From: Streptomyces sp. NBC_01445
Lineage (GTDB): Bacteria; Actinomycetota; Actinomycetes; Streptomycetales; Streptomycetaceae
NCBI RefSeq assembly: GCF_035918235.1
Contig: NZ_CP109486.1
Coordinates: forward strand, 930,001-994,000
DNA: 64,000 nucleotides
Reading direction: 5' to 3'
The notes under the pieces were generated by a model that was given only the letters and a program-made list of their open reading frames with translations, was not told the DNA's origin and made no database searches. The position numbers and the translations under genes were made by a program. Below are positions 1-64,000 of the stretch, piece after piece. Position 1 is the first letter of the stretch. Every line of letters begins with the position of its first letter.

Positions 1-365
1 AGGAGCCGGTCGTACGGTGCGTCCAGGCGCCGGTAGTCGATGTCGAGCAGCAGGCGGTCGCGCTCGAGGACCTGGAAGCCGCGCAGGGTGCGGTCCCCGC
101 GGGAGCGCGCGGCGGCCAGCACCCCGAGTTCGTCCAGGATCCGCTGGCCACCGGGCTGGAGTATCTCGCCGTGGAAGTCGCGTGCGAAGGCCCGTGACTT
201 CTCCAGGAGCGTGACGCGCACGCCGGAGCGCAGCAGCATCAGGCTCAGGGCGAGGCCGGCCGGGCCCGCGCCGACGACGCAGACATCGGTGCGGTGCGTG
301 GCGGGGGTGGTGGCGGCGCGCTCCGCCTGCTCCGTCTGCGCGGCTCGCCCCGTCTGCCCGGACAT
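1..365 (-). CDS. FAD-dependent aromatic monooxygenase, N-terminal part (cut by window edge)
   Basis: Only the first ~121 residues are present; the gene runs off the left edge. After a ~26-residue variable leader there is a Rossmann FAD-binding segment, VCVVGAGPAGLALSL (from about residue 28), followed by the ELEK-like strand end 'TLLEKS' that binds the ribose. 'FHGEILQPGG' downstream is typical of the p-hydroxybenzoate hydroxylase fold used by polyketide tailoring hydroxylases. It starts 3 bp after the stop of the ACP gene, so it is probably the next gene of the type II PKS operon. By family it would hydroxylate an aromatic or polyketide substrate with NAD(P)H and O2. The C-terminal substrate-binding part is not visible, so the substrate cannot be inferred. 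A geranylgeranyl-reductase-like role is a less likely alternative. Confidence 0.75.
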   Translation of the reverse strand, partial: MSGQTGRAAQTEQAERAATTPATHRTDVCVVGAGPAGLALSLMLLRSGVRVTLLEKSRAFARDFHGEILQPGGQRILDELGVLAAARSRGDRTLRGFQVLERDRLLLDIDYRRLDAPYDRL

Positions 366-367
366 GC

Positions 368-634
368 TCAGGCCACGGCCCTGGCGGCAGCCAGCGCCCG
401 GTCGACCAGGGCGAGGAGGGCGCGCGGGGTCTCGGCCTCGTCGAGGCCGTCCTCGTCCAGGCTGATCCCGTATTCGCGCTCGATGCGTCCGGTGGTCTGC
501 AGGAGTGCGAGCGAGTCGTAGCCGAGTTCCGTGAACGTGACGTCGATGACGTCGCCGTCCAGGTCGACGCCCTCCTCCTCGCCGGCGCACTCGCGCAGCA
601 GGGTCTTCAGGTCGCTCAGTTCGAGGCGGTCCAT
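368..634 (-). CDS. Acyl carrier protein of type II PKS
   Basis: 88 residues, the normal size of a free-standing type II PKS ACP. The phosphopantetheine site is GYDSLALL with Ser41. The preceding 'VDVTFTELGYDS' and the acidic helix II are typical of aromatic polyketide ACPs. ATG at 634 was chosen because it gives the standard ACP length; longer in-frame extensions are only GC-rich read-through of the KSbeta gene. It lies 59 bp downstream of KSbeta and just before the FAD monooxygenase, the classic KSalpha-KSbeta-ACP order of a minimal PKS. It would carry the growing poly-beta-ketone chain of an aromatic polyketide. It is unlikely to serve the trans-AT line, which has its own integrated ACPs. 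Confidence 0.88.
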   Translation of the reverse strand: MDRLELSDLKTLLRECAGEEEGVDLDGDVIDVTFTELGYDSLALLQTTGRIEREYGISLDEDGLDEAETPRALLALVDRALAAARAVA

Positions 635-693
635 GGTCTCTCCGTTCGGGTCGCGAAGCTGCGGGTCGGGCGGGGTGCGAGGGCGGACGGGGC

Positions 694-1947
694 TTACGCG
701 GGGGCGCTGACGACGGCCGCCGAGTTGAACCCGCCACGGCCGCGCGCGAGGACCAGCGCGTGCCGCAGCCGGATCCCGGTGCGGGTGACGGTGACCAGGT
801 CGACGGGGCAGTCGTCCGCGGGCCGCGCCGTGCCGGTGGTCGGCGGGATCACCTGGTCGCGCACGGCGAACAGGGCGGCTGCCAGGTCGAGCGAGGCGCC
901 GCCCGCAAGGAGACGGCCGGTCATCGACTTGGGGGCGGTGACCGGTACGCCGCAGGCGCCGAACACCTCGGTGAGCGCGGCCGCTTCGGCCCGGTCCGCG
1001 GAACGCTCGCCGGCCGCGTCGGCGAACACGACGTCGATCTCGTCGGGCCGCACGCCAGCGTCGGCGAGCGCGATCCGTGCGGCGTCCACGAGGCGGGGCG
1101 TGCCGGGGCCGTCGAACGTGGCGGCGTATCCGGCGATGGTGCCGTACGCGGCGGCGCCGCGCGCGCGGGCGGCCGCGGCGTCCTCCAGGACGAACAGCGC
1201 CCCGCCCTCGCCGACGACGTGTCCGGTGGCGTCGGCGGCGAACGGCAGATACGCGGCGGCCGGGTCCTCGACGGTGCTCAGGCCACCGCCGGCCAGATGG
1301 GCGGCCCAGCCCCACGGGCACAGGCCGGAGTCGACCCCGCCGGTGATCATCACGCGGGCGCCCTTGCGGATCTGGCGGCGGGCGTGCGCGACCGCGTCGA
1401 GGCCGCCCGCCTGTTCGGACACGACGACTCCGCTGGAGCCGCGCAGTCCGTGCCGGATGGAGATCTGGCCGGTGTTGACGGCGTAGAACCAGGCGAAGGA
1501 CTGGTAGGCGCTGACGTACTGACCGCCCTTGCTCCACAGCTCTTGAAGCTCACGCTGGCCGAACTCGAAGCCGCCCGCGGAACTGGCGGTGACCACGCCC
1601 GCGCTGTAGGCGGGCAGGTCGGCGGGATCGGTTCCGGAGTCGTCCAGAGCTTCCTTGGCGGCGACCAGCGACAGTCGGGTGACCCGGTCGGTCTGTCTCA
1701 GGAGCCGGCTGGGCAGATGTTCCTCGTCGAGGAAGCCGGGGACCTCGCCCGCGATGCGCACCGGGTAGCCGCTCGCGTCGAAGCGGGTCAGGCGGCGGAT
1801 CCCGCTCTCGCCGCGCAGCACGGCGGCCCACCAGGCCTCGGCGCCCAGGCCGTTGGGGGCGGCGACGCCGATGCCGGTGACGACGGTGCCCGTGGTGGAC
1901 GGGGCGAGGGCCGGAGCAGCCGGCGCCTCCATGGTCGCTGTGCTCAT
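694..1947 (-). CDS. Ketosynthase beta / chain length factor, type II PKS
   Basis: 417 residues with the thiolase fold of beta-ketoacyl synthases. The active-site Cys is replaced by Gln in '[12 protein letters not shown]' (about residue 179), the hallmark of chain length factors, which decarboxylate malonyl-ACP and set chain length with KSalpha. The '[15 protein letters not shown]' stretch is characteristic of aromatic PKS KSbeta. The start ATG (1947) overlaps the KSalpha stop (ATGA), so the two are translationally coupled as expected for a heterodimer. The ~20-residue Ala/Pro-rich N-terminal extension before 'GTVVTGIGV' is slightly unusual. It belongs to the aromatic PKS locus at the left edge, not to the streptogramin pathway. 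The product class cannot be read from this sequence alone. Confidence 0.9.
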
Positions 1948-3209
1948 GCTGCCTCCTGCAGTCGCGGCCGGGTCAGGACGATGGCGCTCTGGAAGCCGCC
2001 GAAGCCGCTTCCCACGCTGAGCACCGTGTCGGTGCGCTGTTCGCGTGCCGTGAGCGGGGTGTAGTCGAGGTCGCAGGCCGGGTCGGCCTCGTGCAGGTTC
2101 GCCGTCGGGGGCACGGTGTTGTGCTCGATGGCGAGGGCGCTCGCGGCGACCTCGAGGGCTCCGATCGCACCGAGGGAATGCCCGATCATCGACTTGATGG
2201 AGCTGACGGGCGTCCGGTACGCGTGGTCGCCGAGGCTGCGCTTGAACGCGGCGGTCTCGTGGCGGTCGTTCTGCTTGGTGCCGGAGCCGTGGGCGTTGAT
2301 GTAGTCGACGGCGGCCGGGTTCAGGCGCGCCTCGTCGAGCGCGGCCCTGATGGCCTCGGCCATTTCCTCACCGTCGGACCTCAGTCCGGTCATGTGGTAC
2401 GCGTTGGAGCGCCCGGCGAATCCGGCGATCTCCGCGTACACGTGGGCGCCGCGACTGCGGGCGTGCTCGAACTCCTCCAGGACCAGAACGGCGGAGCCCT
2501 CGCCGAGCACGAACCCGTTGCGGGTGCGGTCGAAGGGGCGTGAGGCGGTCGCCGGGTCGTCGTTGCGGGAACTGGTCGCCTTGATGGCGTCGAAGCAGGC
2601 CACGCTGATCGGGGAGATCGGTGCCTCGGTGGCCCCGGCGATCATGACGTCGGCGCTGCCCTCGCGGATCAGGTCGACGGCGTGGCCGATGGAGTCGAGG
2701 CCGGAGGTACAGCCGGTGGACACCAGCGAGACGGGTCCCTGGGCGCCGGTGGCCAGGGCCACTTCGGCGGCCATGGAGCTGGGCACGAAGTAGTCGAAGA
2801 GGTGGGCGACGGCCTTGGTGTGGTCGACCTCCCACCGGGAGCCGTTCTCGCTGACCACTCCGTACTCGTTGTCGAGGCCGGTGGTGCAGCCGAGCGCGCT
2901 GCCGAGCGTGACGCCCGTACGCACCGGGTCGAGTTCGTGGCCGAGGCCCGCGTCGGCGACGGCCTCGCGGGCGCTGGTCAGCGCGAACTGGGCGGCCCGG
3001 TCGAGGCGGGCGGCCTCGCCGGGCGTGAACCCGTGGGCGGCCGCGTCGAAGTCGGCCTCGGCGGCGATGCGCGAGCGGAACGAGGACGCGTCGAACAGGG
3101 TGATGCCGCGGGTGGCCGTGCGGCCCGCCGTGAGCGTCTGCCAGTAGTTGTCGGTGCCCACGCCGCCGGGGGCGACGACTCCGATGCCGGTGATGACGGC
3201 GCGTCTCAT
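1944..3209 (-). CDS. Ketosynthase alpha, type II PKS
   Basis: 421 residues, normal for KSalpha. Begins [16 protein letters not shown]. The active-site Cys lies in '[15 protein letters not shown]' (about residue 167); the two catalytic histidines are in '[15 protein letters not shown]' and '[14 protein letters not shown]'. The SGLDS and NDRHE signatures are those of aromatic (actinorhodin-type) KSalpha rather than FabF of fatty acid synthesis. It condenses malonyl units with KSbeta and the ACP downstream. Its stop overlaps the KSbeta start by the ATGA arrangement, and a type II thioesterase ends 10 bp upstream of it. A GGTATCCCC-type leader precedes the ATG at 3209. Cyclases and ketoreductase that would define the product are not in the window. 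Confidence 0.92.
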
Positions 3210-3219
3210 CGGTATCCCC

Positions 3220-3978
3220 TCACAGTTGTCCTCCAGCAGGTCCGGGTACGAGCGCGGTGCGGCGCGCCACGCGGCAGGCACGTCCGATGAGCGGGGGCAG
3301 TTCCGGGCCGCGTACGAAGAAGTGGTCGCCGGGCACCGTGCGGCGCACGAAACGACTGCTGGTCCAGCGCTGCCAGCCGGCCAGTGCGGCCGGCCCGACC
3401 ACGGGGTCCTCGCGGCCGCCGACGGCGAGCACGGGCACCGGCACTGGGCCCTTGGCGACGTCGTCCACGGCGGCGGCGCGCAGCGCGCGGGCCAGTTTGA
3501 GGTCGTCCCGCAGCACGGGCAGGACGGTGCGGTGCCAGACGCTGCCCCGCTCGGCGAGCGCTCCGTCCGGCGCGGAACCCAGGTCCCCGACGAAGCGCAG
3601 CAGTTGCTCGTCGGTGATGTCGCCCGGGTCGGCGGCGGGCGCGACGGTGTGCGGGGCGGGGCAGGCCCCGACGGCCAGCAGCTGGGGACCGGGCAGGCCG
3701 GCGTCGAGGAGGGCGCGGGTGAGGGTGTGGGCGACCATGCCGCCGAGGCTGTGCCCGTACAGCGCGTACGGGCCTTCTTCGGCGGCGGCGGCGAGCGGGC
3801 CGAACAGATCGTCGAGCAGAGCGCCGCGGTCCGTCGGTCGCGGCTCGCGGCGCCGGGCCTCACGCCCCGGGAGCAGCATGGGGACGATGTCGATGCCCGG
3901 CCCGCAGCGTTGCTGCCAGCGGCCGAAGCTCGTCACCCCGGCGCCGGCGTGCGCGAAGCAGTACAGCCTTACGTCCAT
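3220..3978 (-). CDS. Type II (editing) thioesterase
   Basis: 252 residues, alpha/beta-hydrolase of the RifR/GrsT type. Visible motifs: 'YCFAHAGAG' near the N-terminus, nucleophile elbow GHSLGG, an acidic region around 'GGREDPVV', and the catalytic His in 'VPGDHFFV'. Such enzymes hydrolyse aberrant acyl groups from carrier proteins. ATG at 3978 was chosen because translation then begins [12 protein letters not shown], matching the family start; sequence further upstream is read-through. It sits between the SARP gene (70 bp upstream) and KSalpha (10 bp downstream) on the same strand. It may therefore edit the type II PKS, although it could equally serve the streptogramin NRPSs. A second enzyme of this class is at 6.7 kb. 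Confidence 0.85.
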
Positions 3979-4048
3979 GGGACCCGAGCCTCGCCGACCG
4001 GCCTGGAGAACGACTTGAACCGGCCGGCCACCCGCACCGAAGCGGCCG

Positions 4049-4870
4049 TCAGGCGGCGTACAGGTCGAACGTGGAGGAGCGGCGCGGCCCGCAGATGACG
4101 TCGAGCTTCGGGTCGACGGCGAGCATCGCGTGGTGCAGGCGCTGGAGCTGCGGCGCGGGTTCGACACCGAGCTCCTCGATGAGCCGGCCGCGCAGCCGGT
4201 GATAGATGCCGAGCGCCGCCGCCTGCCGGCCGGAGCGGTAGAGCGCCACCATGGCCTGCGAGTGCAGTCCCTCGTGCTGCGGGTGACGGGCGATCAGATC
4301 GGTGAGTTCGGCGATGACCTCGACATGGCGGCCGAGGCGCAGATCGGCGTCGATGCGGCGCTCACGGGTGACGAGCCGGCTCTCCTCCAGACGCATGACC
4401 TCGATCGACAGGATGGGCCCGACGCGCACGTCGACCAGCGCGGCGCCCTCCCACAGGTCGAGCGCCTCCCGGTAGGCGCGGGCCGCCTGCTCGTCCTCGC
4501 CCTCGTCGGAGGCCTGCTGCCCCTCGGCGACCAGACGCTCGTACTCGCGTACGTCGACGGCCTCGGACGGGATCTGCAGGAGGTAGCCGCCGTGCCGGGT
4601 GGCCAGTACGTCCTTGGCGGCGCTCGGCACGCCGGGCCCCATGGCCGTGCCGAGGCGTCGGCGCAGCTGGAGTATGTACGTCTGGAGGGTGGTGAGCGCG
4701 CTCTGCGGCAGCTCGGTCCCCCAGATCTCCTCCATGAGCGTGGGCACGGGCACGACCCGTCCCGGGTAGAGCGCGAGCAGTGCGAGGATCTGCCGTGGCT
4801 TGCCCGCCGTCGGAACGATCGACATCCCGTTGACGGCGGCACTCAGCGGACCCAGAACCTGAATCTTCAT
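4049..4870 (-). CDS. SARP-family transcriptional activator (first of three)
   Basis: 273 residues. The N-terminal ~95 residues form an OmpR-like winged helix ('VLGPLSAAVNG', 'PRQILALLALYPG', 'TLQTYILQLRRRLG'), followed by a bacterial transcriptional activation (BTAD) domain ending near 'LIEELGVEPAPQLQRLHHAML'. Starts MKIQVLGPLS at 4870, preceded by a GGAGG-like ribosome site (GGAGACC); the longer reading frame lacks homology. SARPs bind direct heptamer repeats and recruit RNA polymerase at pathway promoters. It diverges from the aryl carrier protein gene; three TGAC-type heptamers with 11-bp spacing lie in the shared 250-bp promoter region (5033-5061). It closely resembles the SARP at 54.8-55.6 kb, suggesting duplication. 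The pristinamycin supercluster of S. pristinaespiralis is known to use several SARPs (PapR1, PapR2, PapR4); I cannot say which this matches. Confidence 0.9.
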   Translation of the reverse strand: MKIQVLGPLSAAVNGMSIVPTAGKPRQILALLALYPGRVVPVPTLMEEIWGTELPQSALTTLQTYILQLRRRLGTAMGPGVPSAAKDVLATRHGGYLLQIPSEAVDVREYERLVAEGQQASDEGEDEQAARAYREALDLWEGAALVDVRVGPILSIEVMRLEESRLVTRERRIDADLRLGRHVEVIAELTDLIARHPQHEGLHSQAMVALYRSGRQAAALGIYHRLRGRLIEELGVEPAPQLQRLHHAMLAVDPKLDVICGPRRSSTFDLYAA

Positions 4871-5032
4871 GGTCTCCTCCGTACCGGTATCCGATGGGCA
4901 TCGATATTGCGCCGCAGAGCGGATTCCTGTCTTTTCCTCACGAGCCGGGGACGAGAGGCACCGTAGCCGCCCTCGATCTTTCGCAGCGTCATCCTCCAGG
5001 CGCCTTCGAGCAGTTCTCCACGCGCCTCTGTC

Positions 5033-5061
5033 TGACACGGCACTGACGCGGGCCTGACCCT
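5033..5061 (+). promoter_or_regulatory. Putative SARP operator: three TGAC heptamers, 11-bp period
   Basis: TGACACG (5033), TGACGCG (5044) and TGACCCT (5055) are separated by exactly 4 bp each. Three heptameric direct repeats at 11-bp spacing are the canonical layout of SARP binding sites. The array lies in the divergent region between a SARP gene and the aryl carrier protein gene. A very similar array occurs at 62529-62557. I do not see a convincing -10 element at the usual distance, so promoter direction is uncertain. Confidence 0.5.
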
Positions 5062-5120
5062 TCGAATGGGGCGCCGACAACGCCTTCCGGAGGAGTCGCG
5101 GCGCTATTACCTTCCCTTCC

Positions 5121-5408
5121 ATGAATACCCGTGAAAAGCGTGATGTGCCGGCGGAAGCGGATCCCCTGACCCGGCAGCTGCTGCGCCAGATGGTCGCCGG
5201 TGCGATGCAGCTCGAGCTGTCCGAACTCCCGGATGACGAGGGTGACTTGGTCAACCACGGCCTGGATTCGATCAGCACGATGCAGCTGATCGCCGCGTGG
5301 CACCGGCGCGGGGTCGAGGTGGGCTTTCCCGAGCTGATGGCCCGGCCCACGCTCGGCCACTGGTGGGAGCTGATTTCCCGCCCTGCCGACGGCACGCGCG
5401 CCGCCTGA
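5121..5408 (+). CDS. Free-standing aryl carrier protein (3-hydroxypicolinate carrier candidate)
   Basis: 95 residues. The carrier motif is HGLDSISTMQLI with Ser50. The following 'GVEVGFPELMARPTLGHWW' closely resembles the ArCP domains fused to isochorismatases (EntB/DhbB type), in which helix II/III carries a 'GF.EL..RPTL..WW' pattern. Fatty acid and PKS ACPs do not end this way. It would accept an aryl group from an AMP ligase; the 3-hydroxypicolinate ligase at 62.6 kb is the obvious partner, presenting 3-hydroxypicolinyl to the first group B streptogramin NRPS condensation domain. It is the first gene of a plus-strand run with the monooxygenase, thioesterase and FAD enzyme. No strong ribosome-binding site is seen before ATG 5121. 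Carrier assignment is firm; the cargo is inferred. Confidence 0.75.
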   Translation: MNTREKRDVPAEADPLTRQLLRQMVAGAMQLELSELPDDEGDLVNHGLDSISTMQLIAAWHRRGVEVGFPELMARPTLGHWWELISRPADGTRAA

Positions 5409-5444
5409 ACGGGCCGGTATCCGTGGGACGGTGGCCGGCTTCGC

Positions 5445-5478
5445 GCCTCAAGGCCTCACCCACGGTCCCTTGAGAGGC
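5445..5478 (+). other. Inverted repeat between aryl carrier and monooxygenase genes
   Basis: CTCAAGG (5447-5453) and CCTTGAG (5468-5474) form 7-bp arms, extendable imperfectly with flanking GCC/GGC, enclosing a 14-nt GC-rich loop. It lies 37 bp after the carrier protein stop. No T-tract follows, so it is more likely an operator or RNA-stability hairpin than an intrinsic terminator. Confidence 0.3.
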
Positions 5479-5544
5479 ACTCGCGTCCGCCCCGCGAAAG
5501 CTCCGATCCGTCTATGGTCCGATAGCCGAAGAGCTATTCATGGT

Positions 5545-5564
5545 TTTCCGGGAAGCACCGGAAA
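5545..5564 (+). promoter_or_regulatory. Perfect 7-bp palindromic arms upstream of the monooxygenase
   Basis: TTTCCGG (5545-5551), 6-nt spacer, CCGGAAA (5558-5564), ending 22 bp before the ATG of the luciferase-like monooxygenase. Position and symmetry suit a repressor operator or a leader hairpin; the binding protein is unknown. The flanking AT-richer stretch (5518-5547, 'tctatggtccgatagcc...ctattcatgg') is the likeliest promoter in this 178-bp gap. Confidence 0.3.
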
Positions 5565-5586
5565 CGGATCACCAGACGGAGCCCCC

Positions 5587-6675
5587 ATGGAATTCGGCGT
5601 GAACTTTTTCCCGGTCGTCGACCCGGCGAAGAAGAGTGCAAGCACCTATTACGACGAGAGCCTTCAACTGGTCGAGCTGGCCGAGGCGCTGGAGTTCGAA
5701 CACGTCCAGACCGTCGAGCACTACGGCTCCGCCTACGGCGGCTACAGCCCCGACCCGGTCGTGTTCCTGACCGCCGCCGCCGCGCGCACCAGCCGCATAC
5801 GCCTGGTGACCGGCGCGGTCGTCGCGTCGTTCGCCCACCCCGTGCAGATCGCCGCGCGCCTCGCGCTCCTCGACAACCTCTCGCACGGCCGCCTCGACGT
5901 CGGCTTCGGCCGCGGTTTCCTGCCCGACGAGTTCGAGCTGTTCGGCGTCTCCATGGAGGAGAGCCGCACCCGCTTCACCGAGGTCGTCGACGCGTGCATC
6001 GCCCTGTGGAGCGGCGAGGAGGTCCGCTTCGAGGGCGAGGTCCACCGGTTCGGCCCGGTGTCCGGCTTCCCCCTGCCCTACCAGCGCCCCCGTCCCCCGG
6101 TGTTCGTCGCGTCGGCGACGAGCGCAGAGTCGTGCGCGCTGGCCGGCACACAGGGCCACCACCTTCAGGTCGTGCCCTCCGTGACCAGTCAGCAGCAGCT
6201 GACGGAGATGACCGCCGCCTACCGCACGGCGCGCCGCGCCGCGGGGCACGAGGGTCCGGGCCGCATCCAGATCAAGTACACCTGCTACCTCGGTGAAAAC
6301 CGTGACGTGGTCCTCGCGGACGCCCGCGCCAACGAGCAGAACTACGTGGACATGATGGCCGGCGCGGTCGCCTCCTGGGCGGGTGCGCGCTCCGAGCAGT
6401 ACCCGGGCTACGAGAAGTTCGTGGAGAAGGCGCGTGCCTACGACTTCGACCAGGCCCTCGCCGGCCACAAGGTCCTCGCGGGCACGCCCGACGACGTGCG
6501 CGCGCAGATCGAGACGATCCGCGGCTGGTACGGCCCGGACATCTGCCTGAGCCTGCAGTTCAATCCGGGTCATCTGCCCTACGCGCGCGCCGTGCGCGCC
6601 ATGGAACTGTTCGCCGCCGAGGTCGCCCCCGCCTTCGCCGACTCCGCCGTCGCGGCCGCGGCCGCGGCCGCGTGA
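5587..6675 (+). CDS. Luciferase-like flavin-dependent monooxygenase
   Basis: 362 residues, bacterial-luciferase TIM-barrel fold. Visible: MEFGVNFFPV start, 'VQTVEHYGSAYGGYSPDP', 'IRLVTGAVVASFAHPVQIA', 'LSHGRLDVGFGRGFLPDEF', and the late 'GTPDDVRAQIE' signature. ATG 5587 follows GACGGAGCC, a weak ribosome site; upstream reading frame lacks homology. The enzyme would use FMNH2 supplied by a reductase; the flavin reductase at 9.7-10.2 kb is the only one in the window. From my recollection of 3-hydroxypicolinate pathways (lysine aminotransferase, two-component monooxygenase, FAD dehydrogenase), it could hydroxylate piperideine-2-carboxylate at C3, which fits its neighbours. The alternative is a SnaB-like role in forming the dehydroproline of group A streptogramins. 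The C-terminus is a low-complexity Ala run encoded by repeated GCGGCC (6650-6672). Confidence 0.75.
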   Translation: MEFGVNFFPVVDPAKKSASTYYDESLQLVELAEALEFEHVQTVEHYGSAYGGYSPDPVVFLTAAAARTSRIRLVTGAVVASFAHPVQIAARLALLDNLSHGRLDVGFGRGFLPDEFELFGVSMEESRTRFTEVVDACIALWSGEEVRFEGEVHRFGPVSGFPLPYQRPRPPVFVASATSAESCALAGTQGHHLQVVPSVTSQQQLTEMTAAYRTARRAAGHEGPGRIQIKYTCYLGENRDVVLADARANEQNYVDMMAGAVASWAGARSEQYPGYEKFVEKARAYDFDQALAGHKVLAGTPDDVRAQIETIRGWYGPDICLSLQFNPGHLPYARAVRAMELFAAEVAPAFADSAVAAAAAAA

Positions 6676-6689
6676 GAGGGGTGAACGGT

Positions 6690-7421
6690 ATGCAGCAGCC
6701 TCTGCGCCTGTTCGTCTTCCACCACGCCGGCGGCTCCCACCTGTTGTACCGCGAGTGGCCGGCCAAGCTGCCCGCCCACTGGGACGTGCGTCTCATGGAC
6801 GCGCCCGGCCGCGGCCGCCTCACAGGCGAACCGCCGATCGACGACGCGGGTGAGCTGGCGGCCTTCTTCCTGCGCCGCCTCGCCGCCGATCTGACCGGCC
6901 CGTTCGCCTTCTTCGGGCACAGCATGGGCGCGCTCGTCGCGTACGAGATGACGCGTCGCCTCGCCGCCGAGGGGCGTGAACTGCCGGTGTGGCTGGGCCT
7001 GTCGGCGCGCGGCGCGCCACGCCCGCTGGGCGAGAACACCCGTCGCCACGCGCTGCCCGACGAGGAGCTGCGCCTCCATCTCGCCGCGATGGGCGGCACG
7101 CCCGTCGAGGTGCTGCGGGACCCCGACCTGTGGGAGATGTTCGCCCCGGCGATCCGTAACGACCTGAAGCTGGTGGAGAGTTGGCGCCCGCTTGCCGACA
7201 CCCCGGCGCTGACGATGCCGGTCGCCGTGTACGGCGGCATGAAGGACGTCGTCGTACCGCCCGAGCGGCTGGCTGCCTGGGAGCAGCACGCCGAGCGCTT
7301 CCAGGGGCTGCGGATGTCCGAAGGCGGCCACTTCTACTTCCAGGCCGACCCGCGCCCGCTGCTCGGCCTGATCACCCGGGACGCGACGGCCGCCCTGTCG
7401 GCGGCGGTGAGCCCGTCATGA
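6690..7421 (+). CDS. Type II (editing) thioesterase
   Basis: 243 residues, alpha/beta-hydrolase. Motifs: 'LFVFHHAGGSHLLYREW' at the N-terminus, nucleophile GHSMGA, and the late His in 'SEGGHFYF'. ATG 6690 is preferred because GAGAGGGG precedes it by ~9 nt; GTG at 6672 or 6681 in the same frame is possible and would overlap the monooxygenase stop. The stop (7419-7421) overlaps the next gene's ATG (ATGA), so it is translationally coupled to the FAD enzyme. Type II thioesterases clear mis-primed carrier proteins; within this cassette the natural client is the aryl carrier protein or the group B streptogramin NRPS. It is only moderately similar to the thioesterase at 3.2-4.0 kb, so this is not a recent duplicate. 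Confidence 0.85.
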   Translation: MQQPLRLFVFHHAGGSHLLYREWPAKLPAHWDVRLMDAPGRGRLTGEPPIDDAGELAAFFLRRLAADLTGPFAFFGHSMGALVAYEMTRRLAAEGRELPVWLGLSARGAPRPLGENTRRHALPDEELRLHLAAMGGTPVEVLRDPDLWEMFAPAIRNDLKLVESWRPLADTPALTMPVAVYGGMKDVVVPPERLAAWEQHAERFQGLRMSEGGHFYFQADPRPLLGLITRDATAALSAAVSPS

Positions 7422-8602
7422 CCGGGCCGGACGCCGATATAGCCCACACAGCAGACTCAGCCGACACAGCCGACGTAGCCGTTGTCGGCCTGGGTGCCTG
7501 GGGTGCGAGCGCGCTGTGGCAGCTGGCCCGGCGCGGCATCCGGGCGGTCGGGATCGAGCGCTACGGTCTCGCCAACATCAACGGCTCCTCCCACGGCGAG
7601 AGCCGGATGTTCCGCACGGCGTGCCTGGAGCATCCCGCGCTGGTGCCGCTGGCCCAGCGTTCGCGGGCACTGTGGCGGCAGCTGGAGAACGAGACGGGCA
7701 CCCGCCTGTTCGAGCCGACCGGCGCGATGCTGATCGGGCCCGAGGACGGCCGGATCGTGGGCGGCGCCCTGCGGGCGGCCCGTGAACACGGCCTGGACAT
7801 CGAGGTGCTGGACCGCGACGCGCTGCGCCGGCGCTGCCCGGCCCACGAAGGACTGCCGCAAGGCCACATCGGGGTCGTGGAGCCCGCGGGCGGACTGACC
7901 CTGCCGGAGGCGACGATCCGGGCGGCGGTCGGTGCGGCCCGCGCCGCGGGGGCGCGGATCCTCACCGACACGCGCGTCACGGCGTTGGAGTTCACCGGGC
8001 CGGATGTCGCGGTGCACACGGCCGCGGGCCGGGTGCTGCGCGTCGGGCAGGTCGTGGTGTGCGCCGGGCCGTGGCTGGACCAGCTGGTGCCCGGCCTGCC
8101 GCTGGAGGTCGTACGGATGCCCACCACGTGGTTCACGCCCGAGGTGCCGGACGAGCGGTTCACGCTCGGGCGGCTGCCGGTGTTCATGCGTGAACTGGAC
8201 GGCGGGGACGTGCTCTGGGGCCACGGCACGCTGCCGGGGGGCACCGAGGTGAAGCTGGGTCTGGAGGACGGCGGCAAGCACTTCCGGGTCGTGGACCCGG
8301 AGACTGTGGACCGGTCCGTCGCACCGGCCGACTGGTCCGTGCTCGCCGGGCATCTGGCGACGACGGTGCCGGGCGTGGGCCCGGACCCGTCGCGGGTCAC
8401 CGCGAACCTCTACGCGCGCACGCCGGACGGCCAGTTCGTCATCGGCAGGCCGCGCGGCAAGCCCGGGCTCGTGGTCGCGGGCGGCTGCAGCAGCCACGGC
8501 TTCAAGCACTCCACGGGCATCGGCGAAGTGGTCGCCGACCTCGTCCAGGGCAAGGAGCCCGCGTTCCCCCTGGGCTTCACCGACCCCGACCGGTTCGAGT
8601 GA
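7418..8602 (+). CDS. NikD/sarcosine-oxidase-like FAD amino-acid oxidase or dehydrogenase
   Basis: 394 residues of the monomeric sarcosine oxidase (MSOX) family. Dinucleotide-binding 'VVGLGAWGASALWQLA' near residue 22, 'GSSHGESRMFRTA', and the flavin-contacting 'GGCSSHGFKHSTGIG' near residue 350. The nearest known role in this context is NikD, which oxidises piperideine-2-carboxylate to picolinate. In the 3-hydroxypicolinate route an FAD enzyme of this kind aromatises the hydroxylated ring. The position that holds the covalent-FAD Cys in MSOX/NikD ('CMYT' region) reads 'ANLYARTPDG' here, so flavin is probably bound non-covalently. The N-terminal ~20 residues are an Asp/Ala/Thr low-complexity leader ('AHTADSADTADV'). 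It overlaps the thioesterase by ATGA. Substrate is inferred from context. Confidence 0.75.
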   Translation: MTGPDADIAHTADSADTADVAVVGLGAWGASALWQLARRGIRAVGIERYGLANINGSSHGESRMFRTACLEHPALVPLAQRSRALWRQLENETGTRLFEPTGAMLIGPEDGRIVGGALRAAREHGLDIEVLDRDALRRRCPAHEGLPQGHIGVVEPAGGLTLPEATIRAAVGAARAAGARILTDTRVTALEFTGPDVAVHTAAGRVLRVGQVVVCAGPWLDQLVPGLPLEVVRMPTTWFTPEVPDERFTLGRLPVFMRELDGGDVLWGHGTLPGGTEVKLGLEDGGKHFRVVDPETVDRSVAPADWSVLAGHLATTVPGVGPDPSRVTANLYARTPDGQFVIGRPRGKPGLVVAGGCSSHGFKHSTGIGEVVADLVQGKEPAFPLGFTDPDRFE

Positions 8603-8650
8603 CGCGCGTGCCGCGTGAGGCGTGACGCGCGAGGAAGATACGAGGGAGAG

Positions 8651-9667
8651 ATGCAGTTCCGCATTCTCGGTCCCGTGGAGATCCAGGACGAGCGAACCGG
8701 CCTGAGGATTCTTCCGACGGGCGCCAAGCAACGCGCCCTGCTGGGCGCACTCGTGGTGAAGTCCGGGCAGGTCGTGTCCGTCCACCGGCTGATCGACGAG
8801 CTGTGGGGCGAGCACCCGCCCGCCAACGCGACGAACGCGCTGCAGGCCCATGTGGCCCGGCTGCGCCGGCTCCTGCCCGTGCCCGAACCCGGATCGGGCG
8901 AGCCGCACCACGAGTGGATCGTGACGCGCTCGCTCGGCTACGTCCTGCGCCTCGGCCGGGACGCGACGGACACCACGGACGCCGCGCGGTTCAACGAGCT
9001 GGCCACCCGGGGCCGGGCCGCCGCCGCGGACGACCCGCAGCACGCGGCCGAACTGCTGCGCAGCGCCCTGGCGCTGTGGCGGGGACCCGCGCTGGAGGGC
9101 AGTGTGCGGGGGGACATCTGCGCGGCCGAGGCGGCGCAGCTGGAGGAGAACCGGCTCACCGCTCTGGAGACGCTGTACGACGCGTGTCTGCGCGCGGCGC
9201 GGCACGACGAGATCATCGGCGAGCTGGAGGAGCTGACCACGGATCATCCGATGCGGGAGCGGTTCTACGACCTGCTGATGGTGGCCCTCTACCGGTGCGG
9301 ACGCCAGGCCGAGGCCCTGAGCGTGTACGACCGTGCGCGCAAGCGCCTGGTGCACGAGCTGGGTGTGGAGCCGGGTCCCGCGCTGCGCGGCCGGATGGAC
9401 GCGATCCTCCAGCACGATCCGGGTCTCGCGGCGCCGGGGACGGCCGAGTGGGTGGCTTCGGTGCACCCGATGCCGCTGCCGGCGCGGACCGGCGTGCCGG
9501 GACCTTCGGGCGTGACGGGCGGGGATGCCGGGCCCGACGCGACAGTGCTGAGCCTGAGCGGGGAGATCACCCGGCTGCGGCACCGCATCGAGCGGCTCTC
9601 ACTGGAACAGGAGGAGCTGATGCGCCGGTTCGACCGGCTGACCGCGCATCCGGCGGCGGGCCAGTAG
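8651..9667 (+). CDS. SARP-family transcriptional activator with C-terminal coiled coil (second of three)
   Basis: 338 residues: winged-helix domain ('FRILGPVEIQD', 'AKQRALLGALVVKSGQVV', 'LQAHVARLRRLL'), BTAD domain through about residue 250 ('LVHELGVEPGPALRGRMDAIL'), a Pro/Gly-rich linker, then a predicted coiled coil near the end ('LSGEITRLRHRIERLS' and 'LEQEELMRRFDRL') that could mediate dimerisation. ATG 8651 follows GAGGGAGAG, a good ribosome site. It lies 48 bp after the FAD enzyme on the same strand and converges with the flavin reductase gene, 24 bp away. It differs clearly from the other two SARPs, which resemble each other. Likely activates streptogramin promoters; target not deducible. 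Confidence 0.9.
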   Translation: MQFRILGPVEIQDERTGLRILPTGAKQRALLGALVVKSGQVVSVHRLIDELWGEHPPANATNALQAHVARLRRLLPVPEPGSGEPHHEWIVTRSLGYVLRLGRDATDTTDAARFNELATRGRAAAADDPQHAAELLRSALALWRGPALEGSVRGDICAAEAAQLEENRLTALETLYDACLRAARHDEIIGELEELTTDHPMRERFYDLLMVALYRCGRQAEALSVYDRARKRLVHELGVEPGPALRGRMDAILQHDPGLAAPGTAEWVASVHPMPLPARTGVPGPSGVTGGDAGPDATVLSLSGEITRLRHRIERLSLEQEELMRRFDRLTAHPAAGQ

Positions 9668-9691
9668 GCCCGCCGCCGGGCGGTCGGCGGG

Positions 9692-10213
9692 TCAGATCCG
9701 GTGCTCGCGCGCCGTGTGGAAGCCGCGCCGGTACCACAGCAGCGGATCGGCCACCGGGGCACCGGGGCGGATCTCGGCCGGTGTCCCGAGCACGAGGTCG
9801 TGGTCCCCGGCGCGGACGATGCGCGCCGTGCGGCAGCGTACGAGGAGCGCCGCGTCCGGGAGGTACGGCGTGCCGGACCCCTCCCACGCCGCGAATCCGC
9901 CGCCCGTGAACCGGTCGACGTCCTGCGTGGCGAAGCGCCGCGCGAGGGCCCGGTGGCCCTCGCCGAGCACGTTGACCACGAACTCCTCGGCATGCGTCAG
10001 CGTCGCGTGGCAGCTGGAGGTCAGCGCGATCCCGACCATGATCAGCGGTGGCTCCAGCGAGACGGAGGTCACCGAGCTGGCCGTGAAGCCGCGGCGCTGC
10101 CCGTCCGGGTCGAGGGCGGTGACGATGCTGACCGGTGCGGCCAGCAGCGCCATCGCGTCCCGGAAGGCCTGCGGGGCGACCACGGGGCGTGTCTTTTCCT
10201 GCAGTCCTGTCAT
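9692..10213 (-). CDS. NAD(P)H:flavin oxidoreductase (SnaC/HpaC-like)
   Basis: 173 residues of the flavin reductase / DIM6-NTAB split-barrel family. Seen: 'AMALLAAPVSIVTALD', 'GFTASSVTSVSLEPPLIMV', 'FVVNVLGEGH', and the C-terminal 'DPLLWYRRGFHT'. It supplies reduced FMN to two-component monooxygenases. SnaC of pristinamycin II biosynthesis is of this type; the luciferase-like enzyme at 5.6 kb is the only visible client. It is the last gene of the long minus-strand PKS run: its ATG at 10213 overlaps the PPTase stop (ATGA), so translation is coupled to that operon rather than to the plus-strand monooxygenase. Catalytic role is secure; the partner is inferred. Confidence 0.85.
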   Translation of the reverse strand: MTGLQEKTRPVVAPQAFRDAMALLAAPVSIVTALDPDGQRRGFTASSVTSVSLEPPLIMVGIALTSSCHATLTHAEEFVVNVLGEGHRALARRFATQDVDRFTGGGFAAWEGSGTPYLPDAALLVRCRTARIVRAGDHDLVLGTPAEIRPGAPVADPLLWYRRGFHTAREHRI

Positions 10214-11067
10214 GCGTGCTCCTCGATCACGGATACGGCGTCCGCGAGCGGGCGCAGCTCGCGGTGCGGTGCGGGCAGCGACACCTCGCGCGGCGCGGCG
10301 CGGCCCCAGGGAAAGCCGTCATGGACCTCGAGCCGCCGCGGCGCTGAGCCGTCCGCCCCGCGCTCCACGCAGAGGGACACCAGCACCTGCGGGCGCGGCG
10401 CCAGTTCGGCGAAGCACCAGCGGTCCGCGCTGTCGCCCGCGGGCGGCCTGAATCCCAGCACGCCCTGTTCCTCGTCCAGTTCGAAGGCGAACGAGTCGAA
10501 GGGCAGCCCCAGGCCGAGACCGCGGGCCTTGGCGTACGCCTCCTTCAGGGTCCACAGCCGCAGCGTGGCCCGGTCGCGCCTCGCACCCTCCGCGATGGCG
10601 GCGAGGTACGAGCGCTCCTCCGGCGCGAACGACTCCACGATCCACTCGAAGCCGCGTTCGCCGCCCCGGTCGATCCGCTCGATGTCGATACCGACCCGGC
10701 GGTCGCGGGCGACGGCGACGACGTTGAAGCCGTGCGCGTGCGAGAGGTTGAAGTCCAGGTCGCGCCCGCCGCCGGGCAGGCCGCCGGGCGGCGACTGGAG
10801 GAAGGGGCGGCCGCGCGAGGAGCGCCAGATCGTGGCGTCGGCCTCGGGGATGCCGGTCTCCAGGGACAGCACGCGCCGTACGAGGCTGTGGGCGACGAGG
10901 TACTGCCGCCGGTCGCGCTCGAACAGGAACCGGCCGGCGATCTCGCGCTCGTGCTCGTCGAGCCAGTTCCGCGCGAGCAGGGTGCTGGTCGCCTCGTCGA
11001 GGCCTTCGTTGGGGCAGAACCAGATCCCCACGGTGTCCCGGCCGCCGCCCGGGCGCTCACCGGTCAT
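10210..11067 (-). CDS. Sfp-type 4'-phosphopantetheinyl transferase
   Basis: 285 residues. Diagnostic motifs: 'NLSHAHGFNVVAVA', 'VGIDIERI' (Mg2+-binding Asp/Glu) and 'LWTLKEAYAKARGLGL' (the WxxKEAxxK signature). Converts apo carrier domains to holo form by transferring phosphopantetheine from CoA. At least eight PKS ACPs, several PCPs, the donor ACP and the aryl carrier protein in this window need this. ATG 11067 overlaps the AT stop (ATGA) and its own stop overlaps the flavin reductase start, so three genes are coupled. An integrated PPTase suggests that the cluster carries its own activation function. Long in-frame extension upstream (to 11826) lies antisense-frame within AT and is not real. 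Confidence 0.93.
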   Translation of the reverse strand: MTGERPGGGRDTVGIWFCPNEGLDEATSTLLARNWLDEHEREIAGRFLFERDRRQYLVAHSLVRRVLSLETGIPEADATIWRSSRGRPFLQSPPGGLPGGGRDLDFNLSHAHGFNVVAVARDRRVGIDIERIDRGGERGFEWIVESFAPEERSYLAAIAEGARRDRATLRLWTLKEAYAKARGLGLGLPFDSFAFELDEEQGVLGFRPPAGDSADRWCFAELAPRPQVLVSLCVERGADGSAPRRLEVHDGFPWGRAAPREVSLPAPHRELRPLADAVSVIEEHA

Positions 11068-11954
11068 CGAGTGCCCGCCCCGGTCAGGAGCTGGTCCCGC
11101 TCGCGGCGGATCTGGCGCAGCATGCCGGCGAGCACCCTGCCGGTGCCGATCTCGGTGAACTCGGGCTCGGGACCGTAGACGCCGGTGAGGATCGCCTCGA
11201 CGGTCTCGTGCCAGCGCACCGGCTGGTGGATCTGCTGGAGCAGGGTCTCGCCGATGCGGTGGTGCTCGTAGGGGCGGGCGGTGGCGTTGGCGATCACCGG
11301 GTACGCGAGGGGGCGGAACGGCGTTGCCCGTACGACGGGTCCGAGGCTCTCGGCGGCCGGGGTCATGTAGCGCGAGTGGAAGGGGCCGCTGACGTCGAGG
11401 CGGCGCACCATGCGGGCGCCCGCGTCCTCCAGGATCGGCCCCGCCTCCGCCAGGTCGTCGGCCGGTCCCGCGAGAACGATCTGGCCGGGGGTGTTCAGGT
11501 TGGCCAGGTCGAGGGAGCCGAACCCGGCGCGCAGCAGCAGGAAGCGCAGCCTGCTCTCGGGCAGGCCGATGACGGCGCTCATGCCGCCGCCGGTGACCTC
11601 GGCCATCGCCGCGGCCCGCGCGGCGACGAGCCGCAGCCCGTCGGCGAAGCCGAACGCACCCGCCGCGTGCAGGGCGTTGTACTCGCCGAGGCTGTGGCCC
11701 ACCGCGAGGTCCGGGCGCTCGCCGCCGTCCTCCAGGTGGGCGCGGTGGGCCAGGGCGTTGACGACGAACAGGGCGGGCTGGGTGTAGCGGGTGTTGCCGA
11801 GCTGCCCTTCGGGGTCCTCCAGGCACAGCCGGCGCAGGCTGTAGCCGAGCACGTCGGCCGCCTCCTGTTCCGCATCGGGAAAGCGGGCGAACAGTTCCCG
11901 GCCCATGCCGACGCTCTGGGCGCCCTGGCCGGGGAACATGAAGATCCGCGTCAT
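11064..11954 (-). CDS. Trans-acting malonyl-CoA acyltransferase
   Basis: 296 residues, a free-standing AT. N-terminal 'IFMFPGQGAQSVGMG', nucleophile 'VGHSLGEYNAL' (Ser88), and catalytic His193 in 'GPFHSRYM'; the F at the position after P/A and before H is the malonyl-specific pattern. None of the three PKS genes upstream carries an integrated AT, so this enzyme must load malonyl on every extender ACP. It corresponds to the discrete AT of virginiamycin M biosynthesis (VirI). ATG 11954 (MTRIFMF) is preferred, with GGAAG ~9 nt upstream; a GTG 9 nt earlier is possible. Located 19 bp after the NRPS/PKS stop in the same operon. No second AT or AH (hydrolase-type) domain is seen. Confidence 0.93.
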   Translation of the reverse strand: MTRIFMFPGQGAQSVGMGRELFARFPDAEQEAADVLGYSLRRLCLEDPEGQLGNTRYTQPALFVVNALAHRAHLEDGGERPDLAVGHSLGEYNALHAAGAFGFADGLRLVAARAAAMAEVTGGGMSAVIGLPESRLRFLLLRAGFGSLDLANLNTPGQIVLAGPADDLAEAGPILEDAGARMVRRLDVSGPFHSRYMTPAAESLGPVVRATPFRPLAYPVIANATARPYEHHRIGETLLQQIHQPVRWHETVEAILTGVYGPEPEFTEIGTGRVLAGMLRQIRRERDQLLTGAGTR

Positions 11955-11973
11955 GGTGGTCACTTCCTTCGGC

Positions 11974-14900
11974 TCAGACGGTCACAGGTGTGGGGAAGGC
12001 CTGGTCGGCGAGGTCGCCGAGGTCGGCCGCGGTGAAGAGGGTCTCCAGCGGGAGCTCGCGGCCTCCGTCGGCGGCGATGCGGGCGGCCAGCCGCAGGAGC
12101 TGCCTGCTGGTGGCTCCGAGGGCGAACAGGTCCTGTTCGGGGCGGAGTTGGCCGGTGTCGGTCCCGAGCTCGGCGGCGACGATCCGGGACAGGCGGGTGA
12201 AGGGGGCGGCGGCTGCGGGTTCGGCGCCGGCTCCGCTCGGGGCAGCGCAGGCCACCGGTGCGGACTCCGCGGCGAGGCCGATTCCCCACACGGAGCCGAG
12301 GCGGGCCGAGAGAGTGTCGGCAGCTTCGGGCGCGGGCGAAGGCAGGGGCGCGGCAGCCGGGGCCGGTGCGGCCGCGGCGGTCGGACCGGCTGATCCGGTC
12401 GATGCGGCCGATGCGGCGGGTGCGGTCGGTCCGGTCGGTGTGGCCGGTGCGGTCGGTGTGGCCGGTGCGGTCGGTGCGGTCGGTGCGGTCGGAAGCAGGT
12501 AGCGCGTACGGGTCAGTGGCGTGGCCGGGAGCGCTGCCTTGGCCGCGGCGATCGGGGGCCAGTCGACCTGCTCCCCCGCCGCCCACGCGGCCAGCGTGTC
12601 CGCCTCCCGCCGCGGGCTGTCGGCGCCCGCGACGACGACGCCCTCGCCGCCGCAGCGCATGCGGTGGGCCAGCGCGCGCAGGCCCGCGACAGCCCCTGCG
12701 GCGTCCGTGACCAGGCCGCCGCGCGCCGGGCGGTCGGTGCGGCCCTCGCGCAGGGCGCGGGCGACGCGCCCGGCGCCCAGGGACGGGTCCCGCGCCCAGG
12801 CGTCGGCGAGGCTGTCGGCGAGCGCGGCGAGGTTCTGCGGCGTGTCGGCGGACAACGGCAGCGCCCAGGTTCCCTGATCGTCGGGGCCCGGCTCCACGGC
12901 CGGCGGTTCCTCGACGACGAGGCTGCCGTACGAGCCGCCGCCCGCGAAGCCGTTGACCAGCACGCGGCGGGGCGCACCGGGTGCGGTGCGCCAGCTGTCG
13001 GCGCCCTCGGCGGCCAGGGCGACCGATCCTCCGGTGCGGTTGAGCGCCGGGTTCACCGCCGAGGTGAGCAGCGTCGGGTACACGTCGGCGCGACGGAACT
13101 GGGTGACGACCTTGCCCAGTTGTGCGAAGACCGAGGCCGCCTCCAGGTGTCCGGTGTGGGGCTTGACCGTGCCGACCGGCACAGGTGCCGTGCCGGCGCC
13201 GTCGCCGCCGAACAGCCGCCCCAGCGCGGTGAATTCGAGTGCGTCGGCGAGCGCGGCGCCGGCCGCGGCCGCCTCGACGTACCCGATGTCGGCGGGCCCG
13301 ATCCCGGCGTCGTCGAGCGCGGCCCGCATGGTGGCCTCCTGCCGCTCCGGGTCCGGGATGCCGAACTGGCGTGTCGTACCGGAGTGCTGGAGCGCACCGC
13401 CGCGCAGCACGGCGTGCACCGGGTCCCCGTCGGCAAGTGCGCGGTCCAGCGGCTTGAGCAGGACCGCGCCGACCCCCTCGCCGACCAGCCAGCCACTGGC
13501 CCGGTCCGTGAAGGCGCAGGAATCGGCGTCCTGGGCGACGAGGCCCATCTCGGACAGGACGTCGAGGTGGTCGGGGTGGAGCACCAGGTTGGACCCGGCG
13601 GCGAGCGCGGCCTCGCAGCGTCCGTCGGCGACGGCCCTGTAGGCCGCCTCGACCGCGGCCAGACCGGATACACAGCCGCTGTCGATCAGCAGGCTGGGTC
13701 CGGTGAGGCCGAAGGCGTGCGAGGTGCGGTGGGCAAGACCGCCGCGGGTGGCGTGCGTGCCGTCCTCGGCCCGTTCGTCCGCGCGGGCGGCGACGCCGTA
13801 CAGGGCGTGGTCCTGCCACATGGATCCGACGTAGACCCCGACCCGGCCGTCGAGGCGGTCCGGGGTGAGCGCGGCGTCCTCGAAGCACCGGCGGGCGACG
13901 GACAGCAGGATGCGCTCCTGCGGGTCGATGGCGCTGCCTTCGGCCTCAGGGATGCGGAACTCCTCGGCCTCCACGGCGAGTACGTCGTCGAGGTAGCCGC
14001 CGACAGCCGCGCCGGCCCGCCGGGCACGTGAGCGCAGCGGCGCCCAGCGCTGCGCGGGCGCGGGCCCGGTGGCCGTGCCGGAGCGGGCGATGAGGTCGTC
14101 GAGTTCGTCGAGGGTGCGGGCTCCGGGCAGTTCGGCGGCGAAGCCGACGACGGCGACGGCCCGCTCGCCCTGCGGCGTGAGCACGGGCGCGGCGGGGGCG
14201 AGCGCGGCGCGCCGGCCGCGGGTCTGCTCGGTGAGGGCGCCGCCCCACAGGGACAGCAGCAGCTCCTGGTCGCCGCCGACGCCGAAGTCGCCGCGCACCG
14301 CGTCGAAGTCCATCTCCCCGACCGCGCACAGGCCGAGCCCCCGCTCGGGGGCTCCCGTCAGCAGCAGCTGGGCGATGTGCCCGGCCTCGACGGTGGAGAA
14401 ACGGGTGGCGTTGCGTTCGCCGTAGGCGGGGGCGATGGCGGCCGGGGTGGAGACCAGGAACACGCCGAAGCCGGAGCCGGCGACGAGGGCCCTGTTGTGG
14501 TGGACGTGCAGGTCCGTGCCGTACCGGGCGTCGGGAGCAAGGGCGATCAGGGCACGCTCGGCCGGGTGCAGGTAGTACAGGCCGGGTGCCAGGTCCTGTA
14601 CGGCGCCGGGGGCGACGTACACGTACACCTGGACCGGGTAGAAGCCGCCGCCGGACGGATAGCGGCGCTTGGCGCGGCCGTCGAGCTCGCCCCAGGTGAC
14701 GCCGGCGAGGAGGCCGAGGAGGTCGTGGGCGGGCAGCGGGCCGGCGGCGAACTCCCGGAAGGAGGAGGCGTCGAACAGGGCGCGCGCCTCGTCGGGGGCG
14801 GCCGGCGGGACGGGGACGCGGCGCAGCGACGGGGGCAGCACCCGCTCGGCGACCCGGGCCTCCTTGAAGGCCGCCTTGGCCGCCGGGTCCAGGGCGATAC

Positions 14901-17900
14901 GCACGTCGGGGCCGGTGGCAGAAGCGGTGGGCGCGGACGCGGGCGTCGCGGGCGCGGGCTTCGGGGCGACGCTCTGCGCGATGGACCGTGGGGTGGGGCT
15001 CTGGATGAGGACGTCCACGGGGACCTGTGTCCCCGTCACCGCCTCGATCTCCTGGGCGATGCGGATCATCGTGAAGGAGGTCGCTCCCAGGTCGAACAGG
15101 TCGGCGTCCAGGTCGACCCGGTCCACGCCGAGTATCCCGGCGGCGCTGCGGGCGACGTCCTCGGCACCGATCGGCGCGGCGGCGCTGTTCGAGGAGGCCG
15201 GGGACGCCGGAGGTGTCGCAGGTGCCGCGCCCGTCGCCGGTGACGCGTCCGTCGCCGGTACGGCGGCCGCCGTGAGCGCGTCGAGCGTCGGCTTGCTGAT
15301 GAGGGCGTCGACCGGCAGCGCGGTTCCGGTGAGCCGTTCGATCTCCTGCGCGATGCGGATCATGGTGAAGGAGGTGGCGCCGAGGTCGAACAGGTCGGCC
15401 CCGCCGTCGAGTTCGGCGACCCCGAGCACGTCGGCGACAGCGGCCCTGATGTCCCCGCGCACGTCTGTCCCGGATACCGGCGCGGACGCCGGCTTCGCGC
15501 CGAAGAGCTCCGCGGCGGCCGGGCGGTCCAGTTTGCCGTTCGTGGTCAACGGAAGGTCCTCCACGAAGCGGAAGTGGCTCGGTATCAGGTACGCGGGCAG
15601 CAGGTCGCCCAGGGCGCGGCGGATCTGCGACACCCGAGGCGCACGGTCCCTCTCGCGGGCCACGCAGACGGCGGCGAGGATCTGTTCGCCGGAGGCCTCG
15701 TCCTGGACCGGCAGCACGCGCGCCTCGGCGACCCCGGGCACATCGGCGAGGGCCGCCTCGATCTCCTCGGGCTCGATGCGCAGCCCGCGCAGCTTGAACT
15801 GGCCGTCGATCCGTCCGAGATAGCGGATCTCGCCGTCCTCACCGACAAAACCGAGGTCCCCCGTGCGGTAGAGCCGCGGCGACGGGTCGAGGCCGGGGAA
15901 GGGCGACGCGACGAATCGCTCGGCGGTCAGCTCGGGCCGCCCGTGGTATCCGAGAGCGACCTGGCGGCCGCCGATGAGGATCTCCCCGGGGGTGCCGGGG
16001 GCCACCGGGCGCAGCCGCTCGTCCACCACGTGGATGCGGGTGTGCGCGACGGGGCGTCCGATCGGCACGGTCGGTTCGTCCCAGTCGGGCCGGCAGGCCC
16101 AGTGCGTGACGTCGATGGCGGCCTCGGTCGGCCCGTAGAGGTTGTGCAGCTCGGGGCCGCCGGCCGCCTGTCCGCGTGCCGCGAACACCTCGTAGAACTG
16201 CCGCATCGTGGCGACCGGGAGTGCCTCGCCGCTGGTGAACACCGTGCGCAGTGCGGTGCACGCGGAGGCTGCGGGGTGGCGCAGGAACATGCCGAGCACG
16301 GACGGCACGAAGTGGGTGACGGTCACCTTTTCGTCGCGCAGCAGCCCCGCGAGATAGCCCGGGTCGACATGGCCGCCGGGCCGGGCGACGACGACGGACG
16401 CGCCCGCGAGGAGCGGCCAGAAAAACTCCCAGACCGAGACGTCGAATCCGTACGGGGTCTTCTGGGCGACCCGGTCGTCGGGGGTGAGCCGGAAACGGTC
16501 CTGCATCCACAACAGCCGGTTGGCGACGCCCTGTTGGGTGTTGCGGCAGCCCTTGGGCCGGCCGGTCGTCCCGGAGGTGTAGATCGTGTAGACGGGGTCG
16601 TCGGGGCCCACCGTGACGGCCGGCGCCGTGCTCGGCAGTGCGTGGAGCGCGGCCCGGTCCGCGTCCCGGTCCGGGCAGACGACGACCGCGCCGGCCTCGG
16701 TGGGAACGGCGGCGAGGGCCTCGTCGGCCACCACGACCTTGGCGCCGCTGTCCTGAAGGAGGTAGCGCACGCGCTCGGGCGGGTTGGCCGGATCGACGGG
16801 GACGTAGACGGCACCCGCGCGCACGATGCCGATCAGCGTGGCCACCAGGCGCTCGGAGCGGTCCATGTGGACGGCGACGTGGTCGCCGGGGCGTACCCCG
16901 AGAGCGTGCAGGTGACGGGCCAGCCGGGCGGTGCGGCGGTCGAGTTCGCCGTAGGTGAGGGTGCGCCCGGCGTAGTGGACGGCGTCCCGCTCGGCGTGCC
17001 CGGCGAACGCGGCCTCGACGAGCTCGACGAGGGTCACGGGCGTGTGGTCGTCGACGGACCCGGCGCTCCCGTCCTGCTCAGAGTCCTGTTCAGAGCCCGG
17101 CTCAGAGCCCGGCTCAGAACCCTGCTCAGAGGCCTGCTCAGAGGCCTGCTCAGAGGCCTGCTCAGAGGCCTGCTCCCCCGCGACGAACTCCCGCACCCGG
17201 CGCGCGTACCGCTCGAACATCGCGTCCAGACGGTCCGGCGCGAGGGCGCCGTCGGCCGCGTCCCACTGGCCGGCGAGCTCGTCGCCGACGAGCAGCGGCA
17301 CATGGTCGAGCGCCACCTGGGCGGTCTGCGACTGGCTGGTGCGCAGCAGCACGCCGTCCGGGTGCAGGGCGGGGTCGATCTCCGGAACGCGGGTGAAGAC
17401 CACCGGCAGACGCAGCGCGCCGCCCGAGCGGAACACCCGGGTGCGCAACTCGCCCAGACCCGGGACCAGTTCGCCGCGCTCCAGGTCGCCGCGGACCCGG
17501 CTCCACAGCTCGCGGGCGCGCTCGGCGAAGCCTTCGGGGAGCGAGTCGTCGACGGTGACCCAGGCGAGCTGGGTGAAGTCGGCGACCATCGCGTCGGCGT
17601 GCGCGAGGCCGTGGGGGCGGTCCCAGGAGACGACGGTGACGGTGAACGGGCCCGCGGCCCCGTACTCGGCGCGCAGTTCGTCGGTGTACGCGGTGAGCAG
17701 CACGAGGTCGGCCGGGACGCCGATGGCCGCGGCGCGCTCGGTGAGCTCACGCCACGATCCGAGCGGCGCCCTGCGGTGGGCGCGCGGGGCGCCGGGAGCG
17801 GGCTCGGGCAGGGCGGGGCCGGACGGCAGGGCGGCGAACTTCTCGCGCCAGGCGGTGCGCGCCCGCTCCCCGGCCTTGGTGCGCCTGCGTTCGGGCAGCG

Positions 17901-19776
17901 CGCGCAGGTGGGCCGTCGGATCGGCGGGGGTGTCCAGGACGCGGTCGTCGCCGTCGTGCAGGGCGAAGAGCTGGCCGAACAGGAGCGCGAAGCTGCGGGC
18001 GTCCGCGAGCAGGGCGTCGAGGACCACGTGCAGCACGACCGTTCCGTCGGGCAGCGCGCTGGCCTCGAGCGTGTACATCGGGCTGCTGCCCAGCGGGAAC
18101 GTGGTGTCGCGCAGCCGCGCGGCGATGCCGGCGAGCGCGGCCTCGACGTCGGCCGCCGCGGTCAGGTCGTGGCGGGCGATGCGGTACGGGGTGACGGCCG
18201 GAGCAACGGTCAGCGTGCCGTCCTCGTGGACGGCGGCCCGCAGCATGGGGTGGTGCGCGGCGAGCCGGTTCCAGGCCCGTTCGAGCGCGTCGACGTCGTG
18301 CCGTCGGAGCAGGAACTCCTGGTAGACCCTCGTCTCTGCATCCCCGCCGAGCCCGCCGATCCGCCCGACGAGATAGGCCGACTGGACGTCGGTGAGGGGA
18401 ATGGGGTCCCCGGCCTCGTCGGTGGAACCGGCACCGTCGTCGCAACCGGGGAGCGCGGCGGGCAGCGCGAAGGCATCCGTCCCCTCCTGCGCGATCCGCT
18501 CAAGTGCCGTGCGCAGCGCGGCGAAGGCGTTCTCGGTCCGGGTGCCGTCCACGGCGGTCGGCGCGAAGTCCCACGAGACCAGGAGCGCCCCGTCGCGTTC
18601 CTGCACACAGCTCTCCAGGTGGACGCCCGGGGTGAGCGTCGCCGAGGACTCCAGGTCCACCCTGGCTGCCCAGTTGTCCGGATCGTCGGTCAGGGCGGAC
18701 AGGCTGCCGAGGAGGCTGGTGAAGACCATCGGCACCGCCAGGCCCCGTCGGCCGGGTTCGGTCCGCGCCCGTTCCCGCAGGGCCCGTACACCGCTGACCG
18801 CCGCGTGTTCCAGGTCGCTCCACAGCCGGGCGCGCACCAGGTCGAGCCGCTCCCCCGCGGTGCCCGTCGCGGGCGGCGCGACGAAGACGGACGTCGAGAT
18901 GAACGGGCCGACCAGGCGCGGCACATCGGCGTGCACCCGCTGCCGGTTGTACGTGGTGAGGACGACGGGCAGCGGCGCCTGACCGCCACCGTCGGCGCCC
19001 TGCACCGCGGCCGTGCACAGGGCGAGCAGCAGCGCGGTCGGGGTCGCCCTGGCCTCCTTGGCCGCGGCCTTCACCCGCTCCCAGCGATCGGGCTCCAGGC
19101 GCAGGGCGAGCCTGCGGTGGCCGGGCCCGTCCGCGGCGCCGCCGCCCAGGGGCAGCGGGCGTTCGAGGTCGATGTCCGCGAGCTGGTCGCGCCAGTACGC
19201 CAGGGAGGCCGCTGGCACCTCGGCGCCCGCTCCGGCGGTGCAGTACGCGCGGAAGGTGAGTCCGGGCTCGGTGACCGCACTCCCGTGGGCGTACCGCTCG
19301 TACCACTGCTGAAGCAGCAGCGAGACGCTCGGGCCGTCGGCGATCAGCTCGTCCACGGTGAACAGCACCCGGGCCCGGCCGCCCGCCAGGTGCGCGACGC
19401 GGATCGCGAAGAGCGGCCAGCGGTGCGGGTCGAACCCGGCCAGCGCCTCCCGGCGCAGCCGCGCCAGTTCGGCGTCCCGCTCGGCGGGTGCAGCGGTGGT
19501 CAGGTCGGCCCGGACGAACCGGTGGGCGGTCACCTCTTCGCGCACCGTCTGCCGTGCGTCGGGCAGGACGTGGGCACGCAGCATGTCGGTGGCGGCGACC
19601 ACGTCGTTCCAGGCGGCCTCCGCACGGTCGGTGTCGAAGGCGTCGGCCTCGAACTCCAGGTGGATCTGGGTTCCGGGGCCGTTGCCGCCCCCGAGCGTGC
19701 GGCCCACGTAGAACGACTCCTGGACTTCAGTGAGGGCGAACGGTTCGAACCGGGCGGTGGGGTCGGTCTGCGGCAT
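11974..19776 (-). CDS. NRPS/PKS: Cy-Cy-A(Ser)-PCP-PCP-Ox-KS0-ACP (oxazole-forming)
   Basis: 2600 residues. Cy1 (~1-440) and Cy2 (~460-895) both show the heterocyclisation DxxxxDxxS signature (DELIADGPS near 140; DALLADARS near 585). A 12-bp-unit repeat encodes an SEQA linker. The A domain (~915-1410) has YTSGTTGRPKG; my manual ten-residue code reading is DVWHFSLIDK, a serine code. Tandem PCPs (~1467, ~1566) share LGATSFTMIRI. An FMN oxidase domain (~1640-1840, SagB/McbC-like, 'RYPSGGGFYPVQVYV') would oxidise oxazoline to oxazole. The KS (~1875-2285) keeps Cys in 'IDSGCVSGL', but the first catalytic His is lost (EAAAAGAAL instead of EAHGTGT), so it is a non-elongating KS0. A final carrier (Ser ~2556, LGATSRQLL) ends the protein. 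It installs the serine-derived oxazole of group A streptogramins. The following Pro/Ala module is not here. Confidence 0.9.
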   Translation of the reverse strand: MPQTDPTARFEPFALTEVQESFYVGRTLGGGNGPGTQIHLEFEADAFDTDRAEAAWNDVVAATDMLRAHVLPDARQTVREEVTAHRFVRADLTTAAPAERDAELARLRREALAGFDPHRWPLFAIRVAHLAGGRARVLFTVDELIADGPSVSLLLQQWYERYAHGSAVTEPGLTFRAYCTAGAGAEVPAASLAYWRDQLADIDLERPLPLGGGAADGPGHRRLALRLEPDRWERVKAAAKEARATPTALLLALCTAAVQGADGGGQAPLPVVLTTYNRQRVHADVPRLVGPFISTSVFVAPPATGTAGERLDLVRARLWSDLEHAAVSGVRALRERARTEPGRRGLAVPMVFTSLLGSLSALTDDPDNWAARVDLESSATLTPGVHLESCVQERDGALLVSWDFAPTAVDGTRTENAFAALRTALERIAQEGTDAFALPAALPGCDDGAGSTDEAGDPIPLTDVQSAYLVGRIGGLGGDAETRVYQEFLLRRHDVDALERAWNRLAAHHPMLRAAVHEDGTLTVAPAVTPYRIARHDLTAAADVEAALAGIAARLRDTTFPLGSSPMYTLEASALPDGTVVLHVVLDALLADARSFALLFGQLFALHDGDDRVLDTPADPTAHLRALPERRRTKAGERARTAWREKFAALPSGPALPEPAPGAPRAHRRAPLGSWRELTERAAAIGVPADLVLLTAYTDELRAEYGAAGPFTVTVVSWDRPHGLAHADAMVADFTQLAWVTVDDSLPEGFAERARELWSRVRGDLERGELVPGLGELRTRVFRSGGALRLPVVFTRVPEIDPALHPDGVLLRTSQSQTAQVALDHVPLLVGDELAGQWDAADGALAPDRLDAMFERYARRVREFVAGEQASEQASEQASEQASEQGSEPGSEPGSEQDSEQDGSAGSVDDHTPVTLVELVEAAFAGHAERDAVHYAGRTLTYGELDRRTARLARHLHALGVRPGDHVAVHMDRSERLVATLIGIVRAGAVYVPVDPANPPERVRYLLQDSGAKVVVADEALAAVPTEAGAVVVCPDRDADRAALHALPSTAPAVTVGPDDPVYTIYTSGTTGRPKGCRNTQQGVANRLLWMQDRFRLTPDDRVAQKTPYGFDVSVWEFFWPLLAGASVVVARPGGHVDPGYLAGLLRDEKVTVTHFVPSVLGMFLRHPAASACTALRTVFTSGEALPVATMRQFYEVFAARGQAAGGPELHNLYGPTEAAIDVTHWACRPDWDEPTVPIGRPVAHTRIHVVDERLRPVAPGTPGEILIGGRQVALGYHGRPELTAERFVASPFPGLDPSPRLYRTGDLGFVGEDGEIRYLGRIDGQFKLRGLRIEPEEIEAALADVPGVAEARVLPVQDEASGEQILAAVCVARERDRAPRVSQIRRALGDLLPAYLIPSHFRFVEDLPLTTNGKLDRPAAAELFGAKPASAPVSGTDVRGDIRAAVADVLGVAELDGGADLFDLGATSFTMIRIAQEIERLTGTALPVDALISKPTLDALTAAAVPATDASPATGAAPATPPASPASSNSAAAPIGAEDVARSAAGILGVDRVDLDADLFDLGATSFTMIRIAQEIEAVTGTQVPVDVLIQSPTPRSIAQSVAPKPAPATPASAPTASATGPDVRIALDPAAKAAFKEARVAERVLPPSLRRVPVPPAAPDEARALFDASSFREFAAGPLPAHDLLGLLAGVTWGELDGRAKRRYPSGGGFYPVQVYVYVAPGAVQDLAPGLYYLHPAERALIALAPDARYGTDLHVHHNRALVAGSGFGVFLVSTPAAIAPAYGERNATRFSTVEAGHIAQLLLTGAPERGLGLCAVGEMDFDAVRGDFGVGGDQELLLSLWGGALTEQTRGRRAALAPAAPVLTPQGERAVAVVGFAAELPGARTLDELDDLIARSGTATGPAPAQRWAPLRSRARRAGAAVGGYLDDVLAVEAEEFRIPEAEGSAIDPQERILLSVARRCFEDAALTPDRLDGRVGVYVGSMWQDHALYGVAARADERAEDGTHATRGGLAHRTSHAFGLTGPSLLIDSGCVSGLAAVEAAYRAVADGRCEAALAAGSNLVLHPDHLDVLSEMGLVAQDADSCAFTDRASGWLVGEGVGAVLLKPLDRALADGDPVHAVLRGGALQHSGTTRQFGIPDPERQEATMRAALDDAGIGPADIGYVEAAAAGAALADALEFTALGRLFGGDGAGTAPVPVGTVKPHTGHLEAASVFAQLGKVVTQFRRADVYPTLLTSAVNPALNRTGGSVALAAEGADSWRTAPGAPRRVLVNGFAGGGSYGSLVVEEPPAVEPGPDDQGTWALPLSADTPQNLAALADSLADAWARDPSLGAGRVARALREGRTDRPARGGLVTDAAGAVAGLRALAHRMRCGGEGVVVAGADSPRREADTLAAWAAGEQVDWPPIAAAKAALPATPLTRTRYLLPTAPTAPTAPATPTAPATPTGPTAPAASAASTGSAGPTAAAAPAPAAAPLPSPAPEAADTLSARLGSVWGIGLAAESAPVACAAPSGAGAEPAAAAPFTRLSRIVAAELGTDTGQLRPEQDLFALGATSRQLLRLAARIAADGGRELPLETLFTAADLGDLADQAFPTPVTV
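12420..12492 (+). repeat. In-frame GC-rich tandem repeat encoding a Pro-Thr-Ala linker
   Basis: Variants of GGTGCGGTC and GGTGTGGCC repeat across ~70 bp. On the coding (minus) strand they encode a PTAPTAPATPTAPATP-type flexible linker between the KS0 post-region and the last carrier domain of the NRPS/PKS. Copy number is likely to vary between strains. Confidence 0.7.
17072..17175 (+). repeat. 12-bp tandem repeat encoding SEQA/SEPG linker
   Basis: Repeats of CAGAGGCCTGCT and diverged copies span ~104 bp. On the minus strand they encode (SEQA)n-(SEPG)n-(SEQD)n, joining Cy2 to the A domain. The left copies are nearly identical to each other, the others diverged, as expected from recent slippage expansion. 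Confidence 0.8.
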
Positions 19777-19797
19777 GGCTGGGTTCTCCGGTTCCCT

Positions 19798-22700
19798 CTA
19801 CTGGCTCTGCAGGTCGGACAGGCGGGCGACGAGTTCGTCGACGGTGAACTCGCTGAGCAGCTGGAGCGGCAGCGTCTCGCCGAACCGCTCGGTGATCTCG
19901 AAGCGCAGGTTCATCGCGCCGATGGAGTCCACGCCGAGTTCGACGAGGGTCCGTCCCGTGTCGACGGGCCCCTCGGCGCCGGGCCCGGCGGCCAGCTCGC
20001 CGACAAACTCGACGATGCGGGCGAGACGGGGGTCCGACGCCGGGCCGGACGCCGGATCGGCCGAGGCTTCTGCCGGAACTTCGGCCAAGGCTTGGAGCGG
20101 GGTTTCGGCCGGGGCTTGGATCGGGGTTTCGGCCGGGGTTTCGGCCGGGGTTCCGGCGTCGGCGGTCTCGTCGTCGTCCTCGTCCTCGGCGAGCCAGTAA
20201 CGGCCCCTGATGAACGCCGATGGCGGTACGGACACGATGCGGCCCGGGCCGGGGTCGAGCGCCGTCCAGTCGACCTCCCAGCCGGTCACCCACAGATCGG
20301 CGATCTGCTCAGGACGGTCCGCCCGCCACAGCGCGGCCACCAGGTCGTCGGTCTCCGGGGCCTGGGCACGGGCCGTGCCGGCGGTGCCCGTGCGCAGCGC
20401 GCCGGAGGCGGTGCCGTCCGCGGCGAACCGGGCCAGTTCCGCGGCGAGTTGAGCGGCGGAGTCGGCGACGACGGCGAGGCGGTGCTCGTGGACCGCGCGC
20501 CCGCTGCGCAGCGTGCGGGCCACGTCCGCGAGCGGGGCGCCGGCGCCGGGCAGCCACTGGGACAGGCGTGCGGCGGTGGCGGCGAGGTGGGCGGGGGTGG
20601 GCGCGGACAGGACGACGAGCTCCCGCCCGGCCGGCTGCGGCGCGCTCTCGTCGGCCACCGGGCGTGGCAGATGCTCCTCCACGACGACATGGGCGTTGAC
20701 GCCGCCCGCGCCGAACGAGCTGACGCCCGCGCGGCGGGGCAGTTCGCGGCCCGAGGCGTCGCGCAGCCGCGGCCAGGGTGCGGCCTCGTACTGAAGGCTG
20801 AAGCGCGTGCCGGCGAGGCCGAGGCCGGGGTTGACGGGATCGGCGTGCCAGGTGGGCGCCACCGTGCCGTGGCGCAGCTGGAGCAGCACCTTGGTGAGAG
20901 CGGCGATACCCGCGGCGGACTCCCCGTGGCCGATGGCGGACTTGACCGAGCCGAGGGAGCAGGGCACCGCGGCCGCGTCGCCCCGGCCGTACGACTCCTG
21001 TAGACCGGCGAGTTCGACAGGGTCGCCGAGTTCGGTGCCGGTGCCGTGGGCCTCGATCACGTTCACGGTGGCCGGGTCCACGCCGGAGCGGCGCAGAGCC
21101 TCGCGCAGCACCCGGGCCTGGGCCCACGGGCTGGGCGCGGTGAAGCCGTTGGTGCGGCCGCCATGGGCAACGGCGGTGCCGCGGATCACGGCGTGCACGG
21201 TGTCGCCGTCGGCGAGGGCGCGCGCCAGCGGTTTGACCACGACGGCCCCGGCGCCCTCGCCGGGCCCGAACCCGGCGCCCCCCGCGCCGAAGCTGCGGCA
21301 CAGGCCGTCCTCGGCGAGGAATCCGGACTGCCGCAGCATGCGGAACCGGGAAGGGTGCAGATAGAGGTTGACCCCGCCGACGAGCGCGGCGGCGCACTCG
21401 CCGCGCCGCAGCGCCTCCACGGCCAGGTGCAGGGCGACCAGCGAGGACGAACAGGCGGTGTCGACCGGCTGGCTGGGACCCCGCAGGTCGAGGAGGTACG
21501 AAAGCCGGTTCGGCAGCGACCAGAAGTGGCCGGAGGGCATGTCCCGGTGGCCTGCCGCCCAGCGCTCGGCGCCGAGCAGCGGGTAGTCGGCGGAGGTGAT
21601 GCCCGCGAAGACACCGACGCTGCGGGGCTCGCCGTCGGGCGCGGTGAGGGCGTCGAGGCGGGCCCCGGCGAGTCCGGCGTCCTCCAGCGCCTCCCAGGCG
21701 ACTTCGAGGAAGAGCCGCTCCTGTGGGTCGGTGAAGGCGGCTTCCCGCGCCGACAGACCGAAGAAAGCGGGGTCGAAGGAGTCCACCCGGTCGAGGAAGT
21801 GCCCCTTGGCCCGTACGCCGCCGGCACTGCGCCAGCGGTCGGTGGGCAGGTCGCCGACGGTGTCCTTGCCGACGAGCAGGTTCTCCCAGAACGCCTCGGG
21901 GTCGTCCGCCCCGGGGTAGCGCCCGGCGAGCCCGACGATGGCCACGGCGTCATCGGGGCCGGATGCCGGGCCGAGTGCGGGGCCGACTGCGGGGCCGTCG
22001 TGGGGGGTGCCCGTCACCGCGGCAGCGGCCCGTACGGGCGGCTCGGCGACGGACGGTCCGGACGGCTCGACGGTCACGGCGGCCGGTGCCCGCTGCGGGG
22101 TCAGGCGCGCGAGGTGGCCCGCCAGTTCGGTCAGATCGCGCAGGCCGAAGAGCATCTCCGGGCCGACCGGGGCCACTTGGGCACTCAGCTTCGACGCCAG
22201 CGTGCGGATCATCACCGAGTCGAGGCCGAGCGCCTCCAGGGAGGTGCGCGGGCCGATCGCCGACGGGTCGTGGCCGAGGGTGTCGGCGACCGTGCGGCAG
22301 ACCAGTTCCACCAGGCCGTCGGGCGTGACGTGGGGTGAGGTCGTGTCCACGGCGCCGGCCGGGGCCGGGGCCGCGCTCTCCAGGCCCGGCAGCAGGTGCA
22401 ATTCGGCGAGGTGGCGGTGCCAGGCGTCCGCCCGGCCGTGGAAGAGCGACACGACCTGCGGACCGCCCGGGCCGAGCAGCCGCTCCAGGGCTCGCAGTCC
22501 CCGCTCGGCGGGGAGCGGGACCATGCCGACGTGCTCCTCGACCACCTCGCGCACCGGCTCGGGGATGGTCATCCCCGGCACGTCCCACAGCGGCCACTGC
22601 ACCGACACGGTGCGACCGTGCCGCTCCCCCGCGGCGGTGAGACCCGCGCGGCGCTCGGCCAGGGCGTCCAGCGCGCCGTTGGCGTAGGCGTAGTCGGCCT

Positions 22701-25700
22701 GGCCGATGTTGCCGCTGACCGCCGCGACCGAGGAGAACAGGGCGAAGACGTCGAGCGGCAGTCCTGCCGTCGCCTCGTCGAGTGCGGCGGCACCGGCGGT
22801 CTTGGGGGCGAGCACCGCGGCCACGTCGGCGGGAGTCTTGCGCAGCAGGTACGCGTCGCGGACCACGCCCGCGGCGTGGAAGACACCGTGCAGGGCGCCC
22901 TCGTGGGCGAGGATGCCGGCGACCAGTTCCGCGGCCCCCTCCGGGGCGGTGACGTCGGCGCGTACGTAGCGGATGCCTCCGGCCCCGTCCGCCGGAGGAC
23001 GCGCGGCCGGATCCAGCTCGGCCCAGGGGGTGCGCCCGCACACCACGACCCGGGTGCCGGGACGCGCGGCGAGCCGGCGCGCCAGCGCACGTCCGATGCC
23101 GCCCATGCCGCCGGTGACCAGGTACACGCCGTCGGGGCGTGGCACGAAGCCCTCTTCGGGCAGGGCGGCGGGGCGCAGCACACGGCGTACGCGGCGGGCG
23201 CCGCGCACGTCGGCGAGGTGTCCCGACTCGGCCTGGGGCACGGCCAGTTCGGCCCGGACGGACGGTGCGGCCGCGGCCCCGTCGTCGGCGACGAGCAGGG
23301 CACGTCCGTCCAGGCGCGGGTTCTCCTGGCGCAGCGTCTGTACGAGGGCGCGCGCGGCGTCGGCCCGCAGGGCGTCGGCGGTGACGGCGAGCACGGTCAG
23401 CCGCTGTGTGCGGAAGGCGGAGAGCACCGTGCGCAGGGCGGCGAACGCCGCCGCGTCGGCGTCCGGGTCCGGGCCGATGCGCACCACGAGCGTGACGGCG
23501 TCGGGCTCCGTGGCCCGCACCGTGTCGATCTCGTCGAGGCCGGTGCCGCCCAGCGCGGCGGCGAGGTCGCCCCGGGTGTCGTGCACGAGCAGCGGCCCCT
23601 GGGCGGGGCGCGGGGCGTCGGCGGGAAGGGGGGCGTCCTGCCAACCGGGCGCGTACAGGACGAGGTCGTCGAGGGTGTCGTGAGTGTCGAAGGCGTCGGG
23701 GACGGCGTGGGGGTCGGGGACGGCGCTCGCGGCGGGCCGCGCGCTCACGTAGTGGCGGTCGCGTGCGAAGGCGTATCCGGGGACGGAGATGCGGCGGTAG
23801 CGGCCGGGCGGGCACAGCCGGGTGAAGTCGACGTCGTGGCCCTCGGCGTAGAGCCGGGCCAGTTCGCGCAGGTGCCCCCGGTTCCCGGGCTCGTCCGCCG
23901 CCCGGTCGAGGACGCGGCGCAGGAGCGCGGCGCGGGCGCGGCGGGCCTCGCGGTCGGCGGTCCGCGCGCTTGCGGCAGGCGCGGCAGGCCCTTCGACGCG
24001 TCGTTCGTCGTTCCCGCCCACCGCCAGCCGGTCGAGCGAGTCGAGGAGTTGCTCCCGGTCGTCGACGAGCAGCGCGGCCCTGTGCGGGTGGTGGTCACGG
24101 GCGCACGACAGGGTGTGCGCGAGGTCGGCGAGTGCGGCGTCGGCCCCGCCGGGCGAGCGCAGCCAGCGGGCGAGTTCGGCGGCACGGTCGGCGAGCGCGC
24201 CGGGGCGGCGGCCGGACACCGGCACGAGCACGGGCAGGTCGGTCGCGACGGCGGTGACGGGTCCTGCGGGCGGGGGCTGCTCGACGACGACGTAGGCGTT
24301 GGTGCCGCTGAAGCCGAACGAGCTGACGGAGGCGCGGCGCGGCCGTCCCCCGGTGCCGGGCAGGGTGAGCCGCTCCGTGGCGACGGTGAACGGGCCGTCC
24401 TCGAAGGGGATGCCGGGGTTGAGCGTCGCGGCCGAGCAGTGCAGCGAGGGGGGCACCTGCCCGGTGCGTACGACACCCATGGCCTTGATCAGCCCGGCGA
24501 GCCCGGCCGCGGCCGAGGTGTGGCCGACGTTGCCCTTGACCGAGCCGATCGGCACGCTGCCCGGCGGCCGGCCCGCGGGCCCGAACACCTGGTTGAGCGC
24601 GGTGATTTCGATGGGGTCGCCCAGCGGGGTGCCGGTGCCGTGGCACTCGACGTAGTCGACACCGTGCGGGTCCAGGCCGAACCGGTCGAGCGTGCCGGCG
24701 ATGAGCCGGGCCTGCGAGGCGGCACTGGGCGCCGTGATCCCGTTCGTCCTGCCGTCCTGGTTGAGGCCTCCGGCGCGGATCACCCCGTGCACGGGGTCTC
24801 CGTCGGCGACCGCCCTGGACAGGGGTTTGAGCACGACGACGGCGCAGCCCTCGCCGGGGACGATGCCGTCGGCGGACGCGTCGAAGGGACGGCAGCGCCC
24901 GCTGGGCGAGAGCATCCCCGCCCGGCTCATGAAGACGTGCGGCAGTTCGGTGAGGTAGAGGGTGACGCCGCCGACGAGCATCATGTCGGCCTCGCCGAGC
25001 CACAGCGACTGGCAGGCCTGGTGGAGGGCGACGAGGGAGGACGAGCACGCCGTGTCGACGGTGACGGCCGGACCCTTGAGATCGAGGTGGTAGGCGATGC
25101 GGGCGGCGAGCAGCGAGTTGGAGTTGCCCTGCATGACCTGCGCGAGCCGGGTGTGCTCGCTCTCCCGCTCGATGAGGTCCTGGTAGTCGTTCATCATGAC
25201 GCCGGCGTGCACGCCGACACGGGCTCCCGCGAGCGCTCCGGTGCGCTGCCCGGCGTGTTCCAGCGCGCGCCATGCCTCCTGGAGGAAGAGCCGGGCCTGC
25301 GGGTCGGTGAGCTCGGCCTCGCGCGGGGTCATCCGGAAGAAGTCGGCGTCGAACCGGTCGGCACCGTCCACGAAGGCGCCCCATTTGGAGACCGATTTGC
25401 CCTCGGCCGCGGGGTCGGCGTCGTAGTGGTCCGCGATGCGCCACCGCTCGGCGGGCACCTCGGTGACGAGGTCGTCCCCGTCCAGGATCCGCTGCCAGAA
25501 GGTGTCGGCGTCATCGGCGCCGGGGAACCGGGCGCTGTAGCCGATGACGGCGATGGGCTCGGGCACGCCCGCGGGCGCGGGCGCCGGCGCGGCCGGGGTG
25601 GCCTGGCCGGCCGCCGCCCGCAGCAGAGCGGCCGCGGTGGCGCCGTCCACCCCGGCGGCCGGTGCGGGCACCGGTGCGGGGGTGGCCTCGGCCCGCAGCA

Positions 25701-25785
25701 GCGCAGCGGCGGACGCGGCGTCCAGCGCACCGGTCTTGACTCGGGTCAGGATCTCTTTCGCGTCCATGCCGTCCATGCCGTCCAT
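19798..25785 (-). CDS. Trans-AT PKS: KS-KR-ACP, KS-ACP
   Basis: 1995 residues, no AT. A short helical N-terminus ('KEILTRVKTGALDAASAAALL') looks like a docking element partnering the similar C-terminus of PKS2. First module: KS (~80-500; VDTACSSSL ~245, CHGTGT, GNVGHT), KR (~890-1060; TGGMGGIG, ADYAYAN Tyr) and ACP (LGLDSVMI ~1188). Second module: KS (~1285-1702; VDTACSSSL ~1443, EAHGTGT, SAIGHG) and ACP (LGVDSIGA ~1950) with no reduction. Output is a beta-hydroxy then a beta-keto extension, exactly the C14 hydroxyl and C16 ketone expected before the oxazole in virginiamycin M. Three in-frame ATGs (MDGMDGMDA) occur at the start; the first (25785) has GAAGGAACC upstream. PKS region between first KS and KR contains a 'PGW'-type post-KS segment of ~390 residues without a recognised DH. 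A Pro/Glu/Thr repeat linker (20082-20155) precedes the last ACP. Confidence 0.92.
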   Translation of the reverse strand: MDGMDGMDAKEILTRVKTGALDAASAAALLRAEATPAPVPAPAAGVDGATAAALLRAAAGQATPAAPAPAPAGVPEPIAVIGYSARFPGADDADTFWQRILDGDDLVTEVPAERWRIADHYDADPAAEGKSVSKWGAFVDGADRFDADFFRMTPREAELTDPQARLFLQEAWRALEHAGQRTGALAGARVGVHAGVMMNDYQDLIERESEHTRLAQVMQGNSNSLLAARIAYHLDLKGPAVTVDTACSSSLVALHQACQSLWLGEADMMLVGGVTLYLTELPHVFMSRAGMLSPSGRCRPFDASADGIVPGEGCAVVVLKPLSRAVADGDPVHGVIRAGGLNQDGRTNGITAPSAASQARLIAGTLDRFGLDPHGVDYVECHGTGTPLGDPIEITALNQVFGPAGRPPGSVPIGSVKGNVGHTSAAAGLAGLIKAMGVVRTGQVPPSLHCSAATLNPGIPFEDGPFTVATERLTLPGTGGRPRRASVSSFGFSGTNAYVVVEQPPPAGPVTAVATDLPVLVPVSGRRPGALADRAAELARWLRSPGGADAALADLAHTLSCARDHHPHRAALLVDDREQLLDSLDRLAVGGNDERRVEGPAAPAASARTADREARRARAALLRRVLDRAADEPGNRGHLRELARLYAEGHDVDFTRLCPPGRYRRISVPGYAFARDRHYVSARPAASAVPDPHAVPDAFDTHDTLDDLVLYAPGWQDAPLPADAPRPAQGPLLVHDTRGDLAAALGGTGLDEIDTVRATEPDAVTLVVRIGPDPDADAAAFAALRTVLSAFRTQRLTVLAVTADALRADAARALVQTLRQENPRLDGRALLVADDGAAAAPSVRAELAVPQAESGHLADVRGARRVRRVLRPAALPEEGFVPRPDGVYLVTGGMGGIGRALARRLAARPGTRVVVCGRTPWAELDPAARPPADGAGGIRYVRADVTAPEGAAELVAGILAHEGALHGVFHAAGVVRDAYLLRKTPADVAAVLAPKTAGAAALDEATAGLPLDVFALFSSVAAVSGNIGQADYAYANGALDALAERRAGLTAAGERHGRTVSVQWPLWDVPGMTIPEPVREVVEEHVGMVPLPAERGLRALERLLGPGGPQVVSLFHGRADAWHRHLAELHLLPGLESAAPAPAGAVDTTSPHVTPDGLVELVCRTVADTLGHDPSAIGPRTSLEALGLDSVMIRTLASKLSAQVAPVGPEMLFGLRDLTELAGHLARLTPQRAPAAVTVEPSGPSVAEPPVRAAAAVTGTPHDGPAVGPALGPASGPDDAVAIVGLAGRYPGADDPEAFWENLLVGKDTVGDLPTDRWRSAGGVRAKGHFLDRVDSFDPAFFGLSAREAAFTDPQERLFLEVAWEALEDAGLAGARLDALTAPDGEPRSVGVFAGITSADYPLLGAERWAAGHRDMPSGHFWSLPNRLSYLLDLRGPSQPVDTACSSSLVALHLAVEALRRGECAAALVGGVNLYLHPSRFRMLRQSGFLAEDGLCRSFGAGGAGFGPGEGAGAVVVKPLARALADGDTVHAVIRGTAVAHGGRTNGFTAPSPWAQARVLREALRRSGVDPATVNVIEAHGTGTELGDPVELAGLQESYGRGDAAAVPCSLGSVKSAIGHGESAAGIAALTKVLLQLRHGTVAPTWHADPVNPGLGLAGTRFSLQYEAAPWPRLRDASGRELPRRAGVSSFGAGGVNAHVVVEEHLPRPVADESAPQPAGRELVVLSAPTPAHLAATAARLSQWLPGAGAPLADVARTLRSGRAVHEHRLAVVADSAAQLAAELARFAADGTASGALRTGTAGTARAQAPETDDLVAALWRADRPEQIADLWVTGWEVDWTALDPGPGRIVSVPPSAFIRGRYWLAEDEDDDETADAGTPAETPAETPIQAPAETPLQALAEVPAEASADPASGPASDPRLARIVEFVGELAAGPGAEGPVDTGRTLVELGVDSIGAMNLRFEITERFGETLPLQLLSEFTVDELVARLSDLQSQ

Positions 25786-25832
25786 CGGTTCCTTCGGTTC
25801 CTGGTGGTCGTGTCAGCTCGTGTCAGGTCGTG

Positions 25833-26618
25833 TCAGCTCGTGTCGGTGGCGGCAGTGCCGTACGCGCCGACGATGCGTTCCATCACCTCGGGCAGCCGGA
25901 ACGACGTGCGGTGCAGGGCCGCCTCGCGGGCCACCGCCTCGCCCGTCGCGGCCAGCAGCGGCACGGCCAGCTCCCGCTTGAGCAGCTCGATCGACGCACG
26001 CGGGGCGCCCGTCATCGACAGCGCCAGTTCCCGGGCCGTGCCCGGCACGTCCTGGTGCGGCACGACGCGGACCGGGGCGCCGCGCTCGCGCAACTCGGCG
26101 CCGCGGTAGTTCCGGGCGGTGAAGAGCATCTCCGTACCCAGTTCGCGCCCGAAGCGGCTCGGGAACAGGTAGCTGGCGCCCATGCCGGGCGTGAAGCCGT
26201 ACTTCATGAAGTTGCCCGCGTACATGGAGCGTTCGCTGAAGACCGCGAAGTCGGCGTAGAGGGCGAGCACGAGCCCGCCGCCGATGGCGTGGCCCTGCAC
26301 CGAGGCGATCACGGGCAGCGGGCACCGGGCGAAGACCCGGAAGAAGTCGTCGGTGTCGAAACTCCCGTTCCCCCGGGCGAAGTTGACCAGCTCGCGCTGG
26401 GTGCCGCCCGCGCAGAACAGCTCGGGCCTGCCCTCGACGACGACGGCCCGGGTGCGCGGGTCGGCGGCGGCCTGCTCGATCGAGTCGACGAGGCCCGAGG
26501 TCAGGCCGGCCGAGAACGTGTTGCGGCCGCCCGGGTCGTCCATGGTGACGACGGCGACAGGCCCCTCCCAGGACAGCCGGACGACGGACAGAGCGGCATC
26601 GACGGTCGGTGCGCTCAT
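25833..26618 (-). CDS. Enoyl-CoA hydratase-like decarboxylase ECH2 of beta-branching cassette
   Basis: 261 residues, crotonase fold. Oxyanion-hole motifs 'ELFCAGGTQRELV' and 'VQGHAIGGGLVLALYADFA', then 'GNFMKYGFTPGMGASYLF', the pattern typical of the decarboxylating ECH2 (PksI/CurF-ECH2 type) in HMG-synthase cassettes. It decarboxylates the 3-methylglutaconyl-ACP made by ECH1, leaving a beta-methyl branch. The ATG (26618) overlaps the ECH1 stop (ATGA). It is followed after ~47 bp by PKS3. The 47-bp gap holds short direct repeats of 'gtcagctcgtgtcagg' type (25812-25842). Together with ECH1 it gives the C12 methyl of the streptogramin A diene. Confidence 0.88.
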   Translation of the reverse strand: MSAPTVDAALSVVRLSWEGPVAVVTMDDPGGRNTFSAGLTSGLVDSIEQAAADPRTRAVVVEGRPELFCAGGTQRELVNFARGNGSFDTDDFFRVFARCPLPVIASVQGHAIGGGLVLALYADFAVFSERSMYAGNFMKYGFTPGMGASYLFPSRFGRELGTEMLFTARNYRGAELRERGAPVRVVPHQDVPGTARELALSMTGAPRASIELLKRELAVPLLAATGEAVAREAALHRTSFRLPEVMERIVGAYGTAATDTS

Positions 26619-27349
26619 GCGGCACGCTCCCCGATCAGGCGGTGCACGGCGGGGTCGGTGAGCCGGTCCAGGAAGGCACGTCCCGCATCAAGGCCGAGCC
26701 GCTCGTCGCGGGGGAAGAGCCGGGCCCGGTACTCCTTGAGCGCCCCGGCGGTGGGCCGGTCGACCCGGCTGAGTTCCACCAGGGCGCGCCGCAGGGCCTG
26801 TTCGGCGTCGTCGGCGGCCGTGTCGGCGAGGCCGGCCGCGACCGCGCCGGCGGCGTCCAGGGCCTCGGCGAGCAGGGTGGCCGAGAACGCCCGCTGCTCA
26901 CCGGTCCTGCGCGCCACGAACGGCAGCGCCATGGCGGGCACCAGACCGACGAGGGCCTCGGTGAGGCGGAAGCGGGCCCGCGGACCGGCGATCACCAGGT
27001 CGCAGGCGGCCGCGAGCCCGACGCCGCCCGCGGTGGCGTGGCCGTCGACCAGGGCGACGGTGACGACGGGGGTGCGGGTGAGACGGTCGAGGAGTTTCCA
27101 GTACGGGAGTTCGTCCGCTCCCGGTTCCGGCACCTCGGCGGGCACCCCGTCCGACAGGTCGGTGCCGGCGCAGAAGTCCTCGCCCCGCGCGGACAGGACC
27201 AGGACCCGGCAGTGCGGATCGGCCTCGGCGCTGTCGAGCGCCGCGTGCAGGCCGTCGAGGAGCTCCGGCGTGACGGCGTTGCGCAGTTCGGGCCGGTCGA
27301 GGCGGGCGCGGAGCACTCCGCGGGCCGCGGTCAGGGTGACGGCGGTCAT
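26615..27349 (-). CDS. Enoyl-CoA hydratase-like dehydratase ECH1 of beta-branching cassette
   Basis: 244 residues, crotonase fold. Motifs 'GEDFCAGTDLSDG' and 'VDGHATAGGVGLAAACDLV' form the oxyanion hole. It lacks the YGFTPGMGA signature of ECH2 and resembles the PksH-type dehydratase that removes water from HMG-ACP. ATG 27349 was chosen: it overlaps the HMG synthase stop in a TGATG arrangement and gives MTAVTLTAARG; an ATG 21 nt earlier would overlap the upstream gene further. It works between HMG synthase and ECH2 on the tandem ACPs at the end of PKS2. Assignment as first enzyme of the pair follows from order and motif. Confidence 0.85.
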   Translation of the reverse strand: MTAVTLTAARGVLRARLDRPELRNAVTPELLDGLHAALDSAEADPHCRVLVLSARGEDFCAGTDLSDGVPAEVPEPGADELPYWKLLDRLTRTPVVTVALVDGHATAGGVGLAAACDLVIAGPRARFRLTEALVGLVPAMALPFVARRTGEQRAFSATLLAEALDAAGAVAAGLADTAADDAEQALRRALVELSRVDRPTAGALKEYRARLFPRDERLGLDAGRAFLDRLTDPAVHRLIGERAA

Positions 27350-28596
27350 CACTGATCGCCTCCCAGCCACACGTACTCACGGTGGTAGTCCCGCACGCCC
27401 CGCAGTACGAGGCGCCGCCCGCCGTCGAAGCGCGCCTTGGTGATCTGCGGGAAGCGGTCGAGGTCGAAGGTGAAGTCCTGGGTGCCGAACTTCAACTCGG
27501 CCGTGGCCGCGAGGAGTTCGTCGTACTCGTCGGTGCTCAGCGAGTACCGCGCGTCCAGCGCCTCGCGGATGCCCATGGCGCGTACGGCGCGCTGCGACGC
27601 GGGCGTGATGACGGCGCTGTAGAACTCGGAGGCGCAGCCGGAGCCGTACGAGAAGACACCGACTCGGCGCTCGCCGTCGATGACGGCGTTGTCGATGGTG
27701 GAGGCCAGCGCGAGGAAGACCGTGCCGGCGTAGATGTTGCCGACCTGCTGCGGGTACTGGATCGCCGGGCCGAGGCGGGTCGTGAAGTCGTCCTCGACGG
27801 CCTGCGGCGACGTGCCCCGCTTCAGCTTGCGCAGTGCGGCCCGGTGCGCGCCCTTGACCATGCCGGGGAACGGCGTGTGCATGGCCAGCAGGTCGAAGGA
27901 GTCCACGAAGTCGGCGCCGTCGACCTTGCGCGCGTAGTCGGTGAAGGAGCCCTTGAGGCAGTCGATGTACGTCAGCAGCGACAGGTCCGTGTCACCGGCC
28001 TCCCGCTCCGGGTCGGGGCGGCAGGTGTCCATCACCTCATAGCTGTGGAAGCCGTTGGCACCCTGGTCGAAGGCCGCGACGACCGGATTGTCGCTGACCA
28101 GCATGGCCATGGCGCCGGCGCCCTGGCTCGGCTCGACGTAGGTGTGCGGCACAGGACGGGCCACGTCGCTGCTGATGACCAGGGCCTTGGTCCCCTCGAA
28201 GGGGCTGGCGGCGACGACGGCGGCGGCCATCTGCAGGGCGGCGGTGCCGCTGTAGCACGCCTGCTTGGTCTCGAACAGGCGGCAGCTGCGCGACAGCCCC
28301 AGGTAGTCGTGGACGTAGGTGGCGAGCGACTTGCCGAAGTCGACCCCGGACTCGGTGCCCACGATCAGCAGCTCGATGGAGTCGCGCTCCTCGGCACTGA
28401 GGGCGTCGACGATGGGCTTGGCCGCGTTGACGGCGAAGGACACGGCGTCCTCGCAGTGCAGCGCGACGCTCTTGCGCGCCATCATCAGGTTGCCGATCCG
28501 GCTGTCGTCGAGGCCACGGGCCGCGAACAGGGCCGGAACGTCGATGTAGGTCTCACCGCAGTAGGCGTTGATGGCTTCGATGCCGACCTGTTTCAT
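27349..28596 (-). CDS. HMG-CoA synthase homologue (HCS) for beta-branching
   Basis: 415 residues, thiolase fold. Begins MKQVGIEAINAYCGETYID. The catalytic Cys114 lies in 'ETKQACYSGTAALQ'; 'VLHCEDAVSFAVNAAKP'-like segments and the C-terminal 'YHREYVWL' region match PksG/VirC-type enzymes. It adds the acetyl group (held on the donor ACP at 29.9-30.2 kb) to the beta-keto chain on PKS2's tandem ACPs, giving an HMG-like intermediate. It sits 36 bp after the decarboxylating KS and is coupled to ECH1. In virginiamycin M the same chemistry installs the C12 methyl; only one such branch is expected and one HCS is present. Confidence 0.93.
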   Translation of the reverse strand: MKQVGIEAINAYCGETYIDVPALFAARGLDDSRIGNLMMARKSVALHCEDAVSFAVNAAKPIVDALSAEERDSIELLIVGTESGVDFGKSLATYVHDYLGLSRSCRLFETKQACYSGTAALQMAAAVVAASPFEGTKALVISSDVARPVPHTYVEPSQGAGAMAMLVSDNPVVAAFDQGANGFHSYEVMDTCRPDPEREAGDTDLSLLTYIDCLKGSFTDYARKVDGADFVDSFDLLAMHTPFPGMVKGAHRAALRKLKRGTSPQAVEDDFTTRLGPAIQYPQQVGNIYAGTVFLALASTIDNAVIDGERRVGVFSYGSGCASEFYSAVITPASQRAVRAMGIREALDARYSLSTDEYDELLAATAELKFGTQDFTFDLDRFPQITKARFDGGRRLVLRGVRDYHREYVWLGGDQ

Positions 28597-28632
28597 GGTC
28601 TTCTCCGTAACTACAGGAACTGCAGGGCTGCT

Positions 28633-29916
28633 TCAGGGCTGCTCGGGGCTGGACGCGGATCTGCGGATCACGACGGAGGCATTGATGCCGCCGAAGGCGA
28701 AGCTGTTGCTGAGGGCGGTGCGCAGCGGCCGTCGCTCGGCCGTGCGGCCGGCCAGTGGCAGGCCCGCGGCGGGGTGTTCGAGGTTCGGGTTGGGGTGGAC
28801 GGCCCCGGCCCGCAGCTGTGCGATCGCCGCCACGGCCTCGACGAGCCCCGCGGCGGTGAGGCAGTGGCCGGTGAGCGGCTTGGTGGAGTTCACGCGGTAC
28901 GTCGTGCGGTCGCCGAACACCTTGTGCAGCGAGGCCGCCTCGGTCTCGTCGCCGAGCACGGAGCCGGTGCCGTGGGCGTTGACGTAGTCGATCTCGTCGG
29001 GCGTGATGCCGGCCGTCGCGAGGGCCGCGCGCATGGCGGCGGCCTGCCCCTCGGCGTCGGGTTCGGTGCCGCGCCGCGCGTCGAGGCGCTGCCCGTGCCC
29101 GGTGATCTCGGCGAGCACGTCGGCGCCGCGCTCCCGGGCCGCGCCGACCGGCTCCAGGATGACGGCCGCCGCCGCCTCACCGCGGACGAATCCCTGGCGG
29201 TCGCGGTCGAACGGGCGGCACATCCGGGCGGGTTCGTCCCTGAAGCGCTCGTGGGCCATGGCGCCGGTACGGCGGAAGGACTCGGCCTCCACGGGCGACA
29301 GTTCGGCGGCCGGGGCGACGACGAGCACGCGCTCGGCCCAGCCGGCGGCGATGGTGCGGACGGCCTGCACGAGCGCGAGCGTGCCGCTGGCGGAGGCGCC
29401 GCCCAGCGTCCAGCCCTCGCCGTGGATCCCGGTCAGCTCGCTGACCGTGCCGACCACGTCCACGTCGAGGTGGGTGAGCGCGTACGAGGCGCGCAGCCGA
29501 CCGGGGCTGCGGGCATGGCCGAGGACGGTCCCGGCCTGGTGGGCCAGGGCGAGGTTGCTTCCGGCGACGATCAGGGCGGTGCCGTCGGCGAGCTGGTCCC
29601 GGGTCAGCCCGCTGTCGCGGACAGCGCGCAGCGCGACGCACGCGGCGGTGCGCGCGGGCAGCGCGGCGCGGCCCGCGACCTTGCGCAGCCGTGCCGCCGT
29701 CGCGGGATCGTGCGCCAGGTGCCGCCCGGCCCAGTCGGCGAGGGCGAACCCGTCGAGCGCGGCGACGGGCAGGCTCTCGCCGTCGTCGTCCGCCGCCGGC
29801 AGGGTCACCGCGCTGCGGCCGGCGAGCAGCGCGGCGGTGAAGCCGTCGAGGTCGTCGGCGAGCGGGGTGAGCACCGAGGCGGCCGTGACGGCCACGGCGC
29901 CGGATATGTGACTCAC
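28633..29916 (-). CDS. Decarboxylating ketosynthase of beta-branching cassette
   Basis: 427 residues, FabF-like fold. The usual active-site Cys is Ser in 'LGGASASGTLALVQAV' (about residue 173), the substitution that marks KS homologues decarboxylating malonyl-ACP to acetyl-ACP in HMG cassettes. Histidines are retained in 'YVNAHGTGS' and 'STKPLTGHCLTAAG'. It charges the donor ACP, whose gene overlaps its start (ATGA). It is distinct from the type II KS pair at the left edge by motif, location and the Cys-to-Ser change. Confidence 0.88.
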   Translation of the reverse strand: MSHISGAVAVTAASVLTPLADDLDGFTAALLAGRSAVTLPAADDDGESLPVAALDGFALADWAGRHLAHDPATAARLRKVAGRAALPARTAACVALRAVRDSGLTRDQLADGTALIVAGSNLALAHQAGTVLGHARSPGRLRASYALTHLDVDVVGTVSELTGIHGEGWTLGGASASGTLALVQAVRTIAAGWAERVLVVAPAAELSPVEAESFRRTGAMAHERFRDEPARMCRPFDRDRQGFVRGEAAAAVILEPVGAARERGADVLAEITGHGQRLDARRGTEPDAEGQAAAMRAALATAGITPDEIDYVNAHGTGSVLGDETEAASLHKVFGDRTTYRVNSTKPLTGHCLTAAGLVEAVAAIAQLRAGAVHPNPNLEHPAAGLPLAGRTAERRPLRTALSNSFAFGGINASVVIRRSASSPEQP

Positions 29917-30164
29917 GCGTGCGCGCTCGCGTGCTCGCGGAACACCGCGACCAGGGACCGCAGATCGTTGGCCTTGGTCAGCTCCGCGTTGGGCACCTTG
30001 ATGCCCAGTTCGTCCTGGGCGGCGATCACGACGTCCATGCGGTCGATGGAGTTGGCGCCGAGGTCGCGCATGCTGTGGTCGAGGGTGATCTCGATGTCGG
30101 CGACCTCGGGCAGGACGTCGACGATCTGGGCGCGGATGACGGCGAAGATCGCTTCGTCGGTCAT
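29913..30164 (-). CDS. Donor acyl carrier protein of beta-branching cassette
   Basis: 83 residues. Carrier site 'DLGANSIDRMDVV' with Ser39; GxNSxDR is the typical form of donor ACPs in HMG-synthase cassettes and differs from G(V/L/I)DS in the PKS-embedded ACPs. It holds malonyl and then acetyl for HMG synthase. The stop overlaps the KS start by ATGA; GAGG precedes the ATG at 30164. It follows PKS2 after 54 bp, in which two copies of 'ctcgggagtgcggggtg' occur (about 30184-30218). Confidence 0.9.
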   Translation of the reverse strand: MTDEAIFAVIRAQIVDVLPEVADIEITLDHSMRDLGANSIDRMDVVIAAQDELGIKVPNAELTKANDLRSLVAVFREHASAHA

Positions 30165-30218
30165 GGGGAGGTCCTTTCGGATGCTCGGGAGTGCGGGGTG
30201 CTCGGGAGTGCGGGGTGC

Positions 30219-37363
<7,145 letters not shown>

Positions 37364-37367
<4 letters not shown>

Positions 37368-40300
37368 CGATCGTCTCCGAGTCGGAACGCGCGCCGCAGC
37401 TCACGGCGGGAGGGTCGGACGGGTGCGGTGGCCGTGGCCGCGACGGGGCCCGTCGGGGAGGGGGCGAGGCGTTCGGCGAGGAGGCCCGCGATGTCGTCGA
37501 CGGTGGGCCGGGCGAACAGGTCGGCGAGCTCGATGCCGGTGTCCGGGTAGGCGTCGTCGAGCCGTGCGAAGAGCCGCCCGAGGAGCAGGGAGTTCCCGCC
37601 GATGTCGAAGAACCTCCGGTCGCTCGGGACGTCGTCGATCTCCAGCAACTCGCCCCACAGGGCGAGGACTTCGCGCCGCAGGTCCGCCGTGCTCGCGGCC
37701 GCTGCGCCGGGGCGTTCGGTGTGCCCGTGCGCCTGCGGGTCCGTCCGGGCCCCCGGCTGGGGCAGGGCGCCCTGCGCGGCCAGCCGTACGGCTTCCTTGC
37801 GGTCGACCTTGCCGTTGGGCGTCAGGGGCAGTCCCTCCGCCGCCACAAGGCGGTCGGGGAGCATCCACGGCGGCAGCGTCGACGAGGCGAAGTCGCGCAG
37901 TTCGCCGAGGCTCGGCAGACTGTCGCCGGTCCGGGGCACGGCGATCACGAGGAGCCTGGCCGAGGGGCCTTCGCCGTGTACGGCGAGGACGGCGCGGGCG
38001 AGCGCGGGGTGCGCGCCCAGCACAGCCTCGATCTCGCCCAGTTCGACCCGGTGGCCGCGGATCTTGACCTGGCTGTCGGCCCTGCCGAGGAAGAGCAGCC
38101 GCCCTTCCTCGTCGCGGCGCACCAGGTCGCCGGTGCGGAACCAGCGTCCGCCGCCGACCGCGCGGACCGGGTGACCGGTGAAGCGCTCGGCGGTCAGGTC
38201 GGGGCGCTGCCAGTAGCCGTGGGCGACACCCGCCCCGCCGATCCACAGTTCGCCCGGCTCCCCCGGTGCGGGGGGACGGTGGCCGTCGACCTCGGTGAGG
38301 ACCAGCTCCGTCGCGCCGATCGGCTCGCCCAGGTGCACCGGCCCCGTGTGCGTGACGCGCGCGATGGTGGACCAGATGGTCGCCTCGGTGGGGCCGTAGA
38401 CGTTCCAGAGGCTGCCGGTGCGTTCGACGAGGGCGGTGGCGAGGTTGCCCGGCAGGGCCTCGCCGCCGCACAGCGCGGTCAGTCCGGGCGCCCCGCTCCA
38501 GCCGCCGTCGACGAGCAGTTGCCAGCCGGCCGGGGTGGCCTGCATGGCGGTGATCCTGCGGGTGTCGAGCAGACGGGCCATGCGCCGGGCGTCGACGACG
38601 TCCGAGCGTTCGGCGACGACGACGGTGCCGCCGACGAGGAGCGGCAGGAACAGCTCCAGGACCGAGATGTCGAAGCAGACGGTGGTGACGGCGAGGAGCC
38701 TGCCGGGCGCCCGCTCGTCGATGCCGACCCTCGCCGCGATGGCGTCCAGGGTGTGGACGACGTTGCCGTGCGTGACGCCGACGCCCTTCGGCTTGCCCGT
38801 ACTGCCGGAGGTGAACATCAGGTACGCGAGGTCGGTGGGCGCGGCGGAAGTGCCCGGCGTGCCCGAGGCCGCGGCGGTGTCGGCCCGGATGTCCCGCGGG
38901 TCGACGATCCGCAGTCGCTGCGGCAGCAGCCAGGTCAGGTCCCGGTCGGCGAGGGCGACCTCGCAGCCGGCGCCCTCGACGACCATCGCGAGGCGCTCGC
39001 TCGGGTAGGAGTCGTCCAGCGGTACGTACGGGCGGCCGCTCTTGAGGATGCCGAGGAGTACGGCGGGCAGCCGCGCGGAGCGGTGCATGAGCACGGCGAC
39101 GGGCTCGCCCGGCGCGGCGGTGGCGTCGACCCGGCGCGCGACGGCGTCGGAGAGTGCGTCGAGTTCGGCGTAGGTGAGGGTCTCGTGGTGGTCCTCGACG
39201 GCGGTCGCGTCCGGGCAGCGCCGGGCGCTGGCGGCGAAGCGCGCCACGAGGGTGCCGGCGGCCGGGTCGAGCAGGTCACCGACGGCTGAGCGGGTGTTGC
39301 GCGCCAGTTCGACGGTGGTGCGGCGCAGGTCGTCGACGAAGCGGTCCACGGCGGCGCCGTCGAGGACGGCGGTGCGGTGGTTGGCGAGGACCTCGACGCC
39401 CTCGGGGGTGTCGGTGACCTCGAGGCCGAGGTCGAAGTGGCCGCGCTGGCCGCGCCGGTGCACCGGCTCCCATCCGTCGTCGGCCGCCTCGGTGCCGCGC
39501 TCCCAGTTCTGGTAGGCGAGGGTGACGGTCGGCACGCCGTCGTCGCCGTGCGCGGCGCGGCACAGCGCGGCGAACCGCGGGTAGGGCAGCGCGGCGTGCC
39601 CCAGGGCTTCGCGCACGGCCTGGCCGAGGTCCTGAAGCCAGGTGGCGAGCGGGAGTCCGGGGTCGAGGTCGACGCGCAGCGGCACGGTGTTGACGAAGCA
39701 GCCGACGGTGGCCTCGTCGTCGTCGGAGCCGCGCCCGTACGTGGGTACGGCCATCAGCATCGAGCGGTGCCCTGTGGCCCGCGCGAGGGCCACGGCGAAC
39801 GCGCCGAGCAGCGCGGTGAACCGGGGCACTCCGGCGGCGCGTGCGATGTCGCCGAGCGCGTCGGACAGGCTGCCGGGCAGACCGTACTCGCGGTGGGCAC
39901 CGGCCGCGCCGGCCCCCTCTCCGCCCCCGGGGAAGAGCACGCCCGCGGGCGTGCCGTCGGCGAGCCGCGTACTCCAGTGCTGTTCGGCGTCGGCCCACTC
40001 GGCGGCCGTGGCGGTGTCGCGTTCGCGGCGCAGTGCCCCGGCGAACGAGCCGGCCTCGGGGAGGTCGGCCGGTCCGCCGCGGGTGAGCGCCGTGTACAGG
40101 GCGGCGACGTCACGGCGCAGCAGGTCTGCCGAGCGGCCGTCCACGACGATGTGATGGGTGGTCAGCTGCAGGACGGGGCGGTCCCCGGCGACCTCCCAGA
40201 GAACGGCCCGCAGCAGGGGTTCGGACGAGGTCCGCAGCCGGCGGTCGGCCTCCTCGGTGACGGCACGCTCCAGGGAGTCCTCGTCGACGATCCGGGTGAC

Positions 40301-43300
40301 GAGCGCGGGCGTGTCCCGGGCGGGCACGAAGGCGGGGTTCCCGTTGTGGGTGCGCACCGAGCACCCCAGCACGGGATGGCGCCGCACCAGTTCGGCGACG
40401 GCGCCACGCACGGCCTCGCGGTCCGCGCCCGCGGGCAGCCGCCAGGACAGCGAGATGTTGTACGGGGCGTGCGGCGCGGCCGACTGGTCCGCGGCCCACA
40501 TGCCGAGGAGGCGATCGGGCAGAGCCGCCGGAAACGTGTCGGGAACGGCAGGGGCGGGGGCGGGTTCGGCGGAGGCGGGTTCGGCGGCGGCACCGGTCCC
40601 GGCGGCCGGAGCGAACCCGGCCGCCTCGACGGCGGCCTTCAACTGGGCCCCGCGCGCGTCGAGCAGACGCTCCGTCAGATCTTGTAGGCCGGTGCTGTCC
40701 AGGAGCAGGGACAGTGGCACCCGGCCGAGGTCGTCCTCCAGGATCCGGCACAGGCGCATCAGGGCGATGGAGTCGACTCCGTAGTCGGAAAGGGGTGTCC
40801 CGGGGTCGAGTTCGTCGGCGCTCCTGCCCACGGTGTGCGCGACCCGCCCGGTGATCCAGCGCAGCGCGGCCCGCGCGAGCCCGTCCGCGGGCGGCACGGT
40901 GACGGGCGCCCCTGAAGACACCGGCTCCCGCGCGGCAGGCGCCTCGACGGTTCGGGCGGGGACGTCAGGCGCGTCGTGGCGGACCTCAAGGGCCCGGTCC
41001 CACACGTCGAAGTCGCCCGCCACCAGTGCCGCGTACGGCGTCGGGGCGTCCTTCGCCGGGTCGAGCAGCGGCCACACGGAGCGCAGGGCGGTGCGGGTGG
41101 CGACCGGGCGCAGGCCGTACGTACCGGCCAGGTAGGTCAGTGTGTCCGGCTCCGGAGCCATGCCCGCGTCCGCGAGGACCGGCCAGCCGACGGACAGGGT
41201 GCGGCCCGGCCGCCCCGACGCCGTGCGGCAGGCGGCGAAGCCGTCGAGAAACCCGTTGGCGAAGGCGTAGTCCGACTGGCCCTGGTTGCCCACCAGTGCC
41301 GCGAGGGACGAGGCCAGGACGAAGAAGTCCAGCGGATGTCCGGCGAGCGCCGCGTCTAGGCGGAGCGCGCCGAGGACCTTCGCGCGGCACACCTCCTGCA
41401 CCGCCTCGGGTGTCTTGCCGCGCAGGAATCCGTCGCGCAGCACCCCCGCGGTGTGGACGACACCGCGAAGCCGTACGCCCTCCCGCTCCAGCCACCGCAC
41501 CAGCTCGGCGACATCGCCCGCATCGGAGACGTCGCAGCGCCGGTAGGTGACCGAACCGGTCCGGCGCAGGTCCTCCAGCGCCGCCTCGTCCGGTTCCGAA
41601 CGCCCCACCAGCACCAGCCGTGCCCCCGGCGCGCGCGCCAGGACATCGGCGGCGACATGCCGGCCGAGCCCGCCGAGCCCGCCGGTGACCAGGTAGGTCC
41701 CCCGGGGGTCGAGCACGGTGCCCGCCGTGTCCGTGGCAGCCGTGTCTGTGGCTGCGAGGGGAGTGAGCACCGACACCCGGCGCCCCCGCGGGCCCAGCCG
41801 CACCCAGTCGACGCCGTCGGCGGCGCGCATCGCCTCGGCCACCAGGGCCTCGGCTTCAGCGTCGTCGGGGTGGTCGCCACCGTGGACGTCGAGGGTGGCC
41901 AGACGCAGCGCGAAGCGGCCGGTCTCGCCGGCGACGGTCCGCGCCAGGCTGTGCAGCCCGTGCACCAGCGGCGCGACGTCGCCGTTCTCCTCGGCCCGGG
42001 TCACCAGCAGGATCCGGGCCCCGTCCAGGGCCCGGCTGCGGACGAACGCCCGCAGCAGTCCGAACACGGTGGCCAGTGCACCGCTCGCGAACCTCGACCA
42101 CTGCGAAGTAACGCCGTCCTGGGTCAGCGGGGCGCGGCCGAGTCCGTCCGCGGCCGGGCCCCGGGTGAGGTCGACGAGGACCACGCCCGGTGTCCCGGTG
42201 CGTTCGGCCGTGGCCGCGAGGACCTGCTCGTCGCCGGCCTCCCCCGACGTCAGGGTGGCGGCGGCCTGTGCGCCCCACCGGGGCACCGCGTCCCCGATGA
42301 CCCACAGCGGCCCCTGCGGGCCGGCGTGTGCGTCGTCGCCGATCGGGGCCGGCCGCCAGTCGAGGCGGTATCCGGCCACCGGTACGCCGTCCGCCGCGCC
42401 GTCGCTCGTGTCCGTGGTCGCCGGCCGCGGCGTGGTCGGCTGCGGCCCGGCGTCGACGCGGATGCGGAAGCCCGCCACGTCGACGAGCACGTCGCCGCTG
42501 TCCGTATCGATGATGTTCAGGTCGAAGACATGGATCCCGGCCGCGTCGTCGCGGCGTACCCGCCGGGCGTGCACATAGGCGCGGCCGGTGGCGGGCTGAT
42601 GGACCGTCAGCCTGTCCACGGCCAGCGGCCGCAGGGTGCGCCGGGTCCCGGTCTCCTCGGTGAGGAGCAGATACGCGGCACTCTGGCAGGCCCCGTCGAA
42701 CAGCGCCGGGTGCAGCACGTGGCGCCCGTCCGGGTCCTCGCCTTCGGCGAGCCGCAGCTCGGCGGTGACCTCGTCGCCGTGGACGGCGGCGCGCCGCACG
42801 GTGCGGTACAGCGGCCCGTACGCGAAGCCGTGCGCCGCGAAGGACCGGTAGAAGTCCTCCTGGTCGCCGTCGCCCAGGTGGGTGTCGAGGTCCGCGGTCC
42901 GGTAGACCAGGACCGGCCGCACCGGGCCCGCCGCCTCGGGTCCGGGCGCGGGCTCGGCCCAGCCCTGGGCGACGACGGCGTCCGCGACGGACGTGGAAAA
43001 GCGCCGTGCGCCCCGTGCGTCGGGCTCCTCGAGGACGGTGGTGACCGTCATCGGCAGTCCGGTGGCCGGCTGCGGCCAGACCAGGTCGCGCAGCACGGTG
43101 CGGTACGGGTTCCCGCCCGCGCCGAGCAGTGCCTCGTGCACCAGCTCGGGGTGGAACGCCCCGGGCAGCACAAGCTCACCGTCCACTACGTGGTCGGCGA
43201 CCCAGCGCGACGCGCCGCCCAGGCGCGCGGTCACGGTCCGGGAGGCGGGCAGGGTCACCGTGTCGGCCAGCGGCATCGGGGACGAGGAGGTCTCGGGCAG

Positions 43301-46300
43301 GGCGCAGCGCACCCGGGCGAGCGGCGTGCCCGGCAGCGGCACGCGCCGTCCGGCGGCCGGGCCTGTGTACGTGCCGTCGGTGACCCAGGCGCGGGCGGCC
43401 GCGTCGGCCTCGGGCGGCGCCGGGTCCGTCACGAGGGCCGGGTGGGAGGTCCCCTCGGCCAGCGCGTGCAGCGCGGCGCGCAGTTCGGCCTGGTCGTGGG
43501 CGGTCACGGCGGCCCGGTGCGGCCCGTGGTCCCGGCCCGTGTGCAGGGTGTGGGCGATGTCGGCGAGGGCGAGTCCTTCGACGGCGCCGGCGAGCGCGCG
43601 GGCCGTGCCGGCCAGTCGGTCGGCGTCCGGCGCCGCGACCGGTATCAGTACGGGGCCGAAGGGCTGTGGCGTCGCCGGTCCCGCGTCGTACTCCTCCAGG
43701 ACGACATGGGCGTTGGCGCCGCCCGCGCCGAAGGAGCTGACGGCCGCGCAGCGCGGGACTCCCGTGCCGTCCCAGGGCTCGGCGGCGGTCTGGATGCGCA
43801 GCGCGGTGCCGTCGAGGCCGAGCTTCGGGTTGGGCCGCTCGGCGTGCAGGGTCGGCACGAAGCGCGCGCGCCGCAGCTGGAGGATGGCCTTGGTGAGTCC
43901 GGCGATACCGGCGGCGGCCTCGGCATGGCCGATGTTGGACTTGACCGAGCCGACGCGCAGCGGGCCGTCGGCGCCCGCCTCCTCGAAGGCCAGGGCCAGG
44001 GCGCGCAGTTCGATGGGGTCGCCGAGTTCGGTGCCGGTGCCGTGCGCCTCGAGATAGCCGACGGCGGCCGGGGAGACCCCGGCGTGGCGCAGCGTGGCGC
44101 CGATGAGGGCGGCCTGGGCGCGCGGGTTGGGAACGGTGTAACCGCCGCTGCCGCCACCGTGGTTGAGGCCGGTGCCGCGGATCACCGCGTGGATCGTGTC
44201 GCCGTCCGCCTCGGCCCGGTCCAGGCGCTTGAGGACGACGGCGCCCGCGCCCTCACCGGGCACGAAGCCGTCGCCGCCCGCGCCGAAGGCCCGGGTGTGC
44301 TCGCCGCGCGAGGGCATGCCGAGCGCGCACAGGCCGGTGAACCGGTCGGGGTGCAGGTAGAGGTTGACGCCTCCGGCGAGTGCCAGGTCGGCGTCGTCGT
44401 TCTCCAGGGCCCGGCAGGCCAGGTGCAGGGCGGTCAGCGACGACGAGCACATCGTGTCGACCGTGAGGCTCGGGCCGCTGAGGTCGAAGACGTGCGACAC
44501 CCGGTTGGCGACGGACGCGGCGGCCGTGACGGCGTACTCGGGGTTGTCGGCGCCCGCGGCACGGGCGTCGCGCTGGGCGAGCAGATGGCTGTTGGCGGTG
44601 ACACCGGCGAACACCCCGACGCGCGGGCCGCCCTGGGTGCCCGCGAGGGTGCGCCGGGAGTAACCGGCGTTCTCGAAGGCTTCCTTGGCGATCTCCAGGA
44701 ACAGCCGCTCCTGCGGGTCCATCAGGGCCGCGTCGCGCGGGGTGATGCGGAACATCGCGGGGTCGAACGCGTCGATCCCGTCGACGAAGCAGCCCCAGCG
44801 GGCGTAGCCGCCGCCCGTGGTGCGCGCGGTGCGCCAGTCCCAGCGCTCGGCGGGCACCTCGCGTACGGGGGTGTGCCCGGCGTTCAGCAACTCCCAGAAG
44901 GCGGCGATGTCCTGGGCGCCGGGATAGCGCCCGGCGATCCCGACGACGGCGACGGCGGGTGCGCCGGTGTCGCGGCCGCGGCGCGCGGGGACGGGCGCCG
45001 CCTCGGCGGCCCGCGGCTGCGCGACGGGGCGTACGGCCGGCTCGCTCCGCAGGGGTGCGGGCCGGGGGGACGTGGTGGGTGCGGGCGCGGCGGGACGGGC
45101 CGGTGCGAGATGGCGCGCGAGCGCCCTCGGGGTCGGGTGCTCGAAGAGCAGGGTCGCCGCGACGCTGCGCTCGGGGAACATGCTGCGCAGCCGCTCGCAG
45201 AACTCCTCGTTGAGGAGCGAGTCCACGCCGAGGGAGGGGAAGTCGGTGTCCGCATCGAGCAGTGCGGGGTCCCGGACGGTGAGTTCGCCGACGAGCCGCA
45301 GGACGCGCTCCAGGAAGGAGGCGTCCTCCTCGACGGCGGGCGACGGCTGGGCGACGGGGGCGGCCGGTGCGGTCGATGCGGCGGCGGGCGGCGGCGCCGC
45401 CCCACGTTCGGCCAGCATCTGGGCCAGCTGGTCGACGGTCCGGTGCTCGAACAGCGCGGTCGCGGCGACCGGTCCGTACCTGCGGGACACCGCCTCGACG
45501 AGCTCCATGTTGAGCAGCGAGTCCACGCCCAGCTCCTGCCAGGGCAGATAGCCGGGCACATCGGCGTCGGAGCCGCCGAGCAGGTCGCGCACGATGGCGC
45601 GCAGCCCCTCGGCGATCTCCGGGACCGTGGCACCGGCCGCTGCCGGGTCATCGCCGGCAGGAGCAGTGGCGGCGGGCGGCCGGCAGGTCAGCAGGGCCAC
45701 GCATCCCGGCGCGTCGCGCAGATGGTCCACCTCGGCGAGGCTCCAGCCGTGCTCCTCCAGCAGGGATCGCCAGCGGGGCACGTCGAGGAGGGGGCCGTGG
45801 GGCAGGCGCCGGTCCGTGTCGACATAGCCCCACCAGCCGTCCGTCAGACCGAAGGTGAGGGTGTAGACCGCGGCCGGGACGACCATCTCGACCAGCAGCA
45901 ACCGGCCGCCGGGGGCGAGAAGTTGCTCGATGTGGGCGAGGGTGCGGGACAGGTCGCGGGTCGCGTGGATCACGTTGCTCGCCACGACGAGGTCGACGGC
46001 GCCGGGTGCGAAGCCCTGGGCCTCGGGACTCTTCTCGATGTCGAGCAGGCGCGGTCGCACGCGGTCGCCGAAGCGGCGGCGCCCGTGCTGGAGGAAGGCC
46101 GGGGAGACGTCGGTGTACGCGTAGTCGGCGACGCGCACACCGCGGGCGTCGAGCGCGGCCAGCGCCGACGCGGTGGTGCCGCCGACGCCCGCGCCGATCT
46201 CCAGGACACGCGGCGCGGCAAGCGCGGCGGCGGCGTCGCCGAGGGCCGCGGCAGCGGCGGAGTTGACCGGGTCGAAGAGCTGGTTGCCGCTGTAGACGGC

Positions 46301-49300
46301 GGTGACGCCGCTCAGGTCGCCGCCGGGGAAAAGGACGGCGGTGACGGGCAGTTCGCCGCGCAGGACGGGACCGTACGACTCCAGGGTCCGGTCGAGCAGC
46401 GTCAGGTGCCCGGCGAGGTCGGGGTGGTCGGCCAGCAGCGTGTCGCGGGTGCGGACCAGTTCGGCCCCCGCGGGCACGGACAGTCCGGACTCGGCGTACT
46501 GCGCCAGGAGTTCGAGGATCGCGGCGATCAGCCTGCGGTGCCCGGGTACGGCTGCGAGCAGTCCGGCCGCCGCCTCCGTGTCGACGTCGGGCCGGGCGGC
46601 GAGCGCGGGAGGCAGGCCGAGTTCGGTCATCCGGTGGGCGAGTGCGGCACGGGCGTAGCGATCCAGCCGGTGCGCGGCGTCCTGCCCCTGCGGGGCCGGG
46701 TGGTCGGGTGCCGGGCGCGCGGTGAGCGGGCGCAGCGGCTCGGGATCACCGCCGAGCACGAGGGACTGCGGTCGGTTGCCGGACATGCCCGCTTCCAAGG
46801 CGGCCACTCCCCTTTCCGGTACGAATGCGATGATCCCGGGATATTCACGCTTGACGTGCGCGGTGTACCGGCGGGCGAGCCCGGTGCCGTGCCACAGCCC
46901 CCAGTCGAAGGTGCGCACGGCGAGGTGCGCGTCCCCGTCGACGGCGGTGGCGTAGTGGTCGAGGAACGCGTTGGCGGCGGCGTAGTTGAGGCCGCCGACG
47001 CTGCCGAAGAGTCCGGCGGCGGAGGAGAACAGGACGAGCGCGGCGGGCCGGCCGTCCGGGCGGGTGCGCAGGGCGCGGCGCAGCGCCAGGACCACGGTCA
47101 CCTTGGTCGCGAGGACCTGGTCGAGGTCGGCCGGGGTGAGTTCGGCGAGGCGGGCCGGGCTGATCGAGCCGACGCTGTGCACGATGCCGTCCGGTTCACC
47201 GAACGCGGCCCGGCATGCGGCCAGGGTGCGCTCCACGGCGGCCGGTTCGGTGACGTCGGTGCTCAGGTACCGGGCGGTCCCGCCGAGGGCCGCGAGGTCG
47301 TCGAGCAGGGCGCGGGTGCGGTCGTCGGCGGCCGAGCGCCCGACGAGCAGCAGCCGGGCGCCGTAACGCCGTGCGAGGTGGCGGGCCACCTCGGCGCCGA
47401 TGCCTCCTGATCCGCCGAACAGGACGTAGGTCCCGCCGTCGGTGAACGCGTCGCCGGTGGCGGCGGGGGCGGGCTCGGGGCGGTCCGTGTAGACCTGACG
47501 CAGGCGCCGCGTGCCGCGCAGGGCGATGAGCGGTACGGCCTGGGCGCAGGGTTCGTTCAGGGCCGCGGCGACCTGGGCGGGTGTGGCGGCGGCGTCGAGG
47601 TCGACGGCTGCGGCGCTGACGCCCTCGATCTCCCGGGGCAACGTGCGGACGGCGCCGAGCAGGGCGCCCTGGAGCGACGCGCCGGGCGAGGGGGCGCCGC
47701 CGTCCGGGTCGGTGAGGCCGGTCGTGACGAGGGTGAGGCGGGCGGGACGGCCGGCCGCTTCGAGGGTACGGGCCACGGTCAGCAGGGCCGCGAGCCATTC
47801 GCGCAGCCGGCGGATCCCGGCCGTGTCCTCGCTCCACCCGGAGCCGTCCACGAGAAGAGCCACGTGGCGGGCCCCCCGCACCTCCTGTGCGAGGTCGGGA
47901 GAGTCGCGCCGCACGGTCCGGGCGCCGAGGCCTTCGGCGCGGTGGGGATCGGCCGCATCGTGGACGAGCACGAGCCCGTCGAGCCGCGCGGTGTCCGGCC
48001 GGGTGGTCACGGAGGGCTCCGCGCACCACTCGGGCACGAGCACACGGACGGCGGGCGCGTCGGCGGGCGCCTTCTCGGGCGCGACGTCGCCGCCCGCGGC
48101 GGGCGCCGAGGGGACGACCGTCCCGATGGCGTGCAGCCGCAGGCCCGTGACACGCAGTACGGTCCTGCCCTCGGCCTCCGCGGCCAGGTCCACGACGGTG
48201 TACGTGGCGCCCTGCGCGGTGCGGCGGACCGTCAGTTCCGCCGTGTCCGGGACCACGCCGGACCATTGGACGTGGTCGGCGGCCGCCGCGACGCGGGAAG
48301 CGGAGCCGTCCATCAGGACGCACGAGGTCTGCAGCGCCGCGTCCAGCCATGCCACGCGCCGGGTGCGCGGGTCGGTGGCGGCGGGGGCGACGATCCGGGC
48401 GACGGCCTGCCCGTCGCGTCGGCGCACGTCGTGCACCACGCGGTAGACCGGCCCGACCTCGATCCCGTTGCGCTGGAGGAAGGCGCCGAGATCGACGGCC
48501 TGCTCCGGGCTGCCCGGTTCCGCGACGCCCGTGGCCGGCACCGGTGCCGGAGGGTCGGTCGCCGGGACGGCGCGGGCGACGACCACACCCTCGCGCTCGA
48601 CGGCGAGACGCACGGTGCCGTCCGTCTCCTCGGCGCTGCGCACCAGACGCACGGAGCCGCCTTCGGGCACGGGTACGGGCCGCTGGAACCGCAGTTGCCC
48701 GAGCGCGACGGGTCCGCCGTCGGCGAGCGCGTCGATCAGTGCGGCTCCGGGCAAGGTGGTCCGCCCGCCGACGCGGTGCTCGGCCAGCGGATGGCCGTCC
48801 TCGATGACGTAACCGCTCCCGCGCCCGGAGAACGCAGAGGACACAGAGGACGCAGAGAACACAGAGGACTCGGCGGCCGCGGCGCCCGGCAGCCAGTAGG
48901 AGTGACGTTCGAAGGGGTACGGCACCAGCGGTACGCGGCGCGGGCGGGGTCCCTCGGGCAGGCGCGAGGCCCAGTCCCCGACCGTGGTGTCGGCTCCGCC
49001 GAGCCAGTCGCGCAGCCAGGGGTCAGCAGGCTGTTCCTGCGTGCCGTGGTCGGCGAACTGCCTTGCCAAGCGGGCGAGTTCGGCCAGGTCGGCGACGACG
49101 AAAAGGGCGCGGTGCGGCAGGTGACGGCGGCCGGACTGGAGCGTCCAGGCGATCTCGTCCAGGGCGGGCGAGGCGGGCGAGGCGGCCAGCTCGGCCGTGC
49201 GGGCGGCCAGCCGGGTCAGCGAACCGGGTGTCGCGGCCGACAGCGGCACGGCGAACGGCCCGTCACCGGCGGCGTGTTCGCGGGGCAGGTCCGGTGCCTC

Positions 49301-52204
49301 CTCCAGGACCACATGGGCGTTGCTGCCGCCGAACCCGAACGCGCTGACGGCCGCGCGGCGGGGCGCGCCGCCGGTGCCCGCGGGCCACGGCACGGGCTGC
49401 GCGGCGACCCGGACCGGGGTCCCGTCCAGTTCGATGTGCGGGTTGAGACGGGTGAAGCCGGGCGTGCCCGGTATCAGCCCGTGGCGCAGGACCTGCACCG
49501 CCTTGACGACGCCGACCAGGCCCGAAGCTCCTTCCAGATGGCCGATGTTGGCCTTGGCGGAGCCGACCCAGATCCGGCCCTCGGGCCCTGCGGCGCGCGC
49601 GGGCATGCCCTGCGGCTCCGCGTCGAGGACCTCCCGGAAGGCATCCAGCTCGATCGGATCGCCGAGCGGCGTGCCGGTGCCGTGCGCCTCGAGGAACCCG
49701 AGGTCGGCGGCGCGCAGTCCGGCCCGGCCGAGCGCCGTGCGGATCAGCCCGCTCTGGGCACGGGGGTTGGGCGCGGTCAGCGCGGCGGCCCGGCCGCCGT
49801 GGTTGACGGCGCTGCCGCGGATGACGGCGAGTACGGGGTCGCCGTCCGCGACGGCGCGGCGCAGTGACTTGAGTACGAGCCAGCCCGCGCCCTCGCCCCG
49901 GACGAACCCGTCGGCGTCCGCGTCGAAGATCCGGCTGCCGCCCTCGGGCGAGAGCATGCCCGCCCTGCGGTAGGCGCGGGCGTTGAATCCGTTGCTGAGG
50001 AGGTTGGCGGCTCCGGCGAGGGCGACCTCGCACTCGCCGGAGCGCACCGCGGCCTGGGCGAGGGCGAGCGCGGTGAGCGCGCCGGAGCAGGCGGTGTCGA
50101 CGGTGATGCTGGGCCCGGTGAAGTCGTACAGGTGGGAGACGCGGTTGGCCAGGAACGCGGGGAACGTGCCGGTGGTGGCGTACCCGTCGGCCGAGGCGGC
50201 GCGTTCCACGAGTTGCTCGCGGTAGTCGTAGCTGCAGGCGGCGGCGTACACCCCGACGGGCGTGCCCGCGAGGGTGTCGGGGGCGAGTCCGGCGTGTTCC
50301 AGAGCGTGCCAGCTGAGTTCGAGCAGGGCGCGCTGCTGAGGATCCATGGAGGCGGCCTGACGGGGTGTCACTTCGAAGAAGGGCGCGTCGAACAGGTCGA
50401 TGCGGTCGAGGAGCCCGGCGCGGAACCCGGCAGGCACCTCCCCCGCGAGCCGTCCGGCCGCCACCGCCTCGATCCGGCACTCCCCCTGACTCAGCAGCTG
50501 CCAGAAGGCCTCGGCGTCGTCCGCCCCCGGCACCTTGCAGGACATGCCGATGACAGCGACGTCGTCGTACCCGCCGGGCCGTGCGTCCGTGGCCCCGGCG
50601 GGTACGAGGGCGGGCGCGGCCCCTTCGGCGGGTGCCGCCCCTTCGTCCTCCGGTTGTCCGGGCAGCAGCGCCGCCAGCTCCGTCAGCGTCGGGTGGCGCC
50701 AGACTGCGGTCGCCGGCAGCTGCACGCCGAAGGCGGCACGGGTCTCGCGGATCAGGCGCAGCGCACGGGCGGAGTCAAGACCCTGCTCACCGAGCGGGCG
50801 GACGGGGTCCGCCCGATGCCCGAGGACGTCGGACGCCAAGGCGACGAGCCGCTCCAGCGCGTCGGGAGCCGACCGCGGGGTGTCCACCACCGGGCCGGTC
50901 GTGGCGGCGACGGCAGGCTCGGCGCCCGCCGCGCGCCGCCCTGCCGCCTCGGTCTCTGTCTCGGTCTCGGTCTCTGTCTCGGTCTCTGTCTCGGTCTCTA
51001 TCTCGGTCTCTATCTCGGTCTCTATCTCCAGGGATTGCCGCACAGCGTCCAGGTAGACGGACGCGTCCCGCCCGTTGAGCACCGTGTGGTCGAAGGCGAG
51101 CACCATCCTGCGCACCGCGCCCCGGCCCGTGCCCTCGACCGCGCCGAGGAACAGGGTCGCCACCGCCGGCGGCACGACCACCGGCACCGCCAGCGTCGGT
51201 CCCCCGTCCCCCAGGTGGGAGAGCATCAGCGTGACCCGGCCGTCGGCCTGCGACTGCCCGTCGAGTGCCTCTTCCACGGCCTGCGCGTACCGCTCGTCGA
51301 AGTCCTCGGCCGTGACCTCGTCGGCGCCGCGCACCACCGCGACGGTGAGGTCTCCGTCGTCGGTGGCCACGGCGATCCCGAGGTCCACGTGCTCGTACAC
51401 GCGCAGCGCGCTCTCGTCGAGCCGCCGCGAGCGCAGCCGTGCCGCGTCGGGCGCCGCCGCGCAGCGGGCCGCGACCCGGGCAAAGGCCTGGAAGACGGTC
51501 GAGAAGCGGGCGCCGCGGTGTTCCCGCAGGGCCCGCTGCAGCGTGTCCTCGGCGACGAGGGCGGAGACGACCGCGGGAACGACCTGGTCGCGGGCGCCGA
51601 GCATGGCCCGGTTCAGGGCGCGCTGCCGGATCGACTGGGTGACGTCGGTGAAGCCGGTGACCGGCGCCGACGGGCCGCGAGCACCGGGTGGGCCGACCGT
51701 ACCGACCTCCGCGCCGGCGTCCGCGCCGCTCTCCCGCTGCCGGGCCACGTACCGTTGCAGATCGGCGGGCATCAGGCTCGTGCCCGCCGCGGGAACGTCC
51801 GGCAGCAGTGCCTCGTCGATGCCGAGGCGCCGGGCGTGGGCGCGGGTGCGGGGCGGAATGCGGCGGGTCGGGGTGAACTCCCGGCCGGGTGCGCCCTGCA
51901 CGGACGCGCCGGACGCGCGCTCGGCGGCCGCGGTCCGCGGTCCGGTCCCGGCCTTCTCCCGGTCCGGGACGATCCGGCCGACGGCGCCGCCGATCGCAAC
52001 GGTGTCCCCCGCCCGGACCAGCCAGGCGTCCAGGATCCCGGCCACCGGGGACTCGATCTCGACGGCCGCCTTGTCGTGCTCCATCTCGTAGACGACCTCG
52101 TCCTTGGCGACCGCGTCGCCCGGTTGCTTGAGGAACCGGACGATGCGGACCTCGACGATCCCCTCGCCGAGGCGCGGAACGGACAGCACCGACTCCGTGG
52201 TCAT
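37364..52204 (-). CDS. Loading PKS/NRPS: lipoyl-PSBD-E2-ACP, KS-DH-KR-MT-ACP-ACP, KS-DH-KR-ACP, C-A(Gly)-PCP
   Basis: 4946 residues. The N-terminus is a 2-oxoacid dehydrogenase E2: lipoyl domain (Lys45 in 'EMEHDKAAVEI'), E1/E3-binding domain (~108-150), acyltransferase core (~180-390) with 'AFDHTVLNGRDAS' where HxxxDG is usual. An (ET)n repeat linker follows, then ACP1 (~475). Module 1: KS (Cys ~705), DH (HRVGGRTTLP ~1138; WLDAALQ ~1287), KR (~1590; Tyr ~1740), C-MT (LEIGAGVGGTT ~2000), ACPs (~2225, ~2325). Module 2: KS (TMCSSS ~2585), DH (HVVDGELVLP ~3002), KR (~3500), ACP (~3808). Then C (HHIVVDG ~4016), A (~4317-4800, code read by hand as DILQLGLIWK, glycine) and PCP (~4870). It would build isobutyryl + C-methylated ketide + enoyl unit amidated with glycine, as in virginiamycin M. 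ATG 52204 has GGAGGAATCTCG upstream. No AT is present. Confidence 0.93.
50949..51028 (+). repeat. Hexanucleotide tandem repeat encoding (Glu-Thr/Ile)n linker
   Basis: TCGGTC / TCTGTC / TCTATC hexamers repeat for 80 bp. On the coding strand they give an ETETETE...IETEIE linker joining the E2 acyltransferase core to the first ACP of PKS1. The 5' (right) copies contain ATA codons, rare in high-GC actinomycetes, consistent with slippage. Confidence 0.85.
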
Positions 52205-52276
52205 CGAGATTCCTCCGTGGATACTCCGACCTTCAGGGGGGAGCGGAAACGGACTCCTGCGGAGCAGGGCAGCGAG

Positions 52277-52305
52277 CGGGTATTCGCCCTGTGGGCGGAT
52301 ACCCG
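52277..52305. promoter_or_regulatory. 29-bp palindrome upstream of PKS1
   Basis: CGGGTAT-T-CGCCC, loop TGT, GGGCG-G-ATACCCG: 13-bp arms broken only by one T/G pair (which can wobble in RNA). It lies 73 bp before the PKS1 ATG. It may be an operator for a dimeric regulator (TetR-like) or a stable leader hairpin. No T-tract follows on the minus strand, so a simple terminator is unlikely. Confidence 0.5.
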
Positions 52306-52371
52306 TCCCACGCACCGTCCGCGACTTGTATGCTCGGCCTTGCCCGGCTGGCGATAACCAAGCTGGCCGGG

Positions 52372-52533
52372 TCTACCGCCGGGCTGGCGGGATGTCAGGT
52401 CTGTGGAGCTGGCGTAAGACTGCTGGGCGTACCAACGTCCCTCGCCGTTCATTCGGGGCAGCGGCTGTCGATGAAGCAGAAAGTCCACTCCGCGAGGAAT
52501 GAATCCCCCTGCTTCAGCTGGGGGAGATGTCAA
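52372..52533 (+). mobile_element. Probable IS200/IS605-family (TnpB) right-end remnant with omega-RNA-like 3' end
   Basis: In the frame starting at 52291, translation reads STAGLAGCQVCGAGVRL (from ~52372) and later MKQK (52471), resembling the C-terminal tail of actinobacterial TnpB proteins (…AAGLA..CGAGVR…MKQE…). It is followed by GAATCCCCCTGCTTCAGCT and GGGGGAGATGTCAA (52501-52533), a hairpin (arms 52504-52509 and 52520-52525) that matches the conserved right end of such elements as I remember it. No TnpB catalytic part, TnpA or left end remains here. The hairpin sits 31 bp beyond the E1 stop and could now act as its terminator. Called from pattern memory; no alignment was run. Confidence 0.5.
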
Positions 52534-52555
52534 CTGCGCTTCCTTCTCCATGCGG

Positions 52556-54595
52556 TCAGGCCAGAACGGAACGGACGGCCGCGACCACGTCGTCCGCGGC
52601 GGGCAGCACAGCGCGCTCCAGGTCGGGGTGGAACGGGACGTGCACGTCCTCGCGGCTCACCAGGCGCGGCGGGGCGAGCAGCGAGTAGAACTCGTCGTCG
52701 GACGAGAGGAGTTCGGTGATCAGTCCGGCGCCGAAGCTGCTCGTACGGTTGTCCTCCTGCACCACGACCAGGCGCCCGGTGCGGCGCACGGAGGCGGCGA
52801 CGGTCTTCCGGTCGAGCGGCACCAGCCAGCGCAGGTCGATGACGTCGGCCGCGACGCCGTCGGCCGCGAGGCTCCCGGCGGCGTCGAGGGCGAGTTCGGT
52901 CCCGTTGCCCCAGCTGACGACGGTGACGTCGTCGCCAGTACGCAGGGTGCGGGCGCCGAGCGCGGGTGCGGGCCGCCCAGCCGGCTCCCGGCGCTGCCGC
53001 ATCAGGTGCTTGGGCAGCAGGATCAGCGTCGGATCGGGTGCGGTGAACGACTCCAGGAAGGCGGCCTCGGTGTCCTCGGGGGTGGAGGGGACGACGACGC
53101 GCAGTCCGGGCAGGTGGGTGAACAGGCTCTCGTTGCTCTGGCTGTGCCAGATTCCGCCGCCCGGCAGATAGCCGCCCCAGGGTGCGTAGATGACGACGGG
53201 GCACTGCCATGCGGAGACCGTGCGCCAGCGCAGTGTGGTGAGCTGGGCGGCGAGCTGGTTGAAGGCGGGGCCGGCGAAGTCGATGAACTGGAGCTCCACG
53301 ACGGGCCGCATGCCGGCGGCGGCGAGCCCCACGGCGGCGCCGACGATGGTGGCCTCGGCGAGCGGCGCGTTGGTCATGCGCTCGCCCGCAACCTTGCCGA
53401 GCCCCTTGGTGAAGCCGAAGACGCCGCCCTTGGGATCGTCGATGTCCTCGCCGAACAGGACGAGTTCGGGGTGGCGTTCCAGGCCGGTCGCCAGGGCCCG
53501 GTTGACGGCGGACACCATCGTTCCGCCGCACGGCTCGGTGAGCGGTCCGGCGGCCGGTTCCTGTCCGGCGGGGTGCGCCGTCTCGCTCGCCGGCGCGAAC
53601 AGATGCTCCATGATCAGCTTCGGATCCGCGGCCGGCTCGGCGGCGACCCGCGCGAAGACCGCTTCGACCTCGTCGGCTTGCCGGGCCCGCGTGCGCTCCA
53701 GCCATGCCTCGTCGACGGCGCCCTCCGCGAGCAGCCGTGCGGTGAAGATCTCCACCGGGTCGCGCAGGGTGGCGAGGTCCTCGCTGCTGCGGTAGACGCG
53801 GTGGTCGTCGGAGGACGTGTGCGGGTCGAGCCGGTCGAGGTGGCACCACAGCACGACGGGCCCCTCGCCGCCCCGCACGGCGCTCAGCGCTTCGCGGGAG
53901 GCGGCGTGCAGGGCGTCGGGATCGGCGCCGTCGACCACGGTCGTGCGCTCCTGGGGCAGCAGGCCGAGCGCGTGCGGAGACATGTGCTCGGTCGGCGTGG
54001 AGATCCCGTAGCCGTTGTCGGAGACGAGGAAGACGACGGGCAGCCGCCGCTCCACCGCGAAGGCGACCGCCTCGAAGAACTCGCCCTGCCGGGTGGAGGC
54101 GTCGCCGATGGAGCAGACGACCGCTTGTTCACGGCCCATCAACTGGGCGGCCCAGGCGGCTCCCACGGCGGGCAGGCACTGGCTTCCGGTCGGGCTCGCG
54201 ATCGAGAAGACATTTCCCGAACGGTGGCCGAAGTGGGCGCTCATATTGCGCCCCGCCGAATGCGATCCGGCCTTGGCCATCAGATCGCGTGCCTGACCCT
54301 CGGTATTCATTCCGCGGGCCATGAGAACAGTGCGGTCGCGGTAGTGGGGAAAGATCAGATCCTGCGGATCCAACAGCTCACAGAGGGCGGCCAGACCCTC
54401 GTGACCTGCGGAGGAAATATGGAACCAGGCCTCGCCCTGACGAAGCACGATGCCCGATCTGCGGTCGCATTCCCGCGAGAGCAGCATCAGTTCGAGGAAG
54501 TCAGCCCGCCGCTGCGCGGGTATCCCCGATGGCCGGGATTCCTTCGTCCGATTCTTCACAGTCAAATCGTGCCGTGTCGCCCGGGTCCCGAGCAT
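52556..54595 (-). CDS. Fused E1alpha-E1beta 2-oxoacid (branched-chain) dehydrogenase
   Basis: About 679 residues. The alpha half has 'FHISSAGHEGLAALCELL', 'FPHYRDRTVLMARG' and the thiamine-diphosphate motif starting GDASTRQGEFFEAV (~163) and ending 'VSDNGYGIS'. The beta half (~358 on) has 'MVSAVNRALATGLERHPEL', 'LFGEDIDDPKGGVFGFTKGL' and the C-terminal transketolase domain 'ALGARTLRTGDDVTVVSWG'. Separate alpha and beta genes are usual in branched-chain dehydrogenases; fusion occurs in some bacteria. It would decarboxylate 2-oxoisovalerate and pass isobutyryl to the lipoyl domain of PKS1. Start is uncertain: ATG 54595 (MLGTRATRHDL) lacks a clear ribosome site; an in-frame ATG at 54703 lies in a GC-rich palindrome and is less likely. 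No E3 (dihydrolipoamide dehydrogenase) is in the window. Confidence 0.85.
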   Translation of the reverse strand: MLGTRATRHDLTVKNRTKESRPSGIPAQRRADFLELMLLSRECDRRSGIVLRQGEAWFHISSAGHEGLAALCELLDPQDLIFPHYRDRTVLMARGMNTEGQARDLMAKAGSHSAGRNMSAHFGHRSGNVFSIASPTGSQCLPAVGAAWAAQLMGREQAVVCSIGDASTRQGEFFEAVAFAVERRLPVVFLVSDNGYGISTPTEHMSPHALGLLPQERTTVVDGADPDALHAASREALSAVRGGEGPVVLWCHLDRLDPHTSSDDHRVYRSSEDLATLRDPVEIFTARLLAEGAVDEAWLERTRARQADEVEAVFARVAAEPAADPKLIMEHLFAPASETAHPAGQEPAAGPLTEPCGGTMVSAVNRALATGLERHPELVLFGEDIDDPKGGVFGFTKGLGKVAGERMTNAPLAEATIVGAAVGLAAAGMRPVVELQFIDFAGPAFNQLAAQLTTLRWRTVSAWQCPVVIYAPWGGYLPGGGIWHSQSNESLFTHLPGLRVVVPSTPEDTEAAFLESFTAPDPTLILLPKHLMRQRREPAGRPAPALGARTLRTGDDVTVVSWGNGTELALDAAGSLAADGVAADVIDLRWLVPLDRKTVAASVRRTGRLVVVQEDNRTSSFGAGLITELLSSDDEFYSLLAPPRLVSREDVHVPFHPDLERAVLPAADDVVAAVRSVLA

Positions 54596-54677
54596 CGCCC
54601 CCAATAGCCAATTCGTGGAGGGGTGTTGATACCTCGTAGGAGTGAGTCCCGGGAATTCGGCTACGGAAAAATAGTGA

Positions 54678-54701
54678 GCCCTCCCTCCCGGGAGGGAGGG
54701 C
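54678..54701 (-). terminator. Perfect 24-bp palindrome, probable terminator of the third SARP gene
   Basis: GCCCTCCCTCCC meets GGGAGGGAGGGC with no spacer, followed on the minus strand by TCACTATTTTTCC, a short T-tract. It lies ~95 bp after the SARP stop and ~83 bp before the E1 ATG. A second CGGGAGGGAGGG copy (54705-54716) can pair with the same pyrimidine arm, so two mutually exclusive hairpins are possible. The plus strand of 54690-54719 has six GGG runs and could form a G-quadruplex. Confidence 0.6.
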
Positions 54702-54796
54702 ATCCGGGAGGGAGGGGGGCATGGCCCGCGCCCGCGGAGCCGGTCGGCTCACCCGCAGGACGAGGGGGTGTCCGACGGTGCGGCCGCGTTCTCGGG

Positions 54797-55594
54797 TCAG
54801 GCGGGGACGGCGGAGGCGAGGGGCTCGGGGTGCGCCATGAGGATGGACCGCTGGAGCCTGCCGAGGGCCGTCGACGGCTCGAGGCCCAACTCCCGTACGA
54901 GGGTGGCGCGCAGTCGCTGGTAGACGTTCAGGGCCTCCCCGCGACGCCCCGAGCGGTGCAGCGCGAGCATGAACTGGCCGTGCAGGCTCTCGTGCATCGG
55001 GTACTGGTTGACCAGCACGGTCAGTTCGGACAGCAGCTCGCGGTGCCGGCCGAGCCGCAGGTCCGCCTCGATGCGCTGGTCGAGGGCGCACAGACGGGTC
55101 TCCTGGAGCCGCCTGACCTCGAGGGTGATCTGGCTGCCGGCCTGGACGTCGGCGAGCGCGGATCCGGTCCACAGTGACAGCGCGTCGCGCAGCCGCTTGG
55201 CGGCACCCGCGTAGTCCTCGGCGTCCATGGCCCGGTACCCGGCGCCCGCGCGGCGTTCCAGTTCCTGGAAGTCGAGGGTGCCGCCGCGGGTCTCGAGGCG
55301 GTAGCCGCCCGGCAGCGTGACCAGGATGTCCTTGGCGGTCGCCTGCTCGTCCCCGCCCCGGTCCAGCGCCTCCCCGATCAGCTCGCGCAGTTGCAGGATG
55401 TAGGTCTGCAGCGTGGTGCGGGCGCTGCGGGGTGGCGTCTCGTCCCACAACTCCTCTATCAGCGTGCACACCGGTACGACGTGGTCCGCGTTCAGCGCGA
55501 GCAGCGCCAGGACCTGGCGGGGCTTGGGTGCGGTCGGCGCGATCGAGATGCCGTGCTCTCGCACCGACAACGGGCCCAGTACTTCGATGTCCAT
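54797..55594 (-). CDS. SARP-family transcriptional activator (third of three)
   Basis: 265 residues. Winged helix: 'IEVLGPLSVREHGISIAPT', 'PKPRQVLALLALNADHVVP', 'RTTLQTYILQLRELIG'; BTAD domain to 'LVRELGLEPSTALGRLQRSIL'. Strongly similar across its length to the SARP at 4.0-4.9 kb (shared 'PRQxLALLAL', 'TTLQTYILQLR', 'YRxAxxLxxGxALVDV/ALADV'), suggesting paralogues. ATG 55594 has AGGGGAGAAACG upstream. Its leader region (55595-55680) contains an inverted repeat. It lies between the pap genes and E1 on the same strand, separated from papM by a bidirectional terminator, so it has its own promoter. Likely activates streptogramin genes; the target is unknown. Confidence 0.9.
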   Translation of the reverse strand: MDIEVLGPLSVREHGISIAPTAPKPRQVLALLALNADHVVPVCTLIEELWDETPPRSARTTLQTYILQLRELIGEALDRGGDEQATAKDILVTLPGGYRLETRGGTLDFQELERRAGAGYRAMDAEDYAGAAKRLRDALSLWTGSALADVQAGSQITLEVRRLQETRLCALDQRIEADLRLGRHRELLSELTVLVNQYPMHESLHGQFMLALHRSGRRGEALNVYQRLRATLVRELGLEPSTALGRLQRSILMAHPEPLASAVPA

Positions 55595-55645
55595 CGTTTC
55601 TCCCCTGTGGGTGCAAGCTGGTCGGCGCATGCAGGGTCCAGCTCC

Positions 55646-55664
55646 GGCACGGGATGAGCGTGCC
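55646..55664. promoter_or_regulatory. Inverted repeat in the leader of the third SARP gene
   Basis: GGCACG (55646-55651), 7-nt spacer, CGTGCC (55659-55664); located 52 bp before the ATG. Could be an operator or a 5'-UTR hairpin. Too short to interpret further. Confidence 0.25.
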
Positions 55665-55682
55665 GCGGCATCTGAACCCACC

Positions 55683-55733
55683 ACAAATAAAAAAACAGCA
55701 CGGTCGGTTTGTCAATCCGAACCGTGTAGTCTT
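55683..55733 (-). terminator. Intrinsic terminator after papM (potentially bidirectional)
   Basis: Arms CACGGT (55699-55704) and ACCGTG (55721-55726), extended with imperfect inner pairs, are followed on the minus strand by CTGTTTTTTTATTTG (seven T) and on the plus strand by TAGTCTTTTTTCTC. It starts ~44 bp after the papM stop. Intrinsic terminators with real T-tracts are uncommon in such high-GC DNA, so this is a strong transcription boundary between the pap genes and the SARP gene. Confidence 0.75.
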
Positions 55734-55770
55734 TTTTCTCATGAGCCCCCAGCCACACGGGAATCGCCTG

Positions 55771-56670
55771 TCACAGAGCGCGGCCGGACACCTCGCCGCG
55801 GACGGCGGTCAGACACCCGTCGTTGCATGTGGGACGCGACGCGGCCGCACTCCAGCGCCCCGTCCCGGCGAACAGCCGAGGCACGGACTCCAGCTGGTAT
55901 CCGCCGTGCTCCAGCAGCACCACACCCCCGGGACGCAGCAGCCGGCTCGCCGTCAGCTCCATCGCGCGGATCATCTGAAGACCGCCCTCACCTGCCCAAA
56001 GAGCCAGCGGGGGATCGTAGTTGAGGACCTCCGGGGAACTGGTGCGCAGCCCGATGGGAATGTAGGGCGGGTTGGTGACGACCAGGTCGACGGTGCCGTC
56101 GAGCTCGGGGAAGGCGTCCCGCGCGTCACCCTGCACGATCTTTGCTCCCGTGCCGTGGGCGTTGCGTACGGCGACCCGCACCGCGGCCTGCGCGAGTTCG
56201 ATCCCGTACACCCTGGCCTGCGGGACGCGACGGGCGATGCTGACCGCCATCGTGCCGGGCCCGGCACAGAGATCGACCACCAAAGGAGACCGAATTCCGG
56301 CCTGAAACAGACCATGAAGTCTGTTTACTGCGTCGTCCACGATCTCCGCGGTCTCCGGCTTGGGCACGAAGACCCCGGGCGCCAGCTCGAAGCGGTGTCC
56401 CATGAACCAGGCGTGGCCCACGATGCGTTCGGCCGGTTCGCGGGCGGCACGCCGCTCCACATACGTCCACAAGTCCGCCGGGACCGGCCCCCGCAGCTGT
56501 CCGTCCAGGTCGTCGGGGGTCACCCGGACCGCGTGGGCTGCCAGGAGCCGGGCGTCGTCGCGCGCCGCCGCCTCCCCGATGCCCGCCGCGACGAGCCGTT
56601 CGACGGCGAGGTCCAGTGCGGCGGAGAGCGTCGTCGGCGTGGCCCCGGCCGGCCGTGCGGCGGTCGTCAC
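55771..56670 (-). CDS. papM: PapM-type N-methyltransferase (HemK/PrmC-like fold)
   Basis: 299 residues. SAM-binding motif 'VVDLCAGPGTMAVSIA' (~130) and 'VVTNPPYIPIG' (~199), the NPPY motif of methylases that act on planar nitrogen. An N-terminal helical domain resembles PrmC. In pristinamycin I biosynthesis PapM dimethylates 4-amino-phenylalanine. Here the gene is coupled to papB (GTGA overlap) and next to papC/papA, so dimethylation of the 4-amino group is the best reading rather than release-factor methylation. GTG 56670 has GGAGGGCCTC just upstream. A patch at 56270-56345 uses codons of low GC content (AAC AGA CTT CAT GGT) and contains an 8-bp perfect inverted repeat; it encodes the linker before the SAM motif. 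Confidence 0.8.
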   Translation of the reverse strand: MTTAARPAGATPTTLSAALDLAVERLVAAGIGEAAARDDARLLAAHAVRVTPDDLDGQLRGPVPADLWTYVERRAAREPAERIVGHAWFMGHRFELAPGVFVPKPETAEIVDDAVNRLHGLFQAGIRSPLVVDLCAGPGTMAVSIARRVPQARVYGIELAQAAVRVAVRNAHGTGAKIVQGDARDAFPELDGTVDLVVTNPPYIPIGLRTSSPEVLNYDPPLALWAGEGGLQMIRAMELTASRLLRPGGVVLLEHGGYQLESVPRLFAGTGRWSAAASRPTCNDGCLTAVRGEVSGRAL

Positions 56671-57011
56671 GAGGCCCTCCGCTCCGGCTCGCCGGCGGCC
56701 GGGCCGCCCGTCGCGATCCACTCGTCCTCCAGGCGGCACGTCTCGGCGATGATCGTGTCGTACAGGCTCCGCAGGAACGCGGGGTCGATGCCGTGCTCCT
56801 GCGCGTACCGCGCGGCGCGGCCCTGCACCGTGGCGATGCGGTGCGGCTGCATCATCGCCACGTCGTGGACGCGCTTGTACTCGCCGATGCGCAGGCAGAT
56901 CTCCAGCCGCTCGCGCACCGCGTCGAGCAGGCCGGCGTCGACGGCGTCGAGCCGGGCGCGCAGCGACTCCAGATCCTCGGCCGCGTCCGCGGGTCCGATA
57001 CGTAGTGACAT
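56667..57011 (-). CDS. papB: Chorismate-mutase-type 4-amino-4-deoxychorismate mutase
   Basis: 114 residues, AroQ-class all-helical chorismate mutase: 'LESLRARLDAVDAGLLDAVRE' (written 20 or fewer at a time: LESLRARLDAVD then AGLLDAVRERLE), 'ICLRIGEYKRVH', 'IAETCRLEDEW'. PapB converts 4-amino-4-deoxychorismate to 4-amino-4-deoxyprephenate. Free-standing and clustered with the ADC synthase and prephenate dehydrogenase homologues, so a role in 4-aminophenylalanine supply is far more likely than primary Phe/Tyr synthesis. ATG 57011 has GAGAGGAATCGTC upstream. It diverges from papC with only 36 bp between starts. Confidence 0.88.
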   Translation of the reverse strand: MSLRIGPADAAEDLESLRARLDAVDAGLLDAVRERLEICLRIGEYKRVHDVAMMQPHRIATVQGRAARYAQEHGIDPAFLRSLYDTIIAETCRLEDEWIATGGPAAGEPERRAS

Positions 57012-57047
57012 GACGATTCCTCTCTCGATGAAGAACTAGGGGGCAAG

Positions 57048-57914
57048 GTGTTCGAGCACTGTGTGGTGGCGGGCGGTACCGGCGAGGTGGGGCGGATGTT
57101 CGCCGGCCGGCTTGCGGACTCGGGGGCACAGGTCCTCTGCCTCGACCCGGCGGCCTCGGCGCCCGCCGCCCTGGCCGACGACATCCGCGCTCCCGGCCCC
57201 GAGGCCGCCAGGGCCATCGCGGCGGCCGACCTGGTGCTGCTCGCCGTGCCGGAGCCGGTGGCACTGGACGCGATCGGCCCCGTGACCCGGCTGATGCGCA
57301 CCGACGCCCTGTTCGCGGACACGCTGTCGGTGAAGGGCGGCATCGCCGAGCGCCTGCACGCCCTGGCGCCCGGCATCCAGGCGGTGGGGCTCAACCCGAT
57401 GTTCGCGCCGTCGCTGCCCCTGCCGGGCCGGCCGGTGGCCGCGGCCACCGTCACCGACGGTCCCGCCGTCCGGGCGTTCCTGGCGCTGATCGCCGGGTGG
57501 GGCGCCCGGGTGGTCGAGATGTCCGCGCAGGAGCACGACGCGCTGACGGCCGCGCAGCAGGCGGCCACGCACGCGGCCGTCCTCGCCTTCGGCCTGGCGC
57601 TGGGAGAGCTCGGTGCGGACATCGGGGCGCTGCGCGCCACGGCGCCGCCGCCGCACCGCACGCTGCTCCAGCTCCTCGCCCGGATCTCCTCCGGCACCCC
57701 GGAGGTGTACTGGGACGTCCAGTCCGGCAACCCGCACGCGCAGGCCGCCCGGCGCGCCGTGGGCCACGGCCTGGAGCGGCTCGGCCGGGCGGTCGCGAGC
57801 GGCGACCCGTCGGCGTTCGAGATGCTCGTCGAGGAGCTGCGCGCCACGCTCGGAGAGCGGCACAGGACCGAACTGGCCGATGCCTGCGCCGAGTTGTTCG
57901 CACAGCTGCGGTGA
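57048..57914 (+). CDS. papC: Prephenate-dehydrogenase-like 4-amino-4-deoxyprephenate dehydrogenase
   Basis: 288 residues. NAD-binding 'VVAGGTGEVGRMFAGRLA' at the N-terminus, 'ADLVLLAVPEPVALDAI', 'VGLNPMFAPSLPLPGRPV' and the helical TyrA dimerisation region ('AQQAATHAAVLAFGLALGEL'). PapC oxidatively decarboxylates 4-amino-4-deoxyprephenate to 4-aminophenylpyruvate. GTG 57048 follows AACTAGGGGGCAAG, a good ribosome site. It is the only plus-strand gene in the pap group and converges with papA (34 bp between stops). Shorter than bifunctional TyrA because it lacks mutase and ACT domains; the mutase is the separate papB. Confidence 0.88.
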   Translation: MFEHCVVAGGTGEVGRMFAGRLADSGAQVLCLDPAASAPAALADDIRAPGPEAARAIAAADLVLLAVPEPVALDAIGPVTRLMRTDALFADTLSVKGGIAERLHALAPGIQAVGLNPMFAPSLPLPGRPVAAATVTDGPAVRAFLALIAGWGARVVEMSAQEHDALTAAQQAATHAAVLAFGLALGELGADIGALRATAPPPHRTLLQLLARISSGTPEVYWDVQSGNPHAQAARRAVGHGLERLGRAVASGDPSAFEMLVEELRATLGERHRTELADACAELFAQLR

Positions 57915-57948
57915 GGGCGGGCCGGGCCGGCCCGCCCTCCGACGGCGG

Positions 57949-60093
<2,145 letters not shown>

Positions 60094-60109
60094 GGCTGCC
60101 CCCTCGGTC

Positions 60110-61321
60110 TCAGGCTCGCCGCACGGTCAGCGGGAGGTTCCGCACACCGAGCAGCCCGTCGCGGTGGTAGCGCAGTTGCGCGCCGGGAGTGATGCGTATG
60201 TCGGCGAAGCGGTCGAGGAGCGCCTCCAGCGCGATGCGGCCTTCCATACGGGCGAGCGGGGCGCCGAGGCAGTAGTGGATGCCGTGGCCGAAAGCGATCT
60301 GCTGGCGCGCCTCGCGCGTGGGGTCGAAGCGCTCGGGCTCCGGGAAGGACCGCTCGTCGTGGTTGGCGGACAGGAGCGAGGGGACGACCATGCGGCCGGC
60401 CGGGATGGTGACCCCGGCGAGCTCGGTCTCCTGGGTGGTGACCCGCGCCATGACGGTGATCGGCGGACGCAGGCGCATCACCTCCTCGATGACGGCCGGG
60501 ACGATCCCGCGGTCGGCCCTCACCTGGGCGGCGGCCCCGGGGTTCTCCTCCAGGCACAGCACGGTGTTGCCGAGCATCATGGAGGTGGAGACGTGTCCGG
60601 CCATGAGCAACAGGCCGCCGAACTCGACTATTTGAGAGTCTGTCAGGGTCTCGCCCTCGACCTCGGCGGCGACCAGCTTGGAGATCAGGTCGTCCCCGGG
60701 GTGCTTCCTGCGGTCGTGGACGTGCCCGAGCAGATACTCGTGCATCGCCTTCATCGGCTCCTTGACGAGCTTCTCGTAGTCCTCGCCCGCCTCGTCGCCG
60801 AACTGCATGTCCGCCGGGTCCTCGACCTGCATCGACAGCATCCGGTCGGACCAGGAGCGAAACAGGGCGCGGTCCTCGGCCGGTACGCCGAGCAGCTCGG
60901 CGATGACGATGACCGGCAGCGGGTACGCGAAGTCGGCGACCAGGTCGAAGGAGTCGCCCTCGATCCCGTCGAGCAGCTGCCCGGCGAGCTCCACGACCCG
61001 CGGTTCGAGGTCGGCGATCGTCCGCGGCGTGAACGCCTTGCTGACGAGCTGGCGCAGCTTCCGGTGCAACGGCGGGTCGATCACCGAGAGGATCTCCTCG
61101 GTGAGTGCCTCGGAGTCGGGGCGCAGCCGCTGCAGTTCGGAGGAGAACACGGCCGGGTCCGCGGAGACGGCGAGCACGTCGGCGTGCCGGTGGACGTGGA
61201 ACACCCCGTACTCGTCCTCGTGGACGGGATGTTCGTCACGCATGTTCCGCAGCCAGCCGAAGAGTTGGTGTCCGCCGTCCTCGACGGTCGGCCGGGGGGC
61301 GGGCAAGGTCTTCTGGGCCAT
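60110..61321 (-). CDS. Cytochrome P450, candidate pipecolate oxidase
   Basis: 403 residues, a bacterial soluble P450. Haem-binding 'FGHGIHYCLGAPLARMEG' with Cys351, ExxR in 'EEVMRLRPP', I-helix 'LLMAGHVSTSMMLGN'. The usual acid of the A/G-G-x-D/E-T motif is Val here (AGHVST). In virginiamycin S / pristinamycin I clusters a P450 beside the lysine cyclodeaminase is linked to making 4-oxo-pipecolate. The same pairing here (65 bp after pipA, same strand) supports that role, but substrate is inferred. No ferredoxin gene is in the window. ATG 61321 has GAAGGAGACC upstream. GGCCCGG/CCGGGCC arms around the pipA end may form a hairpin before this gene. Confidence 0.85.
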   Translation of the reverse strand: MAQKTLPAPRPTVEDGGHQLFGWLRNMRDEHPVHEDEYGVFHVHRHADVLAVSADPAVFSSELQRLRPDSEALTEEILSVIDPPLHRKLRQLVSKAFTPRTIADLEPRVVELAGQLLDGIEGDSFDLVADFAYPLPVIVIAELLGVPAEDRALFRSWSDRMLSMQVEDPADMQFGDEAGEDYEKLVKEPMKAMHEYLLGHVHDRRKHPGDDLISKLVAAEVEGETLTDSQIVEFGGLLLMAGHVSTSMMLGNTVLCLEENPGAAAQVRADRGIVPAVIEEVMRLRPPITVMARVTTQETELAGVTIPAGRMVVPSLLSANHDERSFPEPERFDPTREARQQIAFGHGIHYCLGAPLARMEGRIALEALLDRFADIRITPGAQLRYHRDGLLGVRNLPLTVRRA

Positions 61322-61385
61322 CGAGGGGGTCTCCTTCGCGGGTTCGGTCCAGGGGGCGGGCCGGCGGCCCGGTTCGGTGCCCGGT

Positions 61386-62450
61386 TCAGTGCCGGGCCGG
61401 GGCGGCGACGGGGAGCGGCTGCAGCGCGTACGGATCGACGGTGTCGGCCGGGTGGTGCTCGATCTGCAGCCGGCTGCCGAGGCCGTGCTCGGCCGCCGCT
61501 TCCAGGAAGACCTCCATGGCCAGGGCGTCCTCGAAGGCGAATCCGGTCGAGTCGAAGACGGTCAGCGCGCCGCGGCGCTCGTGGGCCAGGGCGGGTTCGG
61601 CGGCGAGCCGGGTCAGGCCGGGCCCCGTCTGGTGCGGTGCGAGCCGCTGGCACTCGCCTTCGCGGTGGGCCTGCTCGGGGTGGTCGGCGGTGACGAAGGC
61701 CCGGCGCAGCAGCGAGAGCGGCAGTTCGGTCTTGCCGATGAGGTCGGCGCCGACGGCGTTGATGTGCAGGTGCTCGCGGTGCGGGCCGTCGGGGAGCACC
61801 GGACCGCCGCCGGTGGGCACCGAAGTGGCCGTGGTGATGATGTCCGCCTCGGCGGCGATCCGTGCGGGGTCCGCGCACTGAACGGGGATCCCGGTGAACG
61901 CGGCGCGGCGCGCGAAGCTGTCGCGGTGCGCCGGATCCGTGTCCCACACCAGGACCCGCTCCAGCGGGAACACGAGGGACAGCGCGTGGAGTTGGGTGAC
62001 CGCCTGGGCGCCGGCGCCGATCAGGCCGAGGGTGCGGCTGTCGGGGCGGGCGAGCAGCCGGCTCGCGACGGCCGAGGCGGCGCCGGTGCGCAGGGCGGTG
62101 AGCAGCACGCCGTCCATCAGGGCGGTGAGGGCGCCGGTGCTGTCGTCGTAGCGGGCGACCGTGCCGATGATGGTGGGCAGCCCGAAGTGCTTGGGGTTGC
62201 CGGGGCTGTAGCCGACGGTCTTGAGGGTGATGCTGTCGCCCGGGTCGCGGTGCGGCATCCACTCGAAGATGCCGCGCACCGGCTCCGTACGCTCGAATCC
62301 GTCGCGCAGGGGCGACAGTTCGCGCGCGCCGCGGCCGATCTCGGCGAACCCCTCGGCGAGCCGGTCGATGATCCGGCCCATCAGGTCGTCGCGCCCGACG
62401 GCGGCCACGATCTCCGCGATGTCGTGCCTGCTCAGGACCCAGGTCTCCAT
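61386..62450 (-). CDS. pipA: L-lysine cyclodeaminase (pipecolate synthase)
   Basis: 354 residues of the ornithine cyclodeaminase/mu-crystallin family. Begins METWVLSRHDIAEIV, which matches my memory of the S. pristinaespiralis lysine cyclodeaminase start almost exactly; NAD-binding 'LGLIGAGAQAVTQLHAL', 'VLVWDTDPAHRDSFARR', 'HLHINAVGADLIGKTELP', and the C-terminal 'YALQPLPV'. Converts L-lysine to L-pipecolate with internal NAD recycling; pipecolate becomes the 4-oxo-pipecolate of group B streptogramins. ATG 62450 has GGGAG 8 nt upstream and gives the family length; an in-frame ATG at 62513 is also possible. Divergent from the AMP ligase gene across 193 bp. Confidence 0.93.
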   Translation of the reverse strand: METWVLSRHDIAEIVAAVGRDDLMGRIIDRLAEGFAEIGRGARELSPLRDGFERTEPVRGIFEWMPHRDPGDSITLKTVGYSPGNPKHFGLPTIIGTVARYDDSTGALTALMDGVLLTALRTGAASAVASRLLARPDSRTLGLIGAGAQAVTQLHALSLVFPLERVLVWDTDPAHRDSFARRAAFTGIPVQCADPARIAAEADIITTATSVPTGGGPVLPDGPHREHLHINAVGADLIGKTELPLSLLRRAFVTADHPEQAHREGECQRLAPHQTGPGLTRLAAEPALAHERRGALTVFDSTGFAFEDALAMEVFLEAAAEHGLGSRLQIEHHPADTVDPYALQPLPVAAPARH

Positions 62451-62528
62451 CGGGTGTGCTCCCATTTCTTCGGCCGCTCTCGGCATGGCTTCCATCAGCC
62501 CGTACGTCGGCATCGTGGTCGTCCCTGC

Positions 62529-62557
62529 TGACGCAGGGCTGATCGCCGCCTGACGCG
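62529..62557 (+). promoter_or_regulatory. Putative SARP operator between pipA and snbA
   Basis: TGACGCA (62529), TGATCGC (62540), TGACGCG (62551): three heptamers with exact 11-bp spacing, the same design and core (TGACGCG) as the array at 5033-5061. On the opposite strand TGACGCG (62595-62589) and TGATGTA (62584-62578) are also 11 bp apart, which could serve the divergent pipA promoter. A possible -10 for snbA is TACATC at 62578-62583. Confidence 0.5.
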
Positions 62558-62643
62558 CCCGGCGGCCGCGGCGCCCGTACATCAGCGGCGCGTCAACGCC
62601 CCTGCTCAGACTTGGCCGGACGCGAACGGCGGAAGGATGAGCG

Positions 62644-64000
62644 ATGCTGGACGGATGCGTTCCCTGGCCCGAGGAGCTGGCCTCGCGATATCGCGAGGCC
62701 GGGTACTGGCGGGGTGAGACGCTCGGTGCACTGCTGCGGCGGTGGGCCGACGAGTACGGCGACCGGGAGGCCCTGGTCAGCGCGGACGGGCGACGCCGCA
62801 TCACGTACCGCGCCCTGGACGAGTGGTGCGACCGGCTCGCCGCGGGTTTCGCGGCGCGCGGCACAGCCCCCGGCGACCGGGTGCTGGTGCAACTGCCGAA
62901 CACCCCCGACTTCGTGGCGGTCTGCTTCGCGCTGTTCCGCCTGGGGGCGCTGCCGGTGTTCGCGCTGCCGGCCTACCGCGACAACGAGATCCGACACCTG
63001 GCCGAGCTGTCCGGCGCGAGCACGTACATCGTGCCGGACACGTTCAACGGCTTCGACCACCGTGATCTCGCGCGGTCGATGCAGGAACAACTCCCCCAGA
63101 TCTCCCAGGTGTTCGTCGCGGGTGACCCGGGCGAGGACTGCACGGCGCTGGCCGAGGTGGACGCCGAACCGGTGGACCTCCCCGGGCCGGACGCGTCGGA
63201 CGTGGCGTTCTTCCTGCTGTCCGGGGGTACGACGGCGCTGCCGAAGCTGATCCCGCGCACCCATGACGACTACGCCTACCAGACACGGATCACCGGCGAG
63301 ATCTGCGGCCTGGACTCCTCGACCGTCTATCTGGCGGTCCTGCCGGTCGAGTTCAACTTCCCGTGGGGCTGCCCCGGCATCATCGGCACGCTGCGGGTCG
63401 GCGGCCGCGTCGTCTTCGCCGAGACTCCCCAGCCGCTGGCCTGTTTCCCGTTGATCGAGCGGGAGCGCGTCACGCTCACCTCGGTCATCCCGACGATCGT
63501 CCATCTGTGGCTGGCGGCCGTCGAGGAGGGCCACGAGCACGACCTGAGCAGTCTCGATGTCCTCCAGGTGGGCAGCGCCAAGCTGCACGACGAGGTGGCG
63601 GCCCGCATCGAGCCGCTCCTCGGCGTACGGCTCCAGCAGGTCTTCGGCATGGCGGAGGGCCTGCTCACCTTCACGCGCTACGACGATCCGCACGACACGA
63701 TCCTCACGACGCAGGGCCGTCCGGTCTCCCCGGCCGACGAGATCCACGTCGTGGACACGGACGGCGCGGACGTGCCCCTCGGCGGCATCGGCGAACTGCT
63801 CACCCGGGGCCCGTACACGCTGCGCGGCTACTACCGGGCGCCCGAGCACAACGAGCGGGCCTTCACCGAGGACGGTTTCTACCGCAGCGGCGACCTGGTG
63901 CGCCGCACCGCGGGCGGGGAGATCGTGATCGAGGGCCGGGTCAAGGACGTCGTCATCCGCGGTGGCGACAAGGTCTCGGCCACCGAGATCGAGGGTCATC
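62644..64000 (+). CDS. snbA: 3-hydroxypicolinate-type aryl-AMP ligase (cut by window edge)
   Basis: About 452 residues are present; the C-terminal end is missing. ANL adenylating enzyme of the DhbE/VisB/SnbA group: 'ITYRALDEWCDRLAAGF', A3 'LSGGTTALPKLIPRTHDDY', 'LPVEFNFPWGCPGIIG', 'QQVFGMAEGLLTFTRYD', 'YRSGDLVRR' and 'GRVKDVVIRGGDKVSATEI'. The Asn in 'EFNFP' corresponds to the residue that contacts the 2-hydroxyl of 2,3-dihydroxybenzoate in DhbE. In streptogramin B pathways this enzyme activates 3-hydroxypicolinate as the starter; the free-standing aryl carrier at 5.1 kb is a likely acceptor. ATG 62644 follows GGAAGGATGAGCG. Dihydroxybenzoate or salicylate activation (siderophore) is the alternative but no such genes are nearby. 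Confidence 0.88.
   Translation, partial: MLDGCVPWPEELASRYREAGYWRGETLGALLRRWADEYGDREALVSADGRRRITYRALDEWCDRLAAGFAARGTAPGDRVLVQLPNTPDFVAVCFALFRLGALPVFALPAYRDNEIRHLAELSGASTYIVPDTFNGFDHRDLARSMQEQLPQISQVFVAGDPGEDCTALAEVDAEPVDLPGPDASDVAFFLLSGGTTALPKLIPRTHDDYAYQTRITGEICGLDSSTVYLAVLPVEFNFPWGCPGIIGTLRVGGRVVFAETPQPLACFPLIERERVTLTSVIPTIVHLWLAAVEEGHEHDLSSLDVLQVGSAKLHDEVAARIEPLLGVRLQQVFGMAEGLLTFTRYDDPHDTILTTQGRPVSPADEIHVVDTDGADVPLGGIGELLTRGPYTLRGYYRAPEHNERAFTEDGFYRSGDLVRRTAGGEIVIEGRVKDVVIRGGDKVSATEIEGH

Follow-up and report, generated by a model that had tools for sequence, protein, structure and literature searches.

The window, a stretch of 64,000 nucleotides from contig NZ_CP109486.1 of Streptomyces sp. 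NBC_01445, carries the gene PKS1 (37364-52204; all features given below lie on the minus strand), with the plan lipoyl-E2-ACP / KS-KR-MT-ACP-ACP / KS-DH-KR-ACP / C-A-PCP. Its start is the ATG at 52204, and the reading frame is open up to a GTG at 52315. The initial annotation described the N-terminus as a lipoyl domain, an E1-binding domain and an E2 acyltransferase core joined to an ACP, and Pfam matches within the first 516 aa of PKS1 confirmed three of these parts, each in 11/11 members of an alignment (A3) that covers 11 of 16 loci (the window, L013-L020, L022 and L023). They are the lipoyl domain (Biotin_lipoyl, 3.6e-14; residues 7-76, 51977-52186), the E2 acyltransferase catalytic core (2-oxoacid_dh, 2.1e-16; residues 197-393, 51026-51616) and the loading ACP (PP-binding, 1.7e-10; residues 451-514, 50663-50854). 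The predicted lipoylation site, Lys45 (52070-52072), lies in the motif EHDKA, of which D44, K45 and A46 are invariant in A3, as are the catalytic His373 (51086-51088) and Asn377 of the HxxxNG motif (51074-51076) in the E2 core and the phosphopantetheine Ser478 of the ACP (50771-50773). A Glu-Thr-rich low-complexity linker, whose length varies among strains in the alignments, leads from the E2 core to the ACP (50855-51022), and the first KS, with the active-site motif DTACSG (approximate bounds 49325-50566), is the expected acceptor of the starter. The E1-binding domain fared differently, with a Pfam match in 0/11 members of A3 at E up to 1 and none when the segment was searched alone (E up to 10); residues ~116-156 (51737-51859) are termed a putative peripheral subunit-binding (E1-binding) segment solely from a collinear alignment, in register, with full-length E2 chains, 3duf_I among them.

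Next to PKS1 lies an open reading frame of 715 aa (52556-54703), which probably starts at GTG 54559, the start annotated in the relative L009, or at ATG 54595 and has the GC3 profile of a genuine gene. As had been proposed from the sequence, it encodes a single-chain E1alpha-beta, a thiamine-diphosphate 2-oxoacid dehydrogenase: Pfam placed E1_dh at residues 72-361 (5.1e-46), Transket_pyr at residues 396-569 (2.6e-28) and Transketolase_C at residues 584-706 (4.9e-27), so that the ThDP-binding alpha (~53621-54490) and beta (~52586-53518) parts are both present in one chain. The gene was said to be immediately upstream of PKS1, which holds for the order of the genes; in NBC_01445, however, the two are separated by an inserted repeat element of 329 bp (52205-52533). 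This element is missing in 15 relatives, in which the stop codon of E1 either overlaps the start of the PKS gene or precedes the PKS match by no more than ~30 nt. Elsewhere in the genome of the strain the element has two further copies of almost full length (98%; query 52208-52536). It supplies a ribosome-binding-site-like GGAGGA 5' of the PKS1 ATG and is outside the priming mechanism.

The E1/E2-ACP-PKS pair was found in 15 further loci from six actinobacterial genera, and the E1 stands at the PKS start in 15/15 fetched relatives, in 14 of them as one chain; the exception, L021, is a frameshifted draft in which E1 matches in pieces. Not every one of these loci represents a lineage of its own: L009 and L013 hardly differ from the window, L011 and L014 come from two strains of a single species, and G029, which shares a 60-mer with L022, appears to be that very locus again. 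The genome-contig scan used two exact peptide patterns, so its count of loci is a lower bound, and 5 of its 16 loci (L024-L028) match in part only. In the more distant G208 the E2-ACP fusion is kept while the E1 genes are split, with separate E1alpha, E1beta and E2 genes upstream of a PKS that still has the fused E2. Because the same fusion recurs in 15 separately sequenced loci and in G208, we rejected a chance fusion or a sequencing artefact. Of 72,556 plasmid records, four, identical for all three queries, have E1 (at least 76.6% identity, the next listed 37%), E2-ACP (at least 57.5% identity over at least 80% coverage) and a KS1 orthologue (at least 72.6%, the next 47.6%). The E2 query at 1e-20 matched 1/21 genomes, its own, and the KS1 query at 1e-150, for which part of the candidates were scored, matched 2/81 genomes of the genus and 2/197 of the class, own genome included in both; with scoring of this extent, the few matches suggest rather than prove that the cluster is rare.

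Lys45, His373 and Ser478 are invariant across the 11 aligned members, which span six genera, the dN/dS of the E2 core was 0.12-0.44 in 9 selected pairs, and all domain estimates (45/45) were below 1. Pairwise distances of E1 correlated with those of the E2 core (r=0.96) and of the KS (r=0.95; 15 taxa each, without a control gene), and thus E1, E2 and KS diverge in parallel. The E2 core was less constrained than the KS in 9/9 pairs, which makes a weakened function conceivable. It is also strongly diverged (62.9 bits vs 161.3-259.9), and the genome holds four other E2-family places, with open frames of 580, 584, 498 and 1304 aa, so acyl-CoA may be available anyway. One could therefore regard the fused E2 as a vestige or a structural part only, the starter being isobutyryl-CoA from a housekeeping branched-chain dehydrogenase, and the separate E1alpha, E1beta and E2 genes of G208 would fit such a view. 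We consider it highly improbable in light of the dN/dS values, the invariance of the three residues and the dedicated E1 that adjoins the fused E2 in every fetched relative.

The fused cores share a further peculiarity, HxxxNG in 16/16 readable cases, with Asn where HxxxDG is usual in E2. Of the four E2s encoded elsewhere in this genome, three show the usual HxxxDG, and the one of 1304 aa shows HxxxQG. As this E2-family protein of the same genome also departs from the usual motif, we dropped the reading of HxxxNG as a mark of lost activity.

Downstream of PKS1, and overlapping its stop, PKS2 (30219-37367) has two KS modules and carries tandem ACPs in the second. It is followed by a beta-methylation cassette (25833-30164) consisting of a donor ACP (29913-30164), a KS (28633-29916), an HMG synthase (27349-28596), ECH1 (26615-27370) and ECH2 (25833-26618). 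The assembly line goes on with PKS3 (19798-25785) and ends with NRPS4 (11974-19776), next to which a free-standing malonyl acyltransferase is encoded (trans-AT; 11064-11963, NCBIfam fabD above its cut-off). ECH1 is closest to VirD of virginiamycin M biosynthesis (top PDB match 8AHQ/8AHZ), and the trans-AT PKS/NRPS module order, together with the HMGS/ECH cassette and the free AT, fits the streptogramin A plan, the Vir and Sna systems having been compared by description only. The cluster thus looks, by its gene content, like a streptogramin A line of the pristinamycin II/virginiamycin M type. The streptogramin A context given in the initial annotation agrees with the beta-methylation cassette, with ECH1 and with a PKS1 plan that matches, as far as described, the one of SnaE1.

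The E2 acyltransferase part at the front of PKS1 probably serves to put the starter straight on the assembly line. Given the observed domain order and its recurrence, the invariant key residues, the dN/dS below 1 and the parallel divergence of E1, E2 and KS, we think it likely that it forms, with E1, a built-in starter-loading dehydrogenase of a streptogramin A trans-AT PKS, in which, as the initial annotation had suggested, isobutyryl from 2-oxoisovalerate would pass from the lipoyl group directly to the loading ACP. In the scheme that we infer for lipoylation, substrate, transfer to the ACP over CoA and source of E3, E1alpha-beta with ThDP would decarboxylate the branched 2-oxoacid (2-oxoisovalerate) and reductively acylate the lipoyl group carried by Lys45 at the N-terminal end of the PKS. 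Through its His373, the fused E2 core would then shift the isobutyryl group from the dihydrolipoyl arm to the phosphopantetheine on Ser478 of the loading ACP, not to free CoA, and the first KS would accept it from there. Reoxidation of the lipoyl arm would fall to a dihydrolipoamide dehydrogenase (E3) whose gene lies elsewhere; 12 E3-family matches were obtained at E up to 1e-20, two of them above the curated cut-off, all on contig C1 and none on the contig of the window. Against this reading stand the other E2s of the genome, the strong divergence and weaker constraint of the fused core, the Asn in its motif, the absent Pfam match for an E1-binding domain and, in G208, the separate E1alpha, E1beta and E2 genes upstream of the PKS.

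The top PDB sequence match, for the E1alpha and the E1beta half alike, was the T. thermophilus 2-oxo acid dehydrogenase 1um9, which we take to have a branched-chain preference. The matches score with branched-chain and pyruvate E1 both and do not clearly separate the two, so they do not fix the substrate, and a different 2-oxoacid (e.g. pyruvate, 2-oxobutyrate or another branched acid) would give a starter other than isobutyryl while remaining compatible with direct transfer. We hold such a substrate to be distinctly unlikely, as 1um9 comes first for both halves and the cluster is laid out on the virginiamycin M/pristinamycin II plan, the starter of which is described as isobutyryl in two papers (PMC6963833; PMC9636800).

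The fused E2 might instead be an ordinary E2 that makes isobutyryl-CoA, the ACP being loaded by another route and the fusion only keeping the producer near the PKS. Its family membership and the retained catalytic His agree with this, and two papers name isobutyryl-CoA as the starter, or suggested starter, for virginiamycin M and pristinamycin II (PMC9636800; PMC6963833). However, Pfam identifies neither a ligase nor a loading acyltransferase domain ahead of the ACP in PKS1, and this ACP comes directly after the E2 core; a loading enzyme may be encoded elsewhere in the genome, and we judge the CoA route as a whole unlikely.

Direct transfer, if true, would mean that a PKS can be primed from 2-oxoacids without an acyl-CoA pool, an acyl ligase or a loading acyltransferase. 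E1 and E2-ACP would then be a portable loading cassette for assembly-line engineering, as well as a clear test case for the choice of an E2 between carrier protein and CoA. E2 cores work as trimers or larger assemblies, with the active site between subunits, whereas PKS ketosynthases are dimers. It is conceivable, though less likely than not, that the fused E2 represents a class of acyltransferases specific for ACP, with HxxxNG as its mark, and that E2 trimers cross-linking KS dimers would join PKS1 chains in a particle of higher order, the dehydrogenase core then organising the assembly line in addition to priming it. The common HxxxNG and the mismatch of trimer and dimer pose testable structural questions.

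The initial annotation knew of no PKS with a covalently built-in E2, and our search of titles and abstract openings found no paper announcing one. The principle, nevertheless, had already been put forward in print: according to PMC5384830 (2017), parts of a 2-oxoacid dehydrogenase had earlier been proposed to prime a carrier protein directly in pristinamycin IIA biosynthesis, and the same paper describes an E2-carrier fusion for pepteridine. With this paper, PMC6335953 and PMC10006238, we abandoned the notion of a unique, unreported principle; the observation is real and informative, and the idea of direct priming is itself known. By description, VirA and SnaE1 resemble the window in having a loading part, two PKS modules, one NRPS module (SnaE1) and a beta-methylation cassette. 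The SnaE1 plan is given as isobutyryl, two malonyl and glycine (PMC6963833), and the Fig. 1 key of PMC10006238 lists BCDH among the domains and enzymes of the virginiamycin M/pristinamycin IIA system. The length of VirA, judged from the numbering of the ACP5b Ser as 6871 in PMC10006238, was dropped as a sign of a missing E2: the PKS1 of G208 is comparably short and nonetheless has the fused E2, so the number speaks for neither side.

The ThDP enzyme, lipoyl, E2 acyltransferase and ACP set found here also occurs as QncN-QncL-QncM, NapB-NapD-NapC (homologues in PMC7570522) and SclQ1-4 (scleric acid), and in the quinocarcin-type pathway it makes and attaches a glycolicacyl unit (PMC6335953). Unlike the set described here, the quinocarcin, naphthyridinomycin and scleric acid sets are described as using a C2 unit from a ketose phosphate and a free ACP, and they feed an NRPS. 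An enzyme from metagenomic DNA reportedly produces branched-chain acyl-ACPs from branched-chain 2-oxoacids, going by the title of Craig and Brady (2011). PMC8762209 links this enzyme to N-acyl amino acid formation. The canonical Bkd/BCKDH complexes share with our system the E1alpha, E1beta and E2 families, the lipoyl Lys and the catalytic His, whereas the one-chain E1, the E2 fused to ACP-PKS, the HxxxNG motif and E3-family matches confined to contig C1 set PKS1 and its E1 apart. A closer parallel is the pepteridine synthase Plu2796 of Photorhabdus, an E2-T-C fusion whose pathway has a separate E1 but lacks an E3 (PMC5384830). Direct carrier priming is proposed there, deletion of plu2796 abolishes the product, the paper cites a mutant of the carrier Ser as confirming this dependence, and feeding of 2-oxoacids raises production. 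Plu2796 differs from PKS1, by that description, in being NRPS-like with a C domain, in using pyruvate or 2-oxobutyrate and in not being a PKS loading module, but its pyruvate dehydrogenase E2-like part is likewise fused to a carrier protein with an E1 present, and both pepteridine-type features, the E2-carrier fusion and an E1 in the cluster, are found here.

PKS1 (37364–52204, minus strand), which has the plan lipoyl-E2-ACP / KS-KR-MT-ACP-ACP / KS-DH-KR-ACP / C-A-PCP, begins with a lipoyl domain (residues 7–76), an E2 catalytic domain (197–393) and an ACP (451–514). As claimed in the initial annotation, these three parts stand together at the start of the protein, and the corresponding Pfam families each matched in 11/11 members of an alignment covering 11 of 16 loci, in which Lys45, His373 and Ser478 were invariant. 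The E1-binding domain also claimed there is putative: the segment linking the lipoyl domain to the E2 core resembled a subunit-binding domain only when aligned to whole E2 chains, while Pfam missed it. The linker between the E2 core and the ACP (window 50855–51022) was Glu-Thr-rich, and both its length and its sequence varied, even among strains of 97% identity.

The fused core scored 62.9 bits as compared with 161.3, 247.5, 255.7 and 259.9 for the genome's remaining four E2s, from which it is strongly diverged. Both His and Asp have roles in E2 catalysis. All 16 readable fused cores (the window, relatives L009–L020, L022 and L023, and the more distant genome G208) carried DHxxxNG, while the other four E2s of the genome presented DHRxxDG in three cases and DHRVIQG in the 1304-aa one; thus, Asn is a mark common to the fused cores, and Asp is not universal in the E2 family.

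In ordinary 2-oxoacid dehydrogenase complexes, the acyl acceptor thiol of E2 is that of CoA. Here, the acyl group would be made by the single-chain E1alpha-beta (52556–54703, minus strand) and placed on the lipoyl arm, from which E2 would hand it to a pantetheine thiol, the nearest one being that of the ACP fused to the core. Since this is the nearest pantetheine, and Pfam detected no further loading domain before the first KS of PKS1, direct acyl-ACP formation is the simplest reading of this domain order. Alternatively, priming could proceed through isobutyryl-CoA, in favour of which the genome holds four further E2-family places, so supply of the CoA thioester is probably not limiting. Twelve E3-family matches were found at 1e-20, two of them above the curated cut-off and all on contig C1; contig C2, which includes the window, had none at this limit.

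We searched 72,556 plasmid records with a 635-aa query, E1 and KS1 (E limits 1e-5, 1e-50 and 1e-80). The 635-aa query matched somewhere in 681 records, and in four of these the match at one place spanned at least 80% of its length. Those four also contained E1 at at least 76.6% identity (the next among the matches listed, 37%) and a KS1 orthologue at at least 72.6% (next among those listed, 47.6%). A scan of genome contigs yielded 16 loci, with the fused E2-ACP-KS in 11 (L013–L023) and the match confined to the lipoyl/E2 part or the KS in the other five. In 15/15 relatives (L009–L023, including the frameshifted draft L021), the E1 stop overlapped the PKS start or lay no more than about 30 nt upstream of the PKS match.

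The fused E2-ACP was also present in G208 (36% identity), where separate E1alpha, E1beta and E2 genes lie upstream with an ABC-F-like gene in between. Either the fusion predates the adjoining one-chain E1, or E1 was swapped. G208 has a collinear PKS/NRPS cluster (L042, L043, L045, L046), and within the 70,547 bases covered there, neither the donor ACP nor HMG synthase nor the hydratases had a match at 1e-20; its product may be a streptogramin A lacking the beta-methyl branch.

Between E1 and PKS1 lies a 329-bp repeat element (window 52205–52533), missing in 15/15 relatives, which sets a GGAGGA 5' of the PKS1 start codon. The genome holds two further near-full copies (98%), and one end of about 65–93 bp recurs at 12 other places. 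Because a TnpB-like OrfB_IS605 protein was found near two of five inspected end-copy loci (L051 and L052, among L048–L052), the element looks like a non-autonomous one of IS200/IS605 type.

Using NG86 on nine selected pairs, for which high GC leaves only the sign usable, dN/dS was 0.12–0.44 for the E2 core, 0.12–0.34 for the lipoyl domain, 0.06–0.53 for the segment after it, 0.19–0.53 for the ACP and 0.09–0.35 for the KS. As the KS was more constrained than the E2 core in 9/9 pairs, the comparison speaks for some relaxation of the core, not loss of function. For E1, the E2 core and the KS, pairwise distances rose jointly (r 0.94–0.96, 15 taxa), as would be expected of parts inherited together; shared ancestry alone could explain part of this.

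The source genome comprises 11.47 Mb in two contigs (window, G000:C2:930001–994000); as the nearest matches are from Streptomyces, it probably belongs to this genus. Transcription on the minus strand runs from a SARP-type regulator (54797–55684) through E1, PKS1, PKS2 (30219–37367), a cassette of donor ACP, KS, HMG synthase and two enoyl-CoA hydratases (25833–30164), PKS3 (19798–25785), NRPS4 (11974–19776) and a free malonyl acyltransferase (11064–11963) to a phosphopantetheinyl transferase (10210–11061). Two FabF-like ketosynthases (window 694–3863), a luciferase-like monooxygenase (5431–6675) and a flavin reductase (9692–10213) were also present, the latter two presumably pointing to the oxidation that occurs late in the biosynthesis of pristinamycin II type compounds. 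Genes upstream encode chorismate mutase, prephenate dehydrogenase, aminodeoxychorismate synthase, a P450 and a cyclodeaminase-like protein; we take these to be genes for streptogramin B precursors. Roughly 90 kb ahead of the window (G000:C2, ~814–841 kb), two very long open frames (7541 and 5688 aa), in which the ACP-KS part of the query matched several times, are probably a second large PKS system.

From the gene families found, we infer a pristinamycin/virginiamycin-like supercluster. The nearest PDB match of the first hydratase was 8AHQ/8AHZ, VirD of virginiamycin M. NRPS4 contains a nitroreductase-family domain (window 14257–14763, residues 1672–1840; Pfam 4.6e-13), which is a candidate catalyst of the oxidation that forms the oxazole; according to PMC10006238, the enzyme of this step has not been identified conclusively. 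The domain plan of PKS1 agrees with SnaE1 of pristinamycin II as described in PMC6963833, which assigns to it isobutyryl, two malonyl and glycine. The direct-priming principle suggested in the initial annotation proved to be known. PMC5384830 (eLife 2017) cites Craig and Brady 2011 and Brachmann 2012 for proposals that a carrier protein is primed directly, in place of CoA, in the N-acyl amide and pristinamycin IIA pathways, and Peng 2012 for the corresponding proposal in naphthyridinomycin. The paper further describes an E2-T-C fusion on which the product depends and whose output 2-oxoacids enhance. BCDH stands in the key of the virginiamycin M/pristinamycin scheme in PMC10006238. To these systems our analysis can add the actinobacterial spread of the fused arrangement, the common HxxxNG, the consistent presence of E1 alongside and this strain's insertion.
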